From the NCBI RefSeq assembly GCF_900094555.1, contig NZ_FMAC01000004.1, positions 372,001 through 436,000 on the forward strand: a stretch of DNA of 64,000 nt. The letters run 5' to 3'. Positions 1-64,000 of the stretch are shown in pieces (positions within the stretch are counted from its first letter, which is position 1; each line of letters starts with the position of its first letter). Origin of the DNA: Martinezella hainanensis. Lineage in GTDB: Bacteria; Pseudomonadota; Alphaproteobacteria; Rhizobiales; Rhizobiaceae. The notes beneath the pieces are model-generated. The model did no database searches, had not been told where the DNA came from, and saw only the letters and a list, made by a program, of their open reading frames with translations. Made by a program: the position numbers and the translations under genes.

Positions 1-517
1 GGCGCATGGCATCCTGGCTGTTGTGCGTGACGGCAACCGCGACGGAAATGGTGCTGTCCTGATCGAGGCCAACAACGGGATGGCTCAGCATGAGCACGCG
101 GACGCCGTCGGTCCGAAAGGTCCTGTCTTCGCCGATGCTGTCACGCTCCGGCCGAGGCAGGTCGGGGAAGCCCGCGACGAGATTTCCCCATGCGGTCACG
201 ACCTTATAGAAGACACGATCGCCATAGCCTGTATCGAACATTTCCAATGCGGCGGGCGGAATGTCGATCTGCACCGTGCCGTTGGCATCGACGCGCACGG
301 CCTCGGCGATCACGCGTGCAGAGGCGAGGAGCGTATGATCGGTGACGAGATTGGCCGTCGCGTCGGCCGAACGGAAGCTTAGATAGAGATTGATGCAGAT
401 GGCGCCGATCAGGGTCAGCACGACCCAGGCCAAAAGCTGCGCCCGCAGGCTCGTCTTCACCGCGCCGACGGCGCGGCTCAGGATTCCCTTGGATGGTGCA
501 GCTTCATCATTGTGCAT
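1..517 (-). CDS. TctE-like sensor histidine kinase, N-terminal part (cut by window edge)
   Basis: Seen: a reading frame beginning at ATG 517 that overlaps the stop of the upstream response regulator by 11 bases and runs off the left edge (about 172 codons visible). It starts with a short cytoplasmic leader (MHNDEAAPSKG), then a hydrophobic segment near residues 28-48 (LLAWVVLTLIGAICINLYL), followed by a periplasmic stretch containing LLASARVIAEAV and ALEMFDTGYGDRVFYKV. Family knowledge: this matches the 2CSK_N sensor domain of TctE-type kinases, which respond to tricarboxylates or related ligands in the inner membrane. The catalytic part lies outside the window. Coupled translation with the regulator indicates a two-component operon. 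The ligand is unknown. Confidence 0.8.
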   Translation of the reverse strand, partial: MHNDEAAPSKGILSRAVGAVKTSLRAQLLAWVVLTLIGAICINLYLSFRSADATANLVTDHTLLASARVIAEAVRVDANGTVQIDIPPAALEMFDTGYGDRVFYKVVTAWGNLVAGFPDLPRPERDSIGEDRTFRTDGVRVLMLSHPVVGLDQDSTISVAVAVTHNSQDAMR

Positions 518-1175
518 GGCGAAGGAGATAGCCGAGGCCGCGTAGCGTTGCGATCTGCACGGTGCTGCCTTCGAGCTTCTTGCGGACGCGATGCACATAG
601 ATTTCGATGGCGCTGGTGTCGGCAAGATCATCGAAGCCGAAGACGCTTTCCGAGAGCGTCGCCTTGGTGACGGTCGTGCCGGCCTTCATGACGAGATGTT
701 CGAGCACGGCGTGCTCGCGCGGCGTCAACGCCAGGGATTCTCCGGCCAGATAGAATTGTCGCGTGCCGCCATCGAATACCAGGTCGCCGACGGCGATCTC
801 AGGCGCGGCACGGTCATGACCACGGCGCACGGCAGCCCGTATGCGAGCTTCGAGCTCGGCAATCTCGAAGGGTTTTGCCAGATAATCGTCGGCGCCGCTG
901 TCGAGGCCGGCGACCCGGCCATCGAGGCTGGCATTGGCCGTCAGAATGATGACAGGCACCTTGTTGCCACTCTGGCGCAAGCGCTTGAGCAGCGTCAGCC
1001 CGTCCATTTTCGGCAGCGACAGGTCGAGGATGACGATGGCGTAGGCGGCGACTTTCAACATGTGCTCGGCATCTTCGCCATCATAGGCGATGTCGACGAC
1101 ATATTGCGCCTGACGCAGCGCCTTGCCGAGCCAGGACGCCAGTTCGCGGTTGTCTTCGACGATCAGGAGCCTCAT
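507..1175 (-). CDS. TctD-like OmpR-family response regulator
   Basis: Receiver domain (residues 1-115) with the acidic pocket in LLIVEDN, the phospho-acceptor Asp in VILDLSLPKMDG, a conserved Thr in IILTAN and Lys in LAKPFE, followed by a winged-helix DNA-binding domain (about 125-220; HRVRKKLEG and TLRGLGYLLR). I chose ATG 1175 because family members begin MRLLIVEDN; an upstream in-frame codon at 1193 would add six residues. It is transcribed with the kinase at its 3' end. By family, it is phosphorylated by the partner kinase and regulates nearby transport or metabolic genes; the target is not visible here. Confidence 0.85.
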   Translation of the reverse strand: MRLLIVEDNRELASWLGKALRQAQYVVDIAYDGEDAEHMLKVAAYAIVILDLSLPKMDGLTLLKRLRQSGNKVPVIILTANASLDGRVAGLDSGADDYLAKPFEIAELEARIRAAVRRGHDRAAPEIAVGDLVFDGGTRQFYLAGESLALTPREHAVLEHLVMKAGTTVTKATLSESVFGFDDLADTSAIEIYVHRVRKKLEGSTVQIATLRGLGYLLRHAQ

Positions 1176-1238
1176 GCAGCGACTATACAGCAAGTATCGG
1201 ATATGGCGAACATTTCCGGCGGTTTTCCGGCCAGGGTC

Positions 1239-3032
1239 TCATCTGTTGCCGAGCCTCAGACCCATCTCCCTGACCTCTCTCAGATACACCTTGCGCGCAT
1301 AGGGCGGGGTCAGATTGTGGTCCGCTTCGGGGATGATGGTGAGGCGTATATCCGGAAAATGCTTCAGGCCGGCGCCGTTCTCGCCGAACTGGTCATGCAG
1401 GTGGTCGAGGCCAATATCGTGGGCGCTGTAGATCAGGGACATGTCGACGCCGCGTCTGGCGAGCGTACGGAAACCGCCCAGCACAGGTCCTTGCGCCGCA
1501 GAGAAGATAGGGAACGCACCGAGCAGCTGGCGAGCCGATCGTATCGCCCGCCGGCCGAGCCCGGTCGCCACGTTGCATATGGCGCTTCTCGCATCGATCT
1601 GGCCGCCGAAGAGCCGCTTCAGCGTCTCCATTTGCAGGAGCTTGCGGCCATAGGTCTCGAGCGATCGGGGAGCGAAGCGCAGGGCTTCATCGACCGATCG
1701 GCTCTCGTCCCAATGGAAGCTGTAGGGATTGACCGTGATGAGGCCGCCGCAACGGGCGTCGCGCAACGCTGCTTGAAAGGCGAGATAGCCGCCGCTGCAG
1801 CGCCCCACCACATAGGCCGGCAGCAGATGCCGGCTCTCCAGAAGATCCAGCGCCTCGGTGACATCCCGATGTTGTTCGCGGGAATAGAGTACCTGTTCCG
1901 GAGCATCGGAAAGCGGCGGACTGTCGCCGACATTGGCCGTATCGAAACGCAGCGAGGCAATGCCGTCGCGGGCAAGCGCGCGCGCCATGGCGACCGACAT
2001 CCGGCCCCAGCCGGCGCTTCGGTCATAGGCTGTCGTCAGGAGCAGCGCGGTCGCGCCCGTGCGCGCAATACCCCGCGGTTCGCAGAGAATGCCGAACATG
2101 CGGTTTTCCGTGCCGAAGCGTAGCGGTGTCTCGCGAAAGTCTTCGCCGGTGAGGGGCTCTGTTGCCGGCGGCGCAAGATCGATCGATGCGATCTCACTGG
2201 TTTCGGCGGCGACCGACTGCACCCATTCGACTATTTTCCGGGCGGCTGTCGTCGGCATGGTGGCGATGGTTGGGTTCGAGACGAGATCGTCATAACCATC
2301 GTAGGAGGCCTGCGTGACTTGGGTAGCGAGCGTTTCGAGATGACGCGCGAAGTCGGCGTCTCCAGGACGGCCGGGGCGCGTCAGCACGAGGCAGTTTGTG
2401 GTGCCCAGCCGATCGAGCGTCATGAGGTTCAGCTTCCTGACTGCATCGGCGGCGCTATCGGGCATGCGCAGGCTGGCGACGGTGACACCCTCCGTCTGAC
2501 GCTGCGCTTCGGGCAGCCCCATGCTCTCGTCGATCATCTTCGACCAGACGGTCAGCTCGCGCAGATAGGCCCGGCCGGAGATGACGGGCGCGAGAAAGGC
2601 GAGGCCGTCAATACCGGGAATATGTTCGGCGAGAGTGGCGGCGATGGTTCCGCCGAGACCTTGGCTGACAAGGACCAGCCGTTTACAGCCGGAAAGCGCC
2701 TTGAGTTTTGCAGCTGCCGCGAGAGCGGTTTCCTGCCAAGGCTCCAGGCCTTTGCCTTCATCGGTGAGGTCGAGCGCATCGCCGGTGCCGGCATAATCGA
2801 AACGCAGGCTGGCAACGCCGATATCAGCGAGATCCTCGGCCAGAATCCGCCAGAACTTGCGCACGCACATTTCCTCGAACCCCCAGGGGCTGAGAAACAG
2901 GACGGCGGTGCCGCGTGAAGGTGCCATGGCCGATGTGAACAGGCCGACCGTTCCGGCGAAGGTTACCGGGGTCGCTGCCGATCTTAGCCGCCTTCCTTTG
3001 TCTTTTTCTTCGGCGGCTCCCCAACCAGCCAT
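1239..3032 (-). CDS. Tandem alpha/beta hydrolase in a polysaccharide cluster
   Basis: A 597-residue protein with two alpha/beta-hydrolase domains (about 20-275 and 300-590). Duplication is visible in paired motifs: SLRFDYAGTGDA near residue 75 and SLRFDTANVGDS near 360. The nucleophile elbow of the first half is LVSQGLGG (Ser123, first Gly lost); that of the second is VVGRCSGG, with Cys412 where serine is usual. Exosortase-associated hydrolase 1 proteins also carry Cys at this place, so a link to exopolysaccharide processing is plausible. ATG 3032 is chosen over the longer frame (3086) because a good AGGAG lies just upstream and overlaps the flippase stop at 3043. No signal peptide, so probably cytoplasmic. 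Substrate unknown. Confidence 0.75.
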   Translation of the reverse strand: MAGWGAAEEKDKGRRLRSAATPVTFAGTVGLFTSAMAPSRGTAVLFLSPWGFEEMCVRKFWRILAEDLADIGVASLRFDYAGTGDALDLTDEGKGLEPWQETALAAAAKLKALSGCKRLVLVSQGLGGTIAATLAEHIPGIDGLAFLAPVISGRAYLRELTVWSKMIDESMGLPEAQRQTEGVTVASLRMPDSAADAVRKLNLMTLDRLGTTNCLVLTRPGRPGDADFARHLETLATQVTQASYDGYDDLVSNPTIATMPTTAARKIVEWVQSVAAETSEIASIDLAPPATEPLTGEDFRETPLRFGTENRMFGILCEPRGIARTGATALLLTTAYDRSAGWGRMSVAMARALARDGIASLRFDTANVGDSPPLSDAPEQVLYSREQHRDVTEALDLLESRHLLPAYVVGRCSGGYLAFQAALRDARCGGLITVNPYSFHWDESRSVDEALRFAPRSLETYGRKLLQMETLKRLFGGQIDARSAICNVATGLGRRAIRSARQLLGAFPIFSAAQGPVLGGFRTLARRGVDMSLIYSAHDIGLDHLHDQFGENGAGLKHFPDIRLTIIPEADHNLTPPYARKVYLREVREMGLRLGNR

Positions 3033-3042
3033 GCTAGTCTCC

Positions 3043-4557
3043 TCACATTCGGCGCGGGGCCAATAGGGCCAGAGCCTGAGTGGCAATCGGATTGATACGT
3101 GCGGGCAATCGCGTCGCGATCTTCTGCATGACCTCGATATCTTCGGCTGGAACGGCTTTCAGCATTCTGAGCGCGATGCCATAGGCCAGTGCGCCGGCGA
3201 TGACAGCGCTTATGAGACCTGCGACACCGGTCAGCGCCTGAACAAAACCATAGGCTGCAACCGCGCACAGAATGGCAGCAACCGTGACTTTTGCAAGGTT
3301 GATGAGCATACCGCGCGTCGATCCTTCGAATTCCATGCGGCGTACCGTCATCAGGCACAGGGCGACAAAGGCGAGCAGACGGACCAGCGCCGCACCCTCG
3401 CCTCCGTAAAAGGGTACGGCGATGACGCAGCCGATGACCATGATGACGCTGGCGACGACGCCAATGACGGTGCGTTCGCGCACGCGATCGAGCGAATAAA
3501 GATACTGTGTACAGATCTGCATGAAGACATAGGGTACGGCAGTCAGGGACAGCAGCGCCACCATACCGCCGCTCGGCGCAAAGGCCGGGCCGAAGATCGT
3601 CACGACTAGCTCCGGTGAGATGGCCGCGAGACCGAAGCTCATCGGCAGGGTGATATAGGCGATGCTGCGCGCCACGCCGGCAAAGACTTCGACTGGCAGT
3701 TTGTCCGATTCCCGCGCGTGCATCTGTTCGGAATAATAGGGCAAGAGGCTGCCGCTCAGTTGTACGGGCAGCTGCAGCGCGAGGTTGGCGAGCGACAGGC
3801 CGACGGCGTAAAAGCCAACCGCTTCGATACCCCAATAACGCTGCAGGAACAAAAGTTCGATGCGATTGAGGAAGACGGAGCTGTTGACGAGCTCGATCGA
3901 GAGAATGAGCGATGAACTGATCAGAGCGGAAAGGCCGACGCCGCAGCTGTTCTTACGGGCGATCGCAATCCTGAGTGTTGCGATGAACATCGGCAGCTGA
4001 CCGATCGCGTAACCGGCAAGCGCACCGCTGACGCCGAAGAAAATCGCGCCGAAGAGGACGGTAACGAGCTGCAGCGCCGAACTTATCACGGTGATGCGCA
4101 GGAACGCGCCGACCTGCTGCTCGCCGATCAGATAGTTCTTGCTGTAGGCGCCGAGAGACTGAAGGACGAAGAAGACGCCTGTTATGGCAATGACTGCGGA
4201 CGCGTCGCCGGCCCAATGCAATCGCTCCGTATCCCAATAATAAGCGGCGTAGCCGAGAAGCAGAATTCCGGTTGCGAGAATCGTCGGCTGCAGGAGATAA
4301 GCGGCAAAACCCAACCGTTCTTCAGTAGAATAGCCGCTCCCCTTCAATTGCGGCAGGATGCGCAGCAGGGTAACACCGGCACCAAGCTCGGCGATCAGCG
4401 CGCCGGTCGTCGTCAGCCACAGGGAAAAGGCGATGATGCCGTTGGCCTCCGGGCCGAGCAGGCGCGCCGCGATGATCGAACAGGCAAAGCCGGTCGCGAG
4501 CAGGGTCAATCCCGCCGCTGCGTTCAAAACCGAATTTGCCATTATGCTCTTCGTCAT
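3043..4557 (-). CDS. Wzx-type polysaccharide flippase (MATE/MOP superfamily)
   Basis: About 504 residues from the chosen ATG at 4557 (MTKSIMANSVLN); an upstream codon at 4599 adds 14 polar residues and is less likely. Roughly twelve to fourteen hydrophobic segments are visible, for example AAAGLTLLATGFACSIIAARLLG at the start, with the LLGPEANG motif typical of polysaccharide transporters. Family role: flips undecaprenyl-linked oligosaccharide units across the inner membrane. It is coupled to the downstream tandem hydrolase (10-base gap) and divergent from the GT2 gene, fitting one exopolysaccharide or capsule locus. No polymerase or chain-length regulator is present in the window. Confidence 0.85.
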   Translation of the reverse strand: MTKSIMANSVLNAAAGLTLLATGFACSIIAARLLGPEANGIIAFSLWLTTTGALIAELGAGVTLLRILPQLKGSGYSTEERLGFAAYLLQPTILATGILLLGYAAYYWDTERLHWAGDASAVIAITGVFFVLQSLGAYSKNYLIGEQQVGAFLRITVISSALQLVTVLFGAIFFGVSGALAGYAIGQLPMFIATLRIAIARKNSCGVGLSALISSSLILSIELVNSSVFLNRIELLFLQRYWGIEAVGFYAVGLSLANLALQLPVQLSGSLLPYYSEQMHARESDKLPVEVFAGVARSIAYITLPMSFGLAAISPELVVTIFGPAFAPSGGMVALLSLTAVPYVFMQICTQYLYSLDRVRERTVIGVVASVIMVIGCVIAVPFYGGEGAALVRLLAFVALCLMTVRRMEFEGSTRGMLINLAKVTVAAILCAVAAYGFVQALTGVAGLISAVIAGALAYGIALRMLKAVPAEDIEVMQKIATRLPARINPIATQALALLAPRRM

Positions 4558-4747
4558 GAAGACTGACCGTTCCTCAAGTTGCCGGAACCTATCGCACATA
4601 TCCGGCTCTTCGTGGGGATAGCGTCAGCTCTATTTCATATGCCTTAATATTTAGGGTTTAATGCTGCACTAAGTTCGTTTTTTACTTCGGCTAATATTCT
4701 TTCTCTCTGATATTGGCCGTCCCCCGGGACTTGTGCGGAGGGTTCTA

Positions 4748-5602
4748 GTGTTCAGCCTCATCGTCTGCACGGTCGATCGGTTCGACCAGCTGGAGCGGCT
4801 ATTCCGTTCGCTGGCTGGGCAGAGTCATAAGGATTTCGAGGTCATCGTCGTCGATCAGAATGCGGACGACCGACTGCTGGCGCTCATCGACGGCTTTTCC
4901 TCTTCCTTCCTCATTCGTCACGTCCACTCGCCGAAAGGGCTTTCGCGGGCACGCAACAACGGCATGGCGGTCGCAGAGGGCGACTATGTGTGTTTTCCCG
5001 ACGATGACTGCTGGTATGAGGACGATACGCTGTCGACGGCTGCGACGCTGTTTTCAGCCCATCCGGAGCTGGCGATTATCACCGGCCGCACCCTCGATGC
5101 CGAAGGCATGGCCTCCGTCAGCCCGACGGGCGAGACGCGACTTGCGCTGACGCGGTGGAACTATCTGAAGTGCGGCAACTCCAATGGTATCTTCGTGCGC
5201 CGTGCAGCACTGGTTGATATCGGCGGCTTCGACGAGGATCTCGGCGTCGGTTCGGAATCGCCGTTCCAGAGTGGCGAAGAGGCGGATTTCCTGCTGCGCG
5301 CGCTTGCCGCCGGCAGACGAGCGATGTTCTTTCCAGAGCTCATCGTCCATCACGATCAGGTCACCAGCGAATATGGACCGCGGCAGGTGGAGCGGGCGCG
5401 CAAATATGGACGCGGCTTCGGCGCGCTGATGCGCAAGCAGGCCTTTCCCTTTTACTATGTCGGCTACCGACTGTTTCGCCCGGTCGCCGGTTGGCTGGCG
5501 GCGCTCGCGCGTTTCAATCTCGATGCGGCCCGCTACAAGCGTGCCTGGCTGATGGGCATTCTCGAAGGTTATGCCACCTGGCCGCGCTGGCGCAGGAGCT
5601 GA
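4748..5602 (+). CDS. Family 2 glycosyltransferase
   Basis: A GT-A fold glycosyltransferase of about 284 residues. Seen: N-terminal SLIVCTVDRFDQLERLFRSL, the nucleotide-sugar motif FPDDDCWYED (DxD), an acceptor-side GSESPFQSGEEADFLLR and a C-terminal amphipathic region. I chose GTG 4748 because GGAGG sits at 4737-4741 with good spacing; the GTG at 4733 lacks a Shine-Dalgarno. It probably adds one sugar to a lipid-linked intermediate on the cytoplasmic face. It is divergent from wzx across a 190-bp AT-rich promoter gap and its end overlaps the convergent GT4 gene by 34 bases. Confidence 0.85.
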   Translation: MFSLIVCTVDRFDQLERLFRSLAGQSHKDFEVIVVDQNADDRLLALIDGFSSSFLIRHVHSPKGLSRARNNGMAVAEGDYVCFPDDDCWYEDDTLSTAATLFSAHPELAIITGRTLDAEGMASVSPTGETRLALTRWNYLKCGNSNGIFVRRAALVDIGGFDEDLGVGSESPFQSGEEADFLLRALAAGRRAMFFPELIVHHDQVTSEYGPRQVERARKYGRGFGALMRKQAFPFYYVGYRLFRPVAGWLAALARFNLDAARYKRAWLMGILEGYATWPRWRRS

Positions 5603-6771
5603 GGCGACTTGCCCTTCGGTGTCAGCGTCTCGGCATAGACGTCCATGTAGCGCTGGGCGACTTCATCCCATGCATAGGCGCGGGCATCGCGCAACAGTTC
5701 CTGCCGAAGGCTCAGATCGTCGGCCTCAAGGCGCTCGTAGGCCGCGGTCAATGTGTCGGCAGCTGCTTCCGGATCGGAAAAATCCGAAAGCATGAGGGCA
5801 GGATGGGTTTCGGCCATCGCCTTATAGGCTTCGTTGGCGTTCAGTACCGGCAGCAGACCGGCGCTCATGGCTTCGATCGCCACCAGACCGAAGCCCTCAT
5901 ATTCCGAGGCCGAGGCGAAGAGCGAGGTGCGGGCGATGATATTGCGGATTGAACCGTCGTCGATCGATACATGCAGCGCGACGTTGTGCTCCAGGCCGCG
6001 CGCCGCGATTTCATGTTCCAGCATTGGCCGATCGAGATCCGATGCAGCGCCGATAATGTCGAGATGCCAGTCTTCATGGCGGGCCGCCAGCACCTTCATG
6101 ACATCGAGCAGATGGTCGAGCCGCTTGTTGACCGAGAAGCGGCCGATGGTGACGACGCGGCGGCGGGCTTCCAGGGCGGCGCAATTGGAAAACTTGCCGA
6201 CATCGGCGCCGTTTTCGATGAGGCGGACACGGCTTTCGGCAATCTGCGCAAAGAGCCGCGCGTCGGACTGGCTGCAACAGATGAGAGAGGCGTAGCCGAG
6301 GGCGGAAAGCCGCGTTGCCGTGTTGAACCAGATCTTCTTGATGGCGGCATATTTCTGCGTGTGGAAGAAGCCGCCATGGGTGGTGGCAACCATCGGTCTC
6401 CCATGCATCAGCTTGCCCCAGGCTAATGCGTCGAAGAAGAAATCAACGGCGTGGACATGAACGAGGTCGGCATCGGCCAGATGGCGGAAGACTTTCGGCG
6501 CTAGCGGATAGCGGCTGGAGCCGGACCAGGGAATGCGGACGATCTCGATGCCGTCGATGGTTTCGTGTTCCGCGAGCTCCCGGCCGGGATCGGAAAACAG
6601 GCTGTTGCAGGTGACGACGCGCACGCGGTAGCCGCGTGCGACCAGCTGGCGGCAGAGATTGGCAACGACGTCTTCCAAACCGCCCTTGTTCGGCAGGAAC
6701 TGGCGCACGACATGCACGATCAGCGGCCCGGTGTGCTTGTTTGCCTGATTATCCGCAACAGCCGATGTCAT
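5569..6771 (-). CDS. Family 4 (GT-B) glycosyltransferase
   Basis: A 400-residue GT-B enzyme. The N-terminal half has the donor/acceptor loop PNKGGLEDVVANLCRQL and the helix motif THGGFFHTQKY; the C-terminal half has VVTIGRFSVNKRLDHLLD and the EX7E-type motif EYEGFGLVAIE that contacts the nucleotide sugar. Family role: retaining glycosyl transfer during exopolysaccharide or lipopolysaccharide assembly. Its last codons overlap those of the GT2 gene on the other strand, so both genes share a compact 3' junction. The specific sugar cannot be read from sequence. Confidence 0.87.
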   Translation of the reverse strand: MTSAVADNQANKHTGPLIVHVVRQFLPNKGGLEDVVANLCRQLVARGYRVRVVTCNSLFSDPGRELAEHETIDGIEIVRIPWSGSSRYPLAPKVFRHLADADLVHVHAVDFFFDALAWGKLMHGRPMVATTHGGFFHTQKYAAIKKIWFNTATRLSALGYASLICCSQSDARLFAQIAESRVRLIENGADVGKFSNCAALEARRRVVTIGRFSVNKRLDHLLDVMKVLAARHEDWHLDIIGAASDLDRPMLEHEIAARGLEHNVALHVSIDDGSIRNIIARTSLFASASEYEGFGLVAIEAMSAGLLPVLNANEAYKAMAETHPALMLSDFSDPEAAADTLTAAYERLEADDLSLRQELLRDARAYAWDEVAQRYMDVYAETLTPKGKSPQLLRQRGQVA

Positions 6772-7177
6772 CGATCCACCCTCGACCTCTATACCGCGCC
6801 ACGCGCCGGCAATCCGGCGCTGCAGCGCGCCGCCCGTTGATCAGTCGGCAAAGCAGATCATTGGGTCGGTTAAAAAGGGTTTAATCGCGGGTCGGCGAGC
6901 GTTGTGTTTCGGGCAAGAGGGTTAATGTGGGGGCGATATGCAGCGAGAAGGACAAGCGCGCCGGGGGAATGTGATGATGCTGGACTATTGTGCCATACCC
7001 CTCACCCTAACCCTCTCCCCGCATTGCGGGGAGAGGGGACTATTTCGGTGTTTGTGCTGCATTTGTGCCCCGACTACAGCACCCAGTGAACTCCCTCTCC
7101 CCGTCAAAAACGGGGAGAGGGCTGGGGTGAGGGGCAATTTCGAATGAGATGATGTATCGGCCCGAAATCCGGACCTC
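6772..7177. other. Intergenic region between GT4 and Lrp-like gene
   Basis: No convincing gene. The left part (6780-6990) should hold the GT4 promoter; the right half is filled by an inverted pair of palindromic repeats described separately. Confidence 0.6.
6997..7135. repeat. Inverted pair of CCCTCACCC...GGGGAGAGGG palindromic repeats
   Basis: Two copies face each other. Copy one (6997-7040) reads CCCCTCACCCTAACCCTCTC then a CCCCG/CGGGG stem; copy two (7091-7135) is its reverse, ending GGGCTGGGGTGAGGGG. Each copy has its own hairpin and the whole block also forms a larger palindrome. This family of interspersed palindromes is common in intergenic DNA of rhizobia. The same pair recurs at 11733-11873. 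Confidence 0.85.
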
Positions 7178-7414
7178 TCAGAACGCTCGGAAGGTCAGCG
7201 TCGTCAGCGAGCGGATGATGCCGGGGATATTGGCGATGTGGTCGTTGATGAATTTGCCGATATCCTGCTCCTCGGCGATGTAGACCTTCATCAGCAGGTC
7301 GTAGTCGCCGCTGGTGGAATACAGCTCCGAAACCAGCTCCGTCTGGTAGATCGCGTCGGCGACCTCGTAGGTCTTGCCGGGAGAGCATTGGAGCTGAACG
7401 AAAATGGGCTTCAT
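7178..7414 (-). CDS. Lrp/AsnC ligand-binding (RAM) domain protein without a DNA-binding domain
   Basis: A 78-residue protein made only of the effector-binding domain of Lrp/AsnC regulators: KPIFVQLQCSPGKTYEVADA, then SELYSTSGDYDLLMKVY and IPGIIRSLTTLTFRAF. The helix-turn-helix normally found before it is absent, and the start ATG 7414 precedes MKPIFVQL directly, so this is a natural stand-alone version rather than a truncation. Such proteins form dimers or octamers that bind amino acids and may modulate full-length Lrp proteins. It lies divergently next to a probable lysine/pipecolate catabolic set, so an amino-acid signal from that pathway is plausible (inference). Confidence 0.8.
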   Translation of the reverse strand: MKPIFVQLQCSPGKTYEVADAIYQTELVSELYSTSGDYDLLMKVYIAEEQDIGKFINDHIANIPGIIRSLTTLTFRAF

Positions 7415-7622
7415 GAGGATGTCCTGCTTTTGGCTGCGACCGCGATGGCGATCGGCTTTTCCTCTATAATGGTCGAAAGCGCTGTCGCCATGCAAGTTTT
7501 TCTCCAGAGCGGATGATTTTTCGGCATCATGCTATGTCCATCGGATGTCGCTCTTGCCGCTTCCGCAACTTCGCGCACAGCGCTAGATTGGCGCGATTAT
7601 CTCTGTCGATTGGACCGATTTC

Positions 7623-8906
7623 ATGCTGAATGACCCACGCTCCCATGGTCTCTGGGAAAAGACCGCCCCCTTGCCGCCGGCAACGAAGCCGCTTTCTGGC
7701 GAGATATCTGCCGATGTCGTGGTGGTCGGTGGTGGCTATACCGGTCTTTCGACGGCGCTGCATCTGGCGGAAGCCGGCACGAATGTCGTGTTGCTGGAGG
7801 CCAATGAAATCGGCTTTGGCGGTGCCGGGCGTAATGTCGGCCTCATCAATGCCGGCATGTGGGTGATGCCGGACGATCTTCCCGGCGAACTTGGCTCCGT
7901 TCATGGCGAGCGCCTGCTCGAGCTGCTCGGCAACGGGCCGAAGCTGGTCATGGAGCTGATCGACAAGCACGGCATCGCCTGTGAGCTCGAGCGCAACGGT
8001 ACGCTGCATTGCGCAGTCGGGCCGGAGGGATTGAAGGAAATCGAGGAGCGTGCCCGCCAGTGGAGCAAGCGCGGCGCGCCGGTCACAGTGCTCGACGCGC
8101 GGGAGACGGAACGTCGCATCGGCAGCTCGGCTTATGCGGGCGCACTGCTCGACATGCGTGCCGGCACGCTGCAGCCGCTTGCCTATGCCCGAGGCCTTGC
8201 CCATGCCGTGGTGAAAGCAGGCGTTACAATCCATACCGGCAGCCATGTGACCTCGACGGAGAGAAGTGGCGCGAAATGGGTGGTTTCGACTGACCGCGGC
8301 AAGGTCAGCGCCGACTGGATTGTCGTCGCGACGGATGCCTACAGTACCGGTCCCTGGGAGGCGATCAGGAACGAACAGGTGCATCTGCCCTATTTCAATT
8401 TCGCCACCGTGCCGCTCGGCGACAACCTCAGTAAATCCGTGCTGCCGGGGCGTGAGGGTGCTTGGGATACCAAGGAAGTGCTCTCGTCCTTCCGCATGGA
8501 TCAGGCCGGCCGGCTCGTCTTCGGCAGCGTCGGCGCTTTGCGCAATACCGGTCTTGCCATCCACAAAAGCTGGGCGCGACGGTCGATCAGAAAGCTTTTT
8601 CCGCAGCTCGGCGACATCCCGTTCGAATGCGAATGGTATGGCAAGATCGGCATGACCGACAATGCATTGCCGCGTTTCCACAAGCTGGACCGGAATGTCG
8701 TCGGCTTCTCCGGCTACAATGGCCGCGGCATCGCGCCCGGCACCGTTTTCGGCAAGGTGCTTGCCGGCCATATTCTCGGGCAGATTTCCGAGGCCGATCT
8801 GCCGCTGCCGGTGACCGACATCGTCGAGCCGAGCTTCAGGGCGGCAAAGGAAATGTGGTACGAAGCCGGCGCCCAGGCCGCGCATTTCGTCGGTGCTCGG
8901 GTCTGA
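7623..8906 (+). CDS. amaA: FAD-dependent amine oxidase, probable L-pipecolate oxidase (AmaA-like)
   Basis: A 427-residue DAO-family flavoenzyme. Seen: dinucleotide-binding motif DVVVVGGGYTGLSTALHLAE (about residues 31-50), a second FAD contact in GGAGRNVGLINAG, and C-terminal GFSGYNGRGIAPGTVFGK. Family role: oxidation of glycine, sarcosine or cyclic imino acids. The next genes encode an ALDH7-type semialdehyde dehydrogenase and an LDH2-family reductase; together these match the D-lysine route where L-pipecolate is oxidised to piperideine-6-carboxylate. The symbol is therefore based on gene context. Another imino-acid or amine substrate is possible. Confidence 0.7.
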   Translation: MLNDPRSHGLWEKTAPLPPATKPLSGEISADVVVVGGGYTGLSTALHLAEAGTNVVLLEANEIGFGGAGRNVGLINAGMWVMPDDLPGELGSVHGERLLELLGNGPKLVMELIDKHGIACELERNGTLHCAVGPEGLKEIEERARQWSKRGAPVTVLDARETERRIGSSAYAGALLDMRAGTLQPLAYARGLAHAVVKAGVTIHTGSHVTSTERSGAKWVVSTDRGKVSADWIVVATDAYSTGPWEAIRNEQVHLPYFNFATVPLGDNLSKSVLPGREGAWDTKEVLSSFRMDQAGRLVFGSVGALRNTGLAIHKSWARRSIRKLFPQLGDIPFECEWYGKIGMTDNALPRFHKLDRNVVGFSGYNGRGIAPGTVFGKVLAGHILGQISEADLPLPVTDIVEPSFRAAKEMWYEAGAQAAHFVGARV

Positions 8907-8907
8907 A

Positions 8908-8951
8908 GCAATTCCAGGAAAAGTGCGCAGCGGTTTTCCGTCCGGAATTGC
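8908..8951. repeat. RIME-like intergenic palindrome (AATTCC family)
   Basis: Begins two bases after the amaA stop: GCAATTCCAGGAAAAGTGCG then CAGCGGTTTTCCGTCCGGAATTGC. The ends (GCAATTCC/GGAATTGC) and the inner GGAAAA/TTTTCC pair form a hairpin. Further copies occur at 10546, 46284 (inverted) and 47157. It resembles rhizobial intergenic mosaic elements. Confidence 0.8.
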
Positions 8952-9004
8952 GAGACAATAGATAGAATAGTCAACGAAACAGCATCACGGGAAGAGGAAA
9001 CAAG

Positions 9005-10540
9005 ATGACCGCGACATCAGATCTTGCTGCCGAAACCAAGGCGATACTAACGGAGCTTGGCGTATCGGCTGATCGCTACACCGGCGGAACGCTTGCCGTC
9101 ATCTCTCCGGTGACGGGCGCCGAGATCGGCCGGCTGAAGGAGCATTCGGCTGGTGAGGCGAAGGGTGCGATCGCGGCGGCGCATGAGGCGTTTCTTGCAT
9201 GGCGCAATGTGCCGGCGCCGAAGCGCGGCGAGCTGATCCGTCTGCTCGGCGAGGAGCTGCGTGCCGGCAAGGCGGCGCTTGGTCGCCTCGTGTCTATCGA
9301 AGTCGGCAAGATCACCTCCGAAGGTCTGGGCGAAGTGCAGGAGATGATCGACATCTGCGATTTTGCCGTTGGTCTTTCTCGCCAGCTTTATGGCCTGACC
9401 ATTGCCACCGAGCGTTCTGAACACCGGATGATGGAAAGCTGGCATCCGCTGGGCGCGATCGGCATCATCTCCGCCTTCAATTTCCCGGTTGCCGTATGGT
9501 CGTGGAATGCGGCGCTCGCCATCGTCTGCGGCAATTCCACCATCTGGAAGCCGTCGGAAAAGACGCCGCTGACGGCGCTTGCCGTGCAGGCTTTGTTTGA
9601 AAAGGCGCTGAAGCGTTACCTCGCCGAGGGTGGCGAGGCTCCGGCCAATCTTTCGACGCTGTTGATCGGTGGCCGCGATCTCGGCGAGTTGCTGGTCGAT
9701 CATCGCCAAGTGCCGCTGGTTTCCGCGACCGGCTCGACGGCGATGGGCCGTGCGGTCGGCCCGCGCCTTGCCGGCCGGTTCGCCCGGGCCATCCTCGAGC
9801 TCGGCGGCAACAATGCCGCCATCGTCTGCCCGACGGCCGATCTCGACCTCACCCTGCGCGGTGTCGCCTTTTCCGCGATGGGCACGGCCGGCCAGCGCTG
9901 CACGACGTTGCGCCGCCTCTTCGTCCACGACAGCGTCTATGATCAGCTCGTTCCGCGTCTGCAGAAGGCCTATGGTTCGGTCACGATCGGCAATCCGCTT
10001 GAAGCTGGCACCCTCGTCGGCCCGCTGATCGATAAGCAGGCCTTCGACCGCATGCAGTCGGCGCTTGCCGCAGCGAGGGCGGCCGGCGGCACGGTGACTG
10101 GCGGCGAGCGTGTCGAAAACGCTTCTGCCGACGCCTTTTACGTCCGTCCGGCTCTGGTCGAAATGCCCGAACAGACCGGCCCGGTTGAGCAGGAAACCTT
10201 CGCGCCGATCCTCTATGTCATGAAGTACAGCGATTTTGACAAGGTTTTGGCGCTGCATAACGCCGTGCCGCAGGGCTTGTCTTCGTCGATCTTTACCAAC
10301 GACATGCGGGAAGCGGAGACTTTCGTGTCGGCGCGCGGTTCGGATTGCGGTATCGCCAACGTCAATCTCGGTCCCTCCGGCGCCGAGATCGGCGGCGCAT
10401 TCGGCGGCGAGAAGGAAACGGGTGGCGGCCGCGAGTCGGGTTCGGACGCCTGGAAAGCCTATATGCGCCGGGTGACCAACACGATCAATTACGGCCGCAC
10501 CTTGCCGCTCGCCCAAGGGGTCAAGTTCGACGTGGCCTAG
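9005..10540 (+). CDS. amaB: Aldehyde dehydrogenase ALDH7 type: piperideine-6-carboxylate / aminoadipate semialdehyde dehydrogenase
   Basis: A 511-residue NAD(P)-dependent aldehyde dehydrogenase. Seen: cofactor region SAFNFPVAVWSWNAALAIVCG and WKPSEKTPL, Gly-rich SATGSTAMGRAVG, catalytic Glu in LELGGNN and catalytic Cys in GTAGQRCTTLRRL. The GQRCTT form and the IANVNLGPSGAEIGGAFGGE stretch are typical of ALDH7 (antiquitin/AmaB). By family it oxidises 2-aminoadipate 6-semialdehyde, in equilibrium with piperideine-6-carboxylate, to 2-aminoadipate. It follows the pipecolate-oxidase candidate and a palindromic repeat; RBS AGAGGAAACAAG lies before the ATG. Confidence 0.85.
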   Translation: MTATSDLAAETKAILTELGVSADRYTGGTLAVISPVTGAEIGRLKEHSAGEAKGAIAAAHEAFLAWRNVPAPKRGELIRLLGEELRAGKAALGRLVSIEVGKITSEGLGEVQEMIDICDFAVGLSRQLYGLTIATERSEHRMMESWHPLGAIGIISAFNFPVAVWSWNAALAIVCGNSTIWKPSEKTPLTALAVQALFEKALKRYLAEGGEAPANLSTLLIGGRDLGELLVDHRQVPLVSATGSTAMGRAVGPRLAGRFARAILELGGNNAAIVCPTADLDLTLRGVAFSAMGTAGQRCTTLRRLFVHDSVYDQLVPRLQKAYGSVTIGNPLEAGTLVGPLIDKQAFDRMQSALAAARAAGGTVTGGERVENASADAFYVRPALVEMPEQTGPVEQETFAPILYVMKYSDFDKVLALHNAVPQGLSSSIFTNDMREAETFVSARGSDCGIANVNLGPSGAEIGGAFGGEKETGGGRESGSDAWKAYMRRVTNTINYGRTLPLAQGVKFDVA

Positions 10541-10545
10541 CGCAG

Positions 10546-10591
10546 GAGCAATTCCAGGAAAAATGCGCAGCGGTTTTCCGCCCTGGATGCG
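10546..10591. repeat. RIME-like palindrome, degenerate right arm
   Basis: GGAGCAATTCCAGGAAAAAT followed by GCGCAGCGGTTTTCCGCC and CTGGATGCG: same family as 8908-8951, but the right end is CTGGATGC instead of GGAATTGC. It lies just after the amaB stop. Confidence 0.75.
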
Positions 10592-10687
10592 TAAAGGAAC
10601 AATGAGACAGAGTTTTTGCTGCATTGCGATGGGGCGGATGAGGGCGTAGAAAGTCTTTATCCGCCTCATTTTTCAAGGTCTCCTCTC

Positions 10688-11677
10688 ATGCATCTGTCGC
10701 TCGCCGAAGCCGAAACGCTTGTAGTGGAGGCGTTGCAGCGAAGCAGGGTGAGTGCCGAAAATGCCCGTTCCGTGGCTGTCGCGCTCGTCGCGGCGGAGGC
10801 TGCCGGGCAGGGTGGCCATGGTCTGCGCCGCGTCCCTGCCTATGCTGGCCAGGCCAGGGTTGGCAAGACCGATGGTTTTGCCACGTCACAGATGAGCCGG
10901 CCCTTTCCAGCTGTGCTGCGCATCGATGCCGGCAATGGCTACGCCTATCCCGCGCTTGATCTTGCCGTTGCCGAGCTTCCCACGATTGCCCGCGAGCAGG
11001 GGATTGCGCTTGCCGCCATCAGCCGATCGCACCATGCCGGCGTCATGGGCCTGACAGTGGAGCGGTTTGCCGATCAGGGGCTGGTGGCGCTGATGGTCGC
11101 CAATGCGCCGGCCTCCATGGCGCCCTGGGGCGGCAAGACGCCGGTTTTCGGCACCAACCCGATCGCCTTTGCCGCGCCGCTTCCGGGGGACGATCCGATC
11201 GTGATCGATCTGGCGCTGTCGAAGGTGGCGCGCGGCAAGGTGATGGCCGCGCGGCAGCAGGGCGCCTCGATCCCCGCCGACTGGGCTTTCGATCGCGGGG
11301 GAAAGCCGACCACCGACGCCGAAGAGGCGCTTGCCGGCACGATGGTTCCAGCCGGCGATGCCAAGGGGGCGGCACTCGCTCTCATGGTCGAAATTCTGGC
11401 GGCCGGCCTGACCGGCGCCAATTATGCCTTCGAGGCCTCCTCGCTCTTCGACGACAAGGGTGCGCCACCCGCGCTCGGCCATACGATTATCGCGATCAAT
11501 CCGGCGGCCACGAGCGCGGCCGATACGGCGCAGCGGCTGGCTTTGCTGGCGGGTGAGATCACCCGCGATCCCAATGCCCGCCTGCCGGGCCGACGCGGTC
11601 AGAGTTCGCGGCGTCTTGCATTGGCGGAGGGGATCACCGTCGAGGATGAAGTGATAGCGGCGATAGAGAAGCTTTGA
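10688..11677 (+). CDS. dpkA: LDH2/MDG2-family oxidoreductase, probable piperideine-2-carboxylate reductase (DpkA-like)
   Basis: A 329-residue member of the malate/L-lactate (LDH2) family. Seen: AAEAAGQGGHGLRRV with the conserved catalytic-region His, SRSHHAGVMG, the cofactor loop NAPASMAPWGGKTPVFGTNP and DLALSKVARGKVM. The family includes NADPH-dependent Delta1-piperideine-2-carboxylate reductase, which turns the D-lysine deamination product into L-pipecolate. Placement after amaA- and amaB-like genes supports this. ATG 10688 is chosen because homologues start near MHLSLAEAE. No D-lysine oxidase or transaminase is in the window. Other 2-oxoacid or ureidoglycolate reductases of the family remain possible. 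Confidence 0.7.
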   Translation: MHLSLAEAETLVVEALQRSRVSAENARSVAVALVAAEAAGQGGHGLRRVPAYAGQARVGKTDGFATSQMSRPFPAVLRIDAGNGYAYPALDLAVAELPTIAREQGIALAAISRSHHAGVMGLTVERFADQGLVALMVANAPASMAPWGGKTPVFGTNPIAFAAPLPGDDPIVIDLALSKVARGKVMAARQQGASIPADWAFDRGGKPTTDAEEALAGTMVPAGDAKGAALALMVEILAAGLTGANYAFEASSLFDDKGAPPALGHTIIAINPAATSAADTAQRLALLAGEITRDPNARLPGRRGQSSRRLALAEGITVEDEVIAAIEKL

Positions 11678-11732
11678 AGGTCGCTCAAGATGATGGACGG
11701 GTGAGTGTGGCTTTGTCGTGATCCGGTGCACG

Positions 11733-11873
11733 GCCCCTCACCCCAGCCCTCTCCCCGCGAGCGGGGCGAGGGAGTTATCGCGCAAAGCAATGTGTCGATG
11801 GGCGAAGAGGGTAGCGGTTTGACTCGTTCGTCCCCTCGCCCCGCTCACGGGGAGAGGGTTAGGGTGAGGGGCC
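11733..11873. repeat. Second inverted pair of CCCTCACCC/GGGTGAGGG palindromes
   Basis: Copy one (11733-11772) starts GCCCCTCACCCCAGCCCTCT and closes with a GCGAGCGGGGCGAGGG stem; copy two (11831-11873) ends GGGTTAGGGTGAGGGGCC. Same organisation as 6997-7135; the two blocks bracket the 7178-11677 gene set. Confidence 0.85.
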
Positions 11874-11929
11874 AGGCAGGCAGTCGCTACGTTAACGAGG
11901 ATGCCTGACGGCTACCCACGATCAAAAAA

Positions 11930-13246
11930 TCAAGCGACCGCAGGCTTTTCGTTCAGCCAGCCGCCGGTGAAGCCGGCGCGTTCGAGGCCGGTGCGGAGGA
12001 TCGGCGATTGCCGCATCAGATTCCAGATCATGCCGGTACGGGCGTTTTCGATCATCATGACCAACAGGCCCTGGTCGATGGCGACGGAGCGATCGTCCAC
12101 CCAGCCTTCCGGACCTGGACCCTTGACGCTCGGATTGAAGCCGCCGGGGAAGCGGCCGTCGAGCAGCAGGTTGGGATAGGTCGAAAGCAGTGCCCGCGTG
12201 CCGTCGAGTGCGGCCTGGCGGTCGAAAGCGAGGCAGGATAGCGGTCCCCAAGGGGCGATGGTGCCGTCGTCCGGGCCAAGCGGTGCGCCGCGGGCGGCAT
12301 AGCCGAAGACCTTCGGGGCATAGCGCAGGCTGTGCTTGGTGCCCGTCGGGTTTGGGCCGTCGCAGGCGGAAAGGCCCCAGATATCCTTCGTATAGCCCGC
12401 GAAATGGCCGGGATTGCGTTCGGTGTAGTCGCGCTGCACTGATATCGCCGTCTGCGTATTGCGGAAGTAATCGGTATCCTTGTCGGCGACATGCTTGTCG
12501 CGGATGCCACGAAAATCGATCCAGGCATGCGAGAAGAGGTGAATGAACAGCGGCCCCGCATAGAGGAAGGGCGTGTCCTTGAACATCATCCAGGTATAGG
12601 TCGAGGCAAAGGCGTCGTAGCTCGATGGCGGAATGGGATGCGTGGGCGAGCCGAGCGCCAGCACATAGAGGAAGATCGCCTCGTCATAGCCCTGGTAGCG
12701 CCAGCGCAGGAAACCGCTGGCCGGCTTCCAGCCCATGCTGATCGTCTGGCCCTTGTTCAGCGCCCAATGCCAGTCGCAGCGTTCGTAGAGGAATTTTGCC
12801 TGCTTGCGGAGGTCGCGCTCGACCTGACTGTTTCCGGTGAAATAGGCTGCCGCCGTCAGAACGCCGATCAATAGAAGACCGGTATCGATGGTCGAAAGCT
12901 CGCTGTTCCAGGCGCGGTTGCCTGTCTCCATATAGAGGAAGTGATAGTAGAAGCCGCGATGGCCGGTGGCGCCACGCTCGGTGCCCTGGTCGCTGTTGGC
13001 GAAGAAATCGAGAGCGGCCAGCACCCGTTTGGCCGCATCGGCGCGGCTGATCCATCCACGCTCGACGGCGACCGGATAGCTCGACAGCGCGAAGCCGACC
13101 GCGGCGATGCTGCAATGGCTCGTCTTGATCGATGTATCCGCCACCAGCCCGTTTTCGGGATTGGTGTGGAGCATGAAATAGTCGAACGCCGAACGTTGCA
13201 GTTGGTCGATCAGCGCATCGTCGGTGTCGTTTACCTGTTGCAGCAT
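11930..13246 (-). CDS. Glycoamylase-like domain protein, probable GH144 beta-1,2-glucanase
   Basis: A 438-residue protein covering the glycoamylase-like fold (PF10091 type): LQRSAFDYFMLHTNPENGLV at the N-terminus, GFYYHFLYMETGNRAWNSEL with STIDTGLLLIG, the SGFLRWRYQGYDEAIFLYVL segment, and DRSVAIDQGLLVMMIEN near the C-terminus. GH144 enzymes cleave linear beta-1,2-glucan, and a related domain is fused to the cyclic beta-glucan synthase NdvB of rhizobia. No signal peptide is visible, so the mature protein may be cytoplasmic, unlike most family members. It may trim or recycle beta-1,2-glucans (inference). Confidence 0.75.
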   Translation of the reverse strand: MLQQVNDTDDALIDQLQRSAFDYFMLHTNPENGLVADTSIKTSHCSIAAVGFALSSYPVAVERGWISRADAAKRVLAALDFFANSDQGTERGATGHRGFYYHFLYMETGNRAWNSELSTIDTGLLLIGVLTAAAYFTGNSQVERDLRKQAKFLYERCDWHWALNKGQTISMGWKPASGFLRWRYQGYDEAIFLYVLALGSPTHPIPPSSYDAFASTYTWMMFKDTPFLYAGPLFIHLFSHAWIDFRGIRDKHVADKDTDYFRNTQTAISVQRDYTERNPGHFAGYTKDIWGLSACDGPNPTGTKHSLRYAPKVFGYAARGAPLGPDDGTIAPWGPLSCLAFDRQAALDGTRALLSTYPNLLLDGRFPGGFNPSVKGPGPEGWVDDRSVAIDQGLLVMMIENARTGMIWNLMRQSPILRTGLERAGFTGGWLNEKPAVA

Positions 13247-13501
13247 CGTCTATCCGTCTCCTCGGCGCTCCCGTTCCCTGCTGAGCATAGTAGCCTGGAT
13301 AGTTGCAAATCAAACATGGTTAACATTGCCACGCATTTGTGGAGGATTGTTTAAGATCATGGTCTTATCCGCAGTCCATCCCCAATTCTTGAGGGCAGCG
13401 TCGCAGCTTTCGTCTGACTTGAGGCGCCAAGCCTGCCGATCAGCCATCTCCGCCAGGCGCTGAATGCCATGGCGGGAGGTGATTCGCGCTGGTCGCATCG
13501 C

Positions 13502-14065
13502 CTATCGAAGCGCTGATTCCATTCGCTGCTCCAGCCTTTTCAGGGTTCTGCCGAAAATCGCATCGTCTCCGAGGGCTCTGGCGAGCGTCAACGCGCCCTG
13601 GATGCCGACGATGGCCTCTTCGGCGAGCGCGTTCGCCTCCGTATCGGGCAGGCCGATTTTCCGCAGAGCCCGGGCAAGCGCTTCGATCCAGCGATGGAAA
13701 TAGCCGCGGATGGCGGCGGAGAAGCGGTCGCGCGTTTCATCCAGCGCGAAGGCGCCGATCAGACAGACGCGACGGCCGGAACGGAAATAGCTGTCCGTCG
13801 TCTCCCACATGCGGGTAATGGCGGCGCGTGGTTCTTCCCTTTCGAGCGGTTCAAACATCTCCCTGACGAACCATGCGTCGATATTGGCCATGATCTCCGC
13901 CGCCATCTCTTCCTTGCCGCCCGGAAAGAAGTGATAGAGGCTGCCTTTCGACAGTTTCGTGCGCGCGGTGATCTCGCTCATCGACGCGCCCTCGTAGCCG
14001 AGCTCGCGGAAGACTTCGGCAACGAGGGCAATGGCATCCGGCTTTTCAAAGACGGTACGCACCAT
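13502..14065 (-). CDS. TetR-family repressor
   Basis: A 187-residue regulator. N-terminal helix-turn-helix: YEGASMSEITARTKLSKGSL followed by YHFFPGGKEEM (residues 22-55), typical of TetR; the remainder is a helical ligand-binding domain with RRVCLIGAFALDETRDRF. It starts one base after the stop of the SnoaL-like gene and should be co-transcribed with it from the promoter containing the 14548-14585 palindrome, implying autoregulation. Inducer unknown. Confidence 0.88.
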   Translation of the reverse strand: MVRTVFEKPDAIALVAEVFRELGYEGASMSEITARTKLSKGSLYHFFPGGKEEMAAEIMANIDAWFVREMFEPLEREEPRAAITRMWETTDSYFRSGRRVCLIGAFALDETRDRFSAAIRGYFHRWIEALARALRKIGLPDTEANALAEEAIVGIQGALTLARALGDDAIFGRTLKRLEQRMESALR

Positions 14066-14066
14066 C

Positions 14067-14531
14067 TCAGAGGCCGAGATCCGACAGGCTCGGGTGATCG
14101 TCCGGCCGGCGGCCGAGCGGCCAATGGAATTTCCGGTCTTCCTCCCTGATCGGCATGTCGTTGATGGAGGCGAAACGGCGCTGCATCAGGCCTTCGGCAT
14201 CGAATTCCCAATTCTCATTGCCATAGGAGCGGAACCAGTGACCGCTATCGTCGTGCCACTCATAGGCAAAGCGCACGGCGATGCGATTGCCTTCGAAGGC
14301 CCAGAGTTCCTTGATCAGCCGGTAGTCCAGTTCCTTTGCCCATTTGCGCGTCAGGAATTCGACGATCTCCTTGCGGCCGCGCGGGAATTCGGCACGGTTT
14401 CGCCACTGGCTGTCTTCCGTATAGACCTTGGAAACACGCTCGGGATCGCGGCTGTTCCAGCCATCTTCGGCCATGCGGACCTTGGCGATGGCGGTTTCCC
14501 GGGTGAAAGGCGGGACGAGTGGGGTCGGCAT
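14067..14531 (-). CDS. SnoaL/NTF2-like protein (DUF1348)
   Basis: A 154-residue protein with the DUF1348 pattern: [57 protein letters not shown] and [20 protein letters not shown]. The fold is a cone-shaped NTF2-like barrel; biochemical function of the family is not established, although homologues often sit beside TetR regulators as here. First gene of a two-gene unit with tetR. Confidence 0.85.
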
Positions 14532-14547
14532 GATAATTTGGCTCCTT

Positions 14548-14585
14548 CTAAACCGATTGGTTACTAATAGACCGATCGGTTTAGA
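14548..14585. promoter_or_regulatory. TetR-type operator palindrome
   Basis: Two near-symmetrical arms, CTAAACCGATTGGT and ACCGATCGGTTTAG, flank TACTAATAG just upstream of the DUF1348-tetR start. Each arm also contains an ACCGAT/ATCGGT palindrome. Placement and symmetry fit the site bound by the adjacent TetR repressor. Confidence 0.75.
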
Positions 14586-14621
14586 AGATCAAGCGGCAGT
14601 ACTCTTGCTGGGGCAGTGACC

Positions 14622-15485
14622 TCAATGGGCGAATTTTCGCGCCCCGGCGACGCAGGCGACGACAGCAAGTGTTACGATCAGCATTGACCAGCTGACGCTT
14701 TCCTTGAGGAGCGCTGCGGCAAGTGCAAAGCCGAAGAAGGGCTGCAGGAACTGCAGCTGGCCGACGGCTGCGATGCCGCCCTGGGCAAGCCCGCGATACC
14801 AGAAGACGAAGCCGATCAGCATGCTGAAGAGCGAGACATAGATGAGACCGAGCCAGGCAGGACCGCCGATGCCGTCGATGCTGTGCGGCATGGTCATAAC
14901 GCAGAGCGCGATCATAACCGGCAGCGACAGGACAAGTGCCCAGCAGATGACCTGCCAGCCGCCAAGCCGGCGCGACAGCACCGCGCCTTCGGCATAGCCA
15001 AGGCCGCAGACGATCACGGCAGCCAGCATCAGGAGATCGCCGACCGGCGAGGCCGATATGCCCTGGGCCAGCGCATAGCCGCTGACGAGGGCGCTGCCGA
15101 TGGCGGAGAAGATCCAGAAGGCGGGCCGCGGCCGCTCGCCGCCGCGCAGCACGCCGAAGATGGCGGTTGCCAGCGGCAGCAGGCCTATGAAGACGATTGA
15201 ATGGGCCGAGGTGACATGCTTGAGCGCCAGCGCCGTCAGCAACGGAAAGCCGACGACGCAGCCGAGAGCGACGATGGCGAGTGAGGTGATATCACTGCGG
15301 CTCGGGCGCTTTTCACGAAAGGCAAGCAGCAGGCCAAGACCCAGGAGGCCGGCGATGGCGGCTCGGGCAACGGTCAGGAACAGAGGGTCGAAATCCATCA
15401 CGGCCACCCGCGTCGCCGGCAACGAGCCACTGAAAATCACCACTCCCGTCAAACCGTAGATCCATCCTGTCGTCGTCTTGTCCAT
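14622..15485 (-). CDS. EamA/DMT-family inner-membrane transporter
   Basis: About 287 residues with ten hydrophobic segments in two EamA repeats (YGLTGVVIFSGSLPATRVAV in the first, AWLGLIYVSLFSMLIGFVFW in the second). ATG 15485 is used because AAGGAG lies 8 bases upstream; the longer frame from 15557 adds a polar leader. Family role: efflux of amino acids or other metabolites. It is divergent from the MocR regulator (108-bp gap), a common arrangement in which the regulator controls the exporter. Substrate unknown. Confidence 0.85.
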   Translation of the reverse strand: MDKTTTGWIYGLTGVVIFSGSLPATRVAVMDFDPLFLTVARAAIAGLLGLGLLLAFREKRPSRSDITSLAIVALGCVVGFPLLTALALKHVTSAHSIVFIGLLPLATAIFGVLRGGERPRPAFWIFSAIGSALVSGYALAQGISASPVGDLLMLAAVIVCGLGYAEGAVLSRRLGGWQVICWALVLSLPVMIALCVMTMPHSIDGIGGPAWLGLIYVSLFSMLIGFVFWYRGLAQGGIAAVGQLQFLQPFFGFALAAALLKESVSWSMLIVTLAVVACVAGARKFAH

Positions 15486-15593
15486 TGCGCATGCTCCTTC
15501 TTGATCTTCGCGGTATCGGCGTATTTGCCTGGTCAAGCCAGAGACGGTGCAGTACAATCTATAGGAACTGTTATGGCATGAGAGGCAATACGG

Positions 15594-17003
15594 ATGGATG
15601 ATCTGTCGGTGGCAAGCGCAGCCGGCGGCACGCGCATCGAGGGGGTGATGGCTGCGATTTCGGATCGTATTGCTACCCGCAGCCTGATGACGGGTGCGCG
15701 GCTTCCCTCCGTGCGCGGCTTCGCAAAGACGATGCAGGTGTCGGTTTCCACCGTGGTTGAAGCCTATGAACGGCTCGCCGCCGAAGGCACGATCCGCTCC
15801 CGGCCAGGTGCCGGATTTTATGTCTGCGGCCCGTTGCCGCCGCTTTCGCTGGCCGAGACCGGAGCGAAATCGGATCGCAATGTCGACCCGCTATGGATCT
15901 CCAGGCAATCGCTCGAGGTGGGCGACGATGTCCTGAAGCCCGGCTGCGGCTGGCTCCCACCCTTCTGGCTGCCGCAGGCGGCGTTGCGCAGGGCGATGCG
16001 AACGATGGCGCGCGGAGATATGGGGGCGCTTGCCAATTACGGGACGCCGCTCGGTCTGCCGCCGCTGCGGCAGTTGCTCGCCCGCCGTCTCGGCGAACAT
16101 GGCATCACGGTGCCGCCGGATCAGATCCTGCTGACGGAATCCGGCACGCAGGCGATCGATCTTCTCTGCCGTTTCCTGCTGGAACCCGGCGATACCGTTC
16201 TGGTGGACGATCCCTGCTATTTCAATTTTCACGCGCTCTTGCGGGCGCATCGCGCCAATGTCGTCTCCGTGCCCTTCACGCCTACGGGGCCGGACGTCGA
16301 ACTGTTCGGGCAGATCCTCGAACGGCACAGGCCGCGGCTCTACATCACCAATTCCGCCATACACAATCCGACGGGGGCGACACTCTCGCCCGTGACGGCA
16401 CATCGGCTGCTGAAGCTGGCGGATGCTGCCGGGCTGACGATCATCGAGGACGATATCTTCGCCGATTTCGAGGATGTGCCGGCGCCGCGGCTTGCCGCCT
16501 ATGACGGGCTCGACCGGGTGATCCATATCGGCAGCTTTTCGAAGACGCTTTCGGCCTCGGTGCGCTGCGGTTTCATCGCGGCGCGCCGGGACTGGATCGA
16601 CGGTCTTGTCGATCTCAAGGTCGCCAGCAGCTTCAGTTGCGGCCAATTGTCGGCCGAGCTCGTTTATCTCTCGCTGAAGGATGGCAGCTACCGCAAGCAT
16701 GTCGAGGCTTTGCGGGTACGGCTCGCCAAGACCATGGCGGAGGTATCGACGCGGTTGGAGGCGATCGGCATCGTGCCATGGCTGAAGCCCCGAGCCGGGA
16801 TGTTTCTCTGGTGCAGATTGCCGGAAGGGCTCGATGCTGCCGATGTCGCGCGTGCCTGCCTTGCCGAGGGCGTCGTCCTTGCGCCGGGCAATGTTTTCAG
16901 CCTCTCGGATATGGCCGGACGCTTCATGCGGTTCAACGTCGCGCAGTCGACCGATCCCCGGATCTTCGAGGTGCTGGAGGCCTCCATGCGGAAACTGAGA
17001 TAG
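15594..17003 (+). CDS. MocR-type GntR regulator with aminotransferase domain
   Basis: A 469-residue fusion: N-terminal GntR winged helix (about 12-80; LPSVRGFAKTMQVSVSTVVE, EGTIRSRPGAGFYVCG) and a C-terminal fold-type I aminotransferase (about 110-460) with NSAIHNPTGATLSPVT, EDDIFADFE and the PLP-binding Lys in HIGSFSKTLSASVRCGF. MocR proteins sense PLP or a PLP-amino-acid adduct and control neighbouring genes. The divergent EamA exporter is the likely target. Confidence 0.9.
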   Translation: MDDLSVASAAGGTRIEGVMAAISDRIATRSLMTGARLPSVRGFAKTMQVSVSTVVEAYERLAAEGTIRSRPGAGFYVCGPLPPLSLAETGAKSDRNVDPLWISRQSLEVGDDVLKPGCGWLPPFWLPQAALRRAMRTMARGDMGALANYGTPLGLPPLRQLLARRLGEHGITVPPDQILLTESGTQAIDLLCRFLLEPGDTVLVDDPCYFNFHALLRAHRANVVSVPFTPTGPDVELFGQILERHRPRLYITNSAIHNPTGATLSPVTAHRLLKLADAAGLTIIEDDIFADFEDVPAPRLAAYDGLDRVIHIGSFSKTLSASVRCGFIAARRDWIDGLVDLKVASSFSCGQLSAELVYLSLKDGSYRKHVEALRVRLAKTMAEVSTRLEAIGIVPWLKPRAGMFLWCRLPEGLDAADVARACLAEGVVLAPGNVFSLSDMAGRFMRFNVAQSTDPRIFEVLEASMRKLR

Positions 17004-17164
17004 CGGCTTTTGCCGGTGGATTGCGGTGCATTTTCGCTCTGTTTGAAAGATGCAGGACGCCCGCGCTCTTGCCAGGCGGAAATGATCCGTCATAGCTTTG
17101 CCACATCGCCGCTCCAATTGCGGCTCACATCGGCTATGAAATATAAGGCTAAGTGAGGTCGGTC

Positions 17165-17821
17165 GTGCGCGTTCTGCTAGTTGAAGACGACAATATCCTC
17201 GGGTCATCGCTGAAGAAGGCGCTGGAAAAGCACGCCTATGGAGTCGACTGGATGCGCGACGGCGAATCCGGCCTCGAGGCGGCGGCGCATTCGCATTTCG
17301 CGGCGATCGTTCTCGATATCAATCTGCCGCTGCTGAGCGGCATGGAGGTTTTGCGACGCATCCGCCAGCGGGGAAATTCCGTGCCGGTGCTTTTGCTGAC
17401 GGCAATGGATTCCGTGCGCCAGAAGGTCGAAGGCCTGGATGAGGGCGCCGACGACTATCTGGTCAAGCCGTTCGATCTCGACGAGCTGCTGGCACGGCTG
17501 CGCGCGCTCATCCGCAGGCGCGACGGGCGGACCGAAAGCGTCATCCGCTGCGGCGACGTGGAGGTCGATCCTTCCGCCATGGTGGCGCGCAAGGGCAATG
17601 CGCAGGTCCATACCACGGCGAAGGAATTCCACCTGCTCAAGCTGCTGATGGAGCGCAGCGGCCGCTACGTGACGAAGAACGATATCGAATATGCGCTTTA
17701 TGATGCCGAAAACACCGTCGAGAGCAATACGATCGAAGTGACGATCTACAATCTGCGCAAGAAGCTCGGCACCGATTTCATCAAGTCGATCCGCGGCGTC
17801 GGCTACATGATCGAGCGATGA
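17165..17821 (+). CDS. OmpR/PhoB-family response regulator of the lipid-like gene cluster
   Basis: Receiver domain with acidic pair in VLLVEDD, phospho-acceptor Asp51 in IVLDINLPLLSG, Thr in LLLTAM and Lys in LVKPFD; winged helix at about 125-218 (TAKEFHLLKLLMERSGRYVT, NLRKKLGTDFIKSIRGVGYM). GTG 17165 preceded by GAGG is chosen; a GTG at 17153 is in frame but leaves no RBS. Its stop overlaps the kinase start (ATGA). OmpR-type regulators commonly bind tandem repeats spaced one helical turn; such an array lies at 19217-19260, so the downstream nine-gene operon is the likely target (inference). Confidence 0.9.
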   Translation: MRVLLVEDDNILGSSLKKALEKHAYGVDWMRDGESGLEAAAHSHFAAIVLDINLPLLSGMEVLRRIRQRGNSVPVLLLTAMDSVRQKVEGLDEGADDYLVKPFDLDELLARLRALIRRRDGRTESVIRCGDVEVDPSAMVARKGNAQVHTTAKEFHLLKLLMERSGRYVTKNDIEYALYDAENTVESNTIEVTIYNLRKKLGTDFIKSIRGVGYMIER

Positions 17822-19194
17822 ACAATTCCACGCTTACCCGCAAGCTATTTCTCCGTATCGCGCCCGTCGTCGTGGTGACGATCGTCGTGATCGCCGCTTT
17901 CGCCTTCAACAGTGCGACGCGGGAGATCAACAATATCTACGATGCCCAGCTGATCGACGATGCCAACGTGATCTGGAGCCTGCTGCGCCGCCCGCTGGAG
18001 AAGAATCCGGACCACGCGGCCAAGCAGATCGATGATATCGACTTCAACATGGACAATCAGCTGGCCTTCAACGAAGACGCCGATGATTATGCCGATGCGC
18101 ATATGTTTCGCGCCTGGGTCGACGGCAATATCCGCTTCTACAGCAGCACGGCCTTTCTCTCCGACGTTCCGCAGCAGAAGGTGGGCTTTACCACGCTGAC
18201 CTATGGCGGCGACGAGTGGCGCGTCTATTCGCTGCCGATCCCGAACACGACCATCGTGATCGAGCTTGGCGAAAAGATCGCGCTTCGCGAAACGCTCGTT
18301 TCCAACATTCTGCTCAACCTGTTCTTTCCGCTGCTGATGCTGGTGCCGGTCATCGGCTTTCTCATCTGGCTCGGCATCAATAGCGGTCTGCGCACCATCC
18401 ACGGGCTGGTGCGGCAGATCCGGACAAGATCGCCTGAAGATCTCTCGGCTATCCCTGTCGAAGAGCTGCCGCGCGATCTGCTACCGCTTGGCCGGTCGAT
18501 CAACCAGCTGCTCGAAAAGCTCGGCCAGTCACTAACGCTAGAGCGGCGTTTTTCCGACCTTGCCGCGCATCAGCTGCGCACGCCGCAGGCGAGCGTGAAG
18601 CTGCTCCTGCGGATGCTCGAACACAGCGACAGCGATCACGAGCGGCAGGCGATCATTTCCGATCTCGTGGCCAGCAACAACCGCACCATCCATCTGATCG
18701 AGCAGCTGCTGCGTCTCGCCAGGGTCAGTCATCACCCCCTTAATCTGACATCGGTGCCTCTCTATCACTGGATGGCGTCGCTCATTGCCGAATTCGGCAA
18801 CATCATCACCAGCCGCGAACTCGACGTCGTGCTGGAGGGGGATGAGGTGATCCAGGTCAAGACCGACGAGTCGCTGCTGCGCATGCTGGTCACCAATCTG
18901 CTCGACAACGCCATCAAATACACGCCAGTCGGCGGGGAGATCAAAGTTTCGATCGCTTCGGAGGATGGTTTCGGCCGCATTTCGGTCAGCGACAGCGGCC
19001 CCGGCATCCCGCTACATGAGAGGGAAGCGGTATTCCAGCGCTTCTATCGTCTCAACACGCTTCACACGGAAGGGGCTGGCCTTGGTCTCGCTATCGTTGC
19101 GGATACGGCGGACCGTCTTTCGGCAACGGTCGACCTTTCTACTTCACGTTTGGGCAATGGTCTTCAGGTCGATCTAAGATTGCCGTTGAGTTAA
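17818..19194 (+). CDS. Sensor histidine kinase partner of the 17165 regulator
   Basis: A 458-residue inner-membrane kinase. TM1 about 11-30, periplasmic sensor about 31-160 rich in acidic residues (EDADDYADAH), TM2 about 164-187. Dimerisation helix has FSDLAAHQLRTPQAS: His251 is followed by Gln rather than the common Glu of HELRTP. ATPase domain: N box NLLDNAIKYTP, G1 DSGPGI, G2 GAGLGLAIV. The sensor size and HQLRTP resemble PmrB/QseC/TctE-type kinases. It may sense an envelope or cation cue; the signal is not readable. Confidence 0.88.
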   Translation: MNNSTLTRKLFLRIAPVVVVTIVVIAAFAFNSATREINNIYDAQLIDDANVIWSLLRRPLEKNPDHAAKQIDDIDFNMDNQLAFNEDADDYADAHMFRAWVDGNIRFYSSTAFLSDVPQQKVGFTTLTYGGDEWRVYSLPIPNTTIVIELGEKIALRETLVSNILLNLFFPLLMLVPVIGFLIWLGINSGLRTIHGLVRQIRTRSPEDLSAIPVEELPRDLLPLGRSINQLLEKLGQSLTLERRFSDLAAHQLRTPQASVKLLLRMLEHSDSDHERQAIISDLVASNNRTIHLIEQLLRLARVSHHPLNLTSVPLYHWMASLIAEFGNIITSRELDVVLEGDEVIQVKTDESLLRMLVTNLLDNAIKYTPVGGEIKVSIASEDGFGRISVSDSGPGIPLHEREAVFQRFYRLNTLHTEGAGLGLAIVADTADRLSATVDLSTSRLGNGLQVDLRLPLS

Positions 19195-19216
19195 AAATAC
19201 AACGTCTCGTCGGTTT

Positions 19217-19260
19217 TCATTTTCGCATCATTTTCCGCTCATACCCGGCTCATCTGAGGT
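19217..19260. promoter_or_regulatory. Four phased 11-bp direct repeats, probable response-regulator operator
   Basis: Seen: TCAT occurs at 19217, 19228, 19239 and 19250, exactly 11 bases apart. The units are TCATTTTCGCA, TCATTTTCCGC, TCATACCCGGC and TCATCTGAGGT. PhoB/OmpR-type dimers bind 11-bp direct repeats head to tail. The array lies in the 104-bp gap after the kinase and 39 bases before the HAD phosphatase start, with promoter-like DNA (TTAGAC...TAGGAT) following, so it probably drives the nine-gene operon. Confidence 0.65.
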
Positions 19261-19298
19261 TGTTAGACGCAACTTAGGATAAGGCGAAAGGGTATTTC

Positions 19299-19982
19299 AT
19301 GCAGGTGTTTTGCGATTTTGATGGAACCATATCCATCGAAGACGCGACGGATATGGTGCTAACCCGTTTCGCCGGTTCAGAGTGGGAAGATATTGAACAG
19401 CTGTGGAAGCAGGGGCTGATCGGCTCCGGCGAATGCATGCGCCGCCAGATCGCTCTCATCCAGGCAAATCGCGGCGAGCTCGATCTGTTTCTCGACACGC
19501 TGTCGATCGATCCGGGCTTCGAGAGTTTCCTGTCCTTTTGCCGCCGCGACGAATTGCCTGTCACAATCGTCAGCGATGGTGTGGACTATTTCATCCGCCG
19601 TATCCTGGCGCGCCATGGCATCGAGGGTCTGCCGATCGTCGCCAATGTGCTCACTTGCAGCGTTTCCCAGGGCCGTGAGTCTTATTCGCTGTTTCCGCCA
19701 TTCACGGCGATCGGCTGCGTATCCGGCGCCGGCGTCTGCAAATGCCGCGTCGTCGATAGCAATGATCTGCAGGTCTACATCGGCGACGGGCGAAGCGACT
19801 TCTGCGTTTCCGACAAGGTCGACCTCGTTTTCGCCAAGTCCAAGCTTGTCGACTACTGCGAGGAAAACGCCATTCCCTATGTCGGCTTCGAAGACTTTTC
19901 CGATCTGCTTCCAAAGATGGAAGCCGTTCTCCCGAGCGTCGAGCGACGCTCCCGTACGCTGCCGCATTTCAAGACGGCGTAA
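19299..19982 (+). CDS. HAD-IB (MtnX/phosphoserine phosphatase-like) phosphatase
   Basis: A 227-residue HAD phosphatase. Motif I FCDFDGTIS (nucleophile Asp6, acid Asp8), motif II-type VTIVSDGVDYF and motif IV YIGDGRSDFCVSDKVD are present; the four-helix C1 cap lies about residues 15-80. Members dephosphorylate small metabolites such as phosphoserine or methylthiopentenyl phosphates. A CKCR in the middle is unusual and could bind metal. First gene of the nine-gene operon; 20 bases separate it from the aminotransferase. The physiological substrate is unknown, but release of an alcohol intermediate in the pathway is likely. Confidence 0.85.
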   Translation: MQVFCDFDGTISIEDATDMVLTRFAGSEWEDIEQLWKQGLIGSGECMRRQIALIQANRGELDLFLDTLSIDPGFESFLSFCRRDELPVTIVSDGVDYFIRRILARHGIEGLPIVANVLTCSVSQGRESYSLFPPFTAIGCVSGAGVCKCRVVDSNDLQVYIGDGRSDFCVSDKVDLVFAKSKLVDYCEENAIPYVGFEDFSDLLPKMEAVLPSVERRSRTLPHFKTA

Positions 19983-20002
19983 ACCAGACCAAGAGGCATT
20001 GA

Positions 20003-21421
20003 ATGAAAACGAATGCAGCCCAGGCCTTCAGCGGCGAGACCGAGTCCGTCCGCTCCGAAGAAGAATTGCGCGCCCTCGAAGAGCTCTATTGCTCGCATGG
20101 CGACACGGTTCACTACACTGACAAGCCTAAATTCTTCGAGGAATGCGAAGGTTCCTTCGTCTACGATCGGACCGGAACGCCGTTCCTCGATCTGCAGATG
20201 TGGTACTCCGCCGTCAATTTCGGCTATCGCAATGAGCGCCTGAACGAAGCGGCTCATCGCCAGCTCGATCGCCTGCCGCAGGTCGCCTCGCAATATCTGC
20301 ACCGTGAGAAGGTGGAGCTTGCGGCGATGATTGCGCAGGATGCCGAGCGCAAGTTCGGTCACAAGGGCCGCGTCCACTTCAACGTCGGCGGCTCGCAGGC
20401 CGTCGAGGATTCGCTGAAGCTCGTGCGCAACTACACCGGCGGCAAGAGCCTGATGTTCGCCTTCGAAGGCGGCTATCACGGCCGCACGCTCGGTGCGTCG
20501 GCAATCACCTCGAGCTATCGCTATCGCCGTCGCTACGGCCATTTCGGCGATCGTGCCCAGTTCGTCGAATTCCCCTATTACTTCCGCGGCCCGAAGGGCA
20601 TGTCGAAGGAAGAATACGGACATTATTGCGTCCAGAAGTTCGCCCGCCTGTTCGAGAGCGAATATAACGGCGTCTGGGATCCGAAGGCCGGCAAGTCCGA
20701 ATATGCCGCCTTCTACATCGAGCCGATCCAGGGCACCGGCGGCTACGTCATCCCGCCGATGAACTTCTTCGTCGAACTGAAGAAGGTTCTCGACGACCAT
20801 GGCATCCTGCTCGTTGTCGATGAAATCCAGATGGGCGTCTACCGCACCGGCAAACTCTGGTCGATCGAGCATTTCGGCGTTTCGCCTGACATTCTCGTCT
20901 TCGGCAAGGCGATCACCAACGGCCTCAACCCGCTTTCGGGCGTCTGGGCCCGCGAAGAGATGATCAACCCGACCATCTTCCCGCCCGGCTCCACGCATTC
21001 GACCTTCGCCAGCAACCCGATGGGTACTGCCGTTGCGCTCGAAACCATGAAGATGCTGGAAGAGGAAGATTTCGGCGCCGCCATCATGGAGAAGGGTGCG
21101 CACTTCCTCGACGGGCTGAAGCAGCTGCAGAAGCGCCACGCCATTGTCGGCGAAGTCGATGGTCTCGGCCTCGCGCTGCGCATGGAAATCTGCCAGGACG
21201 ACAGCTACACGCCGAGCAAGGCGACGATGGACTGGATGTGCGACGAAGGCATGAAGGGCGACCTTCAGGTCGGCGGCAAGACCTATGGCCTCGTGCTCGA
21301 TGTCGGCGGCTACCACAAGAACGTCATCACGTTTGCTCCCAACCTGCTCATCAGCCGCGAAGAGATCGACCTGGCGCTTGCCCTGCTCGATCAGCTTCTG
21401 ACGCGCGCTGCCCGGAGATAA
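20003..21421 (+). CDS. Class III PLP-dependent aminotransferase
   Basis: A 472-residue fold-type I enzyme. Seen: HFNVGGSQAVEDSLKLVRNY, GGYHGRTLGASAITSSYRY, the PLP ring contact LLVVDEIQMGVYRTGK, the Schiff-base Lys in VFGKAITNGLNPLSG and HSTFASNPMGTAVALETM. Class III members transfer an amino group between a terminal amine such as ornithine, diaminobutyrate or a polyamine and a 2-oxoacid. It lies between a HAD phosphatase and an arginase-fold hydrolase, suggesting handling of a diamine or amidino-amine precursor (inference). Confidence 0.9.
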   Translation: MKTNAAQAFSGETESVRSEEELRALEELYCSHGDTVHYTDKPKFFEECEGSFVYDRTGTPFLDLQMWYSAVNFGYRNERLNEAAHRQLDRLPQVASQYLHREKVELAAMIAQDAERKFGHKGRVHFNVGGSQAVEDSLKLVRNYTGGKSLMFAFEGGYHGRTLGASAITSSYRYRRRYGHFGDRAQFVEFPYYFRGPKGMSKEEYGHYCVQKFARLFESEYNGVWDPKAGKSEYAAFYIEPIQGTGGYVIPPMNFFVELKKVLDDHGILLVVDEIQMGVYRTGKLWSIEHFGVSPDILVFGKAITNGLNPLSGVWAREEMINPTIFPPGSTHSTFASNPMGTAVALETMKMLEEEDFGAAIMEKGAHFLDGLKQLQKRHAIVGEVDGLGLALRMEICQDDSYTPSKATMDWMCDEGMKGDLQVGGKTYGLVLDVGGYHKNVITFAPNLLISREEIDLALALLDQLLTRAARR

Positions 21422-21425
21422 GGCC

Positions 21426-22379
21426 GTGCAACTGCTGCTTCTTCATCTCGATGATGCTTTGGAGTTGCAGCCTGATTTTGTGCGCGCCTGCAAATTTGCG
21501 GGCGCGCACCAGTTTTTCGGCAAGAATGCGGGGCAACAGGTTCGGCTGTGGAGCAAACAGAGTGCTCTTGATGATCTCAGTCGAGAGATCGTCAAGAACA
21601 GGCCGACGACCGGCAAGGACCCGCAATTGTGCTTCATGGGCTCCGGCGATTTCCACCATGTTACGGCTCTGCTGCTCGACGGCGCACTCGAACGACAATC
21701 CGGCGCGACCACGCTGATCCACTTCGACAATCATCCGGATTGGGTCAAATTCGACGGCGGCATGCATTGTGGCTCCTGGGTCAATCGCGCTCTTGCCAAC
21801 CCCAGTATCCAGAAGGTCGTCACGATTGGCGTCTGCAGCCATGATCTTCGCAGTCCGGAGCGCAAGGGCGCCAACCTGCACTGGCTCGGCGACGGCAAGC
21901 TGGAACTCTACCCTTACGAACATCCGCCGAGCCGCGTGGTGGCCGACTACGGCACCGGTGCCAGCTATCGGCAGGAAAGAGGTGCGCTGCACTGGAAATC
22001 GATCGTCGAAATCGGCGAGGACAATTTCATTGACCACATGCTCAGCCGCATTCGTACCGAGGCCGTCTACGTCACGATTGACAAGGATGTGCTGGCGGCC
22101 GACGATGCCGTTACCAATTGGGATCAGGGCCGCATGCGGCTGCCCTATCTCCTGGCTCTGATCAGCGAAATCGGCAGCCGCCACCGCATCATCGGCGCGG
22201 ATGTCATCGGGGATTATTCAACTCCGAGCTATGCTGGCAGCCTTCGAACACAGTTCATGAAGCGTGCGGAGATCTTCATCGATCAGCCGCGCATGCGGCA
22301 GGGTGCCGAAACAATGAGGAATATCAACAGCGCGGCCAATCACGCCCTGCTGGAGGTGCTGGCGGAGTATATGCAATGA
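21426..22379 (+). CDS. Arginase/ureohydrolase-fold protein
   Basis: A 317-residue protein whose order of metal motifs matches ureohydrolases: GSGDFHHVT (His77/78), HFDNHPDW (Asp101, His103, Asp105), MHCGSW (His114) and YVTIDKDVL (Asp219, Asp221). Surrounding residues differ from arginase, agmatinase and formiminoglutamase, so the substrate cannot be assigned; hydrolysis of a guanidino, amidino or amide bond is expected. The start follows the aminotransferase stop by 4 bases and the end overlaps the next gene by 4. Confidence 0.75.
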   Translation: MQLLLLHLDDALELQPDFVRACKFAGAHQFFGKNAGQQVRLWSKQSALDDLSREIVKNRPTTGKDPQLCFMGSGDFHHVTALLLDGALERQSGATTLIHFDNHPDWVKFDGGMHCGSWVNRALANPSIQKVVTIGVCSHDLRSPERKGANLHWLGDGKLELYPYEHPPSRVVADYGTGASYRQERGALHWKSIVEIGEDNFIDHMLSRIRTEAVYVTIDKDVLAADDAVTNWDQGRMRLPYLLALISEIGSRHRIIGADVIGDYSTPSYAGSLRTQFMKRAEIFIDQPRMRQGAETMRNINSAANHALLEVLAEYMQ

Positions 22380-22729
22380 CTGGCAGCCTGACACTTCCCA
22401 TGCTTGGGCTCATCTTGTTCTGCGTGGTCGCCGAGACCGCCCGCGAAGTCTGCTTCAAGCAATCGGCCAGCGAGAACGCCCCCCTTAAGGCGCTGGCAAA
22501 ACCGGTCACCTGGCTCGGCATTCTGCTCTGGGCCGTGGAGCTTTTCACCTGGACGGCCGTTCTGGAGCACGTACCACTGACCATCGCCTTCCCGCTGATG
22601 GCGATGAGCTATGTTGTCATCGTGCTCGCCGGTGCCGTCATCTTCAAGGAAAACATCAACCTGCGCCACGCGACGGGCGTTTTTCTCGTCACCGCCGGAG
22701 TGGTTTGCGTGGGAGTTACAGGACTATGA
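22376..22729 (+). CDS. Four-helix SMR/EamA-like membrane protein (first of two)
   Basis: A 117-residue protein with four hydrophobic helices (LTLPMLGLILFCVVAETARE, WLGILLWAVELFTWTAVL, MAMSYVVIVLAGAVIF, GVFLVTAGVVCVGV). Size and the conserved Glu in helix 1 fit the small multidrug-resistance fold; ArnE/ArnF, which flip aminoarabinose-undecaprenyl phosphate, are also paired four-helix proteins. A second such gene lies at 25532-25963 in the same operon, so a heterodimeric flippase is plausible. Confidence 0.75.
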   Translation: MTGSLTLPMLGLILFCVVAETAREVCFKQSASENAPLKALAKPVTWLGILLWAVELFTWTAVLEHVPLTIAFPLMAMSYVVIVLAGAVIFKENINLRHATGVFLVTAGVVCVGVTGL

Positions 22730-23598
22730 AAATCTTTGCGCACACTCGATGGGATCTGGCACCGGTTCTGGCTGCCGTCGCCCATCTCGCCTTCGACGTC
22801 TATCTGATCGTCGGCTTCGAAAGCCGGCCGCTTTGGCTCTCGGCCATTCTCGGCTGCCTCTATGCCGTTTCGATCTCCTGGAACATCAACAGCATATCGC
22901 ACAATTTCATCCACACGCCTTATTTCAAGCCGCGCTGGATGAACTACGGCTTCAGCCTGCTGGAATCGGTCGCGATCGGCTTTTCGCAGACCTATTATCA
23001 CTGGGTGCATATGCGCCATCATTCCGGCAACAGCGACCGTCCGAACGAAAAGGGCGAGACGATCGACATGTTGTCGATCTATCGCTATGGCCGCGACGGC
23101 CAACCGGAAAACGTCTGGTCCTATACGTTCCTGAGCTTTTTCCGTGACAGCCTCGGCGATATTCACAAGGCAATTGCCCGCAACCGCCCGTTCGATGCCG
23201 CCTGGGGGCGGTTCGAGCTCTATTTCTTCCTGGGGCTTGCCGCGATCGCGCTGATCTACGACTGGAAGGCGGTCCTCTTCTTCGTGCCGTTCTACTATAT
23301 CGGCAATTGCCTGTCGTCGTTGAACGGCTATTACGAGCACCTGAACGGTGATCCGGACGAGCCGATCGCCTGGGGCGTTTCGAGCCACCAGCCTTTCTAC
23401 AACTGGCTGTGGTTCGGCAACGGTTATCACGCCGAGCATCACTATCGTCCGCGCACCCACTGGACGAAGCTTCCGGCGCTGCACGACCAGATCAAGGAAG
23501 AGCAGGAAAAGAACGGTACGCATGTGATCAGCACCTGCCATGCGCTTGGCTTCATGGCCAAGGAAAACCGGCAGTCGGAGCTATCTCATGAAAGCTGA
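22726..23598 (+). CDS. Membrane fatty-acid desaturase/hydroxylase
   Basis: A 290-residue di-iron membrane enzyme. Three histidine boxes are visible: HNFIH (59-63), HMRHH (95-99) and HAEHH near residue 238, plus hydrophobic hairpins at about 12-50 and 165-200. Family role: desaturation or hydroxylation of acyl chains using O2. ATG 22726 overlaps the upstream SMR-like stop in ATGA form. Placement with a cyclopropane synthase-like gene suggests modification of the acyl part of the product. Confidence 0.88.
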   Translation: MKIFAHTRWDLAPVLAAVAHLAFDVYLIVGFESRPLWLSAILGCLYAVSISWNINSISHNFIHTPYFKPRWMNYGFSLLESVAIGFSQTYYHWVHMRHHSGNSDRPNEKGETIDMLSIYRYGRDGQPENVWSYTFLSFFRDSLGDIHKAIARNRPFDAAWGRFELYFFLGLAAIALIYDWKAVLFFVPFYYIGNCLSSLNGYYEHLNGDPDEPIAWGVSSHQPFYNWLWFGNGYHAEHHYRPRTHWTKLPALHDQIKEEQEKNGTHVISTCHALGFMAKENRQSELSHES

Positions 23599-24403
23599 TG
23601 AATTGAGCTTCTTCATGGAGGGCTCAAACGGCAAGGGCGTCCTTCTGGTCCACGGACTGACGGGGGCACCTGCCGAAATGAAGCTGGTGGCTCGGCATCT
23701 CAACCGCAAGGGCTATAGCGTCTATGCGCCGCTGCTGGCCGGCCACGGCGTCGATGCGAAGACCTTGCGCCAGACCCGTTGGGAAGACTGGCTCGCCTCG
23801 GTTGTCGAGGCATCGGAGCTGCTGGCATCCAGAACGCAGGAAGTTTTCGCCGCCGGTATCTGCGTCGGCGGCAAGCTCGCGATGCTGGCTGCCGAACAGC
23901 AGAAGAAGACCATCAGCGCCGTGGCGATCTATTCCCCCTGCTTCAGTTATGACGGCTGGGACGTTCCTTTCTACTATCCGCTGCTGGCCTCGCAGATCGG
24001 CTGGCTGTCGCGCGTTCCCTTTCTCGATCGGTTGAGTTTCAGCGAGACGACCTCGCTCGGGATCAAGGACGAGCGCATGCGCCGGCTGATCGAAGGCATG
24101 GCGAGCGAAGGGGTCCTGGAAAAGTTCCCCGGCAAGGGTTTGGTCGAGATGCATCGGCTGGGCAAGACGCTTCGCAGCATGCTGCCGCAGATGCAGACGC
24201 CGACGCTGATCCTGCATGCCGAGGACGACGATCTCGCCAGCCCGAAACATGCCCGCTATATTTCCGAGCATATCGGTGCTCCGCACGAGCTGAAATGGAT
24301 CACCGACAGCTATCACATGATCCATGTCGACCGGCAGCATCGGCAGGTGGCCGATTTCACGGCCGATTTCTTCGAGGCGCGCCATGTCGCAGCCGCTGCT
24401 TAA
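23588..24403 (+). CDS. Alpha/beta hydrolase with Cys in the nucleophile position
   Basis: A 271-residue protein like carboxylesterase Est30 or monoacylglycerol lipase: oxyanion-region VLLVHGLTGAP, nucleophile elbow FAAGICVGGKLAML, acid Asp in LHAEDDDLASP and base His243 in SYHMIHVD. The residue usually Ser is Cys92 (codon TGC), which may favour acyl transfer over hydrolysis, or reflect a specialised thioester chemistry. The gene overlaps the desaturase by 11 bases and the next gene by 20, so expression is translationally coupled. Confidence 0.8.
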   Translation: MKADELSFFMEGSNGKGVLLVHGLTGAPAEMKLVARHLNRKGYSVYAPLLAGHGVDAKTLRQTRWEDWLASVVEASELLASRTQEVFAAGICVGGKLAMLAAEQQKKTISAVAIYSPCFSYDGWDVPFYYPLLASQIGWLSRVPFLDRLSFSETTSLGIKDERMRRLIEGMASEGVLEKFPGKGLVEMHRLGKTLRSMLPQMQTPTLILHAEDDDLASPKHARYISEHIGAPHELKWITDSYHMIHVDRQHRQVADFTADFFEARHVAAAA

Positions 24404-25532
24404 AATCGTGCCGCAGTCGATCGGTAACCCGGTGGCCGAAGTTCATTTCAGTATTCGCGCCATCGGCCGCGATGCATGGAATGCGTGCTTTCCGAATGAT
24501 GTCGAGGACTATGATTGTCTGCTGGCGATCGAGGAGGCCGGCCTCGAAGGGTTCGAATGGCGCTATATTACCCTTACGGAAGGTGGACATGTGAGCGTCG
24601 CCATGCCGGCCTTTCTCTGCCTCTATGCTCTCGATACGACGCTGGATGAGGGGTTCCTGCGCCGGTCCGTGCGCAGCGTGCAACGGTATTTTCCAGGTTT
24701 TCTGAAGCTGCGTCTTGCATGTTTGGGATCGCCCTGCACCGAGACCGGTGCGATCGGCTTTCATCCTGACGTCCCGCAGGAGCGTCGTCGCATACTCCTG
24801 ACGGAGATGTTGTCCTTTTTCGAGCAGGTCGCCGCGACGGAGCGTTGTGCGCTGATCGGTCTGAAGGATATTCCGGAGCAGGCTTCGGCGGAGTTCGGCG
24901 ATCTATTTGCCGCGCGCGGCTATGCCTCGATCGGCGCTCTTCCGACGGCGTGGCTCGACATCGATTTCAAGACGATCGATGAATATCTCGCCAGGCTTTC
25001 GTCCGGCACCCGCAAGGACATGCGCCGCAAGATGAAATCCTTCGACCAGGTCAGGGTCGAGATGCGGACGGATTTCGGCGAATTCCTGCCCCAGGTGATG
25101 GCGCTCTATCACGACACGCGCAACCGCAGCGAATGGCAGTTCGAGGAGCTGACACCAGCCTATTTCCAGGGCATTCTCGCCTACATGCCCGGCCGCTCCT
25201 TCTGCGCCTTCTATTTCGTCGGGGACAAGCTGCTCGCCGCCAACCTGATCGTGCATGACGGGCGCATGGCCATCGACAAGTTCTTCTGCATGGATGGGGA
25301 AAAGGGGCGACCCTACAATCTCTATTTCATCAGCTGGTTTACCAATCTGCGTTACTGCCTGGAGAACGGCCTGAGCCGTTATCAGAGCGGCCAGGCCCAT
25401 TATGAAAACAAGCTGCGCCTCGGCAGCAAGCTGACCGCCAATGCGATGTATTTCCACCATCGCAACCCATTGCTTCAGAGTGTGCTGCGGCTGGTATCGC
25501 CGCTGTTCTCGACAGACGAGGCGGATGCGTAA
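24384..25532 (+). CDS. FemAB/GNAT-like (BioF2 type) aminoacyl or acyl transferase
   Basis: A 382-residue protein with a C-terminal GNAT/FemAB-like half: TRKDMRRKMKSFDQVRVEMR, FRNR-like TRNRSEW, AFYFVGDKLLAANLIVHDG and LYFISWFTNLRYCLENGLSR. Such proteins move aminoacyl, acetyl or acyl groups to an amine. No membrane segment is visible. It may attach the amine-bearing unit to a lipid or peptide precursor in this operon (inference). The start ATG 24384 lies within the upstream hydrolase frame. Confidence 0.7.
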   Translation: MSQPLLKIVPQSIGNPVAEVHFSIRAIGRDAWNACFPNDVEDYDCLLAIEEAGLEGFEWRYITLTEGGHVSVAMPAFLCLYALDTTLDEGFLRRSVRSVQRYFPGFLKLRLACLGSPCTETGAIGFHPDVPQERRRILLTEMLSFFEQVAATERCALIGLKDIPEQASAEFGDLFAARGYASIGALPTAWLDIDFKTIDEYLARLSSGTRKDMRRKMKSFDQVRVEMRTDFGEFLPQVMALYHDTRNRSEWQFEELTPAYFQGILAYMPGRSFCAFYFVGDKLLAANLIVHDGRMAIDKFFCMDGEKGRPYNLYFISWFTNLRYCLENGLSRYQSGQAHYENKLRLGSKLTANAMYFHHRNPLLQSVLRLVSPLFSTDEADA

Positions 25533-25963
25533 TGCCTAGTATACGTTTTTTCTGGCTTGCCGTGCCGGTGCTGAGCACGCTGTACCAAGTTCTCATCAAG
25601 CTTGGCGCCGGGCATTTGCACGATGAAGGTATGCAGGCATGGCTGTGGCAAGCCCTTTCCTCTCCATGGATATTGCTGGCCATAGCCATCGAGATCGTCG
25701 GTTTCTTCATCTGGATGAATGTGTTGGCCGAGCTCGATCTCAGCCGCGCCTTTCCGCTTACGGGCATCAGCTACGTGCTGATCGTCGCGACCGGCTGGTT
25801 CGTCTTTGGCGAGCGGGTCGTCGCCTTGCAGATGGTCGGTAGCGGCTTGATCCTGACGGGGGTCTGGCTGATTGCAGGCGCCGGTGTCGAGACGAAAGAG
25901 CATCAAGAGGAATTGGAGCCGAAGCAGGAGGAACTGCGTACGGGGACGGGCAAGGATAGGTGA
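25532..25963 (+). CDS. Four-helix SMR/ArnE-like membrane protein (second of two)
   Basis: A 143-residue protein with four hydrophobic helices (VPVLSTLYQVLIKLGAG, ILLAIAIEIVGFFIWMNVL, GISYVLIVATGWFVFG, VGSGLILTGVWLIAGAG) and a charged C-terminal tail rich in Glu, Gln and Lys. The fold resembles EmrE and ArnE/F. The start codon shares a base with the previous stop (TAATG). With the 22376 gene it could form a two-subunit flippase. Confidence 0.75.
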   Translation: MPSIRFFWLAVPVLSTLYQVLIKLGAGHLHDEGMQAWLWQALSSPWILLAIAIEIVGFFIWMNVLAELDLSRAFPLTGISYVLIVATGWFVFGERVVALQMVGSGLILTGVWLIAGAGVETKEHQEELEPKQEELRTGTGKDR

Positions 25964-27303
25964 TGTCCAATATGCAAGCTGACAATCGCCCCAAGGGCAA
26001 AGGCAATGCGGTTTTCTCCGGTCTGACGGATTGGTGCGTCAAGCGCGCATTGTCTTCGATCGTCACGCGCGGCGCGCTGACCGTGACGACGGCAAGCGGC
26101 CGTGTGCTGTCCTTTGGCGACGGCACCGGCGAGCCGGTCCATGTCCGTTTCACCGACGATCGCGCCGAATGGGCGCTTCTCATCGATGCCGATAAGCGGC
26201 TTGGCGAACTCTTCATGGACGGCCGCTTTATCGTCGAGCGCGGCACGCTCTATGATTTCGTGGCGATGATGCTGCGCGAGGGGCAGAACAGTACCCACCC
26301 GCTCATTGCCCGCATCATCGATCACATCAGGACGAAGCTGCGGATTTTCCGCCACCGCAATCTGCCTGGGCGATCGAAAGCCAATGTCGCGCATCACTAT
26401 GACCTCGATGGCCGGCTCTACGAGCTCTTCCTCGATCCGGACCGGCAATATTCCTGCGCCTATTTCGAGCATGCGGATCAATCGCTTGATGACGCGCAGA
26501 TTGCCAAGAAGCGCCATCTCGCCGCCAAGCTTTTGATCCAGCCGAACAACAGCATCCTCGACATCGGCTGCGGCTGGGGCGGCCTGGCGCTGCACATGGC
26601 GGAGCAGGCGCCGGGCGGCTACGTGCTCGGCGTCACGCTTTCCGAGGAACAGCACGAATATGCTTCGAAGCGCGTTGCCGACAGGGCCGGGGGAACGCCG
26701 GCCGAGGTTCAGTTCGCGCTGAGGGACTATCGCAGCCTGACCGGCCGTTTCGACAGGATCGTCTCAGTCGGCATGTTCGAACATGTCGGGCTCGCCTCCT
26801 ATCGCACCTTCTTCCGCAAATGCGCTGAATTGCTCGAGGATGACGGCATCATGGTGCTGCACACCATCGGCTGTTCGGCGACGCCCGGCTTCACCACGCC
26901 ATGGCTCGACAAATACATCTTCCCAGGCGGTTATATTCCGGCACTGTCCGAAATCGTGCCCGAGATCGAGGCGGCTGGACTTGCCATCACCGATGTCGAA
27001 GTGCTGCGGCTGCATTATGCCAAGACGCTCGAGGCGTGGCGGGAGCGCTTCATGGCGCGCTGGGACGATGCCGCCAAGCTTTACGACGAGCGCTTCTGCC
27101 GGATGTGGGAGTATTATCTTTCGACGGCGGAGGCCGCCTTCCGCTACGAGGATCTCGTCGTCTTCCAGATCCAGATCGCCAAGCGCAACGACATCATCCC
27201 GCTGACGCGCAACTACATCGCCGAGAATGAAGCGAAGAGCGCCTCAAAAATTGATGTTGAAGGTTCTGTTCAGCGTGAAGCCAATGATGTTCTGGTCGGG
27301 TGA
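25963..27303 (+). CDS. Cyclopropane-fatty-acyl-phospholipid synthase-like methyltransferase
   Basis: A 446-residue enzyme. The N-terminal lipid-interaction region (about 30-130) is followed by NVAHHYDLDGRLYELFLDPD and YSCAYFE, SAM-binding motif ILDIGCGWGGLALHMAE, VGMFEHVG, and HTIGCSATPGF with WLDKYIFPGGYIPALSE, all characteristic of CFA synthases. They methylenate unsaturated acyl chains on phospholipids. As the last gene of the operon it would use double bonds made by the upstream desaturase. ATG 25963 shares a base with the previous stop. The 3' end overlaps the convergent MipA gene by 60 bases. Confidence 0.9.
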   Translation: MSNMQADNRPKGKGNAVFSGLTDWCVKRALSSIVTRGALTVTTASGRVLSFGDGTGEPVHVRFTDDRAEWALLIDADKRLGELFMDGRFIVERGTLYDFVAMMLREGQNSTHPLIARIIDHIRTKLRIFRHRNLPGRSKANVAHHYDLDGRLYELFLDPDRQYSCAYFEHADQSLDDAQIAKKRHLAAKLLIQPNNSILDIGCGWGGLALHMAEQAPGGYVLGVTLSEEQHEYASKRVADRAGGTPAEVQFALRDYRSLTGRFDRIVSVGMFEHVGLASYRTFFRKCAELLEDDGIMVLHTIGCSATPGFTTPWLDKYIFPGGYIPALSEIVPEIEAAGLAITDVEVLRLHYAKTLEAWRERFMARWDDAAKLYDERFCRMWEYYLSTAEAAFRYEDLVVFQIQIAKRNDIIPLTRNYIAENEAKSASKIDVEGSVQREANDVLVG

Positions 27304-28092
27304 GCCGAAGCGCGAGGTGATCGGGCTATCGGCGGCATCGCCCACAAGACGGTTATATTTCTCGTAGACCTGCACGCTCCATTCCGGGGAGATCGTATAG
27401 GTCGCAGCCACGGTGAAGCCGACCGATTTCACGCCGGCGCCGGCATCGAAGGCATTGATATGGCCATGTCTCGCAGCTTCACTCTCCGAGATGCCGAAGT
27501 TGGTGCGCATATACACTGAATTTGCCATCGACAGGCGAGGGCCGGCAGACAGGAGCCATTTGTCTCCGAGCGGCTGGAACCAGTCGAGGGCGAAATCACC
27601 GACCAGACCATCGCCGCCCCAAAGCGACTGGCGTATTTCCGTGCGGAACCGGAGCCGATTTTCCATCAGCCAATATTGAGCGAAGCCGCCTGCATCGAAA
27701 TTCCAGCGCACCCTGCGCTGGCTTTGCAGATGCAGATCATTGAGATCGAAGCGGTCATCTCTCAAGCCGACCACAGGGCCGATTTCGAGGCCGCCGAGAT
27801 CGAAAAGCTGAAAGTCGAAATTGTCGTCCGGAGCGCTGTATTCCGTGGCCTCGCCGAGGCGGTGGACGTCGAAAGATGGCAGGGCGCCGAAGGTATAGTG
27901 CTTCGATCCCTCATAGCTCGGTCCGTATTCCACGGTTGCCCCAAGCGTGACGACCCAAGTGCTGGATGAGGATTTAGGGGCGTCGTCCGCTCTGGAAGAG
28001 GCGGGAAACATACCGGCTATAGACGCCGCCAGCAGCCCCGTTCCGGCCAGCACGGAGAGCCGGGCGGAGAAAGATGTCCCAACATTTAACAC
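27244..28092 (-). CDS. MipA/OmpV family outer-membrane protein
   Basis: A 282-residue protein with signal peptide (LSVLAGTGLLAASIAGMFPA, cleavage near SSRADDA) and a beta-barrel pattern of alternating hydrophobic residues; GATVEYGPSYEGSKHYTFGA and the C-terminal FTLNRTFNINF ending in Phe are typical of outer-membrane insertion. Family: MltA-interacting protein/OmpV, scaffolding or transport. The gene is convergent and overlaps the CFA-like gene; it may form part of the envelope response of that cluster, though this is only suggested by position. Confidence 0.85.
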   Translation of the reverse strand: MLNVGTSFSARLSVLAGTGLLAASIAGMFPASSRADDAPKSSSSTWVVTLGATVEYGPSYEGSKHYTFGALPSFDVHRLGEATEYSAPDDNFDFQLFDLGGLEIGPVVGLRDDRFDLNDLHLQSQRRVRWNFDAGGFAQYWLMENRLRFRTEIRQSLWGGDGLVGDFALDWFQPLGDKWLLSAGPRLSMANSVYMRTNFGISESEAARHGHINAFDAGAGVKSVGFTVAATYTISPEWSVQVYEKYNRLVGDAADSPITSRFGSPDQNIIGFTLNRTFNINF

Positions 28093-28507
28093 TCTGACAA
28101 CACCTGATGCCTGATCGCCCCTGCAGCACTACTAGCACAGCTCGCGGCTTGGAAAATAGCGGAAAGTTCGAAAGCAAACACGGCGTCTACCCTCTTGCCG
28201 AACTGCTTTTGCACTGCTTGCGGAAACGAGGCGCGATGCGCGTCTGGTTCATTGACGGTATCCTCTATCGTCGATCCTTCAACAGGAAACGACGCTGACC
28301 ACATCCCCCTTGTGGCGGCTGCAGCAAATTCGCGCCAAGATAGAGATATTTTATTTCACGAACCTGAAGCACATGCGTCGTTGAAAATATCGCCCTTGCC
28401 TGCATTGGTTGGAACCTGCGAATTCTATTCCTAGATAGGCTTTGTCCAATATCGGGCGTTGACTATGGGAGAAGCGACGTGAGAACAGGCAAGGTAGGTT
28501 TTAGCGC
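28093..28507. other. Intergenic region between mipA-like and PAP2 genes
   Basis: 415 bases with no supportable gene in six frames; short frames here have no RBS or coding bias. It must contain the divergent promoters of both neighbours. No clear palindrome was found. Confidence 0.5.
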
Positions 28508-29254
28508 ATGAAGCATCGGCCATTCGGCACATCGGGTATCCCTGGGTGGTTGAACCGCTACGAGCCCTTGCTGCTCGTGATGTTCGCCGCGCTTTCGGGC
28601 GGAATTCTTCTCTTCATCTACCTCACGGGAGAGGTCCTCGAAGGCAGCACGAAGGGGTTCGACGAGGCGATCCTGCTGGCGCTTCGCCAGCCTGGCGATC
28701 TTTCTGTTCCGATCGGACCGGGTTGGCTGACCCATGCGGTCAAGGATATTACGAGCCTCGGCGGGACGACGGTGCTTGCGCTGATGACGGCCCTGGTGAC
28801 GATCTATCTGTTGTTCGACCGGCAACGCGCCATCGCCATCTTCATCCTTGTGTCGGTGCTTGGCGGATGGGCGCTGAGTGCGGTCCTGAAGGTCGGCGTT
28901 GCGCGGCCGAGGCCGGATATCGTGCCGCATCTGGTCGAGGTCCACGATCTGAGCTTTCCGAGCGGCCATGCGATGGTGTCGGCCGTGACCTATCTGACCC
29001 TTGCCGCGCTGATCTCAGGCACGCGAACCTATCGTTCGACGCGCGTTTTCACCGTCGCGGCCGGCATCCTTTTGACATTGATGATCGGCGCGAGCCGGAT
29101 CTATCTGGGTGTCCACTACCCCACCGACGTTCTCGGTGGCTGGTGCGCTGGCGCGACCTGGGCGCTCGCCTGCTGGATCATCGCCCGCCGCTATATATCG
29201 CTTGTCCCAAACGGCGAGCGATCGGCGCGAGACGATGCTCCGCCTTTCAAATGA
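28508..29254 (+). CDS. PAP2-type membrane phosphatase
   Basis: A 248-residue protein with about six membrane helices and the three catalytic motifs of PAP2 enzymes: KVGVARPRPD, PSGHA and SRIYLGVHYPTDVLGG. Family members dephosphorylate phosphatidic acid, phosphatidylglycerol phosphate, undecaprenyl pyrophosphate or lipid A at the membrane. Neighbour of the lipid-like operon but on its own promoter. The specific lipid is not determinable. Confidence 0.88.
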   Translation: MKHRPFGTSGIPGWLNRYEPLLLVMFAALSGGILLFIYLTGEVLEGSTKGFDEAILLALRQPGDLSVPIGPGWLTHAVKDITSLGGTTVLALMTALVTIYLLFDRQRAIAIFILVSVLGGWALSAVLKVGVARPRPDIVPHLVEVHDLSFPSGHAMVSAVTYLTLAALISGTRTYRSTRVFTVAAGILLTLMIGASRIYLGVHYPTDVLGGWCAGATWALACWIIARRYISLVPNGERSARDDAPPFK

Positions 29255-29278
29255 GGGGCGCTCTTTCCGGGCCTGGTA

Positions 29279-29929
29279 TCAGCACTGGACTTCCAGCCGC
29301 GTCGCCACGAGCAGCGAATAGTCCGTGCCCTTGGGATCGCTGAAGAACATGCTTGTCAGCGCGGCCTGGTTTTCCGCCATGACTTCCTTGGGATTGGGCC
29401 TGACCACCTTGCGCTTGCAGCGGCCGAAGGCCGGTCCCGACGTGGTCATATCGTTGTCGGTGGCGAAATCGACCGCCGTATAGAGCGTCTTGTCGTAGAT
29501 CCCGAAGATGGTGGTTCCCTTGAGGAAGGTCTTCTGTTCCGGCTTCAGCGAGAAGGTCAGGGTCAGCGAACCATCCTTGTAGTCGGCCTCTATCGCATCC
29601 GGCTTGGCCATCGGCACTGTTTTGCCGTTGCTGGTGACGTTCGTGTAGTAACCATATTGCGCCAGCGAATCCTTCACCGTCTTGCCCACGGCCTTGAGCT
29701 CGCTCGCGCTCAGCGCCTGATCCCCGGCCTTGCCGAAATCCATGAGGACGGAGGAGGTGAAGACCTCGTCGAAGCTCCAGACATTGCGCAGCTCGCTGAT
29801 CGAGCCGTCAGGCGCGGAGACGACCTCGAACTTGGCATCGATGAAGATATGCGGATGGGCGAGTGCGGGAACGGGCAAAAGCGACAGCATCGCAATCAGC
29901 AGGGAAATCTTTGTTTTCATGCTTTTCAT
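29279..29929 (-). CDS. DUF1007 periplasmic protein
   Basis: About 216 residues from ATG 29929 (a longer frame to 30064 has no support). Signal peptide KISLLIAMLSLLPVPALA followed by mature HPHIFIDAKFEVV, a His-rich start typical of DUF1007 proteins, which often accompany metal ABC or nickel/cobalt systems. Two Cys near the C-terminus (GRCKRKV and the terminal EVQC) could form a disulfide. Function is not established. Confidence 0.8.
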   Translation of the reverse strand: MKSMKTKISLLIAMLSLLPVPALAHPHIFIDAKFEVVSAPDGSISELRNVWSFDEVFTSSVLMDFGKAGDQALSASELKAVGKTVKDSLAQYGYYTNVTSNGKTVPMAKPDAIEADYKDGSLTLTFSLKPEQKTFLKGTTIFGIYDKTLYTAVDFATDNDMTTSGPAFGRCKRKVVRPNPKEVMAENQAALTSMFFSDPKGTDYSLLVATRLEVQC

Positions 29930-30126
29930 GCGAGCAGTTACCGCGCTTCGTCTGTCCATCTGATGTGCAGACCTGAACGCCAAATGAGACTGATTTGAGA
30001 CCCGAGGCGCGTTGGGAACGCTATAGATGCCGAGGAGGGAAACGGGAATATAAAAATCGTCCATTTGGCAAAAACAGTCTGCGGCCCAAGCCGTAACTTC
30101 TTGCTTTCAGCGATGAACTGGAAAAC

Positions 30127-30201
30127 TGGAGCGGGCGAAGGGATTCGAACCCTCGACCCCAACCTTGGCAAGGTTGTGCTCTACCCCTGAGCTACACCCG
30201 C
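30127..30201 (-). tRNA. tRNA-Gly (anticodon GCC)
   Basis: The minus strand reads GCGGGTGTAGCTCAGGGG at the 5' end, anticodon stem-loop CAACCTTGCCAAGGTTG (anticodon GCC), T arm GGGTTCGAATCCC and acceptor CGCCCGC-T-CCA. All four arms pair and CCA is encoded. Confidence 0.96.
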
Positions 30202-30351
30202 TCATTCCCGTCGCGATCCGGGGTAGTGTGTTGGACCGCTGGGCGTCGTCTTGCGGCGACGGGCGGTATATGGCCTAACCGATTTTCAAATGCAACAGGG
30301 AAATGACGAGTTAACGAAGAAAAATTGCATGTTCTTTCTGCGAGCTGCCGC

Positions 30352-30373
30352 AAAGCCCGGAAACGCCGGGCTT
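30352..30373. terminator. Hairpin between tRNA-Gly and proX-like gene
   Basis: AAAGCCCGG-AAACG-CCGGGCTTT is a near-perfect stem followed by TTGTC. Could act as a terminator in either direction or isolate the two divergent units. Confidence 0.5.
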
Positions 30374-30445
30374 TGTCGCCTGAAAGATTGCAATGATATT
30401 GTGGGCGACGTATCAGGGGCGGACCATTTTTGATTGCGAGACGCC

Positions 30446-30955
30446 ATGACCGAGACCAGCCCGAAAAACCGCGACGATCTTTTCCAATTCCTGGACGGGC
30501 TCGGCATCGCCCACAGCACCAAGGATCATGCCCCGGTCTTCACCGTTGCCGAATCGGTGTCGCTGCGCGACGAGATTCCGGGCGGCCATACGAAGAACCT
30601 GTTCGTGAAGGACAAGAAGGACAATTTCTTCCTGCTGACCGTCGAGGAAAATGCGACTGTTGATCTGAAGACCGTGCACACACTGATCGGCGCGGCAAGC
30701 AAGGTGTCCTTCGGCAAGCCGGAAAAGCTGATGGAATATCTCGGCGTCATCCCTGGCTCGGTCACTGCATTCGGCGCGATCAACGATGCGGGCGGAAATG
30801 TCACCTTCGTACTGGATGCCGAACTGATGGCGCAAGACATCGTCAATTGCCATCCTCTGTCGAACGATGCGACGACGTCGATTGCCAGCGGCGACCTCGT
30901 ACGTTTCATGGAGGCGACGGGTCATACGCCGCTAGTCTTGAAAGTGACGAGCTAA
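30446..30955 (+). CDS. YbaK/ProX-type prolyl-tRNA editing deacylase
   Basis: A 169-residue protein: PVFTVAESVSLRDEIPGGHT, KNLFVKDKKDNFFLLTVEEN, KVSFGKPEKLMEYLGVIPGS and VNCHPLSNDATTSIASGDLV. These match the free-standing INS-like editing domains that hydrolyse mischarged Ala-tRNAPro or Cys-tRNAPro. ATG 30446 fits homologues; 30434 would add four residues. Confidence 0.9.
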   Translation: MTETSPKNRDDLFQFLDGLGIAHSTKDHAPVFTVAESVSLRDEIPGGHTKNLFVKDKKDNFFLLTVEENATVDLKTVHTLIGAASKVSFGKPEKLMEYLGVIPGSVTAFGAINDAGGNVTFVLDAELMAQDIVNCHPLSNDATTSIASGDLVRFMEATGHTPLVLKVTS

Positions 30956-31114
30956 CGTACGATTTTAGCGCTAAGATTATAGCGGTCGGCTTGTCTTCGG
31001 ATCGTCCGGTCGTTTTGGCCATTTCACGGAGCGTGCTGCCAGGCGAACCTCGTCGTCTCGTCTGGGGATCATGCTCCTCACAAAATCAAGGATGCCGGTA
31101 GGCGGGAGACACTC

Positions 31115-32089
31115 ATGAGCGGTTCGAACAATCCCTATAACGCTTCCTTCGGCGGTCAGATGTCTGCCACGGCATCCTTTGGCGCCGCGCCTGCGGCACC
31201 AGGTGCTTCGCCGATCAAGGATACGACGACGGCGACCTTCGCCAAGGACGTTATCGAGGAATCGCGCAACCAGCCGGTTCTGGTCGATTTCTGGGCGCCC
31301 TGGTGCGGCCCGTGCAAGCAGCTGACACCGGTGCTGGAAAAGGTCGTCACCGAGGCCCAGGGCCGCGTCAAGCTCGTCAAGATGAATATCGACGATCATC
31401 CCTCGATCGCCGGCCAGCTTGGCATCCAGTCGATCCCGGCCGTCATCGCCTTCGTCAATGGCCGCCCGGCCGATGGCTTCATGGGCGCGGTTCCGGAAAG
31501 CCAGGTTCGCCAGTTCATCGATCGCCTCGGAGGTCCGGCAGGCGGCGCCGACGATCAGGCAGCCGAGATTGCCGCCGTTCTGGAAGAAGCGAGCGTTCTG
31601 CTGGCCGCTGGCGACATCAACGGTGCGGCCGAGCTTTTCGGCGCGGTGCTGCAGGCCGATCCTGAAAATGCCAAGGCGCTTGCCGGCATGGCGGAATGCA
31701 TGATCGCCGCCGGCCAGAGCCAGCGCGCTCGCGAAGCGCTTGCCGACCTGCCGGAGACGCTCGCCAACGATGCCGGCATCCAGGCCGTGGTCAAGAAGCT
31801 CGACCAGATCGACGAAGCCCGCAAGCTTGGCGATCCCGTGGCGATCGAGCAGGAACTGGCTTCCAACCCGGACAATCACGAGCAGCGCATCAAGCTTGCC
31901 AAGATCCGTAATGTCGAAGGCAAGCGCGAAGAGGCGGCCGATCATCTTCTGACCGTCATGCGCAAGGATCGTAGCTACGACGATGATGGCGCGCGCCGTC
32001 AGCTGCTGGAATTCTTCGAGGTGTGGGGCGCCAAGGACCCGGCTACGATCGCGGCGCGGCGCAAGCTTTCCTCCATTCTATTTTCGTAA
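31115..32089 (+). CDS. Thioredoxin-TPR protein, CnoX/YbbN-like co-chaperone
   Basis: A 324-residue protein: thioredoxin domain with FWAPWCGPCKQLTPVLEKVV (active site CGPC) and cis-Pro IQSIPAVIAF, then a helical TPR-like domain with NGAAELFGAVLQADPENAKA and REALADLPETLANDAG. Homologues protect substrates from oxidation and hand them to chaperonins. The N-terminal 30 residues are low-complexity (Ala, Gly, Pro). Retention of both Cys suggests redox activity. Confidence 0.9.
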   Translation: MSGSNNPYNASFGGQMSATASFGAAPAAPGASPIKDTTTATFAKDVIEESRNQPVLVDFWAPWCGPCKQLTPVLEKVVTEAQGRVKLVKMNIDDHPSIAGQLGIQSIPAVIAFVNGRPADGFMGAVPESQVRQFIDRLGGPAGGADDQAAEIAAVLEEASVLLAAGDINGAAELFGAVLQADPENAKALAGMAECMIAAGQSQRAREALADLPETLANDAGIQAVVKKLDQIDEARKLGDPVAIEQELASNPDNHEQRIKLAKIRNVEGKREEAADHLLTVMRKDRSYDDDGARRQLLEFFEVWGAKDPATIAARRKLSSILFS

Positions 32090-32423
32090 GGATCAGTTTT
32101 CTTGATGCAGATGGCGATCGTGCGAAACATTTCGTACGATCGTTTGTTTGGATGAAAGCGGCTGGGAACGCTGGGTATCGGCACCTCGGCCAAAATACTC
32201 TTGTGTTTTCGGCAGACGAGCCCACATTGTCTGACGACGCGGCGCAGGATGGGAAGCGACCGCGATGTGTGTCGTTCCCGTGCGGCCCACTGCGGCCGGC
32301 AGCGCGGTGTTCTAAAACGCGTCGCGATCTTTCGGATTCGCTTCTTGCGATTTAGGTCCTTGATTTTGCGCATGTCGTTGTCGCAAAATTGCTGCACATT
32401 TTTGCGCGACATGCTTTGGCGGG
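32090..32423. other. Intergenic region with two inverted repeats
   Basis: No supportable gene in this 334-base gap. It holds a strong hairpin at 32115-32142 and, nearer the LON-domain gene, inverted GCATGTCG (32370-32377) and CGACATGC (32407-32414) embedded in TTTTGCG-rich DNA, which may be an operator. Confidence 0.55.
32115..32150 (+). terminator. Terminator-like hairpin after cnoX
   Basis: CGATCGTGCGAA and TTCGTACGATCG form a 12-bp stem with one mismatch and an ACAT loop, followed by TTTGTTTG. Confidence 0.6.
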
Positions 32424-33092
32424 ATGGAAGAGATGCAAGTCGGCAATGCCAGATATCTGAAGCCGGGCGACCTGCCCGAATCGGTTGTTGTCTTTCCCTT
32501 GTCCGGCGCGCTGCTGCTGCCCGGTGCGCAACTGCCGCTCAATGTCTTCGAGCCGCGCTATCTCGCCATGTTCGATGCCGCGATCGCCGGCAACAGGCTG
32601 GTCGGCATCGTGCAGCCTGCTCTTTCCGAACCGGCTGAGTCCCCGAACCTTGCGCATGTCGGCTGCCTCGGGCGCATCACCTCCGTCGCCGAAACCGGCG
32701 ATGGACGCTATATCGCCGCGCTGACCGGCATATGCCGTTTCCGGCTTATGGATGAAATTACCGCCCACCAGCCCTATCGCACCTTCCGTATCACGCCCTT
32801 CATTTCCGACCTGAAATCCCACCATGAAGAGGGCACGGTCGATCGTCCGGCGCTGCTTTCGGCCTTCAGGGCCTATCTGGAGGCCAACAAGCTGGAGGCG
32901 GATTGGGAAAGCGTCGAACGGGCCGACAATATGATGCTGGTCAATTCGCTGTCGATCATGGCGCCCTTCGAGCCGGCCGAGAAGCAGGCTCTGCTGGAGG
33001 CGCCTGATCTGAAGACCCGCGCCGAAACCTTCATCGCCATCGTCAAGATCGTGCTCGCCGGCTCCGGCGACACCGATTCGCTGCTGCAATAG
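32424..33092 (+). CDS. LON N-terminal (substrate-binding) domain protein
   Basis: A 222-residue stand-alone LON domain: VVFPLSGALLLPGAQLPLNV then FEPRYLAMFDAAIAGNRLVG, GCLGRITSVAETGDGRYIA and TGICRFRLMDE. Members recognise unfolded or specific protein substrates but lack the AAA and protease parts. An ATG at 32433 is an equally reasonable start. Followed 9 bases later by the Trm112 gene. Confidence 0.88.
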   Translation: MEEMQVGNARYLKPGDLPESVVVFPLSGALLLPGAQLPLNVFEPRYLAMFDAAIAGNRLVGIVQPALSEPAESPNLAHVGCLGRITSVAETGDGRYIAALTGICRFRLMDEITAHQPYRTFRITPFISDLKSHHEEGTVDRPALLSAFRAYLEANKLEADWESVERADNMMLVNSLSIMAPFEPAEKQALLEAPDLKTRAETFIAIVKIVLAGSGDTDSLLQ

Positions 33093-33101
33093 GAGCCTCC
33101 C

Positions 33102-33290
33102 ATGGATATCACGGTCAGCAAGGTCGACCCGAAACTGCTCGATCTGCTGGTCTGCCCGCTGACCAAGGGACGGCTGAGCTACGACCGGGAAAAGAACGAG
33201 CTGATCTCGGAAAAGGCGCGCCTTGCCTATCCGATCCGCGATGGCATTCCGATCATGCTGATCTCCGAGGCGCGCCGTATCGAGGATTGA
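33102..33290 (+). CDS. Trm112-family zinc-binding protein
   Basis: 62 residues: [20 protein letters not shown] and [20 protein letters not shown]. The pattern is Trm112/YcaR-like; family members activate methyltransferases in eukaryotes. Only one Cys of the usual four zinc ligands is present, as in many bacterial homologues. Co-transcribed with the LON-domain gene. Confidence 0.88.
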
Positions 33291-33840
33291 GGATCGCGCT
33301 TCCCTCTGTATTGTGGGGTGGAGGCTGGCGGTCCGTCTAAGAGATCGATGGAGTGGCAACTTTGTGCTCTCATTTCGGTCATTGGGCCTCCTCCATTTAT
33401 TAAGCAAAAGCTGCCGCTTGCGGCAGTCGAGTGAGCCACCTCAATTTGAAGCAGTGTTAGATATCAGGTGTCCGTAAGGGGGTGACCGTTGCGTTATCTG
33501 TCCGATTGCAAAATTGGAGCCTTGCGGACCACCAGAAGGCCGGCGAAAGTAGTGTACGTTATAGTATACCTTAGCGGACAGACCCCAGCCCCGCCCCTTA
33601 TATCCTGCCTGCGTAAAGGTGAACGGTATTGACTGACCGTATGCGCAGCCAAGGTCTGGTGTAGTGGCACCAAACTGTCGGCAACGCCATGGGGGAAACG
33701 GCTGCGCAAAGGAGCTTAAATACTCCCTCGCGAAAATCTATCACTTTGGCGATCGACAAAACCAACGTATGCGAGCCCATGCCAAGACATGCACGGGCAT
33801 TGCTCAAATTAACGGCAATGGAAACGTACTCGCGTGCATA
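33291..33840. other. Left border of inserted island, no supportable gene
   Basis: 550 bases between Trm112 and the island. It is AT-richer than the Rhizobium core, and short frames here have neither RBS nor coding bias. A minus-strand hairpin lies at 33404-33426. No integrase was found. Confidence 0.5.
33404..33426 (-). terminator. Possible terminator of the minus-strand island genes
   Basis: On the minus strand CTGCCGC-AA-GCGGCAG is followed by CTTTTGCTT: a 7-bp GC stem plus a short U-run. Confidence 0.5.
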
Positions 33841-34863
33841 CTATAGATTGACGTGATGAAAATGCGGATAGAAGCGATAGTATTTAAGGTATTGAGCTAG
33901 ATGCTCTTTCGCCTCGTCTTCATCTCCACCCAAGGCAAACCCAAGCTCCGCACATAGCTCCGCAGCCGTCTTGCGCGGGATGCGCTCGTTGATGAACATC
34001 CTCTCCCTCAGCGTCAAGTCTGGTATAGAAAGCTGGTGTATGTCTTCCCAGCCATCTGAGTAGAAAGGCCATTTGCTAGCCTTTGTCCGCTCTTTAAAGA
34101 CTTCGATCTCGCTTCGCTCCAGAACAACCAACGTGCAGGATAGCATTTGCTGGCCATCGGTATAGCGAACCAGTGACAACGGTACTGCTACATGCTCCGA
34201 ATTTGCAGGGAATGCCGCCTTTACCGCCTTGCTGACAGCTAATGCTATTACACGAGGCAGGCCTTCGTCGGTCATTTCGCCCGGCAGAATGCCGTCTGGC
34301 ATGTATTCATCAAGACGCTTCGCTAGTTTTTCTAACCTAATTGGCTGGAACTGGTTTGCCGTCTCCAACTTGCCATCTTTCATCGTTGGCCTGTAGATGG
34401 CAGAGGCGCTGGAATTGACAGTAATCCTAACGACATCGCGCGGCTGTAGAACGTCAAGTAACTGGTTCAGTTCGCGCACTTGTTCGCCCAATTTCGCCGG
34501 AGCAGTATAGTCTAGCCAAATGGCGACATTCGGCGCTCCACCGAATCCAAGACTGTTCATTTCAGCAGAGAAATTACTTACTAGGTCGCCACTTGTCGTT
34601 GCAAGGATCTGCACATAATCGACAGGCTTGTTGAATTTCTGTCGTGCAACCACCCACTCCTCACTATCGAACGAAACTAGTCGATTCATCCCAATGAGGG
34701 CATGAGCCAACCTGTGGTCTTCCAGTGTAGCTCCACCCATGCTGATATAAACATGGTCATCCAGAGGAGCATATCGCTCTATCCTCGATAACAGATCGAT
34801 GAAAATCCTACGATCAACAAACTTGTTTTGGCGCAAAGCATACGGGATGGTTGCACCGCTCAT
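33841..34863 (-). CDS. Unrecognised 340-residue partner of the GHKL ATPase in a restriction island
   Basis: I do not recognise this family. The N-terminal half has alternating strands and helices reminiscent of a Rossmann fold: HVYISMGGATLEDHRLAHAL (loop after strand 1), RLVSFDSEEWVVARQ (acidic end of strand 2), VDYVQILATTSGDLV and NVAIWLDYTAP (a DxxxP motif at strand 4, where methyltransferases carry catalytic-loop residues). The C-terminal part has WEDIHQLSIPDLTLRERMFI and ends in helices. It overlaps the ATPase stop by 4 bases, so the two are translated together. A degenerate methyltransferase or target-recognition role is inference. Confidence 0.7.
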   Translation of the reverse strand: MSGATIPYALRQNKFVDRRIFIDLLSRIERYAPLDDHVYISMGGATLEDHRLAHALIGMNRLVSFDSEEWVVARQKFNKPVDYVQILATTSGDLVSNFSAEMNSLGFGGAPNVAIWLDYTAPAKLGEQVRELNQLLDVLQPRDVVRITVNSSASAIYRPTMKDGKLETANQFQPIRLEKLAKRLDEYMPDGILPGEMTDEGLPRVIALAVSKAVKAAFPANSEHVAVPLSLVRYTDGQQMLSCTLVVLERSEIEVFKERTKASKWPFYSDGWEDIHQLSIPDLTLRERMFINERIPRKTAAELCAELGFALGGDEDEAKEHLAQYLKYYRFYPHFHHVNL

Positions 34864-36275
34864 TTAGAGCCCCCAACCAGTTGCTCGTAGACCAATTCAA
34901 AGGTTGTCTCACCCAGATCCCTAGGCGTAACTTCGGACGTCTCAAACAGCTTTTCCGCCAACTTCACGAACTGAGCACGAGGCCTAGCATAAGAGATGCG
35001 CACGGTCCCGTTATCCGTTTTAGGCACCGGCAGAAGAGGCATGTATCGCTCGGTACCCTCAAGCTTCTTCGACTTAGTCATGTCGTAGCTTGCAGTCGTA
35101 GCCTGTAACTGCGCCACCGACATAGGCGACGCCGCCTTATAGAGGGCCGTCCTCTCTTCTGGGTTTCGCTTCCATTTATTCGTGAATGACGTGAAGGTTT
35201 TAGTCGCCTCCCGCATGAAATCCTTGATCGACAGATAAAGCTCTGAAGAAGCATCTATCCCGCGCTTAGTGGTCGTCAAAGGGAGCTTCCATGGATCGTC
35301 AGACTTCAAAATGACTAGGCCGGAAAATGATATAAACTGCCCGTGAAAAGACGGTACCGATGCCTCCCCCCAACCGGTCAGTCGAGTTTTGTCACGATAG
35401 ACGACAATCCGGTCATTGCAGATTATGGTCCAACCTGCGTCATCCCTACTTTGCCTGACCTCTTCCTCCTTCTCAATCTCTTCGTCGGTGGGCAAAGGTC
35501 GGCTTAGTCCAGCAAATATCTGAACGGAGACGCCATCTACTTCTCCTCTGAAAACATAAGGCTTCAGGCTTCCTTTGGTGACCTTGTCTCCCTCAACATC
35601 TTCTTCGCTGGAAACAAGCAAATTGAAAGGCTGCGGCTTTATCTGCTCCCCATTCACAAAAACTTTGAAGCCCTTAAGTATTATGAACGTATAATTCGAA
35701 GAAAGGCTGTTCTTGAAGTAAGATATAAAATTATCATTAGCCTCATCAAACCGTGCAGAGACATCGCTAGTCAGCGTTGGAACCGATATAGTCGTGCCAA
35801 AATCACTCTTAACCTCTTCAAGGTAGCTGATCGGCAACTGCCAATTATCTTCGTTCTTTAGCCATTCCGGCGAGATACCCACTTCGAAATTTACGTCAGG
35901 ACTGCGAGAGGCGACCTTTGCTTCAGTACCCAGCTTGAAGATAGCGCGCTTCATGCCGATTCCGTACATACCCACGGTAGCGGCGCCTCCCTTATCACCG
36001 CCATCAGGACGCCCCATTCGAAACGCCTTCTCCAAAGCGTCCTTGGGTATACCACCGCAATTATCTTTGATCTCGAAGAGACCCGGATTCATCGTAATTC
36101 GCGCTTCGAAATTCTTATAGGGCTCGTCACCCGCTCCTCCAGCCGTCCTCACAACCCCGTCGATGCAGTTGTCGAGCAGGTCGAGAATTGCATCCTCCAG
36201 AGCAATATCGCGAACGAGCATTTCTACGAAAAAACGCTTGGTGGGCGCGGCGGAGATTGTATTGGATGCGGTCAC
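34860..36275 (-). CDS. MutL/MORC-type GHKL ATPase of a restriction-modification system
   Basis: A 471-residue protein with the three GHKL motifs: N box EDAILDLLDNCIDG (Glu27, Asn36), G1 IKDNCGGIPKDA (Asp71, Asn72, Gly74-75) and G2 VGMYGIGMKR (Gly105, Gly107, Lys109). A second, S5-like domain follows (about 190-330). MutL/MORC-like ATPases next to Dcm-type methylases and Vsr nucleases were described as components of restriction systems (Iyer, Abhiman and Aravind 2008); the arrangement here matches. It should act with the nuclease during DNA surveillance. The gene is divergent from the methylase across 75 bases. Base composition is lower in GC than the flanks, suggesting transfer. Confidence 0.85.
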   Translation of the reverse strand: MTASNTISAAPTKRFFVEMLVRDIALEDAILDLLDNCIDGVVRTAGGAGDEPYKNFEARITMNPGLFEIKDNCGGIPKDALEKAFRMGRPDGGDKGGAATVGMYGIGMKRAIFKLGTEAKVASRSPDVNFEVGISPEWLKNEDNWQLPISYLEEVKSDFGTTISVPTLTSDVSARFDEANDNFISYFKNSLSSNYTFIILKGFKVFVNGEQIKPQPFNLLVSSEEDVEGDKVTKGSLKPYVFRGEVDGVSVQIFAGLSRPLPTDEEIEKEEEVRQSRDDAGWTIICNDRIVVYRDKTRLTGWGEASVPSFHGQFISFSGLVILKSDDPWKLPLTTTKRGIDASSELYLSIKDFMREATKTFTSFTNKWKRNPEERTALYKAASPMSVAQLQATTASYDMTKSKKLEGTERYMPLLPVPKTDNGTVRISYARPRAQFVKLAEKLFETSEVTPRDLGETTFELVYEQLVGGSK

Positions 36276-36350
36276 CGGATATCCCCAATTATTTCAACAT
36301 GCAGATAAGCCAACGATCGACAGATGATCGTCGGCTTGATATAAGCCCCC

Positions 36351-37451
36351 ATGCTAAACAAACCGTCCCCAAATGTTCTCGACTTGTTTTGCGGTTGCTC
36401 TGGCTTCGGCTTAGGCGCAACCCAGGCGGGATTCGATGTTAGATTATCTGTGGACATCGATGCAACGCTTACAAGCTCTCATGCGTCGAATTTTCCAACA
36501 GGAAAATTGCTCCTCCAAAATATAGCGGATATTGATGGAGCCGACCTTGTGCAAGCATCGGGACGCCGAATTGACGGAATTATCGGCGGGCCTCCTTGCC
36601 AGGGCTTCTCATCGATTGGAAGACGCGATCCGTCCGATCCGCGGCGAGAATTGGTTTACCAATATTTTCGCTTGATATCTGAGATCCGCCCGAAGTTCTT
36701 CGTTATGGAGAATGTAAAAGGAATACTTTTCGAGAAAAATCGAGCGCTGCTTGATGAAGCTCTGACATTGGTAGATGCCCACTATGTAATTCGTGGACCA
36801 TTTGTGCTTGATGCGGCAAATTTCGGCGCGGCGACATCGCGGCCGCGCGTGTTCGTGATTGGTTATGACCGCAGTGAAGTGGACGACCTTTCGGATGAAG
36901 ATATCAAACGTCCGACGGCGAACAGAGCCAACGTCCGAGATGCGCTGCACGATCTGCAATCCGCACAATTGATTGGTGACGAAAACGGTTTCGATTTCTG
37001 GCGCTATGGCGCTGAGGCTACCGACAACTGGTACCAGTCAAGACTTCGTAGCGCTGCGGGGCGGTTTAGCGGCCATAAACGAACCCCTCACAGGGACCAC
37101 ATAGCTGCGCGCTTTGCAGCCGTTGAGCCCGGAAAAACTGACACAGTCGGCAGACATCCTAGGTTAGCATGGGACGGTACATGTCCAACCCTCCGTGCGG
37201 GAACTGGTGCAGATAGGGGTTCTTACCAAGCGGTACGACCACTCCATCCCGAAGAGCCGCGCGTGATAACTATACGAGAGGCGGCGCGACTACAGGGTTT
37301 TCCTGATCATTTCCTTTTCCACCCCACCGTTTGGCACAGCTTCCGTATGATCGGGAACAGCGTGTCACCGTTTATGTCAAATCATCTGCTCTCCCTAATT
37401 TGGTCACGTCTTGCGGTTAATAAGGCACACTCTCTTAGCACAGACAGGTGA
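36351..37451 (+). CDS. DNA (cytosine-5) methyltransferase
   Basis: A 366-residue C5 methylase with motif I DLFCGCSGFGLG (11-22), motif IV GGPPCQGFSSIGRR with catalytic Cys83, motif VI MENVKG (119-124), motif VIII TSRPRVFVIGY and motif X MIGNSVSP near the C-terminus. The variable target region lies about residues 190-310. Recognition sequence cannot be read. Paired with Vsr 10 bases downstream, which repairs T:G mismatches arising from methylcytosine deamination. Confidence 0.95.
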   Translation: MLNKPSPNVLDLFCGCSGFGLGATQAGFDVRLSVDIDATLTSSHASNFPTGKLLLQNIADIDGADLVQASGRRIDGIIGGPPCQGFSSIGRRDPSDPRRELVYQYFRLISEIRPKFFVMENVKGILFEKNRALLDEALTLVDAHYVIRGPFVLDAANFGAATSRPRVFVIGYDRSEVDDLSDEDIKRPTANRANVRDALHDLQSAQLIGDENGFDFWRYGAEATDNWYQSRLRSAAGRFSGHKRTPHRDHIAARFAAVEPGKTDTVGRHPRLAWDGTCPTLRAGTGADRGSYQAVRPLHPEEPRVITIREAARLQGFPDHFLFHPTVWHSFRMIGNSVSPFMSNHLLSLIWSRLAVNKAHSLSTDR

Positions 37452-37460
37452 ATAGCTGAC

Positions 37461-37883
37461 ATGGACCATGTGACCCAATCGCAGCGCTCTGCGATTATGT
37501 CTAAGGTACAGAGTAAGAATACACTGCCAGAGATGAAAGTACGAAAGGCTCTCCACAAGATGGGAGTCCGGTACCGACTTCACCAAAAAGGCTTGCCTGG
37601 AAGCCCTGATATAGTGATGCGCTCGCGTAGCCGGGTGATATTTGTGCATGGATGCTTCTGGCACCGGCACGGCTGTCGAAAATCCACCGTTCCAAAAACC
37701 AATGTTGAATTTTGGCTTTCGAAGTTCCAACGGAATGTCGAGCGCGATCAGGAAAATATAGCACAGCTGCGAGCATTGGGATGGGCCGTCGATATCATCT
37801 GGCAATGCGAGACAATCCAGCCTGATCGGCTTCATGCTCGCCTTGTAGATATCATGAGTGGCAAACCTGAGCCTAGCGAATAG
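37461..37883 (+). CDS. vsr: Very short patch repair endonuclease (Vsr)
   Basis: 140 residues with the family core RSAIMSKVQSKNTLPEMKVR, GLPGSPDIVMRSRSRVIFVH (catalytic Asp50), GCFWHRHGC zinc/active-site region and NVEFWLSKFQRNVERD. Nicks beside T:G mismatches at methylated cytosines or can serve as the restriction nuclease in MutL-like systems. Ten bases after the methylase. Confidence 0.93.
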   Translation: MDHVTQSQRSAIMSKVQSKNTLPEMKVRKALHKMGVRYRLHQKGLPGSPDIVMRSRSRVIFVHGCFWHRHGCRKSTVPKTNVEFWLSKFQRNVERDQENIAQLRALGWAVDIIWQCETIQPDRLHARLVDIMSGKPEPSE

Positions 37884-38125
37884 CCAACTGGTACATCAAC
37901 TGACAATTGGGCGTCAGCTACAAAGCGCGTCAATGGGCTGAACAATTGCTGCCAGACGGGCGAGCGATAGTCGAGTTCATCTGAAATTTGAAGCTCGGAC
38001 ACTTCACCATCAGTATCCAGTTCGGGAGCGAACGCGTGCCTCTTGAAGGCTTCACGAGCATGTGCGATGCAGAGACATAAAAGGGGGACATCGTGTCCCC
38101 CTAGCCATCCCTGAAAGCCCTGTAT
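37832..38125 (-). pseudogene. Decayed ORF fragment at the right edge of the restriction island
   Basis: A stop-to-stop frame of 97 codons on the minus strand with no plausible start. It reads IQGFQGWLGGHDVPLLCLCI, then AHAREAFKRHAFAPELD, ELQISDELDYRSPVWQQLF and SPLTRFVADAQLSVDVPVGY, which looks protein-like rather than random. It overlaps the 3' end of vsr antiparallel. I do not recognise the family; it is likely the remnant of a gene truncated when the island was inserted or rearranged. Confidence 0.35.
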
Positions 38126-38265
38126 CTAAGGCTTTTAAGCGATGGTGGGCGCTCCCTCCGGGCCGACCAAGCAATTGGCGTCTCACTCACGAACTCAGCT
38201 TAGCTGATGTCCGCTTCTGCCATATTCGAACTGAAAGTTGACTGCCTGCTTCCGGCGCCGTCCCC
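37884..38265. other. Right border region of the island
   Basis: No intact gene. Holds most of the decayed frame, the hairpin GGGGGACA-TCG-TGTCCCCC (38083-38101), the short stem AAAGCC...GGCTTT (38114-38135) and a stretch near 38141 reading GATGGTGGGCGCTCCCTCC that faintly recalls the reverse complement of a tRNA 3' end. Direct repeats matching the left border were not found. Confidence 0.45.
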
Positions 38266-39480
38266 TCAGATCGCCTCGCCAGCCAACAGCCGCGGATTAT
38301 CCTTCGCAGTCGTGCCGGCTGCCTGGCCGATGAAGAAGGATTTGAGGTTCGGCAGGCGGTCGACAATCCCAAGCCCGAAGTCGCGGGCGATGCGCAGCGG
38401 CGTGTTGTCGTTGGAGAAGAGCCGGTTCAGCACGTCGGTCGTGACCCCCATGCGGAAGGTGTCGAAGCGGCGCCAGGTCTGGTAGCGCTCGAGCGTATTG
38501 ATCGAGCCGATGTCGAGGCCGAGGCGGTCGGCCTCGACGATGGTTTCGGCCAATGCCGCTACGTCCTTGAAGCCGAGATTGAGGCCCTGGCCGGAGATCG
38601 GGTGGATGCCGTGGGCCGCGTCGCCCGCGAGTGCGAAGCGCGGCGCAACGAAAGCGCGGGCAAGCGTCAGGCCGAGCGGGAAGGCGCGGCGTTCGCCGAT
38701 CGTGCGCAGCGCACCGAGCTTGTGGCCGAAGCGACGCTCCAGCTCCTCCTCGAAGACGAGATCATCCGAGGAAACCAGCCGTTCGGCATCGTAGGTGCGC
38801 TCGGTCCAGACGAGCGAGGAGCGGTTGTTCTTCAGCGGCAGGATGGCGAAGGGGCCAGAGGGTAGGAAATGTTCTTCGGCGCAGCCGCCATGCGGCCGCT
38901 CGTGCTCGACTGTCACGACGATGCCGGACTGGCCGTAATCCCAGTTGACCGTCTTGATGCCGGCCATGTCGCGCAGTTTCGAGCGCACGCCGTCGCAGGC
39001 GACCAGAAGCCGCGTTTCCAGCGTGCTGCCATCCGAAAGAGTGAGGGTGGTTTTATTGTCGTCGGTGACGAAACCGGTGGCGCTGAGCCCGTGCTTGATG
39101 GTGATGCCGAGACGCTCGCACGCACCGCGCAATGCGCCGACCATGTCGAGGTTCGATACCATATGGGCGAAGGGCTGGCCTTCGGCAACTTCACCATCGA
39201 AGGTGAGAAAGACCGGGCGCACGGGATCGCCGGTGCGCGAATCGGTGACGATCATGCGGGTGATCGGCTGGGCCTCCGGTGCGATCTCGTTCCAGACGCC
39301 CAGGACTTCAAGCATCTTCGAGGCGGCCGCGATGATCGCCGATGCCCGCATGTCCTTCTTCCACGCGGTTTCGGGAGCAGCTTCCACGATCATGACGTCG
39401 AGGTGCGGCGCCGCCTGCTTGACTGCGACCGCTGCGGCAAGACCCACATATCCGCCACCCACTACCAGCATGTCCAACAT
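38266..39480 (-). CDS. UbiH/COQ6-type FAD-dependent monooxygenase
   Basis: 404 residues from ATG 39480 (AGGGA upstream); the frame from 39558 adds an unsupported leader. FAD-binding LDMLVVGGGYVGLAAAVAV, second-Gly region LLVACDGVRSKLRDMAG and third motif ALAGDAAHGIHPISGQGLNL place it in the aromatic hydroxylase group that includes UbiH, UbiI and UbiF, which hydroxylate the ubiquinone ring. Exact ring position is unclear. Divergent from tesB. Confidence 0.88.
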   Translation of the reverse strand: MLDMLVVGGGYVGLAAAVAVKQAAPHLDVMIVEAAPETAWKKDMRASAIIAAASKMLEVLGVWNEIAPEAQPITRMIVTDSRTGDPVRPVFLTFDGEVAEGQPFAHMVSNLDMVGALRGACERLGITIKHGLSATGFVTDDNKTTLTLSDGSTLETRLLVACDGVRSKLRDMAGIKTVNWDYGQSGIVVTVEHERPHGGCAEEHFLPSGPFAILPLKNNRSSLVWTERTYDAERLVSSDDLVFEEELERRFGHKLGALRTIGERRAFPLGLTLARAFVAPRFALAGDAAHGIHPISGQGLNLGFKDVAALAETIVEADRLGLDIGSINTLERYQTWRRFDTFRMGVTTDVLNRLFSNDNTPLRIARDFGLGIVDRLPNLKSFFIGQAAGTTAKDNPRLLAGEAI

Positions 39481-39563
39481 AGCGCTTCCCTGTGTCTTAC
39501 TGTCACTTCCTGTTCTATATAGAGCATCCTGTTCGTGGTTCCTACCATTGGAGTTCAAGCAAA

Positions 39564-40448
39564 ATGTCGCGAGAGACCGAGAAGCCCACCCCGATGGAAA
39601 CCGTGCTTGCGACGCTCGATCTCGAAACGATCGAGATGAACCTGTTTCGAGGCAACAGTCCGCAGGTCGGCTGGCAGCGCGTCTTCGGCGGGCAGGTCAT
39701 CGGCCAGGCGCTGATGGCGGCGCAGAGGACCGTGGATGGCGATCGCTTCGCGCATTCGCTGCATGCCTATTTCATGCTGCCGGGCGATCCTTCGGTGCCG
39801 ATCCTCTATCAGGTCGACCGCCTGCGCGATGGTTCGAGCTTCAATACGCGGCGCGTGCTCGCCGTCCAGCACGGCAAGGCGATCTTCGCGCTGACGGCCT
39901 CCTTCCAGGTCGACGAGCCCGGTTTCGACCATCAGGTTGATATGCCCGGCGTGCCGATGCCGGAGGAGTTGATGGACGAGGAGCAGGTGAAGCAGCGCTA
40001 TCTCGCCCACGCGCCCGAGAATGTGCGCCGTTACTGGGAGCGCAAGCGTCCGGTCGAAATCAGGCCGGTATCGATCGAAAGCTATTTTTCGCGCGCGCAG
40101 CCGAGCCAGCGGCAAAATATCTGGGTTCGCGTGACGGGACCGGTGCCGGATGACCGGCTCTATCGGAATGCGGTGCTTGCCTATCTTTCCGACATGACGC
40201 TGCTCGATGTTTCCCTGAACGCACATGGAACATCGGTTCTGGACCCGACTGTTCAGGTGGCGAGCCTCGACCACGCCATGTGGTTCCATCGCCCGTTCAA
40301 GCTCGACGACTGGCTGCTCTACAGTCAGGAAAGCCCCAGCGCTTCCGGCGCGCGCGGTTTTACCCGCGGCAGCCTGTTTACGCGATCCGGTGTCCTGATT
40401 GCGTCGGTAGCGCAGGAAGGCCTGATTCGTAAAAAGGCAAATGATTAA
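39564..40448 (+). CDS. tesB: Acyl-CoA thioesterase II (TesB)
   Basis: 294 residues with double hotdog fold features: VFGGQVIGQALMAAQRTV, SLHAYFMLPGDPSVPILYQV, a second half with VLAYLSDMTLLDVSL (conserved Asp of the active site) and SLDHAMWFHRPFKLDDWLLY. Hydrolyses medium and long acyl-CoA. ATG 39564 follows GGAG. Confidence 0.93.
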   Translation: MSRETEKPTPMETVLATLDLETIEMNLFRGNSPQVGWQRVFGGQVIGQALMAAQRTVDGDRFAHSLHAYFMLPGDPSVPILYQVDRLRDGSSFNTRRVLAVQHGKAIFALTASFQVDEPGFDHQVDMPGVPMPEELMDEEQVKQRYLAHAPENVRRYWERKRPVEIRPVSIESYFSRAQPSQRQNIWVRVTGPVPDDRLYRNAVLAYLSDMTLLDVSLNAHGTSVLDPTVQVASLDHAMWFHRPFKLDDWLLYSQESPSASGARGFTRGSLFTRSGVLIASVAQEGLIRKKAND

Positions 40449-40482
40449 ATAAAGTGCAAATTTATAAATTTGCACTTTATTT
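40447..40482. repeat. Perfect 36-bp AT-rich palindrome between tesB and glnK
   Basis: Each 18-base half reads AAATAAAGTGCAAATTTA, mirrored exactly. It starts inside the tesB stop codon. May serve as terminator of tesB or as a regulator-binding site. Adjacent GCAC-N7-GTGC (40472-40486) resembles an NtrC half-site pair. Confidence 0.7.
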
Positions 40483-40571
40483 GTGCGTCTCTCGCGACGA
40501 GAAATGCCGCTTTATTGGGTCTGTGCAATAAATCTGTTTTATTTCAATACGTTATAAATGTGTCACGAATC

Positions 40572-40586
40572 TGGCACGTCCTTTGA
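40572..40586 (+). promoter_or_regulatory. Sigma-54 (-24/-12) promoter of glnK-amtB
   Basis: TGGCACG-TCCT-TTGA, a near-consensus RpoN element 88 bases before the glnK start. With NtrC-like sites upstream it implies induction under nitrogen limitation. Confidence 0.8.
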
Positions 40587-40655
40587 ATGTGTATGGCCAG
40601 TCGCTGCAGAAACACTCGTCGGCGGCAAGGAGAGTCGGCTCCGTGCCGAGGCTAA

Positions 40656-41012
<357 letters not shown>

Positions 41013-41039
41013 GACACGGCGGATCAGGGAGTTATTTGC

Positions 41040-42392
41040 ATGTCATTTTCCAAGCTTTCCTCCGCCTTGACACGGGTGGGCGCGCTTTCTGCGGCCTTGC
41101 TTGCGCCGGCGATCGCCTTCGCGCAGACAGCAGCACCGGCTGCCGCTGCTCCGGTTCCGGACAAGGGCGACACCGCCTTCATGTTCATCTCCACCATTCT
41201 CGTGCTCTTCATGCTCGTGCCGGGTCTGGCGCTGTTCTATGGCGGTCTCGTCCGTTCGAAGAACATGCTCTCGGTGCTGATGCAGTGCACGATGATCGGC
41301 GCGGTCGTGATGATCCTCTGGGTTCTCTACGGCTATTCCTTCGCCTTCGGCGGCGGTTCGAGCCCCTATTGGGGCGGCACGGCGAAGATGTTCCTCTCGG
41401 GCGTCTCGACCTCGACGACGGCTGCAACCTTCTCCAAGGGCGTGGTCATTCCTGAGTTCATCTTCATGCTGTTCCAGATGACCTTTGCCGCCATCACCCC
41501 GGCGCTCATCATCGGCGCCTTCGCCGAGCGCATCAAGTTTGGCGCAGCCGTACTCTTCTGCGCGCTGTGGGCGACCTTCGTCTACTTCCCGATCGCGCAC
41601 ATGGTCTGGGATTCCAACGGCATGCTCTTCAAGATGGGCGCTCTCGACTTCGCAGGCGGCACCGTCGTTCATATCAATGCCGGCATCGCAGGCATCGTTG
41701 GCGCCATTCTCGTCGGCAAGCGCGTCGGCTTCGGCAAGGACATGATGGCTCCGCACTCCATGACGCTGACCATGGTCGGTGCATCCATGCTCTGGGTCGG
41801 CTGGTTCGGCTTCAACGCCGGTTCGAACCTCGAAGCCTCCGGCGGCGCGATGCTCGCAACCGTCAACACCTTCATCGCAACCGCGGCCGCCATCATCTCC
41901 TGGTCGCTGGTTGAAACCTTCACCCGCGGCAAGGCCTCCATGCTCGGCGGCGCCTCGGGTATGGTCGCCGGCCTCGTCGCCATCACGCCTGCCGCCGGTA
42001 TCGCCGGCCCGATGGGTGCGATCGTCATGGGCCTGATCGTCTCGCCGCTGTGCTACTTCTTCGTCTCGGTCGTGAAGAACAAGTTCGGCTACGACGATAC
42101 GGCTGACGTCTTCGGCGTGCACTGCATCGGCGGCATCTTCGGCGCCATCGCAACCGGCATCTTCGCCAGCGCCTCGCTCGGCGGTGTCGGTTATGCGGAT
42201 GGCGTCACCATGGGCAGCCAGGTCGTGGTCCAGCTGACCGCCGTCGTCACCACCATCCTGTGGTGCGGCATCGGCTCGGCGATCCTCTACAAGGTCGTCG
42301 ACGTCATCATCGGTCTGCGTGTCGCTCCGGAAGCCGAGCGCGAAGGTCTCGACCTCGCCTCGCACGGCGAAGCCGCCTACCACAATTCCTGA
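41040..42392 (+). CDS. amtB: Ammonium transporter AmtB
   Basis: 450 residues: cleavable signal (ALLAPAIAFAQTAAP), then eleven helices with LALFYGGLVRSKNMLSVL, ITPALIIGAFAERIKFGA, WVGWFGFNAGSNLEA and DVFGVHCIGGIFGAIATGIF, containing the conserved twin-His pore residues. Takes up ammonium in the inner membrane under nitrogen limitation, regulated by GlnK. Confidence 0.96.
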   Translation: MSFSKLSSALTRVGALSAALLAPAIAFAQTAAPAAAAPVPDKGDTAFMFISTILVLFMLVPGLALFYGGLVRSKNMLSVLMQCTMIGAVVMILWVLYGYSFAFGGGSSPYWGGTAKMFLSGVSTSTTAATFSKGVVIPEFIFMLFQMTFAAITPALIIGAFAERIKFGAAVLFCALWATFVYFPIAHMVWDSNGMLFKMGALDFAGGTVVHINAGIAGIVGAILVGKRVGFGKDMMAPHSMTLTMVGASMLWVGWFGFNAGSNLEASGGAMLATVNTFIATAAAIISWSLVETFTRGKASMLGGASGMVAGLVAITPAAGIAGPMGAIVMGLIVSPLCYFFVSVVKNKFGYDDTADVFGVHCIGGIFGAIATGIFASASLGGVGYADGVTMGSQVVVQLTAVVTTILWCGIGSAILYKVVDVIIGLRVAPEAEREGLDLASHGEAAYHNS

Positions 42393-42445
42393 TGAGAGCT
42401 TGCGATGCCGAGGCGAATGCCCGGCATCGCTCAACGTCCCGTCGC

Positions 42446-42503
42446 GGCCTGTTTCATCGCAAACAGGCCGCCCTTGGCCCGGACCTAGGTTCGGGCCCTT
42501 TTC
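42446..42503 (+). terminator. Double hairpin terminator after amtB
   Basis: First stem GGCCTGTTT-CATCGC-AAACAGGCC (42446-42470), second stem GGCCCGGACC...GGTTCGGGCC (42476-42497) followed by CTTTTCATTT. Confidence 0.65.
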
Positions 42504-42664
42504 ATTTCTGCACAGCCATTTGCCTCAGATAACAGGCGATTCGTGAGGTTGGCGTGCATGGTTAACATGCCATTAACCCTCCTCTGATTAGGTATGGCTA
42601 ACCTGCCGGCGAGTGGGCATAGACCGATTCGTTTGCGCTTTGGACAGGAACGGGGCTGGATATC

Positions 42665-45337
42665 ATGGGCAGAAGCAATTCGGCGGCGTTGAGCGGTCGC
42701 CCCGACCGTTTATCGCTATCGAGCGTGGTTTGGCGTCAGGTCAAAGGCCTGACAGGTTTCGCGATACTGTTCCTGCTGGCGCTTGCGGTTGCGGCGCTGG
42801 CGACCTGGAACGTCATGGACCCCAGCTACTCCTATGCAACTGCCAATGCGCCGACCAATCTGCTTGGCTTTCCCGGTGCCGCTTTTGCCGACATCATGAT
42901 GCAGTCGCTCGGCCTTGCTTCGGTTCTGGCGATGCTACCCGCCGTCGCCTGGGCCTTTGCGCTGATTACCAACCGCAAGCTTCATCGGGTGCCCTCGCGC
43001 CTCGGCGCCTGGTTCGGCAGCTGCATTGTCGCGGCCGGATCCATCGCCTGCTTCCCGGCGCCGCCGACCTGGCCGATCCCGAACGGTATCGGCGGTGTCG
43101 TCGGTGATCTTCTTCTGCGGCTTCCAGCCCTCTTCATCGGCACCTATCCGAGCGGTGTGGTGGCCATCATCATCGGTTCGGTTCTCGCCGTTCCGGCCAT
43201 CTGGCTCATGCTCTTCGCCTCAGGCGTCATCGGCGAAAATCTCGTGGAAGACGAGGATGACGAGGACGACTACGAGGAAACCCGCAGCCGCGCCCGCCGG
43301 GTCGGCGACGCGGACGAGGATGATGACCGCGGCAGCTTCCTGAGCAATTTCATGGCTTTCGGCGCTGTCATGCATGCCTGGTACAACACGCAGGCTCGTC
43401 TTCGCCGGCTGTTCGGCATGGGTCCGCGCAAGCGCCGCGACCATGCTTTCGACGCGCCCTATGACTTCAATGATGACGAATTCGGCACGCTGAACGAGCC
43501 GGTGCGCGCCAAGGCGCCGATGGCTCGGGGCGACCGTCTCGATCCGTCGATGGATGGCCCGGCCGCGCGTCGCGTTGTGTCCGCGCCCTCGATCAGCCTC
43601 GGAGACGACGAGGATGAGGACGAGGATTCGCTTTACGATCGCGATCCGCGGCGTCCGGCCGATATTCTGCCCGACGACGAGGATGAGGATTGGCCGTTAG
43701 CCCCGGCTACACCGAAGGGAGCCGCCGCCGGCCATCGCGTCACCCCGGCTGCGCCGCGCCCGAAGCCTGGCGCTCGGGCCGAACGCGAGGCGCAGACGTC
43801 CTTTATCCGTCCCTACGGTTTCCAGCTTCCCGCCGTTCACCTGCTTGCCGAGCCGAAGGCCGTCGCCCGCGATGCGACGCTCTCGGCCGATGCGCTGGAG
43901 CAGAATGCCCGCATGCTCGAAGGCGTGCTCGAAGACTTCGGCGTCAAGGGCGAGATCATCCATGTCCGTCCCGGTCCGGTCGTCACGCTATACGAATTGG
44001 AGCCGGCGCCCGGCATCAAGTCGTCCCGCGTCATCGGTCTTGCCGATGATATCGCCCGCTCGATGAGCGCGATCGCTGCCCGCGTCGCCGTCGTTCCCGG
44101 TCGCAATGCCATCGGCATTGAACTGCCGAACTCGACGCGCGAGACGGTCTATCTGCGCGAACTCGTCGCCAGCCGTGATTTCGAGACCTCCAAGGCCAAG
44201 CTTGCTATGTCGCTCGGCAAGACGATCGGCGGCGAGCCCGTTATCGCCGATCTCGCCAAGATGCCGCATCTGCTTGTCGCCGGCACCACCGGCTCGGGCA
44301 AGTCGGTCGCGATCAACACCATGATCCTGTCGCTGGTCTATCGCATGACGCCGGAGCAGTGCCGCCTGATCATGATCGATCCGAAGATGCTGGAGCTTTC
44401 CGTCTATGACGGCATCCCGCACCTCCTGTCGCCCGTCGTCACCGATCCGAAGAAGGCCGTCGTCGCGCTCAAATGGACCGTCCGCGAGATGGAAGAGCGC
44501 TACAAGAAGATGTCGAAGATCGGCGTGCGCAACATCGACGGCTTCAACACGCGCGTCGAGCAGGCCGTCGCCAAGGGCGAGGCGATCAGCCGTACGGTGC
44601 AGACCGGTTTCGATCGCCAGACCGGCGAGGCGATCTACGAGACGGAAGAATTCGACCTGAAGCCGATGCCCTATATCGTCGTCATCATCGACGAAATGGC
44701 CGATCTGATGATGGTCGCAGGCAAGGATATCGAAGGTGCCGTGCAGCGTCTGGCGCAGATGGCGCGTGCCGCCGGCATCCATGTCATCATGGCGACGCAG
44801 CGCCCCTCGGTCGACGTCATCACCGGCACCATCAAGGCGAACTTCCCGACGCGCATCTCCTTCCAGGTGACGTCGAAGATCGACAGCCGCACCATTCTCG
44901 GCGAGCAGGGTGCAGAGCAGCTGCTCGGCATGGGCGACATGCTCTACATGGCCGGCGGCGGGCGCATCCAGCGCGTTCACGGCCCCTTCGTCTCCGACGG
45001 CGAGGTGGAGGATATCGTCGCCTATCTGAAGACGCAGGGGGCACCGCAATATCTCGATGCCATCACCGCCGATGACGACGAAGACGATGATGGCCATGGT
45101 CCGGCCGGCACTTCCAATCTCGCCGATTCGGAAGACCCCTATGACCAGGCGGTCGCGATCGTCCTGCGTGACGGCAAGGCTTCGACCTCCTACATCCAGC
45201 GTCGTCTCGGCATTGGCTACAATCGCGCGGCATCGCTGATCGAGCGCATGGAGCAGGAAGGCGTGATCGGCCCGGCCAATCATGCCGGCAAGCGCGAAAT
45301 TCTCGTTCCGACCGAAGCCGATATCCTCGACCGCTGA
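42665..45337 (+). CDS. ftsK: DNA translocase FtsK
   Basis: An 890-residue protein: four N-terminal membrane helices (about 25-200), an acidic, charge-alternating linker ([20 protein letters not shown]), then motor domain with Walker [15 protein letters not shown], Walker [13 protein letters not shown] and RPSVDVITG, and the C-terminal gamma winged helix ([20 protein letters not shown]) that reads KOPS. Aligns chromosome ends at the septum for XerCD. Starts in a 270-base gap downstream of amtB. Confidence 0.96.
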
Positions 45338-45473
45338 GGCAGCCCGTCTTTCTGTGTCGCATATCCCGTCTATGTTCAGGGAAATTTGATCGCAGCCCCT
45401 TACCGGCCCTGGGCCGTTGCGCCATGAAGACGCCGACTTTGCGCGCCATGGACGAAGCATGAAGGAGAATTCG

Positions 45474-46145
45474 ATGACAAAGTTTGATGCGCAGCCGTCC
45501 AGCCGACTTTCCCTGACCCGCCGGCATTTCCTCGGCGCCGTGGTCGCGGTCGGTGCGGCAGGCGCTTTGCCGGTTTCGGCCTTTGCGCAGGCCCAAGGCC
45601 AGACGCAGGCAGCAGCTGCGACCACCCTCAATCCCAACATCGCCCAGGCCATCGCCGATCACTTCTCGTCCATCAAGTCGATGAAGGGCGGTTTCCTGCA
45701 GATCGGTCCGCGCGGCGACCAGATGAGTGGCTCTTTCTTCATCCAGCGGCCCGGCAAGATGCGCTTCAATTATGATCCGCCGTCGCGCATGCGCGTGATC
45801 TGCGATGGCAATAACGTGCAGGTCATCAACGACCAGACGCAGACAAGAAACATGTATCAGCTGTCGAAGACGCCGCTGAGCCTGCTGCTCGCCAACAAGA
45901 TCGACCTTTCCGCCGATATGGTGCGCAATGTCGATTCGCAGCCGGATCTGACCAAGATCACGCTCGGCAACCGGACGGTCTTCGGCGATTCCACCATCAC
46001 GATGATTTTCGATTCGAAGACGTACGACTTGCGCCAATGGACCGTCATCGATCCGCAGGGCAAGACGACCGACGTGATCATCAACAATGTGAAGACCAAT
46101 GTCGCCTTCGATGACAGCGTTTTCCGCATTGACTACACGCGCTGA
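45474..46145 (+). CDS. LolA-family outer-membrane lipoprotein carrier with twin-arginine-like signal
   Basis: 223 residues from ATG 45474 (AAGGAG upstream). N-terminal TRRHFLGAVVAVGAAGALPV ends in AFAQA and has a twin-Arg core (RRHFL), so export may be by Tat. The mature part has IKSMKGGFLQIGPRGDQMSG, FFIQRPGKMRFNYDPPSRMR, and TKITLGNRTVFGDSTITMIF, typical of LolA. Function: carries lipoproteins across the periplasm. Confidence 0.88.
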   Translation: MTKFDAQPSSRLSLTRRHFLGAVVAVGAAGALPVSAFAQAQGQTQAAAATTLNPNIAQAIADHFSSIKSMKGGFLQIGPRGDQMSGSFFIQRPGKMRFNYDPPSRMRVICDGNNVQVINDQTQTRNMYQLSKTPLSLLLANKIDLSADMVRNVDSQPDLTKITLGNRTVFGDSTITMIFDSKTYDLRQWTVIDPQGKTTDVIINNVKTNVAFDDSVFRIDYTR

Positions 46146-46228
46146 GCGCCGTCTTCCTTCTCAGCCTTAGGTAAGTGCCGAATGGCGCTTTCCTTTCCGT
46201 AACAGCCGGTCTAAAGCCTTTAGCCTGA

Positions 46229-46271
46229 CTGGAGCGGTTCAGCGTTTCATCGAGTCGCTGAACCGCTCCAG
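46229..46271. repeat. Palindromic hairpin CTGGAGCGGTTCAGCG
   Basis: Arms CTGGAGCGGTTCAGCG and CGCTGAACCGCTCCAG with an 11-base spacer. Similar GC-rich palindromes occur between genes in Rhizobium; it may also terminate lolA transcripts. Confidence 0.7.
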
Positions 46272-46283
46272 CTGTCTGTTTGA

Positions 46284-46330
46284 CGCAATTCCGGATGGAA
46301 AACCGCCGCACACTTTTCCTGGAGTTGCTG
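46284..46330. repeat. RIME-like AATTCC palindrome, inverted copy
   Basis: GCAATTCCGGATGGAAAACC and CCTGGAGTTGC: reverse orientation of the 8908-8951 family. The copy at 47157 lies on the other side of xth. Confidence 0.75.
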
Positions 46331-46348
46331 TAAGGGAAAGGCTTGGGC

Positions 46349-47152
46349 ATGGGATTTTCGATTGCGACCTGGAACATCAACTCGGTGCGGCTGCGCATGC
46401 CCATTGTCGAGCAGTTCGTCCTGCAGGCCCGGCCTGACATTCTCTGCCTGCAGGAAACCAAGGTTCCGAACGAGCTGTTCCCCTATGCGCCGCTCCGGGC
46501 GCTTGGCTATGAGCACATCATCATCCATGGCCAGAAGGGCTATCACGGCGTGGCGATCGCCTCGCGCTTCCCGCTGACCGAGGATCATCGTCAGGATTAT
46601 TGCAATGTCGGCGACAGCAGGCACATCTCGGCGATCTTCGAGCGCGGCGGCCGGCGCATTCGCCTGCATAATTTCTACGTTCCGGCCGGCGGCGACGAAC
46701 CGGATCGGGCTATCAATCCGAAATTCGGCCACAAGCTCGATTTCATCGAGGAGATGAAGAAGCTGCACGCCAATGCCGAGCAGAACACCTCCGCGATCCT
46801 CGTCGGCGACCTCAACATCGCGCCGCTCGAGCATGACGTCTGGTCGCACAAGCAGCTCCTGAAGATCGTCAGCCATACGCCGGTCGAGACCGACGGGCTG
46901 ATCGAGGTGATGAAGCGCGGCGCCTGGCTCGACCTGATGCGCCAGCAGGTGCCGGAAAGCGAGAAGCTCTATACGTGGTGGAGCTACCGTGCCAAGGATT
47001 GGGAGGCTGCAGACCGCGGTCGCCGCCTCGACCATATCTGGTCGTCATCCGACCTCGGCCCGCATCTGCAGCGCATCGAGATCCTGAAGGCCGCGCGCGG
47101 CTGGGATCGCCCGTCCGACCATGTGCCCGTCACGGCGCATTTCAATCTCTAG
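46349..47152 (+). CDS. xth: Exodeoxyribonuclease III family AP endonuclease
   Basis: 267 residues: SIATWNINSVRLRMPIVEQF (conserved Asn), ILCLQETKVPNELF (metal Glu), YHGVAIASRFPL, ILVGDLNIAPLEHDVW and SSDLGPHLQR then PSDHVPVTAHF (catalytic Asp-His). Repairs abasic sites. ATG 46349 chosen over a TTG at 46343. Confidence 0.93.
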   Translation: MGFSIATWNINSVRLRMPIVEQFVLQARPDILCLQETKVPNELFPYAPLRALGYEHIIIHGQKGYHGVAIASRFPLTEDHRQDYCNVGDSRHISAIFERGGRRIRLHNFYVPAGGDEPDRAINPKFGHKLDFIEEMKKLHANAEQNTSAILVGDLNIAPLEHDVWSHKQLLKIVSHTPVETDGLIEVMKRGAWLDLMRQQVPESEKLYTWWSYRAKDWEAADRGRRLDHIWSSSDLGPHLQRIEILKAARGWDRPSDHVPVTAHFNL

Positions 47153-47156
47153 ACCT

Positions 47157-47198
47157 ATTCCAGGAAAAGTGCGAAGCGGTTTTCCGTCCGGAATTGCG
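47157..47198. repeat. RIME-like AATTCC palindrome, direct copy
   Basis: ATTCCAGGAAAAGTGCGAAG then CGGTTTTCCGTCCGGAATTGC; starts four bases after xth ends. Confidence 0.75.
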
Positions 47199-47232
47199 TG
47201 GAAACAAAACGCTCCAAGCGGGATGGCGCGTA

Positions 47233-47688
47233 TTAGGAGAAGCGGCCGAGCATCGCGGCCGCTTGCCTGGCAAGGGCGGCGAAGTTTTCGCGGATTCGGT
47301 TTTGGATGAGCAGGCCGGCATCTGGATATTCTTCGATCAGCCGGTGAAAAAGGGCACGCGTGATGCGGATCACGTCGGCTTCCTCGGCGGCAACAGCCGT
47401 ATATTTCCGCTCTACCAATGTCACCATCGCCAGTTCCGAAAGCATGGTGCCGGCCTGGACCACCGCCTCCACCTGCTTCTGGCCGTCAGCATCGATGGTG
47501 CTGAGTTCGAAACTGCCGCGCGTGATGACATAAGCACATTCGGCGGGAGACTTTTCCCTGAAAAGCGTCTGGCCCTCGTTCACATGACGGCGATCGGCGC
47601 CGAAGGCGATCAGCCGCAGCGGCTCATCGCCCATGCCGTGAAACAGCGGCAGTTGCGACAGCAGTCGGATATCGTCGTTCAGCGCCAT
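47233..47688 (-). CDS. Cyclic-nucleotide-binding domain protein, no DNA-binding domain
   Basis: 151 residues forming one cNMP-binding barrel: LLSQLPLFHGMGDEPLRLIA, EGQTLFREKSPAECAYVITR, and MLSELAMVTLVERKYTAVAA where the phosphate-binding loop would be. The C-terminal helix-turn-helix of Crp/Fnr is missing. It lies 7 bases after the CenR-like regulator and is probably co-transcribed. Confidence 0.88.
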   Translation of the reverse strand: MALNDDIRLLSQLPLFHGMGDEPLRLIAFGADRRHVNEGQTLFREKSPAECAYVITRGSFELSTIDADGQKQVEAVVQAGTMLSELAMVTLVERKYTAVAAEEADVIRITRALFHRLIEEYPDAGLLIQNRIRENFAALARQAAAMLGRFS

Positions 47689-47695
47689 CGATCGC

Positions 47696-48379
47696 CTATG
47701 GAATGATCTTGTAGCCGCCGTTTTCCGTCACCAGGATTTCGGCATTGGAAGGGTCGCGCTCGATCTTCTGGCGAAGGCGGTAGACGTGAGTTTCGAGCGT
47801 GTGAGTGGTCACGCCGGAATTATAGCCCCAGACTTCTTCGAGAAGGATATCGCGGGTCACGACCTTCTGGTCGGCGCGATAGAGATAACGGATGATGGCG
47901 GCTTCCTTCTCCGTCAGGCGGATCTTCTGTCCATCGTCTGTCGTCAAAAGCTTCTGGCTCGGCTTGAAGAGGTAGCGGCCGACGGTGAAGGTCGCGTCTT
48001 CGCTCTGCTCGTGCTGGCGCAGTTGCGCGCGGATACGGGCGAGGAGAACGGCGAAGCGGAAGGGCTTCGTCACATAGTCGTTGGCGCCGGCTTCGAGGCC
48101 GAGAATGGTGTCGGAATCCGTGTCGTGACCCGTCAGCATGATGATCGGCGACTTGAAGCCGTTCTTGCGCAGCAGCTTCACGGCCTCGCGGCCGTCCATA
48201 TCGGGCAGGCCGACATCCATGATCAGGAGATCGACGGGCACTGTACGCGCCGTCTGCACGCCCTTTCCGGCGGTTGCCTCCTGCAGGACATTGAATTCCT
48301 CGTAAAGCGACAATTGCTCGACCAACATTTCGCGCAGGTCGTTGTCATCGTCCACCAGGAGAATGGTGCGTGCGGTCAT
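47696..48379 (-). CDS. cenR: CenR-like OmpR-family response regulator
   Basis: 227 residues: receiver ILLVDDDNDLREML, phospho-acceptor Asp in LLIMDVGLPDMDG, IIMLTGHD, YVTKPFRFAVL, then winged helix (EVWGYNSGVTTHTLETHVYR, LVTENGGYKI). It matches the CenR regulators of cell-envelope integrity in alphaproteobacteria. The kinase CenK is not next to it. The symbol is from recalled similarity, not a search. Confidence 0.75.
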   Translation of the reverse strand: MTARTILLVDDDNDLREMLVEQLSLYEEFNVLQEATAGKGVQTARTVPVDLLIMDVGLPDMDGREAVKLLRKNGFKSPIIMLTGHDTDSDTILGLEAGANDYVTKPFRFAVLLARIRAQLRQHEQSEDATFTVGRYLFKPSQKLLTTDDGQKIRLTEKEAAIIRYLYRADQKVVTRDILLEEVWGYNSGVTTHTLETHVYRLRQKIERDPSNAEILVTENGGYKIIP

Positions 48380-48491
48380 GCCGTTCGGGTCCTCGTTCTA
48401 TTCCCACTTAAGTCCTACGCCAAATTGCATTTTTAGCAAGTCGCGACGCGGCTCAGGCTTGGTCGTTTGGTTGAAACTGCTATGATTTCAA

Positions 48492-49076
48492 ATGAAATCA
48501 CGCGCAAAGCAAAAACATGTGAGGAAAATGCAAAAGACAAGGGCGGGGGCCAGGCGGAGCGCTTCAACGATCGTCGTGCGTGCTGCGCCGGGTAAGAAAA
48601 CGCGGGCGCTGGTGCAGGTGGGAGGCTTGACCGTGCCGGCGGCGATCGGCCGGTCCGGACGCAGTATCCTGAAGCGGGAAGGCGACGGTGCGACACCGAT
48701 CGCGGACATGAAGCTGCTCTATGGCTTCACGCGCAGCGATCGGGTCGGTTCCCTGAAAACGGCCCTGCCGCTGCGGCGTATCCGGAAGGATATGCTCTGG
48801 TGCGACCAGCCGGACGATCCCAATTACAACAGGCTGGTGAAGGCTCCTTTCAGGCTGAGCCACGAGGAATTGCAGCGAGGCGACGGCCTTTACGATGTCT
48901 GCCTGGTACTTGACTGGAATGTGAGCTCGCGCCGGCGCAACCGCGGCTCGGCGATCTTCTTCCATCTGATCAGGCCGGGATACGAGCCGACGGCGGGATG
49001 TGTCGCAGTCAGCCTTCGCGATATGCGGCGTATCCTGCCATCGCTGCGAAGAGGTACGACCGTTCGGGTTGTCTGA
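48492..49076 (+). CDS. YkuD-type L,D-transpeptidase
   Basis: 194 residues with basic N-terminus and YkuD domain: GLTVPAAIGRSGRSILKREG, TPIADMKLLYGF and the active-site motif HLIRPGYEPTAGCVAVSL (His and catalytic Cys). Cross-links peptidoglycan. An ATG at 48528 or GTG at 48519 after GAGG are alternatives. No clear signal peptide is visible, unlike many family members. Confidence 0.88.
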   Translation: MKSRAKQKHVRKMQKTRAGARRSASTIVVRAAPGKKTRALVQVGGLTVPAAIGRSGRSILKREGDGATPIADMKLLYGFTRSDRVGSLKTALPLRRIRKDMLWCDQPDDPNYNRLVKAPFRLSHEELQRGDGLYDVCLVLDWNVSSRRRNRGSAIFFHLIRPGYEPTAGCVAVSLRDMRRILPSLRRGTTVRVV

Positions 49077-49220
49077 AACGTCGGCCGGGGTTAAAATCCC
49101 AACATTCTCCACTATATGGGATTTCGACCGGTGCGCCCATGCGGACCAGGCCGGACCTTTTCTTTTAGAATTTAAATCACGCCTTCACTCCACCCCTTTC
49201 TCATTCTCTGGAGACTTATC

Positions 49221-50051
49221 GTGACCACCCAACCGACAATCACGTTCAATGACGGCAATTCCATTCCGCAGGTCGGCCTCGGCGTCTGGCAGACGCCGGA
49301 AAACGTCGCACCGATGGCTGTCAGCACGGCTTTGAAAGCCGGATATCGCCATGTCGATACCGCAGCCATCTATGAAAACGAGGATGGCGTCGGCGAAGGC
49401 ATGCGCCAGTCTGGCGTTGCCCGCAAAGACATCTATCTCACCACCAAGCTCTGGAACGAGGCGCAGGGCTTTGATTCCACGCTGAAGGCCTTCGACGAGA
49501 GCCTGAAGCGTCTTGGCACCGACTATGTCGACCTCTATCTCATTCACTGGCCGTCGCCGCACCGCAACCGCTATCTCGACACCTGGAAGGCCTTCGTGCG
49601 CCTGAAAGAAGACGGTCGCGCCCGTTCGATCGGCGTTTCCAATTTTGCCGCCGCGCATCTCGAACGCATCATCGGCGAGACCGGCGTGACGCCCGTGTTG
49701 AATCAGATCGAGCTGCACCCGACATTCCAGCAGAAGGAGCTGCGCGCCGTTCACGACAAGCTCGGCATCAAGACCGAATCCTGGAGCCCGCTCGGCCAGG
49801 GCAAGCTTCTGACCAATGCCGTCATCGGCAAGGTCGCCGCCAAGCATGGCCGCACCCCGGCGCAGATCATCATCCGCTGGCACATCGACAACGGCCTGAT
49901 CGTCATCCCGAAATCGGTGACGCCGAGCCGCATCGAGGAAAATCTCAAGGTTTTCGACTTCAAGCTCGATAGCGACGATCTGGCAGAGATGGCCAAGCTC
50001 GATTCGGCCGGCGGCCGTATCGGTCCTGACCCGTTGACGGCAAGCTTCTGA
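49221..50051 (+). CDS. Aldo/keto reductase (2,5-diketogluconate reductase type)
   Basis: 276 residues with the AKR (beta/alpha)8 pattern: PQVGLGVWQTPE, GYRHVDTAAIYENEDGVGEG (catalytic Asp, Tyr), TTKLWN (catalytic Lys), YVDLYLIHWPSP (His), IGVSNF and IPKSVTPSRIEEN that binds NADPH. Reduces aldehydes or diketosugars; specific substrate unclear. Confidence 0.92.
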   Translation: MTTQPTITFNDGNSIPQVGLGVWQTPENVAPMAVSTALKAGYRHVDTAAIYENEDGVGEGMRQSGVARKDIYLTTKLWNEAQGFDSTLKAFDESLKRLGTDYVDLYLIHWPSPHRNRYLDTWKAFVRLKEDGRARSIGVSNFAAAHLERIIGETGVTPVLNQIELHPTFQQKELRAVHDKLGIKTESWSPLGQGKLLTNAVIGKVAAKHGRTPAQIIIRWHIDNGLIVIPKSVTPSRIEENLKVFDFKLDSDDLAEMAKLDSAGGRIGPDPLTASF

Positions 50052-50081
50052 TCGACAGGAGTCGTCGATCATCCATTCGGC

Positions 50082-50113
50082 AAGGCCCGGAGCGCAAGCT
50101 CCGGGCCTTTTTC
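50082..50113 (+). terminator. Rho-independent terminator of the aldo/keto reductase
   Basis: AAGGCCCGGAGC-GCAA-GCTCCGGGCCTT followed by TTT. Strong GC stem with U tract. Confidence 0.85.
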
Positions 50114-50135
50114 GTATGCGTGCTACCGCGTGCCC

Positions 50136-50762
50136 TCAGAGCTGAACCCAGGCGGGTGCCACGGAAGGACCCTTGCCGAGGAAGAAGCCGAAGTGGATGT
50201 TCATCTCGCCGATGGGCTCGATGAAGCGGGCATTGGAGAGAGGCCCGGCATCAACCGCTTCGAAGCCGGCGGCATTGACGAAGCGGGAGACGGCGCCCTT
50301 GGCTTTTTCATCATCGCCGGCGACGAAGACCTGCACCGTTTTACCCTTACGTGCCTCGAGCGGCAGCAGCTGCGCGAAGATGGTGTTGAAGGCCTTTATC
50401 ACCGTTGCCCCAGGCGCGAGGGCCTGGATTTCCTCAGCTGCCGAAGTCGAGTGTCCGACGACGAGGCCACGGAGGTCCGCGGTGACGGGGTTGCTGATAT
50501 CGACTAGCACCTTTCCCTTGAGATTGCCCGCTTCCTTTAATGCTTCCGCTACCGCGCCATAAGGCAATGCCAGAATGATGATATCGGCGAGCTTGGCGGC
50601 GGCAGCAATTCCACCGGCCTCGATATTCTTACCCAGCTCCGCGGCGAAGGACGCAGCCGTTGCCGGGTCGCGATGGCCGATCACCAGATCATAACCCGTT
50701 GCCGCCAGCAGGCGGGCCAGACCTGCGCCCATATTGCCAGTGCCAATCACAGCGATTTTCAT
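50136..50762 (-). CDS. NADP-binding F420-dependent-type oxidoreductase
   Basis: 208 residues with Rossmann start KIAVIGTGNMGAGLARLLAA, VIGHRDPATAASFA, IIILALPYGAVAEAL and DISNPVTADLRGLVVG, ending with KAFNTIFAQLLP. Family members are NADP reductases with F420 or ferric-reductase-like domains; most bacterial ones of this kind act on unknown redox partners. Divergent from a LysR gene. Confidence 0.85.
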   Translation of the reverse strand: MKIAVIGTGNMGAGLARLLAATGYDLVIGHRDPATAASFAAELGKNIEAGGIAAAAKLADIIILALPYGAVAEALKEAGNLKGKVLVDISNPVTADLRGLVVGHSTSAAEEIQALAPGATVIKAFNTIFAQLLPLEARKGKTVQVFVAGDDEKAKGAVSRFVNAAGFEAVDAGPLSNARFIEPIGEMNIHFGFFLGKGPSVAPAWVQL

Positions 50763-50796
50763 ATTCGTCAGCTCCTTTGTTGTTGCCGATGAATGA

Positions 50797-50814
50797 ATAT
50801 GATTATCGTCATAT
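50797..50814. promoter_or_regulatory. LysR-type operator palindrome
   Basis: ATATGA-TTATCG-TCATAT in the 100-base gap between the F420-type gene and its divergent lysR. Symmetry suggests the regulator binds here. Confidence 0.6.
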
Positions 50815-50862
50815 CGAGATAAATGATCTATATGATGTTATACTTGAAATGGGTTGTTTCGA

Positions 50863-51759
50863 ATGGATCGCTTGTCCAGCATGAGTATCTTCGTGAAAGC
50901 GGTTGAGCTCGGCTCGTTCAGCGCTGCCGCGGATGCATTGAACATGTCGCCACAGCTTGTCGGCAAGCATGTGCAATTTCTCGAACAGCATCTGGGCATT
51001 CGGCTTATCAACCGAACCACGCGCCGCCAGCATCTGACGGAGGTCGGAAGCCAGTTTTACGAGCGCTGCCGTAATATCCTCGCTGAGGTCGAATCCGCAG
51101 AGGCCCTGGCAGCGGAGACGCGGGCTGTGCCGCGCGGAAAGTTGAAGATCAACGCGCCAGTTTCATTCGGAATTCATGCCCTCACGCCGAAGCTTCCCAA
51201 ATATCTCGGCGCACATCCGGAGGTTTCGATAGAGCTATCGCTCTCGAACCGTTTGGTCGACTTGATCGACGAAGGCTATGACGCGGTCTTTCGGGTCGGC
51301 GAACTTGTCGACAGCGGCTTGATTGCTCGACGCCTCGATCCCTATCGGCTGGTGATCTGTGCGGCGCCGAACTATCTCCGCTCCCGTGGCGTGCCTTCGA
51401 AGCCGGATGATCTGAAAGAGCATGATTGCCTCATCTTTTCGCATACCATGTTGAGGACGCATTGGGATCTTGAAGGACCGGATGGGAGCGTGAACATTCC
51501 TATCTATGGCCGGCTGATGATCGATAATGGTGAGGCGCTGCTGCAGGCAGCGCTCGCCGGGCTCGGCATCATCCTTCAGCCATTCGAGCTCGTTCGATCC
51601 AGCCTGGAAGCCGGATCGCTAGTGGCCGTCCTGCCCGAATACAATGTGCCGACGCGCTCGCTTCATATCCTCCACGCGCCCGATCGGCGTATCACGCCGA
51701 AGCTCCGCAGTTTTCTCGATTTCGTTTCGTCCGAATTCAGCGGACGCGAATGGGTCTGA
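50863..51759 (+). CDS. LysR-family transcriptional regulator
   Basis: 298 residues: HTH MSIFVKAVELGSFSAAADAL and QLVGKHVQFLEQHLGIRLIN (residues 5-58), then a two-lobe effector domain with KLKINAPVSFGIHALTPKLP. Divergent reductase is a likely target. An upstream TTG at 50854 is in frame but ATG 50863 fits better. Confidence 0.9.
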   Translation: MDRLSSMSIFVKAVELGSFSAAADALNMSPQLVGKHVQFLEQHLGIRLINRTTRRQHLTEVGSQFYERCRNILAEVESAEALAAETRAVPRGKLKINAPVSFGIHALTPKLPKYLGAHPEVSIELSLSNRLVDLIDEGYDAVFRVGELVDSGLIARRLDPYRLVICAAPNYLRSRGVPSKPDDLKEHDCLIFSHTMLRTHWDLEGPDGSVNIPIYGRLMIDNGEALLQAALAGLGIILQPFELVRSSLEAGSLVAVLPEYNVPTRSLHILHAPDRRITPKLRSFLDFVSSEFSGREWV

Positions 51760-51803
51760 TCGGATGGTGGGTTTGTCATCCACCATCTTCTCCTGTCCGG
51801 GTC

Positions 51804-53267
51804 TCACGCCGCTTCCTCGGAGAGGGTGGTGCGCTTTGCAAAGGTCCGGCCCGTCAGTGCGATGACGAGCGTTGCGGCGATCAAAAGAGCGGCGACGACG
51901 AAGGTGGTCTGCATTCCGCTCGCCACCGCCTGCGGGGTTGCCGTGGTGATGTCCGTGGTTCCCGATGCCAGCGTGAAGACCTCACCCATGACGGAGGTGC
52001 CGGTAATCAGGCCGAGATTTCGCGACAGGCTCAGCATGCCGGATATGACGCCGCGCTGTTCGGGCGTGATGTTGGACATGATCGTAGTGTTGTTGGAGGC
52101 CTGAAACAGCGCATAGTGCGCGGTGACGATGACAAGCGGACCGATATAGCCGGCAGCACCAAATCGTCCTTGCAGTGCCGCGATGAGGGAGAGGCCTGTC
52201 ATCATGCCGATGAGGCCAATCACGCTCATGCGACGGGCGCCGAAGCGATCGACGATGCGGCCGGCCGGTACGCCTGTCAGCGCCGAGATCAAAGGGCCGG
52301 CCGACATGATGGCGCCGACATGGGCGGCATCGAAGCCGAGCGCGCCGGACAGATAGAAGGGGCCGACGACGAGCGTCGCCATGATGACGGTGGAAACGAT
52401 GGTGCTCATGGCAAGGCCAGCGCTCAGCGAGGAATCGCGGAACATGGAAGGACGCAGCAGCGGCGATTTCACCTTCGCCTCGGTGAAGACGAAGAGGGCG
52501 ATGCCGAAGGCGGCTGTCAGCAGCAGGCCGAGATTGAGTGTGCCGAAGTTGCCGTGTCCCATGGTCATCGCCAGCGCATAGGCAGCGAGCGTCAAAGCCA
52601 GCAGCAAGGTGCCGATACCATCCAGGCGTCCCTGGGCGACTTTCTCCTCCTGGCGATCGGCCGGCAAGAATCGAACGGCGAGCAGGAAATTCGTGATCCC
52701 GAGCGGCACATTGACAAGGAAAATGGTCTCCCAGCCGAAGCCGGCGATCAGGATGCCGCCGAGCGACGGGCCGAGCGTGGTGCCGATGGCGGACATGGTG
52801 CCGAGCAGGCCCATGGCGCTGCCCGTCCGCTCCTTCGGCACGGTTTCGCCGACCATGGCCACGGTTAGCGCCATCATCATGGCGGCGCCAAGGCCCTGCA
52901 GCCCCCTGGCGGCGAGCAGCAGCCACAGCGTCGGCGCTATGCCGCAAAGGAGCGAAGCGAGGGTGAAGAGGCTTATTCCGATCAACAACAGGCGCCGCCT
53001 GCCGAAAATATCGCCCAGCCGTCCGACGCTGACGATCAGCGTGGTGATGGCGAGCAGATAGGCAAGCACGATCCACTGTACCTGCTGGAAGGAAGCGCCA
53101 AACGCCTGGGCGAGCGTCGGCAGGCCGACATTGGCGATACTGGTATCGAGCGAAGGCATCAGCATGGAGAGGCAGAGGCTGGCAAGCGCCCAGCGGACCG
53201 AGGATGCTGATCTTGCATGGCCGGCTTCGCCCGGCTTTTCCGTGATTGGCTTCAACATGAGCTCCAT
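51804..53267 (-). CDS. MFS multidrug efflux transporter (DHA2/EmrB type, 14 TM)
   Basis: About 487 residues from ATG 53267 (53258 is also possible). The TM2-3 loop motif VGRLGDIFGRRRLLLIGIS and motif C-like TTLGPSLGGILIAGFGWETI identify an MFS drug exporter; about fourteen hydrophobic segments are present. Divergent from the LysR gene at 53397. Substrate unknown. Confidence 0.88.
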   Translation of the reverse strand: MELMLKPITEKPGEAGHARSASSVRWALASLCLSMLMPSLDTSIANVGLPTLAQAFGASFQQVQWIVLAYLLAITTLIVSVGRLGDIFGRRRLLLIGISLFTLASLLCGIAPTLWLLLAARGLQGLGAAMMMALTVAMVGETVPKERTGSAMGLLGTMSAIGTTLGPSLGGILIAGFGWETIFLVNVPLGITNFLLAVRFLPADRQEEKVAQGRLDGIGTLLLALTLAAYALAMTMGHGNFGTLNLGLLLTAAFGIALFVFTEAKVKSPLLRPSMFRDSSLSAGLAMSTIVSTVIMATLVVGPFYLSGALGFDAAHVGAIMSAGPLISALTGVPAGRIVDRFGARRMSVIGLIGMMTGLSLIAALQGRFGAAGYIGPLVIVTAHYALFQASNNTTIMSNITPEQRGVISGMLSLSRNLGLITGTSVMGEVFTLASGTTDITTATPQAVASGMQTTFVVAALLIAATLVIALTGRTFAKRTTLSEEAA

Positions 53268-53338
53268 TTCTGGCGACGTAATAGAAAGTCCCGGCAGAAA
53301 CATAGCTCCCGACATCATATGGCGGAACGCGCAGCGTT

Positions 53339-53355
53339 TGCACTTCATTCGTGCA
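53339..53355. promoter_or_regulatory. Operator-like palindrome between MFS and lysR
   Basis: TGCAC-TTCATTC-GTGCA, a 17-bp inverted repeat in the divergent promoter region. Confidence 0.55.
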
Positions 53356-53396
53356 TTTGACGCTATATGTCGGCAAAACCGTGCTATGGTCGCAAC

Positions 53397-54323
53397 ATGT
53401 CCACGCCCGATCTCAACCTGCTCGTCACCCTTAATGTCCTGCTTGCGGAAGGCAGCGTCGCGCGCGCCGCCCGGCGATTGCGGCTGAGCCCATCCGCAAT
53501 GAGCCGGCAGCTTGCCCGCCTGCGCGAGACGACCGGCGATCCCTTGCTGGTCAAGGCCGGGCGCGGGCTTGTGCCGACGCCGCGAGCGCTGGAGCTGCGT
53601 GAACGCGTCGGCCAGCTCGTCGAAGAAGCGGAGGCAGCCTTGCGGCCCTCCGAAACGCTGGATCTCAAGCAGCTCGTCCGGACCTTCACGATCCGCACCC
53701 GCGAGGGCTTCGTGGAGAATTTCGGCCCGGAGCTGATCGCCCGGATTGCCGAGCAGGCGCCTGGGGTGCGGCTCTATTTCACGCAGAAGCTCGACAAGGA
53801 CAGCACCTTGCTTCGCGATGGCACGATCGATCTCGAGACTGGTGTGGTGGGTGACGATACCGGCCCGGAACTGCGAACGCAGCCCTTGTTCCGCGACCGT
53901 TTCATCGGCGTGGTGCGCAGCAGGCATCCGCTGACGGACGGCGTGATGACGCCGGAGCGTTACGCAGCGGGCCAGCACATCCTCGTTTCACGGCGCGGGC
54001 TGCAGAAAGGGCAGATCGACGTGGCTTTGGAAGAGCTGGGTCTGGAGCGGCGGATCGCGACGATCGTCGGGAGCTTTTCGGCGGCGCTGGCCCTGGTGCG
54101 CGCCTCCGAGCTGATCGTCAGCGTTCCGGAGCGCTATACCGGCAACCTGCGGGTCGACATGCACAGTTTCGTGCTGCCGGTGCCGACATCGGATGTCATG
54201 ATCTCGCTGCTTTGGCATCCGCGGATGGATGCGGACCCGGCGCATCGCTGGCTGCGGAGCTGCATCCGCGATGTCTGCGCCGAGCGGCGTTCGGAGCGGT
54301 CAGCGAGATTCGAAGTCGGCTAA
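53397..54323 (+). CDS. LysR-family transcriptional regulator (NodD-like domain order)
   Basis: 308 residues: STPDLNLLVTLNVLLAEGSV and RRLRLSPSAMSRQLARLRET form the HTH, followed by an effector domain with TIRTREGFVENFGPELIARI. It is divergent from the MFS exporter, so probably controls it. Start 53397 is chosen because homologues begin DLNLLV. The end overlaps the convergent marR by 24 bases. Confidence 0.9.
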   Translation: MSTPDLNLLVTLNVLLAEGSVARAARRLRLSPSAMSRQLARLRETTGDPLLVKAGRGLVPTPRALELRERVGQLVEEAEAALRPSETLDLKQLVRTFTIRTREGFVENFGPELIARIAEQAPGVRLYFTQKLDKDSTLLRDGTIDLETGVVGDDTGPELRTQPLFRDRFIGVVRSRHPLTDGVMTPERYAAGQHILVSRRGLQKGQIDVALEELGLERRIATIVGSFSAALALVRASELIVSVPERYTGNLRVDMHSFVLPVPTSDVMISLLWHPRMDADPAHRWLRSCIRDVCAERRSERSARFEVG

Positions 54324-54788
54324 ATAATTTCGCAGCAGGCGGTCAAGGGCCTTTCGCTCGGCTTCCGAAAGGGTCGAGATCAAACGTCTCTGCGTTTCGA
54401 CATGCGCCGTCACCGCTGCGTCGATCAGGTCGAAACCCTTTGGTGTCAGGGATATCAGGAAGCCGCGGCCGTCATTCGGGTTCTGGCTGCGGGCAACGAG
54501 GCCGGCCCTCTCCAGCTGATCGATGCGATTGGTCATCGTGCCCGATGACACCATCATCGTCTCCATCAGGTCGCTGGGCGAGAGCGTGTAGGGCTCGCCC
54601 GAGCGGCGCAACGTTGCCAGCATGTCGAAATTCGCCGAATTCAGGTTGAAGCGGCCAAAGGTCTTCTCCATCTCGCGCGAGAGATGGAGCGTGAGATTGC
54701 GCATGCGCCCGAAGAGGCCCATGGCCGTGGTGTCGAGGTCAGGCCGCTCACGGCGCCATTGAGCGAGAATTTTGTCGATGCGATCCAT
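54300..54788 (-). CDS. MarR-family regulator
   Basis: 162 residues with winged helix: FNLNSANFDMLATLRRSGEP, LSPSDLMETMMVSSGTMTNR, LERAGLVARSQNPNDGRGF (wing with DGR). Divergent from the EamA gene at 54871; operator palindromes lie between. Probably represses that exporter and itself until bound by a phenolic or other ligand. Confidence 0.9.
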   Translation of the reverse strand: MDRIDKILAQWRRERPDLDTTAMGLFGRMRNLTLHLSREMEKTFGRFNLNSANFDMLATLRRSGEPYTLSPSDLMETMMVSSGTMTNRIDQLERAGLVARSQNPNDGRGFLISLTPKGFDLIDAAVTAHVETQRRLISTLSEAERKALDRLLRNYLADFESR

Positions 54789-54809
54789 GGTGAGACTTCG
54801 CCATGATTT

Positions 54810-54853
54810 TATCTTGACGTCAAGGTATTTGGGATTATCTTGAGGTCAAGATA
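54810..54853. promoter_or_regulatory. Two MarR-type operator palindromes
   Basis: TATCTTGACGTCAAGGTA (54810-54827) and TATCTTGAGGTCAAGATA (54836-54853), 26 bases centre to centre, between marR and the EamA gene. Confidence 0.75.
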
Positions 54854-54870
54854 AATTTGAGGCCAAGGCC

Positions 54871-55770
54871 ATGAACCGCAATTTCGACCTGATGCTGACA
54901 GCCATCGCGCCGGCGATCTGGGGCAGCACCTATCTGGTAACGACGCAGCTGCTGCCGGCCGGCTATCCCCTCACGGTCGCGATGCTGCGCGCCCTGCCGG
55001 CCGGACTGCTGCTGCTCGTCATGGTGCGCCGGTTGCCGCATGGAATATGGTGGCTGAAGTCGCTGGTTCTCGGCGCTCTGAACTTTTCCATCTTCTGGTG
55101 GCTGTTGTTTATTTCGGCCTATCGGTTGCCGGGCGGTGTTGCCGCGACCGTCGGTGCCGTCCAGCCGTTGATCGTCATCGTGCTGGCGCGATTGCTGCTG
55201 GGATCGCCGATCCGCAGCCTTTCGATCGTGGCCGCCATCGCCGGCATCGGCGGCGTCGCATTGTTGATCCTGACGCCAAATGCAACGCTCGATCCGATCG
55301 GCATTGTCGCCGGTATTGCCGGCGCCTTCTCCATGGCGGCGGGAACCGTGCTCAGCCGCCGCTGGCGGCCCGATGTCTCGCCGCTGACCTTCACAGCATG
55401 GCAGTTGACGGCAGGTGGTGTGCTTTTGCTGCCGGTCGCGCTGCTGCTGGAGCCACCGCTGCCGCATCTGACCGGCGCAAATATTCTCGGCTTTACCTAT
55501 CTCGGGCTGATCGGCGCGGCGCTCACCTATATCCTCTGGTTCCGAGGCCTGTCGCGGCTCGAGCCCTCGGTGGTTTCGCCGCTCGGCTTCCTCAGCCCAA
55601 CGACGGCCGTGATCCTCGGTTGGGCCGTGCTTGGCCAGCAGTTGAGTGCGATGCAGATGTTCGGCATCGTGATCGTGCTCGGCAGCGTCTGGCTCAGCCA
55701 GCGGGCGCAGCAAGCGCCGCAGGCGGGCAGCGCCACAGCTGGCAGCCAGCCTGTTGTATCGAAACGATAG
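54871..55770 (+). CDS. EamA/DMT-family exporter under MarR control
   Basis: 299 residues with ten membrane helices in two EamA repeats: LTAIAPAIWGSTYLVTTQLL and GFTYLGLIGAALTYILWFRG with LSPTTAVILGWAVLGQQLSA. Probably exports a small metabolite or drug. The divergent MarR and the two operator boxes imply ligand-dependent induction. Confidence 0.88.
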   Translation: MNRNFDLMLTAIAPAIWGSTYLVTTQLLPAGYPLTVAMLRALPAGLLLLVMVRRLPHGIWWLKSLVLGALNFSIFWWLLFISAYRLPGGVAATVGAVQPLIVIVLARLLLGSPIRSLSIVAAIAGIGGVALLILTPNATLDPIGIVAGIAGAFSMAAGTVLSRRWRPDVSPLTFTAWQLTAGGVLLLPVALLLEPPLPHLTGANILGFTYLGLIGAALTYILWFRGLSRLEPSVVSPLGFLSPTTAVILGWAVLGQQLSAMQMFGIVIVLGSVWLSQRAQQAPQAGSATAGSQPVVSKR

Positions 55771-55800
55771 GTCCTGCGGTTCGGCACCGCTTCTAAAAAC

Positions 55801-55830
55801 AAAAAGGGCGGCCATCGGGCCGCCCTTTGT
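55801..55830. terminator. Shared terminator of the EamA gene and leuC
   Basis: AAAGGGCGGCC-ATC-GGGCCGCCCTTT lies between two convergent genes; works on both strands. Confidence 0.85.
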
Positions 55831-55850
55831 CATTCATGACTTCGAGCGGA

Positions 55851-57260
55851 TCAGTTCCACTCGCGGATATCGACGAAGTGACCGGCGATTGCCGCAGCGG
55901 CGGCCATGGCCGGCGAAACCAGATGCGTGCGGCCCTTGAAGCCCTGGCGGCCTTCGAAGTTGCGGTTCGAGGTCGAAGCGCAGCGCTCGCCCGGCTTCAG
56001 GCGGTCGTCGTTCATGGCGAGGCACATGGAACAGCCAGGCTCGCGCCAATCGAAACCGGCAGCCTTGAAGATCTTGTCGAGGCCTTCGGCTTCCGCCTGT
56101 TCCTTCACGAGGCCGGAGCCCGGAACGATCATGGCATCGACCGTGGAAGCCACTGTCTTGCCTTCGACGACCTTGGCGACGGCGCGGAGATCCTCGATGC
56201 GGCCATTGGTGCAGGAGCCGATGAAGACGCGATCGACGTTGATCTCGGTCATCGGCGTACCCGGCTTCAAGCCCATATAGTCAAGCGCGCGCCACTTGGA
56301 GGTGCGCTTGGTCTCGTCCTGGATTTCGTCCGGGTTCGGGACGACGCCCTGAACGGAGATGACGTCTTCCGGTGAGGAGCCCCAGGAAACGATCGGCGGC
56401 AGGCTTGCCGCGTCGAGCTTGACGATGCGGTCGTAATGCGCGCCTTCGTCCGATGTCAGCGTCTTCCAATAGGCGATGGCCTGTTCCAGCGCTTCGCCCT
56501 TCGGCGCGCGCGGCTTGCCCTTGATGTATTCGAAGGTGATCTCATCCGGAGCGATCAGGCCGGCGCGGGCGCCGCCTTCGATCGACATGTTGCAGATGGT
56601 CATGCGGCCTTCCATCGACAGCGCGCGAATGGCTTCGCCTGCGTATTCGATGACGTAGCCGGTGCCGCCAGCGGTGCCGATTTCGCCGATGATGGCGAGG
56701 ATGATGTCCTTGGCGGTGACGCCCGGCGGCAGCTGGCCGTCGACCTGCACCAGCATGTTCTTTGCCTTCTTCTGGATCAGCGTCTGCGTGGCGAGCACAT
56801 GCTCGACCTCGGAGGTGCCGATGCCATGGGCGAGCGAGCCGAAGGCGCCGTGGGTCGAGGTGTGGCTGTCGCCGCAGACGATGGTCATGCCGGGCAGGGT
56901 GAAGCCCTGCTCGGGGCCGATGATGTGAACGATGCCCTGACGCTTGTCGTTTTCGGAGTAGTATTCCACGCCGAATTCGGCGGCGTTCTTGGCGAGCTGC
57001 TCGACCTGGATGCGGCTTTCCTCGTTCTTGATGCCGAGGTGGCGATCCGGCGAGGTCGGAACGTTATGGTCGACGACAGCCAGCGTCTTCTGCGGCGCGT
57101 GAACCTTGCGACCGCTCATGCGCAGGCCTTCGAAGGCCTGCGGCGAGGTCACCTCGTGAACGAGGTGGCGGTCGATATAGAGAAGACAGGTGCCGTCGTC
57201 TTGCGCGTCGACCAGATGGTCATCCCAGATTTTATCGTAAAGTGTGCGTGGAGCGCTCAT
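55851..57260 (-). CDS. leuC: 3-isopropylmalate dehydratase large subunit
   Basis: 469 residues with iron-sulfur ligands in [13 protein letters not shown] and [11 protein letters not shown], plus [20 protein letters not shown] and the start [13 protein letters not shown]. Aconitase family; isomerises 2- to 3-isopropylmalate in leucine synthesis with LeuD. leuD is not adjacent here. Reads toward the shared terminator. Confidence 0.96.
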
Positions 57261-57330
57261 GGCTACAGATCCATATTGGCATTGTCGAAGATAGGGATTG
57301 ACGGATCAGGACCGCCGGCCTCGGGTGTGA

Positions 57331-57465
57331 TCAGCGAAGTCGGCTGTTGAGCGCGCCCGAAATCATCGCAAAGAAACGTGCCGGCAGGCGCTTGTGGTCC
57401 TGCAGCACGAAAGCCATGACGTAACGGCCGTCTTTGCTCATGATCTTACTCATGGCCATGCTCAT
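57331..57465 (-). CDS. Possible 44-residue basic protein upstream of leuC
   Basis: ATG 57465 to TGA 57331. The frame reads MSMAMSKIMSKDGRYVMAF and continues LQDHKRLPARFFAMISGALN. It uses GC-rich third positions (GGC, GTC, CTG, CAG, GAC), as expected of a translated gene, in an otherwise gene-less gap. The RBS is weak and alternate ATGs lie at codons 3, 5 and 9. It could be a small regulatory or ribosome-associated protein; unproven. Confidence 0.4.
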   Translation of the reverse strand: MSMAMSKIMSKDGRYVMAFVLQDHKRLPARFFAMISGALNSRLR

Positions 57466-57815
57466 ATCAATTTTCAAAACCTTCGGCAATGGTGAGCATT
57501 TCTGGAAGCAGCCAATCGCGCGAGATTAACAAAAAGGCAAGTTACCGCAGGTGCAATCAGATAAATCATGCATGTCGTGCGTAGATAGGCGGTCATTAAA
57601 GCGGCATGCGCTTTCAGCGATTCCTTGCGGCTTGGAACGGTGCTTATGGCCATCGGAAAGCAAATTATCCGCTGCCAATCTGCCATGCCGAATTGCCAAG
57701 TCTAACATCTGTCAGTTTAAGCTATTACCACACTGCACTTGCATTTCTCCGAGCCGCGCATCAGATTGCATTTCCATGTGAACTAAAGAAGCAAAATATA
57801 TATGCGAGCCATGCT
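57466..57815. other. Gap before the Sel1-repeat gene
   Basis: 350 bases, AT-rich, without a gene I can support. An open frame from 57606 runs into the Sel1 gene but lacks a signal peptide at its start. Confidence 0.5.
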
Positions 57816-58718
57816 ATGTACGTCTGCATTAAAGGCTTGAGCGTCCTTGTTGGCTTATCTCTGTTTTTTTCGGTTTCGACCGTTTTTATTCCGTCCACAA
57901 TTCAGACAAAGGCATATGCCGACGAGGGCCAGGATCTATATAGTACGGAAGATTACCAACGCGCGCTGAAGTACTGGCAGCCTCTGGCTGAACACGGGGA
58001 CGCTCAAGCTGAGTTTGGTTTGGGGCTTCTTTACGAAACCGGGCATGGCGTTGAGCAAAACTTTGATACGGCCCAAAGATGGTATCGGAAGGCGGCGGAT
58101 CAGGGCCTGGCTGATGCGCAAAACGCGCTAGGGGCAATCTACGCCAATGGCCGAGGTGTTACCAAGGATGATGCGTTGGCCACCGAGTTGTATCGCAAGG
58201 CGGCGGAACAAGGAAACGTCCACGCGGAAGTTAATTTGAGCAATATGTACCGATTCGGGCTTGGCGTTCGTCGTGACATAAACCTTGCTATCGCTTGGCT
58301 TCAAAAGGCATCCGACGCTGGTAACCCCGCTGCTCAATCCAATTTGGGTGGCATCTATATTTCCGAGGATGGGGTCAAAGACTATTCGAAAGCGGCAATT
58401 CTGTTCCAAAAGTCTGCAGATCAAGGTGACCCGGGAGGGCAAAATGGCCTCGGAATAATGTGTGGTCTGGGGTTGGGAAGACCAAAGGATGCTTCTTGCG
58501 CGGTGGATTGGTATCGGAAGGCAGCAGAACAGGGCGATCCGCACGCTGAAGTGAATCTTGCGAATGCGTATGCTGATGGCATCGGCGTCGAAAAGGACAT
58601 TAGTCTAGCGATATTTTGGTATCGGAAAGCCGCGGAACAGGGAAATTCCCAAGCGCAGAAACACCTTCAATATCTTCTGCAAGGGCTTGAGGATATGGGA
58701 TATGTCCTTAAGGGCTAA
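57816..58718 (+). CDS. Secreted Sel1-repeat (SLR) protein
   Basis: 300 residues from ATG 57816: hydrophobic signal (GLSVLVGLSLFFSVSTVFIP, cleavage near AYADEG) and about seven Sel1 repeats, for example AEFGLGLLYETGHGVEQNFD followed by AQRWYRKAADQGLADAQNAL. Repeat units of 36 residues follow a YxKAAEQG pattern. Sel1 proteins scaffold envelope or signalling complexes. The gene is AT-richer than its neighbours and stands alone between leuC and an ABC operon, suggesting acquisition. Confidence 0.8.
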   Translation: MYVCIKGLSVLVGLSLFFSVSTVFIPSTIQTKAYADEGQDLYSTEDYQRALKYWQPLAEHGDAQAEFGLGLLYETGHGVEQNFDTAQRWYRKAADQGLADAQNALGAIYANGRGVTKDDALATELYRKAAEQGNVHAEVNLSNMYRFGLGVRRDINLAIAWLQKASDAGNPAAQSNLGGIYISEDGVKDYSKAAILFQKSADQGDPGGQNGLGIMCGLGLGRPKDASCAVDWYRKAAEQGDPHAEVNLANAYADGIGVEKDISLAIFWYRKAAEQGNSQAQKHLQYLLQGLEDMGYVLKG

Positions 58719-58898
58719 ATCATATTGATGCAGGGAAATTGAACCGTATCAAAGAAAGCAAAATTGCCGCAAACCTTGCAAATTACTTTCACATTCGGGA
58801 CGATGCACTATCAAGCAAAATGTATATGACTCGTTGTTCCTCTTCCCGAGAATAGCGAGCGCAGGCTCTATCGCTATGGCCAGCATCCAGCCGCACAA

Positions 58899-59777
58899 TC
58901 ACACCTGCGCGCCCGGTGGTTGACCCGCTGCCATGCGGGGGAAGGCGGAGCGATCGCTGCCCGAACGCCGGCGCATCCAGGCTTCGAGCTGCCTGAGCAA
59001 CAGCGACAGGCCGACCGTCAGCAGCAGGTAGATGAACGCGAGGATCGACAGCGTCTCGAAGTAGCGGAAATTGGCCGAGTAGTAGAGCTTGGCGAGTTGG
59101 CTGATATCGGCAACGCCGAGTACGGAGACCAGCGAGCTATCCTTCACCATGGCGATGAAATCGTTCGACAGCGGCGGCAGGATGACGCGGATCGCCTGAG
59201 GGAAGACGACAAGCCGAAAGCGCTGGAAGCGGCTGAGGCCGAGCGCCTTTGCCGCTTCGATCTGACCCTGGTCGACCGCCTGGATGCCGGCGCGGAAAAT
59301 TTCGGCAATAAAGGACGAATAGGCGATGGTCAGCGCGATGATGGTGCGCCAGACGAAGGGCACGTCGCGGGTGATGAGCGGGCTGGTCCAGCCGGCGGAG
59401 ACCAGCGGGGATGTAACGAAGTTATAGACGGCCACGAAGGCCGGCGTGCCGACGAAGGCAATGTAGGAAAGCAGCACCAGCATCGGAATGCCGCGCACGA
59501 TCTCGATATAGAAACGCGCAAGCTGCCGCAGCACGAGCACATCCGACAGGCCGAGCAACGCAAGCCCCAGACCAAGCAGTATCGCAAGCGTAAAGGCCAC
59601 CAGCGTCACGAAGATCGTGACGCCGATGCCGTTCAATAGAAGAGAAAAGATCTGCGTGTAGAGGCCGTTCGCCGCGATTGCGAAGGAGGCGGCGACGCCG
59701 AGGATGGCAAGGGCGACCAACCACCAGGGGAAATCATCCTTGCCGCGGTGCCCGCCCGGGCCTGCCAAAGGTGCCAT
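58899..59777 (-). CDS. Polar amino-acid ABC transporter permease
   Basis: 292 residues with a HisM/GlnP-type permease domain: five or six helices and the EAA loop QIEAAKALGLSRFQRFRLVV, plus the IAFVGTPAFVAVYNFV segment. N-terminal charged leader ends with HRGKDDFPWWLVALAILGVA. Follows the solute-binding gene by 34 bases. No ATPase gene is present before the next, convergent, gene. Confidence 0.9.
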   Translation of the reverse strand: MAPLAGPGGHRGKDDFPWWLVALAILGVAASFAIAANGLYTQIFSLLLNGIGVTIFVTLVAFTLAILLGLGLALLGLSDVLVLRQLARFYIEIVRGIPMLVLLSYIAFVGTPAFVAVYNFVTSPLVSAGWTSPLITRDVPFVWRTIIALTIAYSSFIAEIFRAGIQAVDQGQIEAAKALGLSRFQRFRLVVFPQAIRVILPPLSNDFIAMVKDSSLVSVLGVADISQLAKLYYSANFRYFETLSILAFIYLLLTVGLSLLLRQLEAWMRRRSGSDRSAFPRMAAGQPPGAQV

Positions 59778-59811
59778 CAGAGCGGGCTTCCGATATATCG
59801 ATCTTCAGAGT

Positions 59812-60609
59812 TCATTGGCCCATCTTGTAGTCGAGGAACCACTTCTTGTTCAGCGCCTCGAAGGTGCCGTCGGCCTTGAGGCTGGCGATCGCGGCATTGA
59901 CCGGGGCGACGAGATCGGACCCCTTCTGGAAGATGAAGCCGAAATCCTCGGTGCCGAGCGGGCCGCCGACCAGCTTCAGGCTGCCGTTGGAGGCATCGAC
60001 ATAGCCCTTGCCGGCTGTGCCGTCGGTCAGCACCATGTCGACGTCGCCGGTCTTCAGCGCCTGCACGGTGGCGCCGAAGGTTTCGAAGGTCTTGATGCGC
60101 GGATTCTGCTCGTTGCCGTCGAGAACCGAGTAGACGGCGGTGTAAAAGGGGGTCGTGCCCGGCTGCGCGCCGATCAGGCCGTCCTTGAAGGCGGCGAAGC
60201 TCTTGGCGTCGGTGAAGCGCTTCTCGTCGCCGCGCACCAGCATGAATTGTTCAGAGCGCATGTAGGGATCGGAGAAATCGACCTTCTGCTTGCGGTCATC
60301 CTTGATGGTGATGCCGGTCATGCCGATGTTGTACTGTCCTTCGGAAACGGCCTGGATCATCGCATCCCAGCTGGTGTTCTGGTATTCGACCTTGAAGTTC
60401 AGTCGCTTGGCGATCTCGTTCATGGCGTCATATTCCCAGCCGATCGCCTTGTTCGTCTTCGGATCGATAAACTGCAGCGGCGGATAGGCATTCTCGGTGA
60501 CGACGATAACGGTCTTGCCGTTGAGGTTCGGAAGGTCGGCCGCGAGGGCGGCGAAAGGTGCAAGCACAAGGGCGCCGAGGCCCAGAAGAAACGAACGACG
60601 GAATGCCAT
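59812..60609 (-). CDS. Amino-acid ABC transporter periplasmic binding protein
   Basis: 265 residues: signal FLLGLGALVLAPFAALA, then family 3 binding fold with NAYPPLQFIDPKTNKAIGWE, DAMNEIAKRLNFKVEYQNTS, FSDPYMRSEQFMLV and ALKTGDVDMVLTDG. Captures amino acids for the adjacent permease. Substrate cannot be determined from sequence. Confidence 0.9.
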   Translation of the reverse strand: MAFRRSFLLGLGALVLAPFAALAADLPNLNGKTVIVVTENAYPPLQFIDPKTNKAIGWEYDAMNEIAKRLNFKVEYQNTSWDAMIQAVSEGQYNIGMTGITIKDDRKQKVDFSDPYMRSEQFMLVRGDEKRFTDAKSFAAFKDGLIGAQPGTTPFYTAVYSVLDGNEQNPRIKTFETFGATVQALKTGDVDMVLTDGTAGKGYVDASNGSLKLVGGPLGTEDFGFIFQKGSDLVAPVNAAIASLKADGTFEALNKKWFLDYKMGQ

Positions 60610-60626
60610 GGAAATCTCCCCGATTA

Positions 60627-60674
60627 GAGCATGATGCCGAAAAGTGTCGGCGGTTTTCGGACAACATCATGCTC
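60627..60674. repeat. GAGCATGATGCCGAAAAGTG palindrome
   Basis: Ends GAGCATGATG and CATCATGCTC flank a GCCGAAAA/TTTTCGG core. A second common Rhizobium intergenic palindrome family, in the upstream region of the amino-acid transporter genes. Confidence 0.8.
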
Positions 60675-60686
60675 CACCTATTTGAT

Positions 60687-60741
60687 GCTAGCGCGGATTC
60701 AGATTTCAGGTCGATTCGACCTGAAATCATCCGGCGCTAGC
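60687..60741. repeat. GCTAGCGC inverted repeat with ATTTCAGGTCGA core
   Basis: Outer arms GCTAGCGC/GGCGCTAGC and inner arms ATTTCAGGTCGA/TCGACCTGAAAT. Composite palindrome adjacent to the 60627 element. Confidence 0.7.
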
Positions 60742-60880
60742 GTGGCGGAAAACTGTCATATTTGGAAAGCTCATGGCAAGGCCATTGCCAGGGGCGCAAT
60801 CACGAAAAATGGAAAAGCAGCTCTAAAACTGGCGATTGACGGAGAAATTTCCGCCTGCCACGCCGCCGGGCGGCGATAGT

Positions 60881-60907
60881 AAAAAAGGCGACCCGAAGGC
60901 CGCCTTT
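60881..60907 (-). terminator. Terminator of rplS
   Basis: Minus strand AAAGGCGGCC-TTCGG-GTCGCC followed by TTTTTT. Confidence 0.85.
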
Positions 60908-60935
60908 CATTGTCGCGATCCGCATGGATCGAAAC

Positions 60936-61478
60936 TTATTCTGCTGCCGGCTCGGCTGCTGCGGCTGCAGCAGCTTCTGCAGCTGCCTTTGCTTCTGCGG
61001 CTTCGGCTGCTGCCTTCTCGGCTGCGAGCGCCTGAGCGGCTGCAACCTTCTCGGCTTCGATGCGTGCCTTTTCATCGGCCAGAGCCTGACGCTCGGCGTC
61101 GTTGAGCTTGCGGGCGCGGGTGCCGGTATTTTCGACGATACGGGCAGCCTTACCGCGCAGGTCGCGCAGGTAGTAGAGCTTGGCGCGACGGACCTTACCG
61201 CGGCGAACGACTTCGACGCTTTCGATCATCGGGGAGTAAACCGGGAATACGCGCTCGACGCCTTCGCCGTAGGAGATCTTGCGAACCGTGAAGTTTTCCT
61301 GCAGGCCGCCGCCGGAGCGAGCGATGCAAACGCCTTCATAGGCCTGAACGCGGGTACGGTTGCCTTCCGTGACCTTCACGTTGACGCGAACGGTGTCGCC
61401 AGCGGAAAATTCGGGAAGCGTGCGCTTGGCTTCGATCTTGGCAGCCTGTTCGGCTTCCAACTGCTGAATGATGTTCAT
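60936..61478 (-). CDS. rplS: Ribosomal protein L19 with Ala/Glu-rich C-terminal tail
   Basis: 180 residues, longer than the usual 115-125. The L19 core (1-125) includes [40 protein letters not shown] and [19 protein letters not shown]. From about 129 a low-complexity coiled-coil-like tail follows, made of Ala, Glu and Lys ([20 protein letters not shown]). Such extensions are common in alphaproteobacteria. Located at the 30S-50S interface. Confidence 0.96.
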
Positions 61479-61740
61479 AGTATCAACCTCGTTGTTGCTT
61501 CAACAGCCAGAGCGCCCGAACGATCTATCCTTGGTCGAACCCGAAGGTCTCGCCGCGTGATATATGCCTGTTACGGCAGGGGCGGATACGTCTGCTTTTC
61601 TTTGGTGGTTGATGGGAGTTTTCCCATGCCGGCCGCGCACATATCCTATTGTCACGCGTTTGTCACCCCTTGGCGGGGAATTAAGTGGCGTTTATTGCCG
61701 GTTTGGCGGTCTGTTCGAATGGATGTCGCTCATCCAGCCA

Positions 61741-62442
61741 TCACCGCAGCTGTTTCGTCGGCGGCTCGTCCAGCAAATCCGGTCGGCGCTCTCGCGTCAG
61801 CTGCTCGGCCTGTTCCCGCTGCCATTTGGCGATCGCTGCGTGGTTGCCCGAGGTGAGGATGGCCGGGATCTCGCGGCCCTCCCAGATCTGCGGGCGGGTA
61901 TAATGCGGATGCTCGAGCAGCCCGCTTTCGAAGCTTTCGTGCAGGCCGGAAAGGTCGTTGCCCATGACGCCGGGCAGGATGCGGACGATGGCATCGAGCA
62001 GGATCAGGGCAGCCGGTTCGCCGCCCGAGAGGATATAGTCGCCGATCGAGACTTCCTCGAGATCGCGGCCGTCAATGACCCGCTGGTCGACGCCTTCGAA
62101 GCGGCCGCAGACGATGATGACGCCGTCTCCATCGGCAAGTTCGCGCACGCGCTTCTGGGTCAGCGGCTTGCCGCGCGGGCTCATCAGCAGGCGCGGGCGG
62201 TGATCGTTTTCGCTGGCGTGGTCGATGGCACGGGCAAGCACATCGGGCTTCAACACCATGCCGGCGCCGCCGCCAGCCGGCGTGTCGTCGACGGTGCGGT
62301 GCTTGTCGGTCGTGAAATCGCGGATCTGCACTGTATCCAGCGACCATTGCCCTCGTTCCATCGCCTTGCCGGCGAGCGAGCTGCCGAGATGACCGGGAAA
62401 CATCTCGGGATAAAGCGTCAATATGGTCGCCCGGAAACTCAT
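61741..62442 (-). CDS. trmD: tRNA (guanine37-N1)-methyltransferase
   Basis: 233 residues: SPOUT methyltransferase with [57 protein letters not shown] and [20 protein letters not shown] forming the knot that binds SAM. Modifies G37 next to the anticodon. Start 62442 is standard. Confidence 0.96.
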
Positions 62443-62466
62443 GGTGCGGTCACTTCCCAATGAGGA

Positions 62467-63051
62467 TCACTTCTTCTTCGGCTTGCCCTGCGGCTTCTCG
62501 GGCTTTTCCGGTTTGCCGATCAGGTCATCGGGGCCGTCGATCAGGCCGGCGGCCAGCGGGTCGATCAGGATCTTGCCGCCCTCAAGGTCGATTTCGAGCA
62601 CGGCAGCCTCGGAAAAGGGGATCAGAACAGGGCGCTTGCCGGGGCCTTTCAGCTCCAGCAGATCGCCGGCGCCGAAATCATAGACGCCGCTGACCGTGCC
62701 GTAGCCGGTGCCCTTGTCATCGACGGCTTCCAGCCCTTCGAGGTCGGTATAGAAGAATTCGTCGTCGTCGAGTTCGTCGTCCGGCAGGTTGTCGCGCTCG
62801 ATGTAGAGTTCCAGCCCGTTCAGCGCCTCGGCGGCATTACGGTCGTTGACGCCGCGGAAACGTACGATGACGACGTTCTTGGCCTCGCGGATTTCCAGGA
62901 CTTCGAAGCTGCGGCCGTCCATGCTGTGCAGGTGGCCATAATCGCCGAGTGCGGTCGGATCGGACGTATAGGCGCGGGCGCGCACCTCACCCCGCAAGCC
63001 CTGTGCCGCGCCGATGGTCGCCATCAATACCGGATTTTGCAGTGTCGTCAT
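62467..63051 (-). CDS. rimM: 16S rRNA processing protein RimM
   Basis: 194 residues: N-terminal [20 protein letters not shown] domain, PRC-barrel with [20 protein letters not shown], and a Lys/Pro-rich tail ([16 protein letters not shown]). Helps maturation of the 30S head domain and binds S19. 24 bases precede trmD. Confidence 0.94.
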
Positions 63052-63180
63052 GGTCTCTTCGCCGATTGCCGGGCTCGCTGCATAATTCTTTAGATCGGAA
63101 CCGACTTAACGAAATATGTAGCAGGTCTAAAGCGCTGTAGTTGCGTTCTCTCATAGGCTGAACGCCAGCCGATGGGAAAC

Positions 63181-63214
63181 AAAAAACGGGCGGCATGTTG
63201 CCATGCCGCCCGCT
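63181..63214 (-). terminator. Terminator after rpsP
   Basis: Minus strand GCGGGCGGCATGG-CAA-CATGCCGCCCG followed by TTTTTT. It separates rpsP from rimM, so the two are only partly co-transcribed. Confidence 0.8.
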
Positions 63215-63235
63215 TTCGACAGTCACAAGGACCGA

Positions 63236-63595
63236 TTATTCAGAAGCAGCAGCGGCGTCAGCAGCCTTCTGTGCCTTCTCGGCAGCGCGTTCCTGAGCGC
63301 GCTTGCCCGGCTTTGCCTTTTCCGGGTTGTTCTTGGCTTCGCGCTTTGCGAGGCCGGCTTCGTTGAGGAAGCGCAGAACGCGGTCGGTCGGCTGGGCGCC
63401 GTGGTCGAGCCAATGCTTGATGCGGTCAGCCTTGAGTTCAACGCGCTTGGCGTCGTCCTTGGCAAGCATCGGATTCCAGGAGCCGAGGGTCTCCAGGAAA
63501 CGGCCGTCGCGCGGCGAGCGGGCGTCGGCTACGACAACGTGGTAGTACGGGCGCTTCTTGGAGCCACCGCGGGCGAGACGAATTTTCAATGCCAT
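63236..63595 (-). CDS. rpsP: Ribosomal protein S16
   Basis: 119 residues: [40 protein letters not shown] and [11 protein letters not shown], then an Ala/Lys-rich tail ([20 protein letters not shown]). AAGGAG 7 bases before ATG 63595 supports the start. A longer frame to 63709 is unsupported. Confidence 0.96.
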
Positions 63596-63720
63596 GTTAA
63601 TTCTCCTTAGGCTTTTCTTGACCGCTTCGTTGTGCGGCATGGTTACGTCGCGCTGCTTTTCTCTTGCTGCGTGATCCCTGTCGAAAACGTCTTGCATTTT
63701 CGGGATCATGCGGCCGGGGG

Positions 63721-64000
63721 TTACCCTTTGAAATCCGCAGCGATCTGTTCATGATGCCGGATGACTTCCTTAATGACGAAGTTCAGGAACTTCTCGGCGA
63801 AATCCGGGTCCAGATTTGCGTCCTTTGCCAGGCGGCGCAGGCGCTCGATCTGAAATTCTTCGCGCGCCGGGTCGGCCGGCGGCAGGTCGTATTTGGCTTT
63901 CAGCACGCCCACTTCCTTTGTGCAGCGGAAGCGCTCGGCCAGCATGTGCACCAGTGCGGCATCGATATTGTCGATCGACTGGCGGTAGTTGCCCAATTGG
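63721..64000 (-). CDS. AroQ-type chorismate mutase, 5' end cut by window
   Basis: About 92 codons seen; reading is open at the right edge, and homologues have roughly ten more residues before [20 protein letters not shown]. Helical AroQ motifs: [37 protein letters not shown] and [20 protein letters not shown]. Makes prephenate for phenylalanine and tyrosine. Confidence 0.88.

Follow-up and report, generated by a model that had tools for sequence, protein, structure and literature searches.

Gene content and layout of the locus

The window analysed here is the whole stretch of 64,000 nucleotides from Martinezella hainanensis (contig NZ_FMAC01000004.1, positions 372,001 to 436,000), in which an OmpR-family response regulator and a sensor histidine kinase are followed by nine genes on the same strand (Table 1). 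The first-pass annotation had described these nine genes as one cotranscribed operon behind its own regulator/kinase pair, and recomputed open reading frame coordinates returned exactly the same genes and the same junctions, which from the HAD phosphatase to the CFA synthase measure +20, +4, -4, -4, -11, -20, -1 and -1 bases. The single strand and the junctions of between +20 and -20 bases support cotranscription, and the regulatory pair lies directly upstream, ending 104 bases before the HAD phosphatase gene. The gene identities were confirmed by Pfam and NCBIfam profile scans with ten proteins in each, the best 25 families being considered where lists were long.

Table 1. Genes of the operon and its immediate flanks, with coordinates in the window.
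Product	Position	Strand	Remarks
OmpR-family response regulator	17153..17821	+	GTG 17153 or later start; closest to QseB and PmrA among NCBIfam models, cut-offs not reached
Sensor histidine kinase	17818..19194	+	Pfam: PF08521 (2CSK_N), HisKA, HATPase_c
MtnX-like HAD-IB phosphatase, core	19299..19982	+	TIGR01489
Class III PLP enzyme (aminotransferase), core	20003..21421	+	PF00202
Arginase-fold metal hydrolase, core	21426..22379	+	PF00491
SMR/EamA-half protein 1 (SMR1), ArnE-like, core	22376..22729	+	ATG start within longer TTG ORF
Membrane fatty acid desaturase family protein, add-on	22726..23598	+	PF00487, 102.9 bits
Alpha/beta hydrolase, core	23588..24403	+	PF12146; nucleophile motif GICVG
FemX/MprF-like two-GNAT-domain transferase, core	24384..25532	+	PF04339
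SMR/EamA-half protein 2 (SMR2), ArnF-like, core	25532..25963	+	NCBIfam
CFA synthase, Brucella-type, add-on	25960..27303	+	Start GTG 25960 or ATG 25963; NF053839, PF02353
MipA/OmpV family protein	27244..28092	-	Convergent with CFA synthase; 3' ends overlap by 60 bases

Homologues of the regulator, 82-85% identical, precede the same operon at three other loci (L022-L024), and aligning 67 kinases showed conservation of an acidic stretch, NEDADDYADAH. No shared operator-like site was recognised in an upstream alignment of 54 regulator genes that included the one in the window.

A conserved seven-gene core and its variable surroundings

Conserved synteny had been set beforehand as the test of the gene grouping. 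Of 80 named loci, a sample weighted towards close relatives, 68 contained a complete core of seven genes on a single strand, encoding the HAD phosphatase, the class III PLP enzyme, the arginase-fold hydrolase, the alpha/beta hydrolase, the FemX-like transferase, SMR1 and SMR2. When 398 genomes of the phylum were searched, 373 of them, including three of the same genus, had no match to the PLP enzyme at E 1e-150; among 24 other genomes positive for this enzyme, 10 carried the full core within 9 kb and four more (G476, G431, G505 and G248) held the whole set, spread across a larger region or located on other contigs. Both chromosomes and plasmids carry the core, the latter including some typed as conjugative, and its hosts belong to several classes of Pseudomonadota. 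Among 72,556 plasmid records the arginase-fold gene was found in 47 and the transferase gene in 48, and the tallies per organism were identical except for one Nostoc plasmid. The distribution of the module is patchy, and because the same set recurs in annotated plasmids, in named genomes and in genomes of other families and classes, the association of the genes is not due to chance.

Partial sets were also observed. In seven of the 24 genomes (L074-L079 and L081, three of them on contigs shorter than 8 kb) only the HAD phosphatase, the PLP enzyme and the hydrolase of the core were present at the locus. Six of these seven genomes carried only weaker transferase homologues, mostly elsewhere, and none was detected at E 1e-8 in the remaining one (G423) or, likewise, in G299 and G323. 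A polyketide-type cluster around this trio was considered and rejected, as scans of the genes next to it in L074, L077 and L078 turned up housekeeping-type or unmatched neighbours, except for a KAS gene in L078; KAS was also seen at L076, L079 and L081. One Ochrobactrum locus (L144) was complete but for the arginase-fold gene. Four of 10 other genomes of the order with an arginase-fold gene lacked most of the set, and where this gene stood without the rest (G030, G139 and G190), a scan of six neighbours in L084 and L086 offered no clue.

The linkage proposed in the first-pass annotation thus stood, but the conserved unit is smaller than the nine genes claimed: the desaturase was present in 56 of the 68 complete named loci and a same-strand CFA synthase in 41, which makes both of them add-ons. 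The desaturase family retains three His boxes across 67 homologues, and its comparison with solved structures matched only two chains, weak and unrelated. The CFA synthase, one of three full-length copies in the source genome, scored 595.8 bits with NF053839 (cut-off 600) and 302.7 bits with PF02353. In other lineages the core is joined instead by an ABC-HlyD(-TolC) exporter (Agrobacterium, Caulobacter, Brevundimonas, Xanthomonas and others), by KAS/ACP genes or by a DegT gene (10 loci), so that three unrelated kinds of acyl enzyme, desaturase, CFA synthase and KAS/ACP, flank one core. Each genome or plasmid searched held one or two homologues of the ABC permease, the best being the one at the core. 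Anti-phage defence was rejected as a role, PADLOC giving no match at E 1e-5 for the first eight operon proteins; with the CFA synthase one model, mad2, matched at 77.7 bits.

These data bear on whether the locus is an ordinary operon for acyl-chain remodelling by desaturase and CFA synthase, into which the amine genes were drawn by chance in Rhizobium. A second adjacent pair of CFA synthase and MipA genes in the source genome, which has two MipA/OmpV copies, stands without the core, as this explanation would have it. However, the core occurs without desaturase and CFA synthase in many lineages, and the synteny data largely refute the idea, which is very improbable.

An envelope-type setting had also been proposed, and the neighbours of the core support it. 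Two-component systems of unrelated types, MipA/OmpV proteins and MacB-like exporters recur beside the core, and MipA adjoins 50 of the 68 complete named loci. An eptA-dgkA pair was found near the core, though EptA stood beside it in only one of the 124 loci over which neighbours were counted from seeds. The published gene list of a genomic island in the disinfectant-resistant strain Serratia sp. HRI, compared by gene names and sizes only, contains the same set surrounded by EptC and antimicrobial-peptide-type ABC genes (PMC9964261). The gene cluster of PMC9371280 is unrelated to the seven-gene set, and a description of the set or its product was not found in the open-licence literature.

A setting of this kind, together with the Serratia island and the spread on plasmids, would also suit a resistance or detoxification system in which a cationic drug or peptide entering the cell is modified by the transferase, the arginase-fold enzyme and the hydrolases and is pumped out by the SMR pair or the ABC set. 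Against this, the presence of a phosphatase and acyl-chain enzymes alongside a PLP enzyme suits biosynthesis better than drug modification, and the conservation of the PLP enzyme, much higher than that of the other proteins, agrees with a cellular substrate that is fixed; we regard such a system as quite improbable.

Enzymes and carriers of the core

In alignments, known catalytic or metal-binding motifs are kept. The HAD phosphatase scored 104.2 bits with the TIGR01489 superfamily model (cut-off 81.55), and its DFDGT motif was conserved in 113 homologues; the score with TIGR03333, the MtnX phosphatase of methionine salvage, did not reach the cut-off (92.6 versus 303.2). The PLP enzyme exceeded the gathering score of PF00202, retains the PLP lysine and belongs to a separate class III subfamily in which Thr replaces the C-terminal Arg of many class III transaminases. 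No NCBIfam cut-off was reached for it among the best 25 of 69 families (top score 273.4 versus 552). It is far better conserved than the other proteins of the set, with identities of 86-89% in five annotated rhizobial plasmid loci and of 70-73% in Bartonella and Xanthomonas. At six loci a GSA-aminomutase-like enzyme takes its place, and either enzyme, with the DegT gene beside the core at 10 loci, supports the amine chemistry suggested earlier.

The predicted model of the arginase-fold enzyme (pLDDT 94) matched ureohydrolases with Z scores of 21.6-23.5 among the 50 entries listed, at 11-18% identity. Residues H77, D101, H103, D105, D219 and D221 were invariant in 31 sequences and correspond to the six metal-ligand positions of ureohydrolases (His, Asp, His, Asp, Asp and Asp). 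An Asp in this enzyme aligns with the guanidinium-binding Glu of ureohydrolases, and the agmatinase model TIGR01230 scored far below its cut-off (31.9 versus 174.3). The alpha/beta hydrolase had been called a Cys-nucleophile enzyme; this holds in the window and in 77 of 107 sequences, but the remaining 30, from other lineages, have Ser in that column.

The transferase, previously described as FemAB/GNAT-like, does model with two GNAT domains (pLDDT 90), but as a FemX/MprF-like protein rather than simply a FemAB/GNAT one. Its best structural matches were FemX, FemA and Sbb17 (Z 19.9-22.1 over 272-303 residues, 12-18% identity), led by FemX 6snr (Z 22.1, 303 residues aligned, rmsd 4.5) and including Sbb17 at Z 21.4; MprF followed at Z 17.7-19.4, and N-myristoyltransferases also matched (Z about 16). 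A search of solved structures by sequence gave nothing credible. The domains listed were PF04339 and PF13480, with PF02388 weakly in seven of 33 members (best E 6.2e-05) but absent from the list of families obtained with the window protein. PF09924 (LPG_synthase_C) was listed neither for the window protein nor for the 33 aligned sequences; a PF09924 protein is present on another contig of the source genome. When two places were checked in 101 transferase sequences, neither showed the (R/Q)xxGx(G/A) motif of the acyl-CoA loop. The FemX/MprF-like model makes aminoacyl transfer as likely as acyl transfer; shared folds of predicted models are no proof of aminoacyl or guanidino chemistry.

Both SMR proteins scored best with the NCBIfam models ArnE and ArnF, as expected from their earlier description as an ArnE/F-like pair, although below the cut-offs (SMR1 53.5 versus 92 for ArnE; SMR2 42.4 versus 99 for ArnF). 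In 96 pairs an acidic residue in helix 1 was present in all 96 SMR1 proteins and in 22 of the SMR2 proteins.

Several of these results could also describe the synthesis of a natural product or signal that is small, soluble and cationic, such as a diamine, an aminocyclitol or a polyamine conjugate, with the SMR pair acting like a polyamine exporter and ABC-HlyD-TolC secreting the product. The exporter and DegT genes that adjoin the core point this way, as do the Sbb17-like fold of the transferase and proclavaminate amidinohydrolase, an enzyme of antibiotic synthesis, which lies among the nearest folds of the arginase-fold enzyme (Z 22.9). The rhizobial operons, however, contain a desaturase and a CFA synthase, the SMR proteins are closest to ArnE and ArnF, and NRPS/PKS genes are absent from the operon. 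On balance a soluble product is unlikely.

A possible route to a cationic envelope compound

The reading put forward here, tentatively and with the chances close to balanced, is that of a stress-controlled module for synthesis and export, whose product would be a cationic, (amino)acylated compound of the envelope and most probably a lipid. It draws on the conserved linkage, the intact catalytic motifs, the predicted folds, the acyl and amine enzymes, the SMR asymmetry, the ABC permease and the envelope-stress neighbours. In this scheme the acidic periplasmic stretch of the kinase would serve to sense envelope stress, upon which the kinase would switch on the operon. Together, the PLP enzyme and HAD phosphatase would convert a phosphorylated carbonyl precursor into an amine of the amino-alcohol type, onto which the FemX-like transferase would load an aminoacyl (or acyl) group. 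The arginase-fold enzyme might then remove a guanidino or amidino group to leave an amine, the alpha/beta hydrolase might remove or move an acyl group, and SMR1 and SMR2 may pair as an asymmetric, proton-coupled heterodimer to take the product through the inner membrane. The desaturase and CFA synthase of rhizobia would adapt the acyl chains simultaneously; other lineages would have an ABC-HlyD-TolC exporter, KAS/ACP or DegT as their add-on.

If the product is a cationic lipid, a mobile mechanism would be added to the antimicrobial-peptide or acid resistance of soil, plant-associated and some clinical bacteria, and a use would be found for uncharacterised families (PF04339 transferases, the arginase-fold subfamily and SMR pairs). 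It could also bear on rhizobial survival against plant nodule peptides; in places the seven-gene set adjoins genes for defence against cationic peptides. A broader proposal, possible if on balance doubtful, is that the module constitutes a third general route to a cationic Gram-negative envelope beside Arn/Ept and MprF, in which a soluble FemX-like enzyme would attach an amino acid (or acyl) group to a new amine scaffold made by the PLP enzyme and phosphatase, the arginase-fold enzyme would trim it and the asymmetric SMR heterodimer would flip the new lipid. Such a route would be modular and often plasmid-borne, ranging from rhizobia to Xanthomonas and, by the published gene list, Serratia.

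The module is best read as resembling the Arn or MprF systems in its working while belonging to neither. The Arn system (pmrHFIJKLM) is two-component controlled, as the present module may be, and shares with it an aminotransferase step, an SMR/EamA-half pair and an envelope setting. However, the core has a class III PLP enzyme where Arn has the DegT-type ArnB, and in the Pfam and NCBIfam scans (best 25 families for long lists) the operon contained no ArnA-, ArnC-, ArnD- or ArnT-type protein; a polyprenyl glycosyltransferase was likewise absent from it. With the aminoacyl-phosphatidylglycerol synthase MprF/LpiA it has in common a similar transferase fold, a membrane carrier and a cationic envelope logic, but the transferase is without a listed PF09924 domain and two separate SMR proteins serve as the carrier. 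The aminoacyl-tRNA-dependent FemX/FemA and streptothricin Sbb17 enzymes are similar to the transferase in predicted fold, at the low identity given above, and the ureohydrolases arginase, agmatinase and proclavaminate amidinohydrolase share with the arginase-fold enzyme, at 11-18% identity, their fold and metal-ligand positions.

The operon and its recurrence in related genomes

The positions of all operon genes given by the first-pass annotation were reproduced in an ORF table, its eight gene junctions matched exactly, and the gene families that it had named were upheld by Pfam and NCBIfam searches: an MtnX-like HAD phosphatase, a class III PLP enzyme, an arginase-family protein, two EamA/SMR-like proteins, a desaturase, an alpha/beta hydrolase, a FemAB_like/Acetyltransf_6 transferase and a CFA synthase. 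The sensor kinase carries HisKA, HATPase and 2CSK_N sensor domains (Pfam), and the regulator is of the OmpR type, with QseB and PmrA as closest NCBIfam models at scores below both cut-offs. A convergent MipA/OmpV gene overlaps the operon end by 60 bases. Neighbouring genes are listed in the table; the PAP2-like gene could be part of an envelope neighbourhood.

Coordinates of genes noted beside the operon and at related loci
Location	Strand	Feature	Observation
Window 14622-15557	-	Presumed EamA-type full-length transporter	Read by eye; divergent from the following gene, shortly before the regulator/kinase pair
Window 15594-17003	+	Presumed MocR/GntR-aminotransferase-type regulator	Read by eye; divergent from the preceding gene, shortly before the regulator/kinase pair
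Window 28508-29254	+	Presumed PAP2-type lipid phosphatase-like protein	After MipA; phosphatase motifs read by eye in the ORF table
L077:7866-9479 (genome G348)	-	Hydrolase ORF	Continues into first half of transferase domain
G000:C13:96189-98688 (L185, window genome)		Only other MipA of this genome	About 0.7 kb from second CFA synthase; no core gene within the 20 kb fetched

The synteny proposed as a check by the first-pass annotation was found both on annotated plasmids and, for the seven-gene core (the operon less desaturase and CFA synthase), among loci of named species. The latter were obtained by scanning species genomes with the PLP enzyme and keeping the best 80 of 88 confirmed loci, a sample therefore biased to close relatives. 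A complete core (HAD, PLP enzyme, arginase-fold protein, hydrolase, transferase and at least two SMR proteins inside 9.5 kb) was present in 68/80 and lay on a single strand in every one of these 68, which also carried a desaturase (56), a same-strand CFA synthase (41), MipA (50), the regulator/kinase pair (55) or an ABC exporter (8, none of them with MipA). Seven of the 12 loci without a complete core had less than 15 kb of sequence. The Ochrobactrum sp. Q0168 locus (L144) lacked the arginase-fold gene from an otherwise complete operon, and two named loci (L154 and L168) held only HAD, PLP enzyme and hydrolase of the core. By PLP enzyme, the named loci closest to the window, whose genome is 7.25 Mb, were those of Rhizobium tropici, R. 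rhizogenes and relatives (96-98% identity).

Operon order was kept on annotated plasmids of Rhizobium leguminosarum (kinase gene unannotated, yet matched by tblastn), Agrobacterium fabrum 2788, Rhizobium sp. Pop5, Phyllobacterium zundukense and, without CFA synthase, Sinorhizobium sp. B11. At E 1e-5, 48 of 72,556 plasmid records carried the transferase and 47 the arginase-fold gene; the tallies by organism were equal apart from one Nostoc record with the transferase only, and all 40 listed of the 47 arginase-fold records were also in the transferase list. The PLP enzyme was found on 34 plasmid records at E 1e-100, and in the one record examined from each of Roseomonas, Aureimonas and Azospirillum a GSA-aminomutase-like class III protein adjoined the core in its place. 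R. acidisoli carried one copy on each of two plasmid records, and R. vallis CCBAU 65647 had it twice, accompanied by desaturase and CFA synthase at the first locus but by neither at the second. Together with the plasmid records, these duplicate loci suggest that the module moves.

On the Nostoc sp. C052 plasmid (L028), a distant transferase was seen with a class III PLP enzyme, a desaturase, a nitric oxide synthase oxygenase and a DevABC exporter. In the stretch examined of a plasmid from bat Bartonella sp. HY328 (L027), the set was limited to the PLP enzyme, the transferase and the arginase-fold gene, with an adjacent MBOAT acyltransferase.

Distribution across the phylum and order

The PLP enzyme was detected at E 1e-150 in 25 of 398 genomes across the phylum, including its own, and was absent at that threshold from 373, three of the same genus among them. 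Within 9 kb of it in the 24 other positive genomes were HAD and hydrolase (21 each), transferase, arginase-fold gene and SMR (13 each) and MipA (5), with the full core in 10. Four further positive genomes own every part of the set, which spans about 11.5 kb (G476) or 17 kb (G431), includes a second transferase-arginase-SMR-SMR locus (G505) or is divided between contigs (G248). At seven loci (L074-L079 and L081; contigs below 8 kb for three) the core was reduced to HAD, PLP enzyme and hydrolase, and at L080 to the PLP enzyme alone (54% identity). Six of those seven genomes had only weaker transferase homologues, mostly away from the locus; the seventh, G423, had none at E 1e-8, and none was found in genomes G299 and G323.

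The arginase-fold protein was searched for separately in 297 genomes of the order and was matched in 11, including its own. Six of the other ten had the set: G248, G265, G292 (two copies) and, with a GSA-aminomutase-like PLP enzyme, G121, G150 and G198. The gene occurred without the rest of the set in G030, G139 and G190, and in G085 it was split over two ORFs and adjoined a hydrolase only. The lone homologues (L084, L086 and L085, respectively) showed 47-50% identity. More distant PF04339-type transferases at L177, L178 and L179 directly adjoined SMR-like proteins of their own, with no arginase-fold genes; they may point to a broader class that pairs such a transferase with SMR proteins.

Conserved motifs and predicted folds

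The HAD DFDGT motif and the PLP-enzyme lysine region were each kept in 113 sequences, and the three His boxes of the desaturase in 67. Among 107 hydrolases, DD and YH were kept at the expected triad Asp and His positions, and the nucleophile was Cys in 77 and Ser in 30. The hydrolase ORFs at L077 and, at a contig end, L075 (G427), both running into the first half of a transferase domain, are possibly hydrolase-transferase fusions, or in L077 a broken gene.

Many class III enzymes bind the substrate carboxylate through an Arg; the PLP enzyme has at this position a Thr, within NVIT/NTIT preceding (F/L/M)AP, in 107/113 sequences, and both of the remaining six that were aligned also have Thr. Several relatives within the window genome likewise lack the Arg, so the Thr argues only against an acetylornithine/GABA-type enzyme. 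At five plasmid loci of rhizobia the PLP enzyme was 86-89% identical; to its counterparts in Bartonella and Xanthomonas it showed 70-73% identity, where transferase and arginase-fold protein showed 26-33%.

The predicted arginase-fold model (pLDDT 94) matched ureohydrolases at Z 21.6-23.5 among the entries listed. Its six metal positions were invariant in 31 sequences, and an Asp aligns with the Glu by which ureohydrolases bind guanidinium. The transferase model (pLDDT 90) was closest to FemX, FemA and Sbb17/Sba18 (Z 19.9-22.1), followed by MprF domains (17.7-19.4), overlapping tandem acetyltransferases (up to 17.8), and then N-myristoyltransferases (about 16). A CoA-loop motif was not found at two places tested in 101 transferases. 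In 96 loci having exactly two SMR proteins, 70 of them from the closely related named set, the helix-1 position was Glu or Asp in every first SMR protein and in 22 of the second.

Envelope setting and comparison with known systems

Add-on genes lying no more than 8 kb from a core gene were counted over 124 loci, each with at least one core gene, gathered by several routes and not independent. Export genes comprised ABC permease (18), ABC ATPase (19), HlyD (15) and TolC (9); biosynthetic genes KAS (10), DegT (10) and the GSA-aminomutase-like protein (6); and regulatory genes a sigma-54-type regulator (16) and kinase (14). EptA was found once. The permease is not background, since homologues numbered one or two per genome (n=3) and one per plasmid (n=2), the best being positioned at the core locus; at E 1e-20 no homologue was detected in the window genome. 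Both MipA copies of that genome adjoin a CFA synthase. Chiefly because one core is surrounded by acyl-chain genes of three different functions and by more than one kind of aminating enzyme, the product would have both acyl and amine parts.

Downstream of the operon in A. fabrum 2788 lie eptA and dgkA, in A. fabrum 1D132 and pAspH13-3a it is flanked by MacB-type and TolC-ABC-HlyD genes, and the Xanthomonas sacchari locus includes HlyD, ABC ATPase, TolC and kinase genes. An acidic sensor stretch is common to 67 aligned kinases. A published table for Serratia sp. HRI lists what, judged by the names and sizes of the genes, is the same set, with an ABC 'antimicrobial peptide' exporter on one side and an EptC gene on the other; in the portion of that report consulted, its authors flagged two island proteins, one SMR and one GNAT-like, as potentially conferring resistance and proposed no pathway (PMC9964261). 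We tentatively favour, with doubt slightly outweighing belief, a stress-controlled system whose product would be a cationic (amino)acylated envelope compound; a soluble cationic product is a less likely alternative, and modification of drugs by the module appears improbable. Confidence in the favoured reading was slightly reduced by L144 and by genomes with a partial set; we infer both the biosynthetic steps and their order. An MprF-type protein is encoded elsewhere in the window genome, so the module would work alongside it.

Searches of open-licence literature found no description of this gene set, though one may exist in subscription papers or preprints. In overall plan the module resembles both Arn and MprF, but by the tests of membership it belongs to neither.
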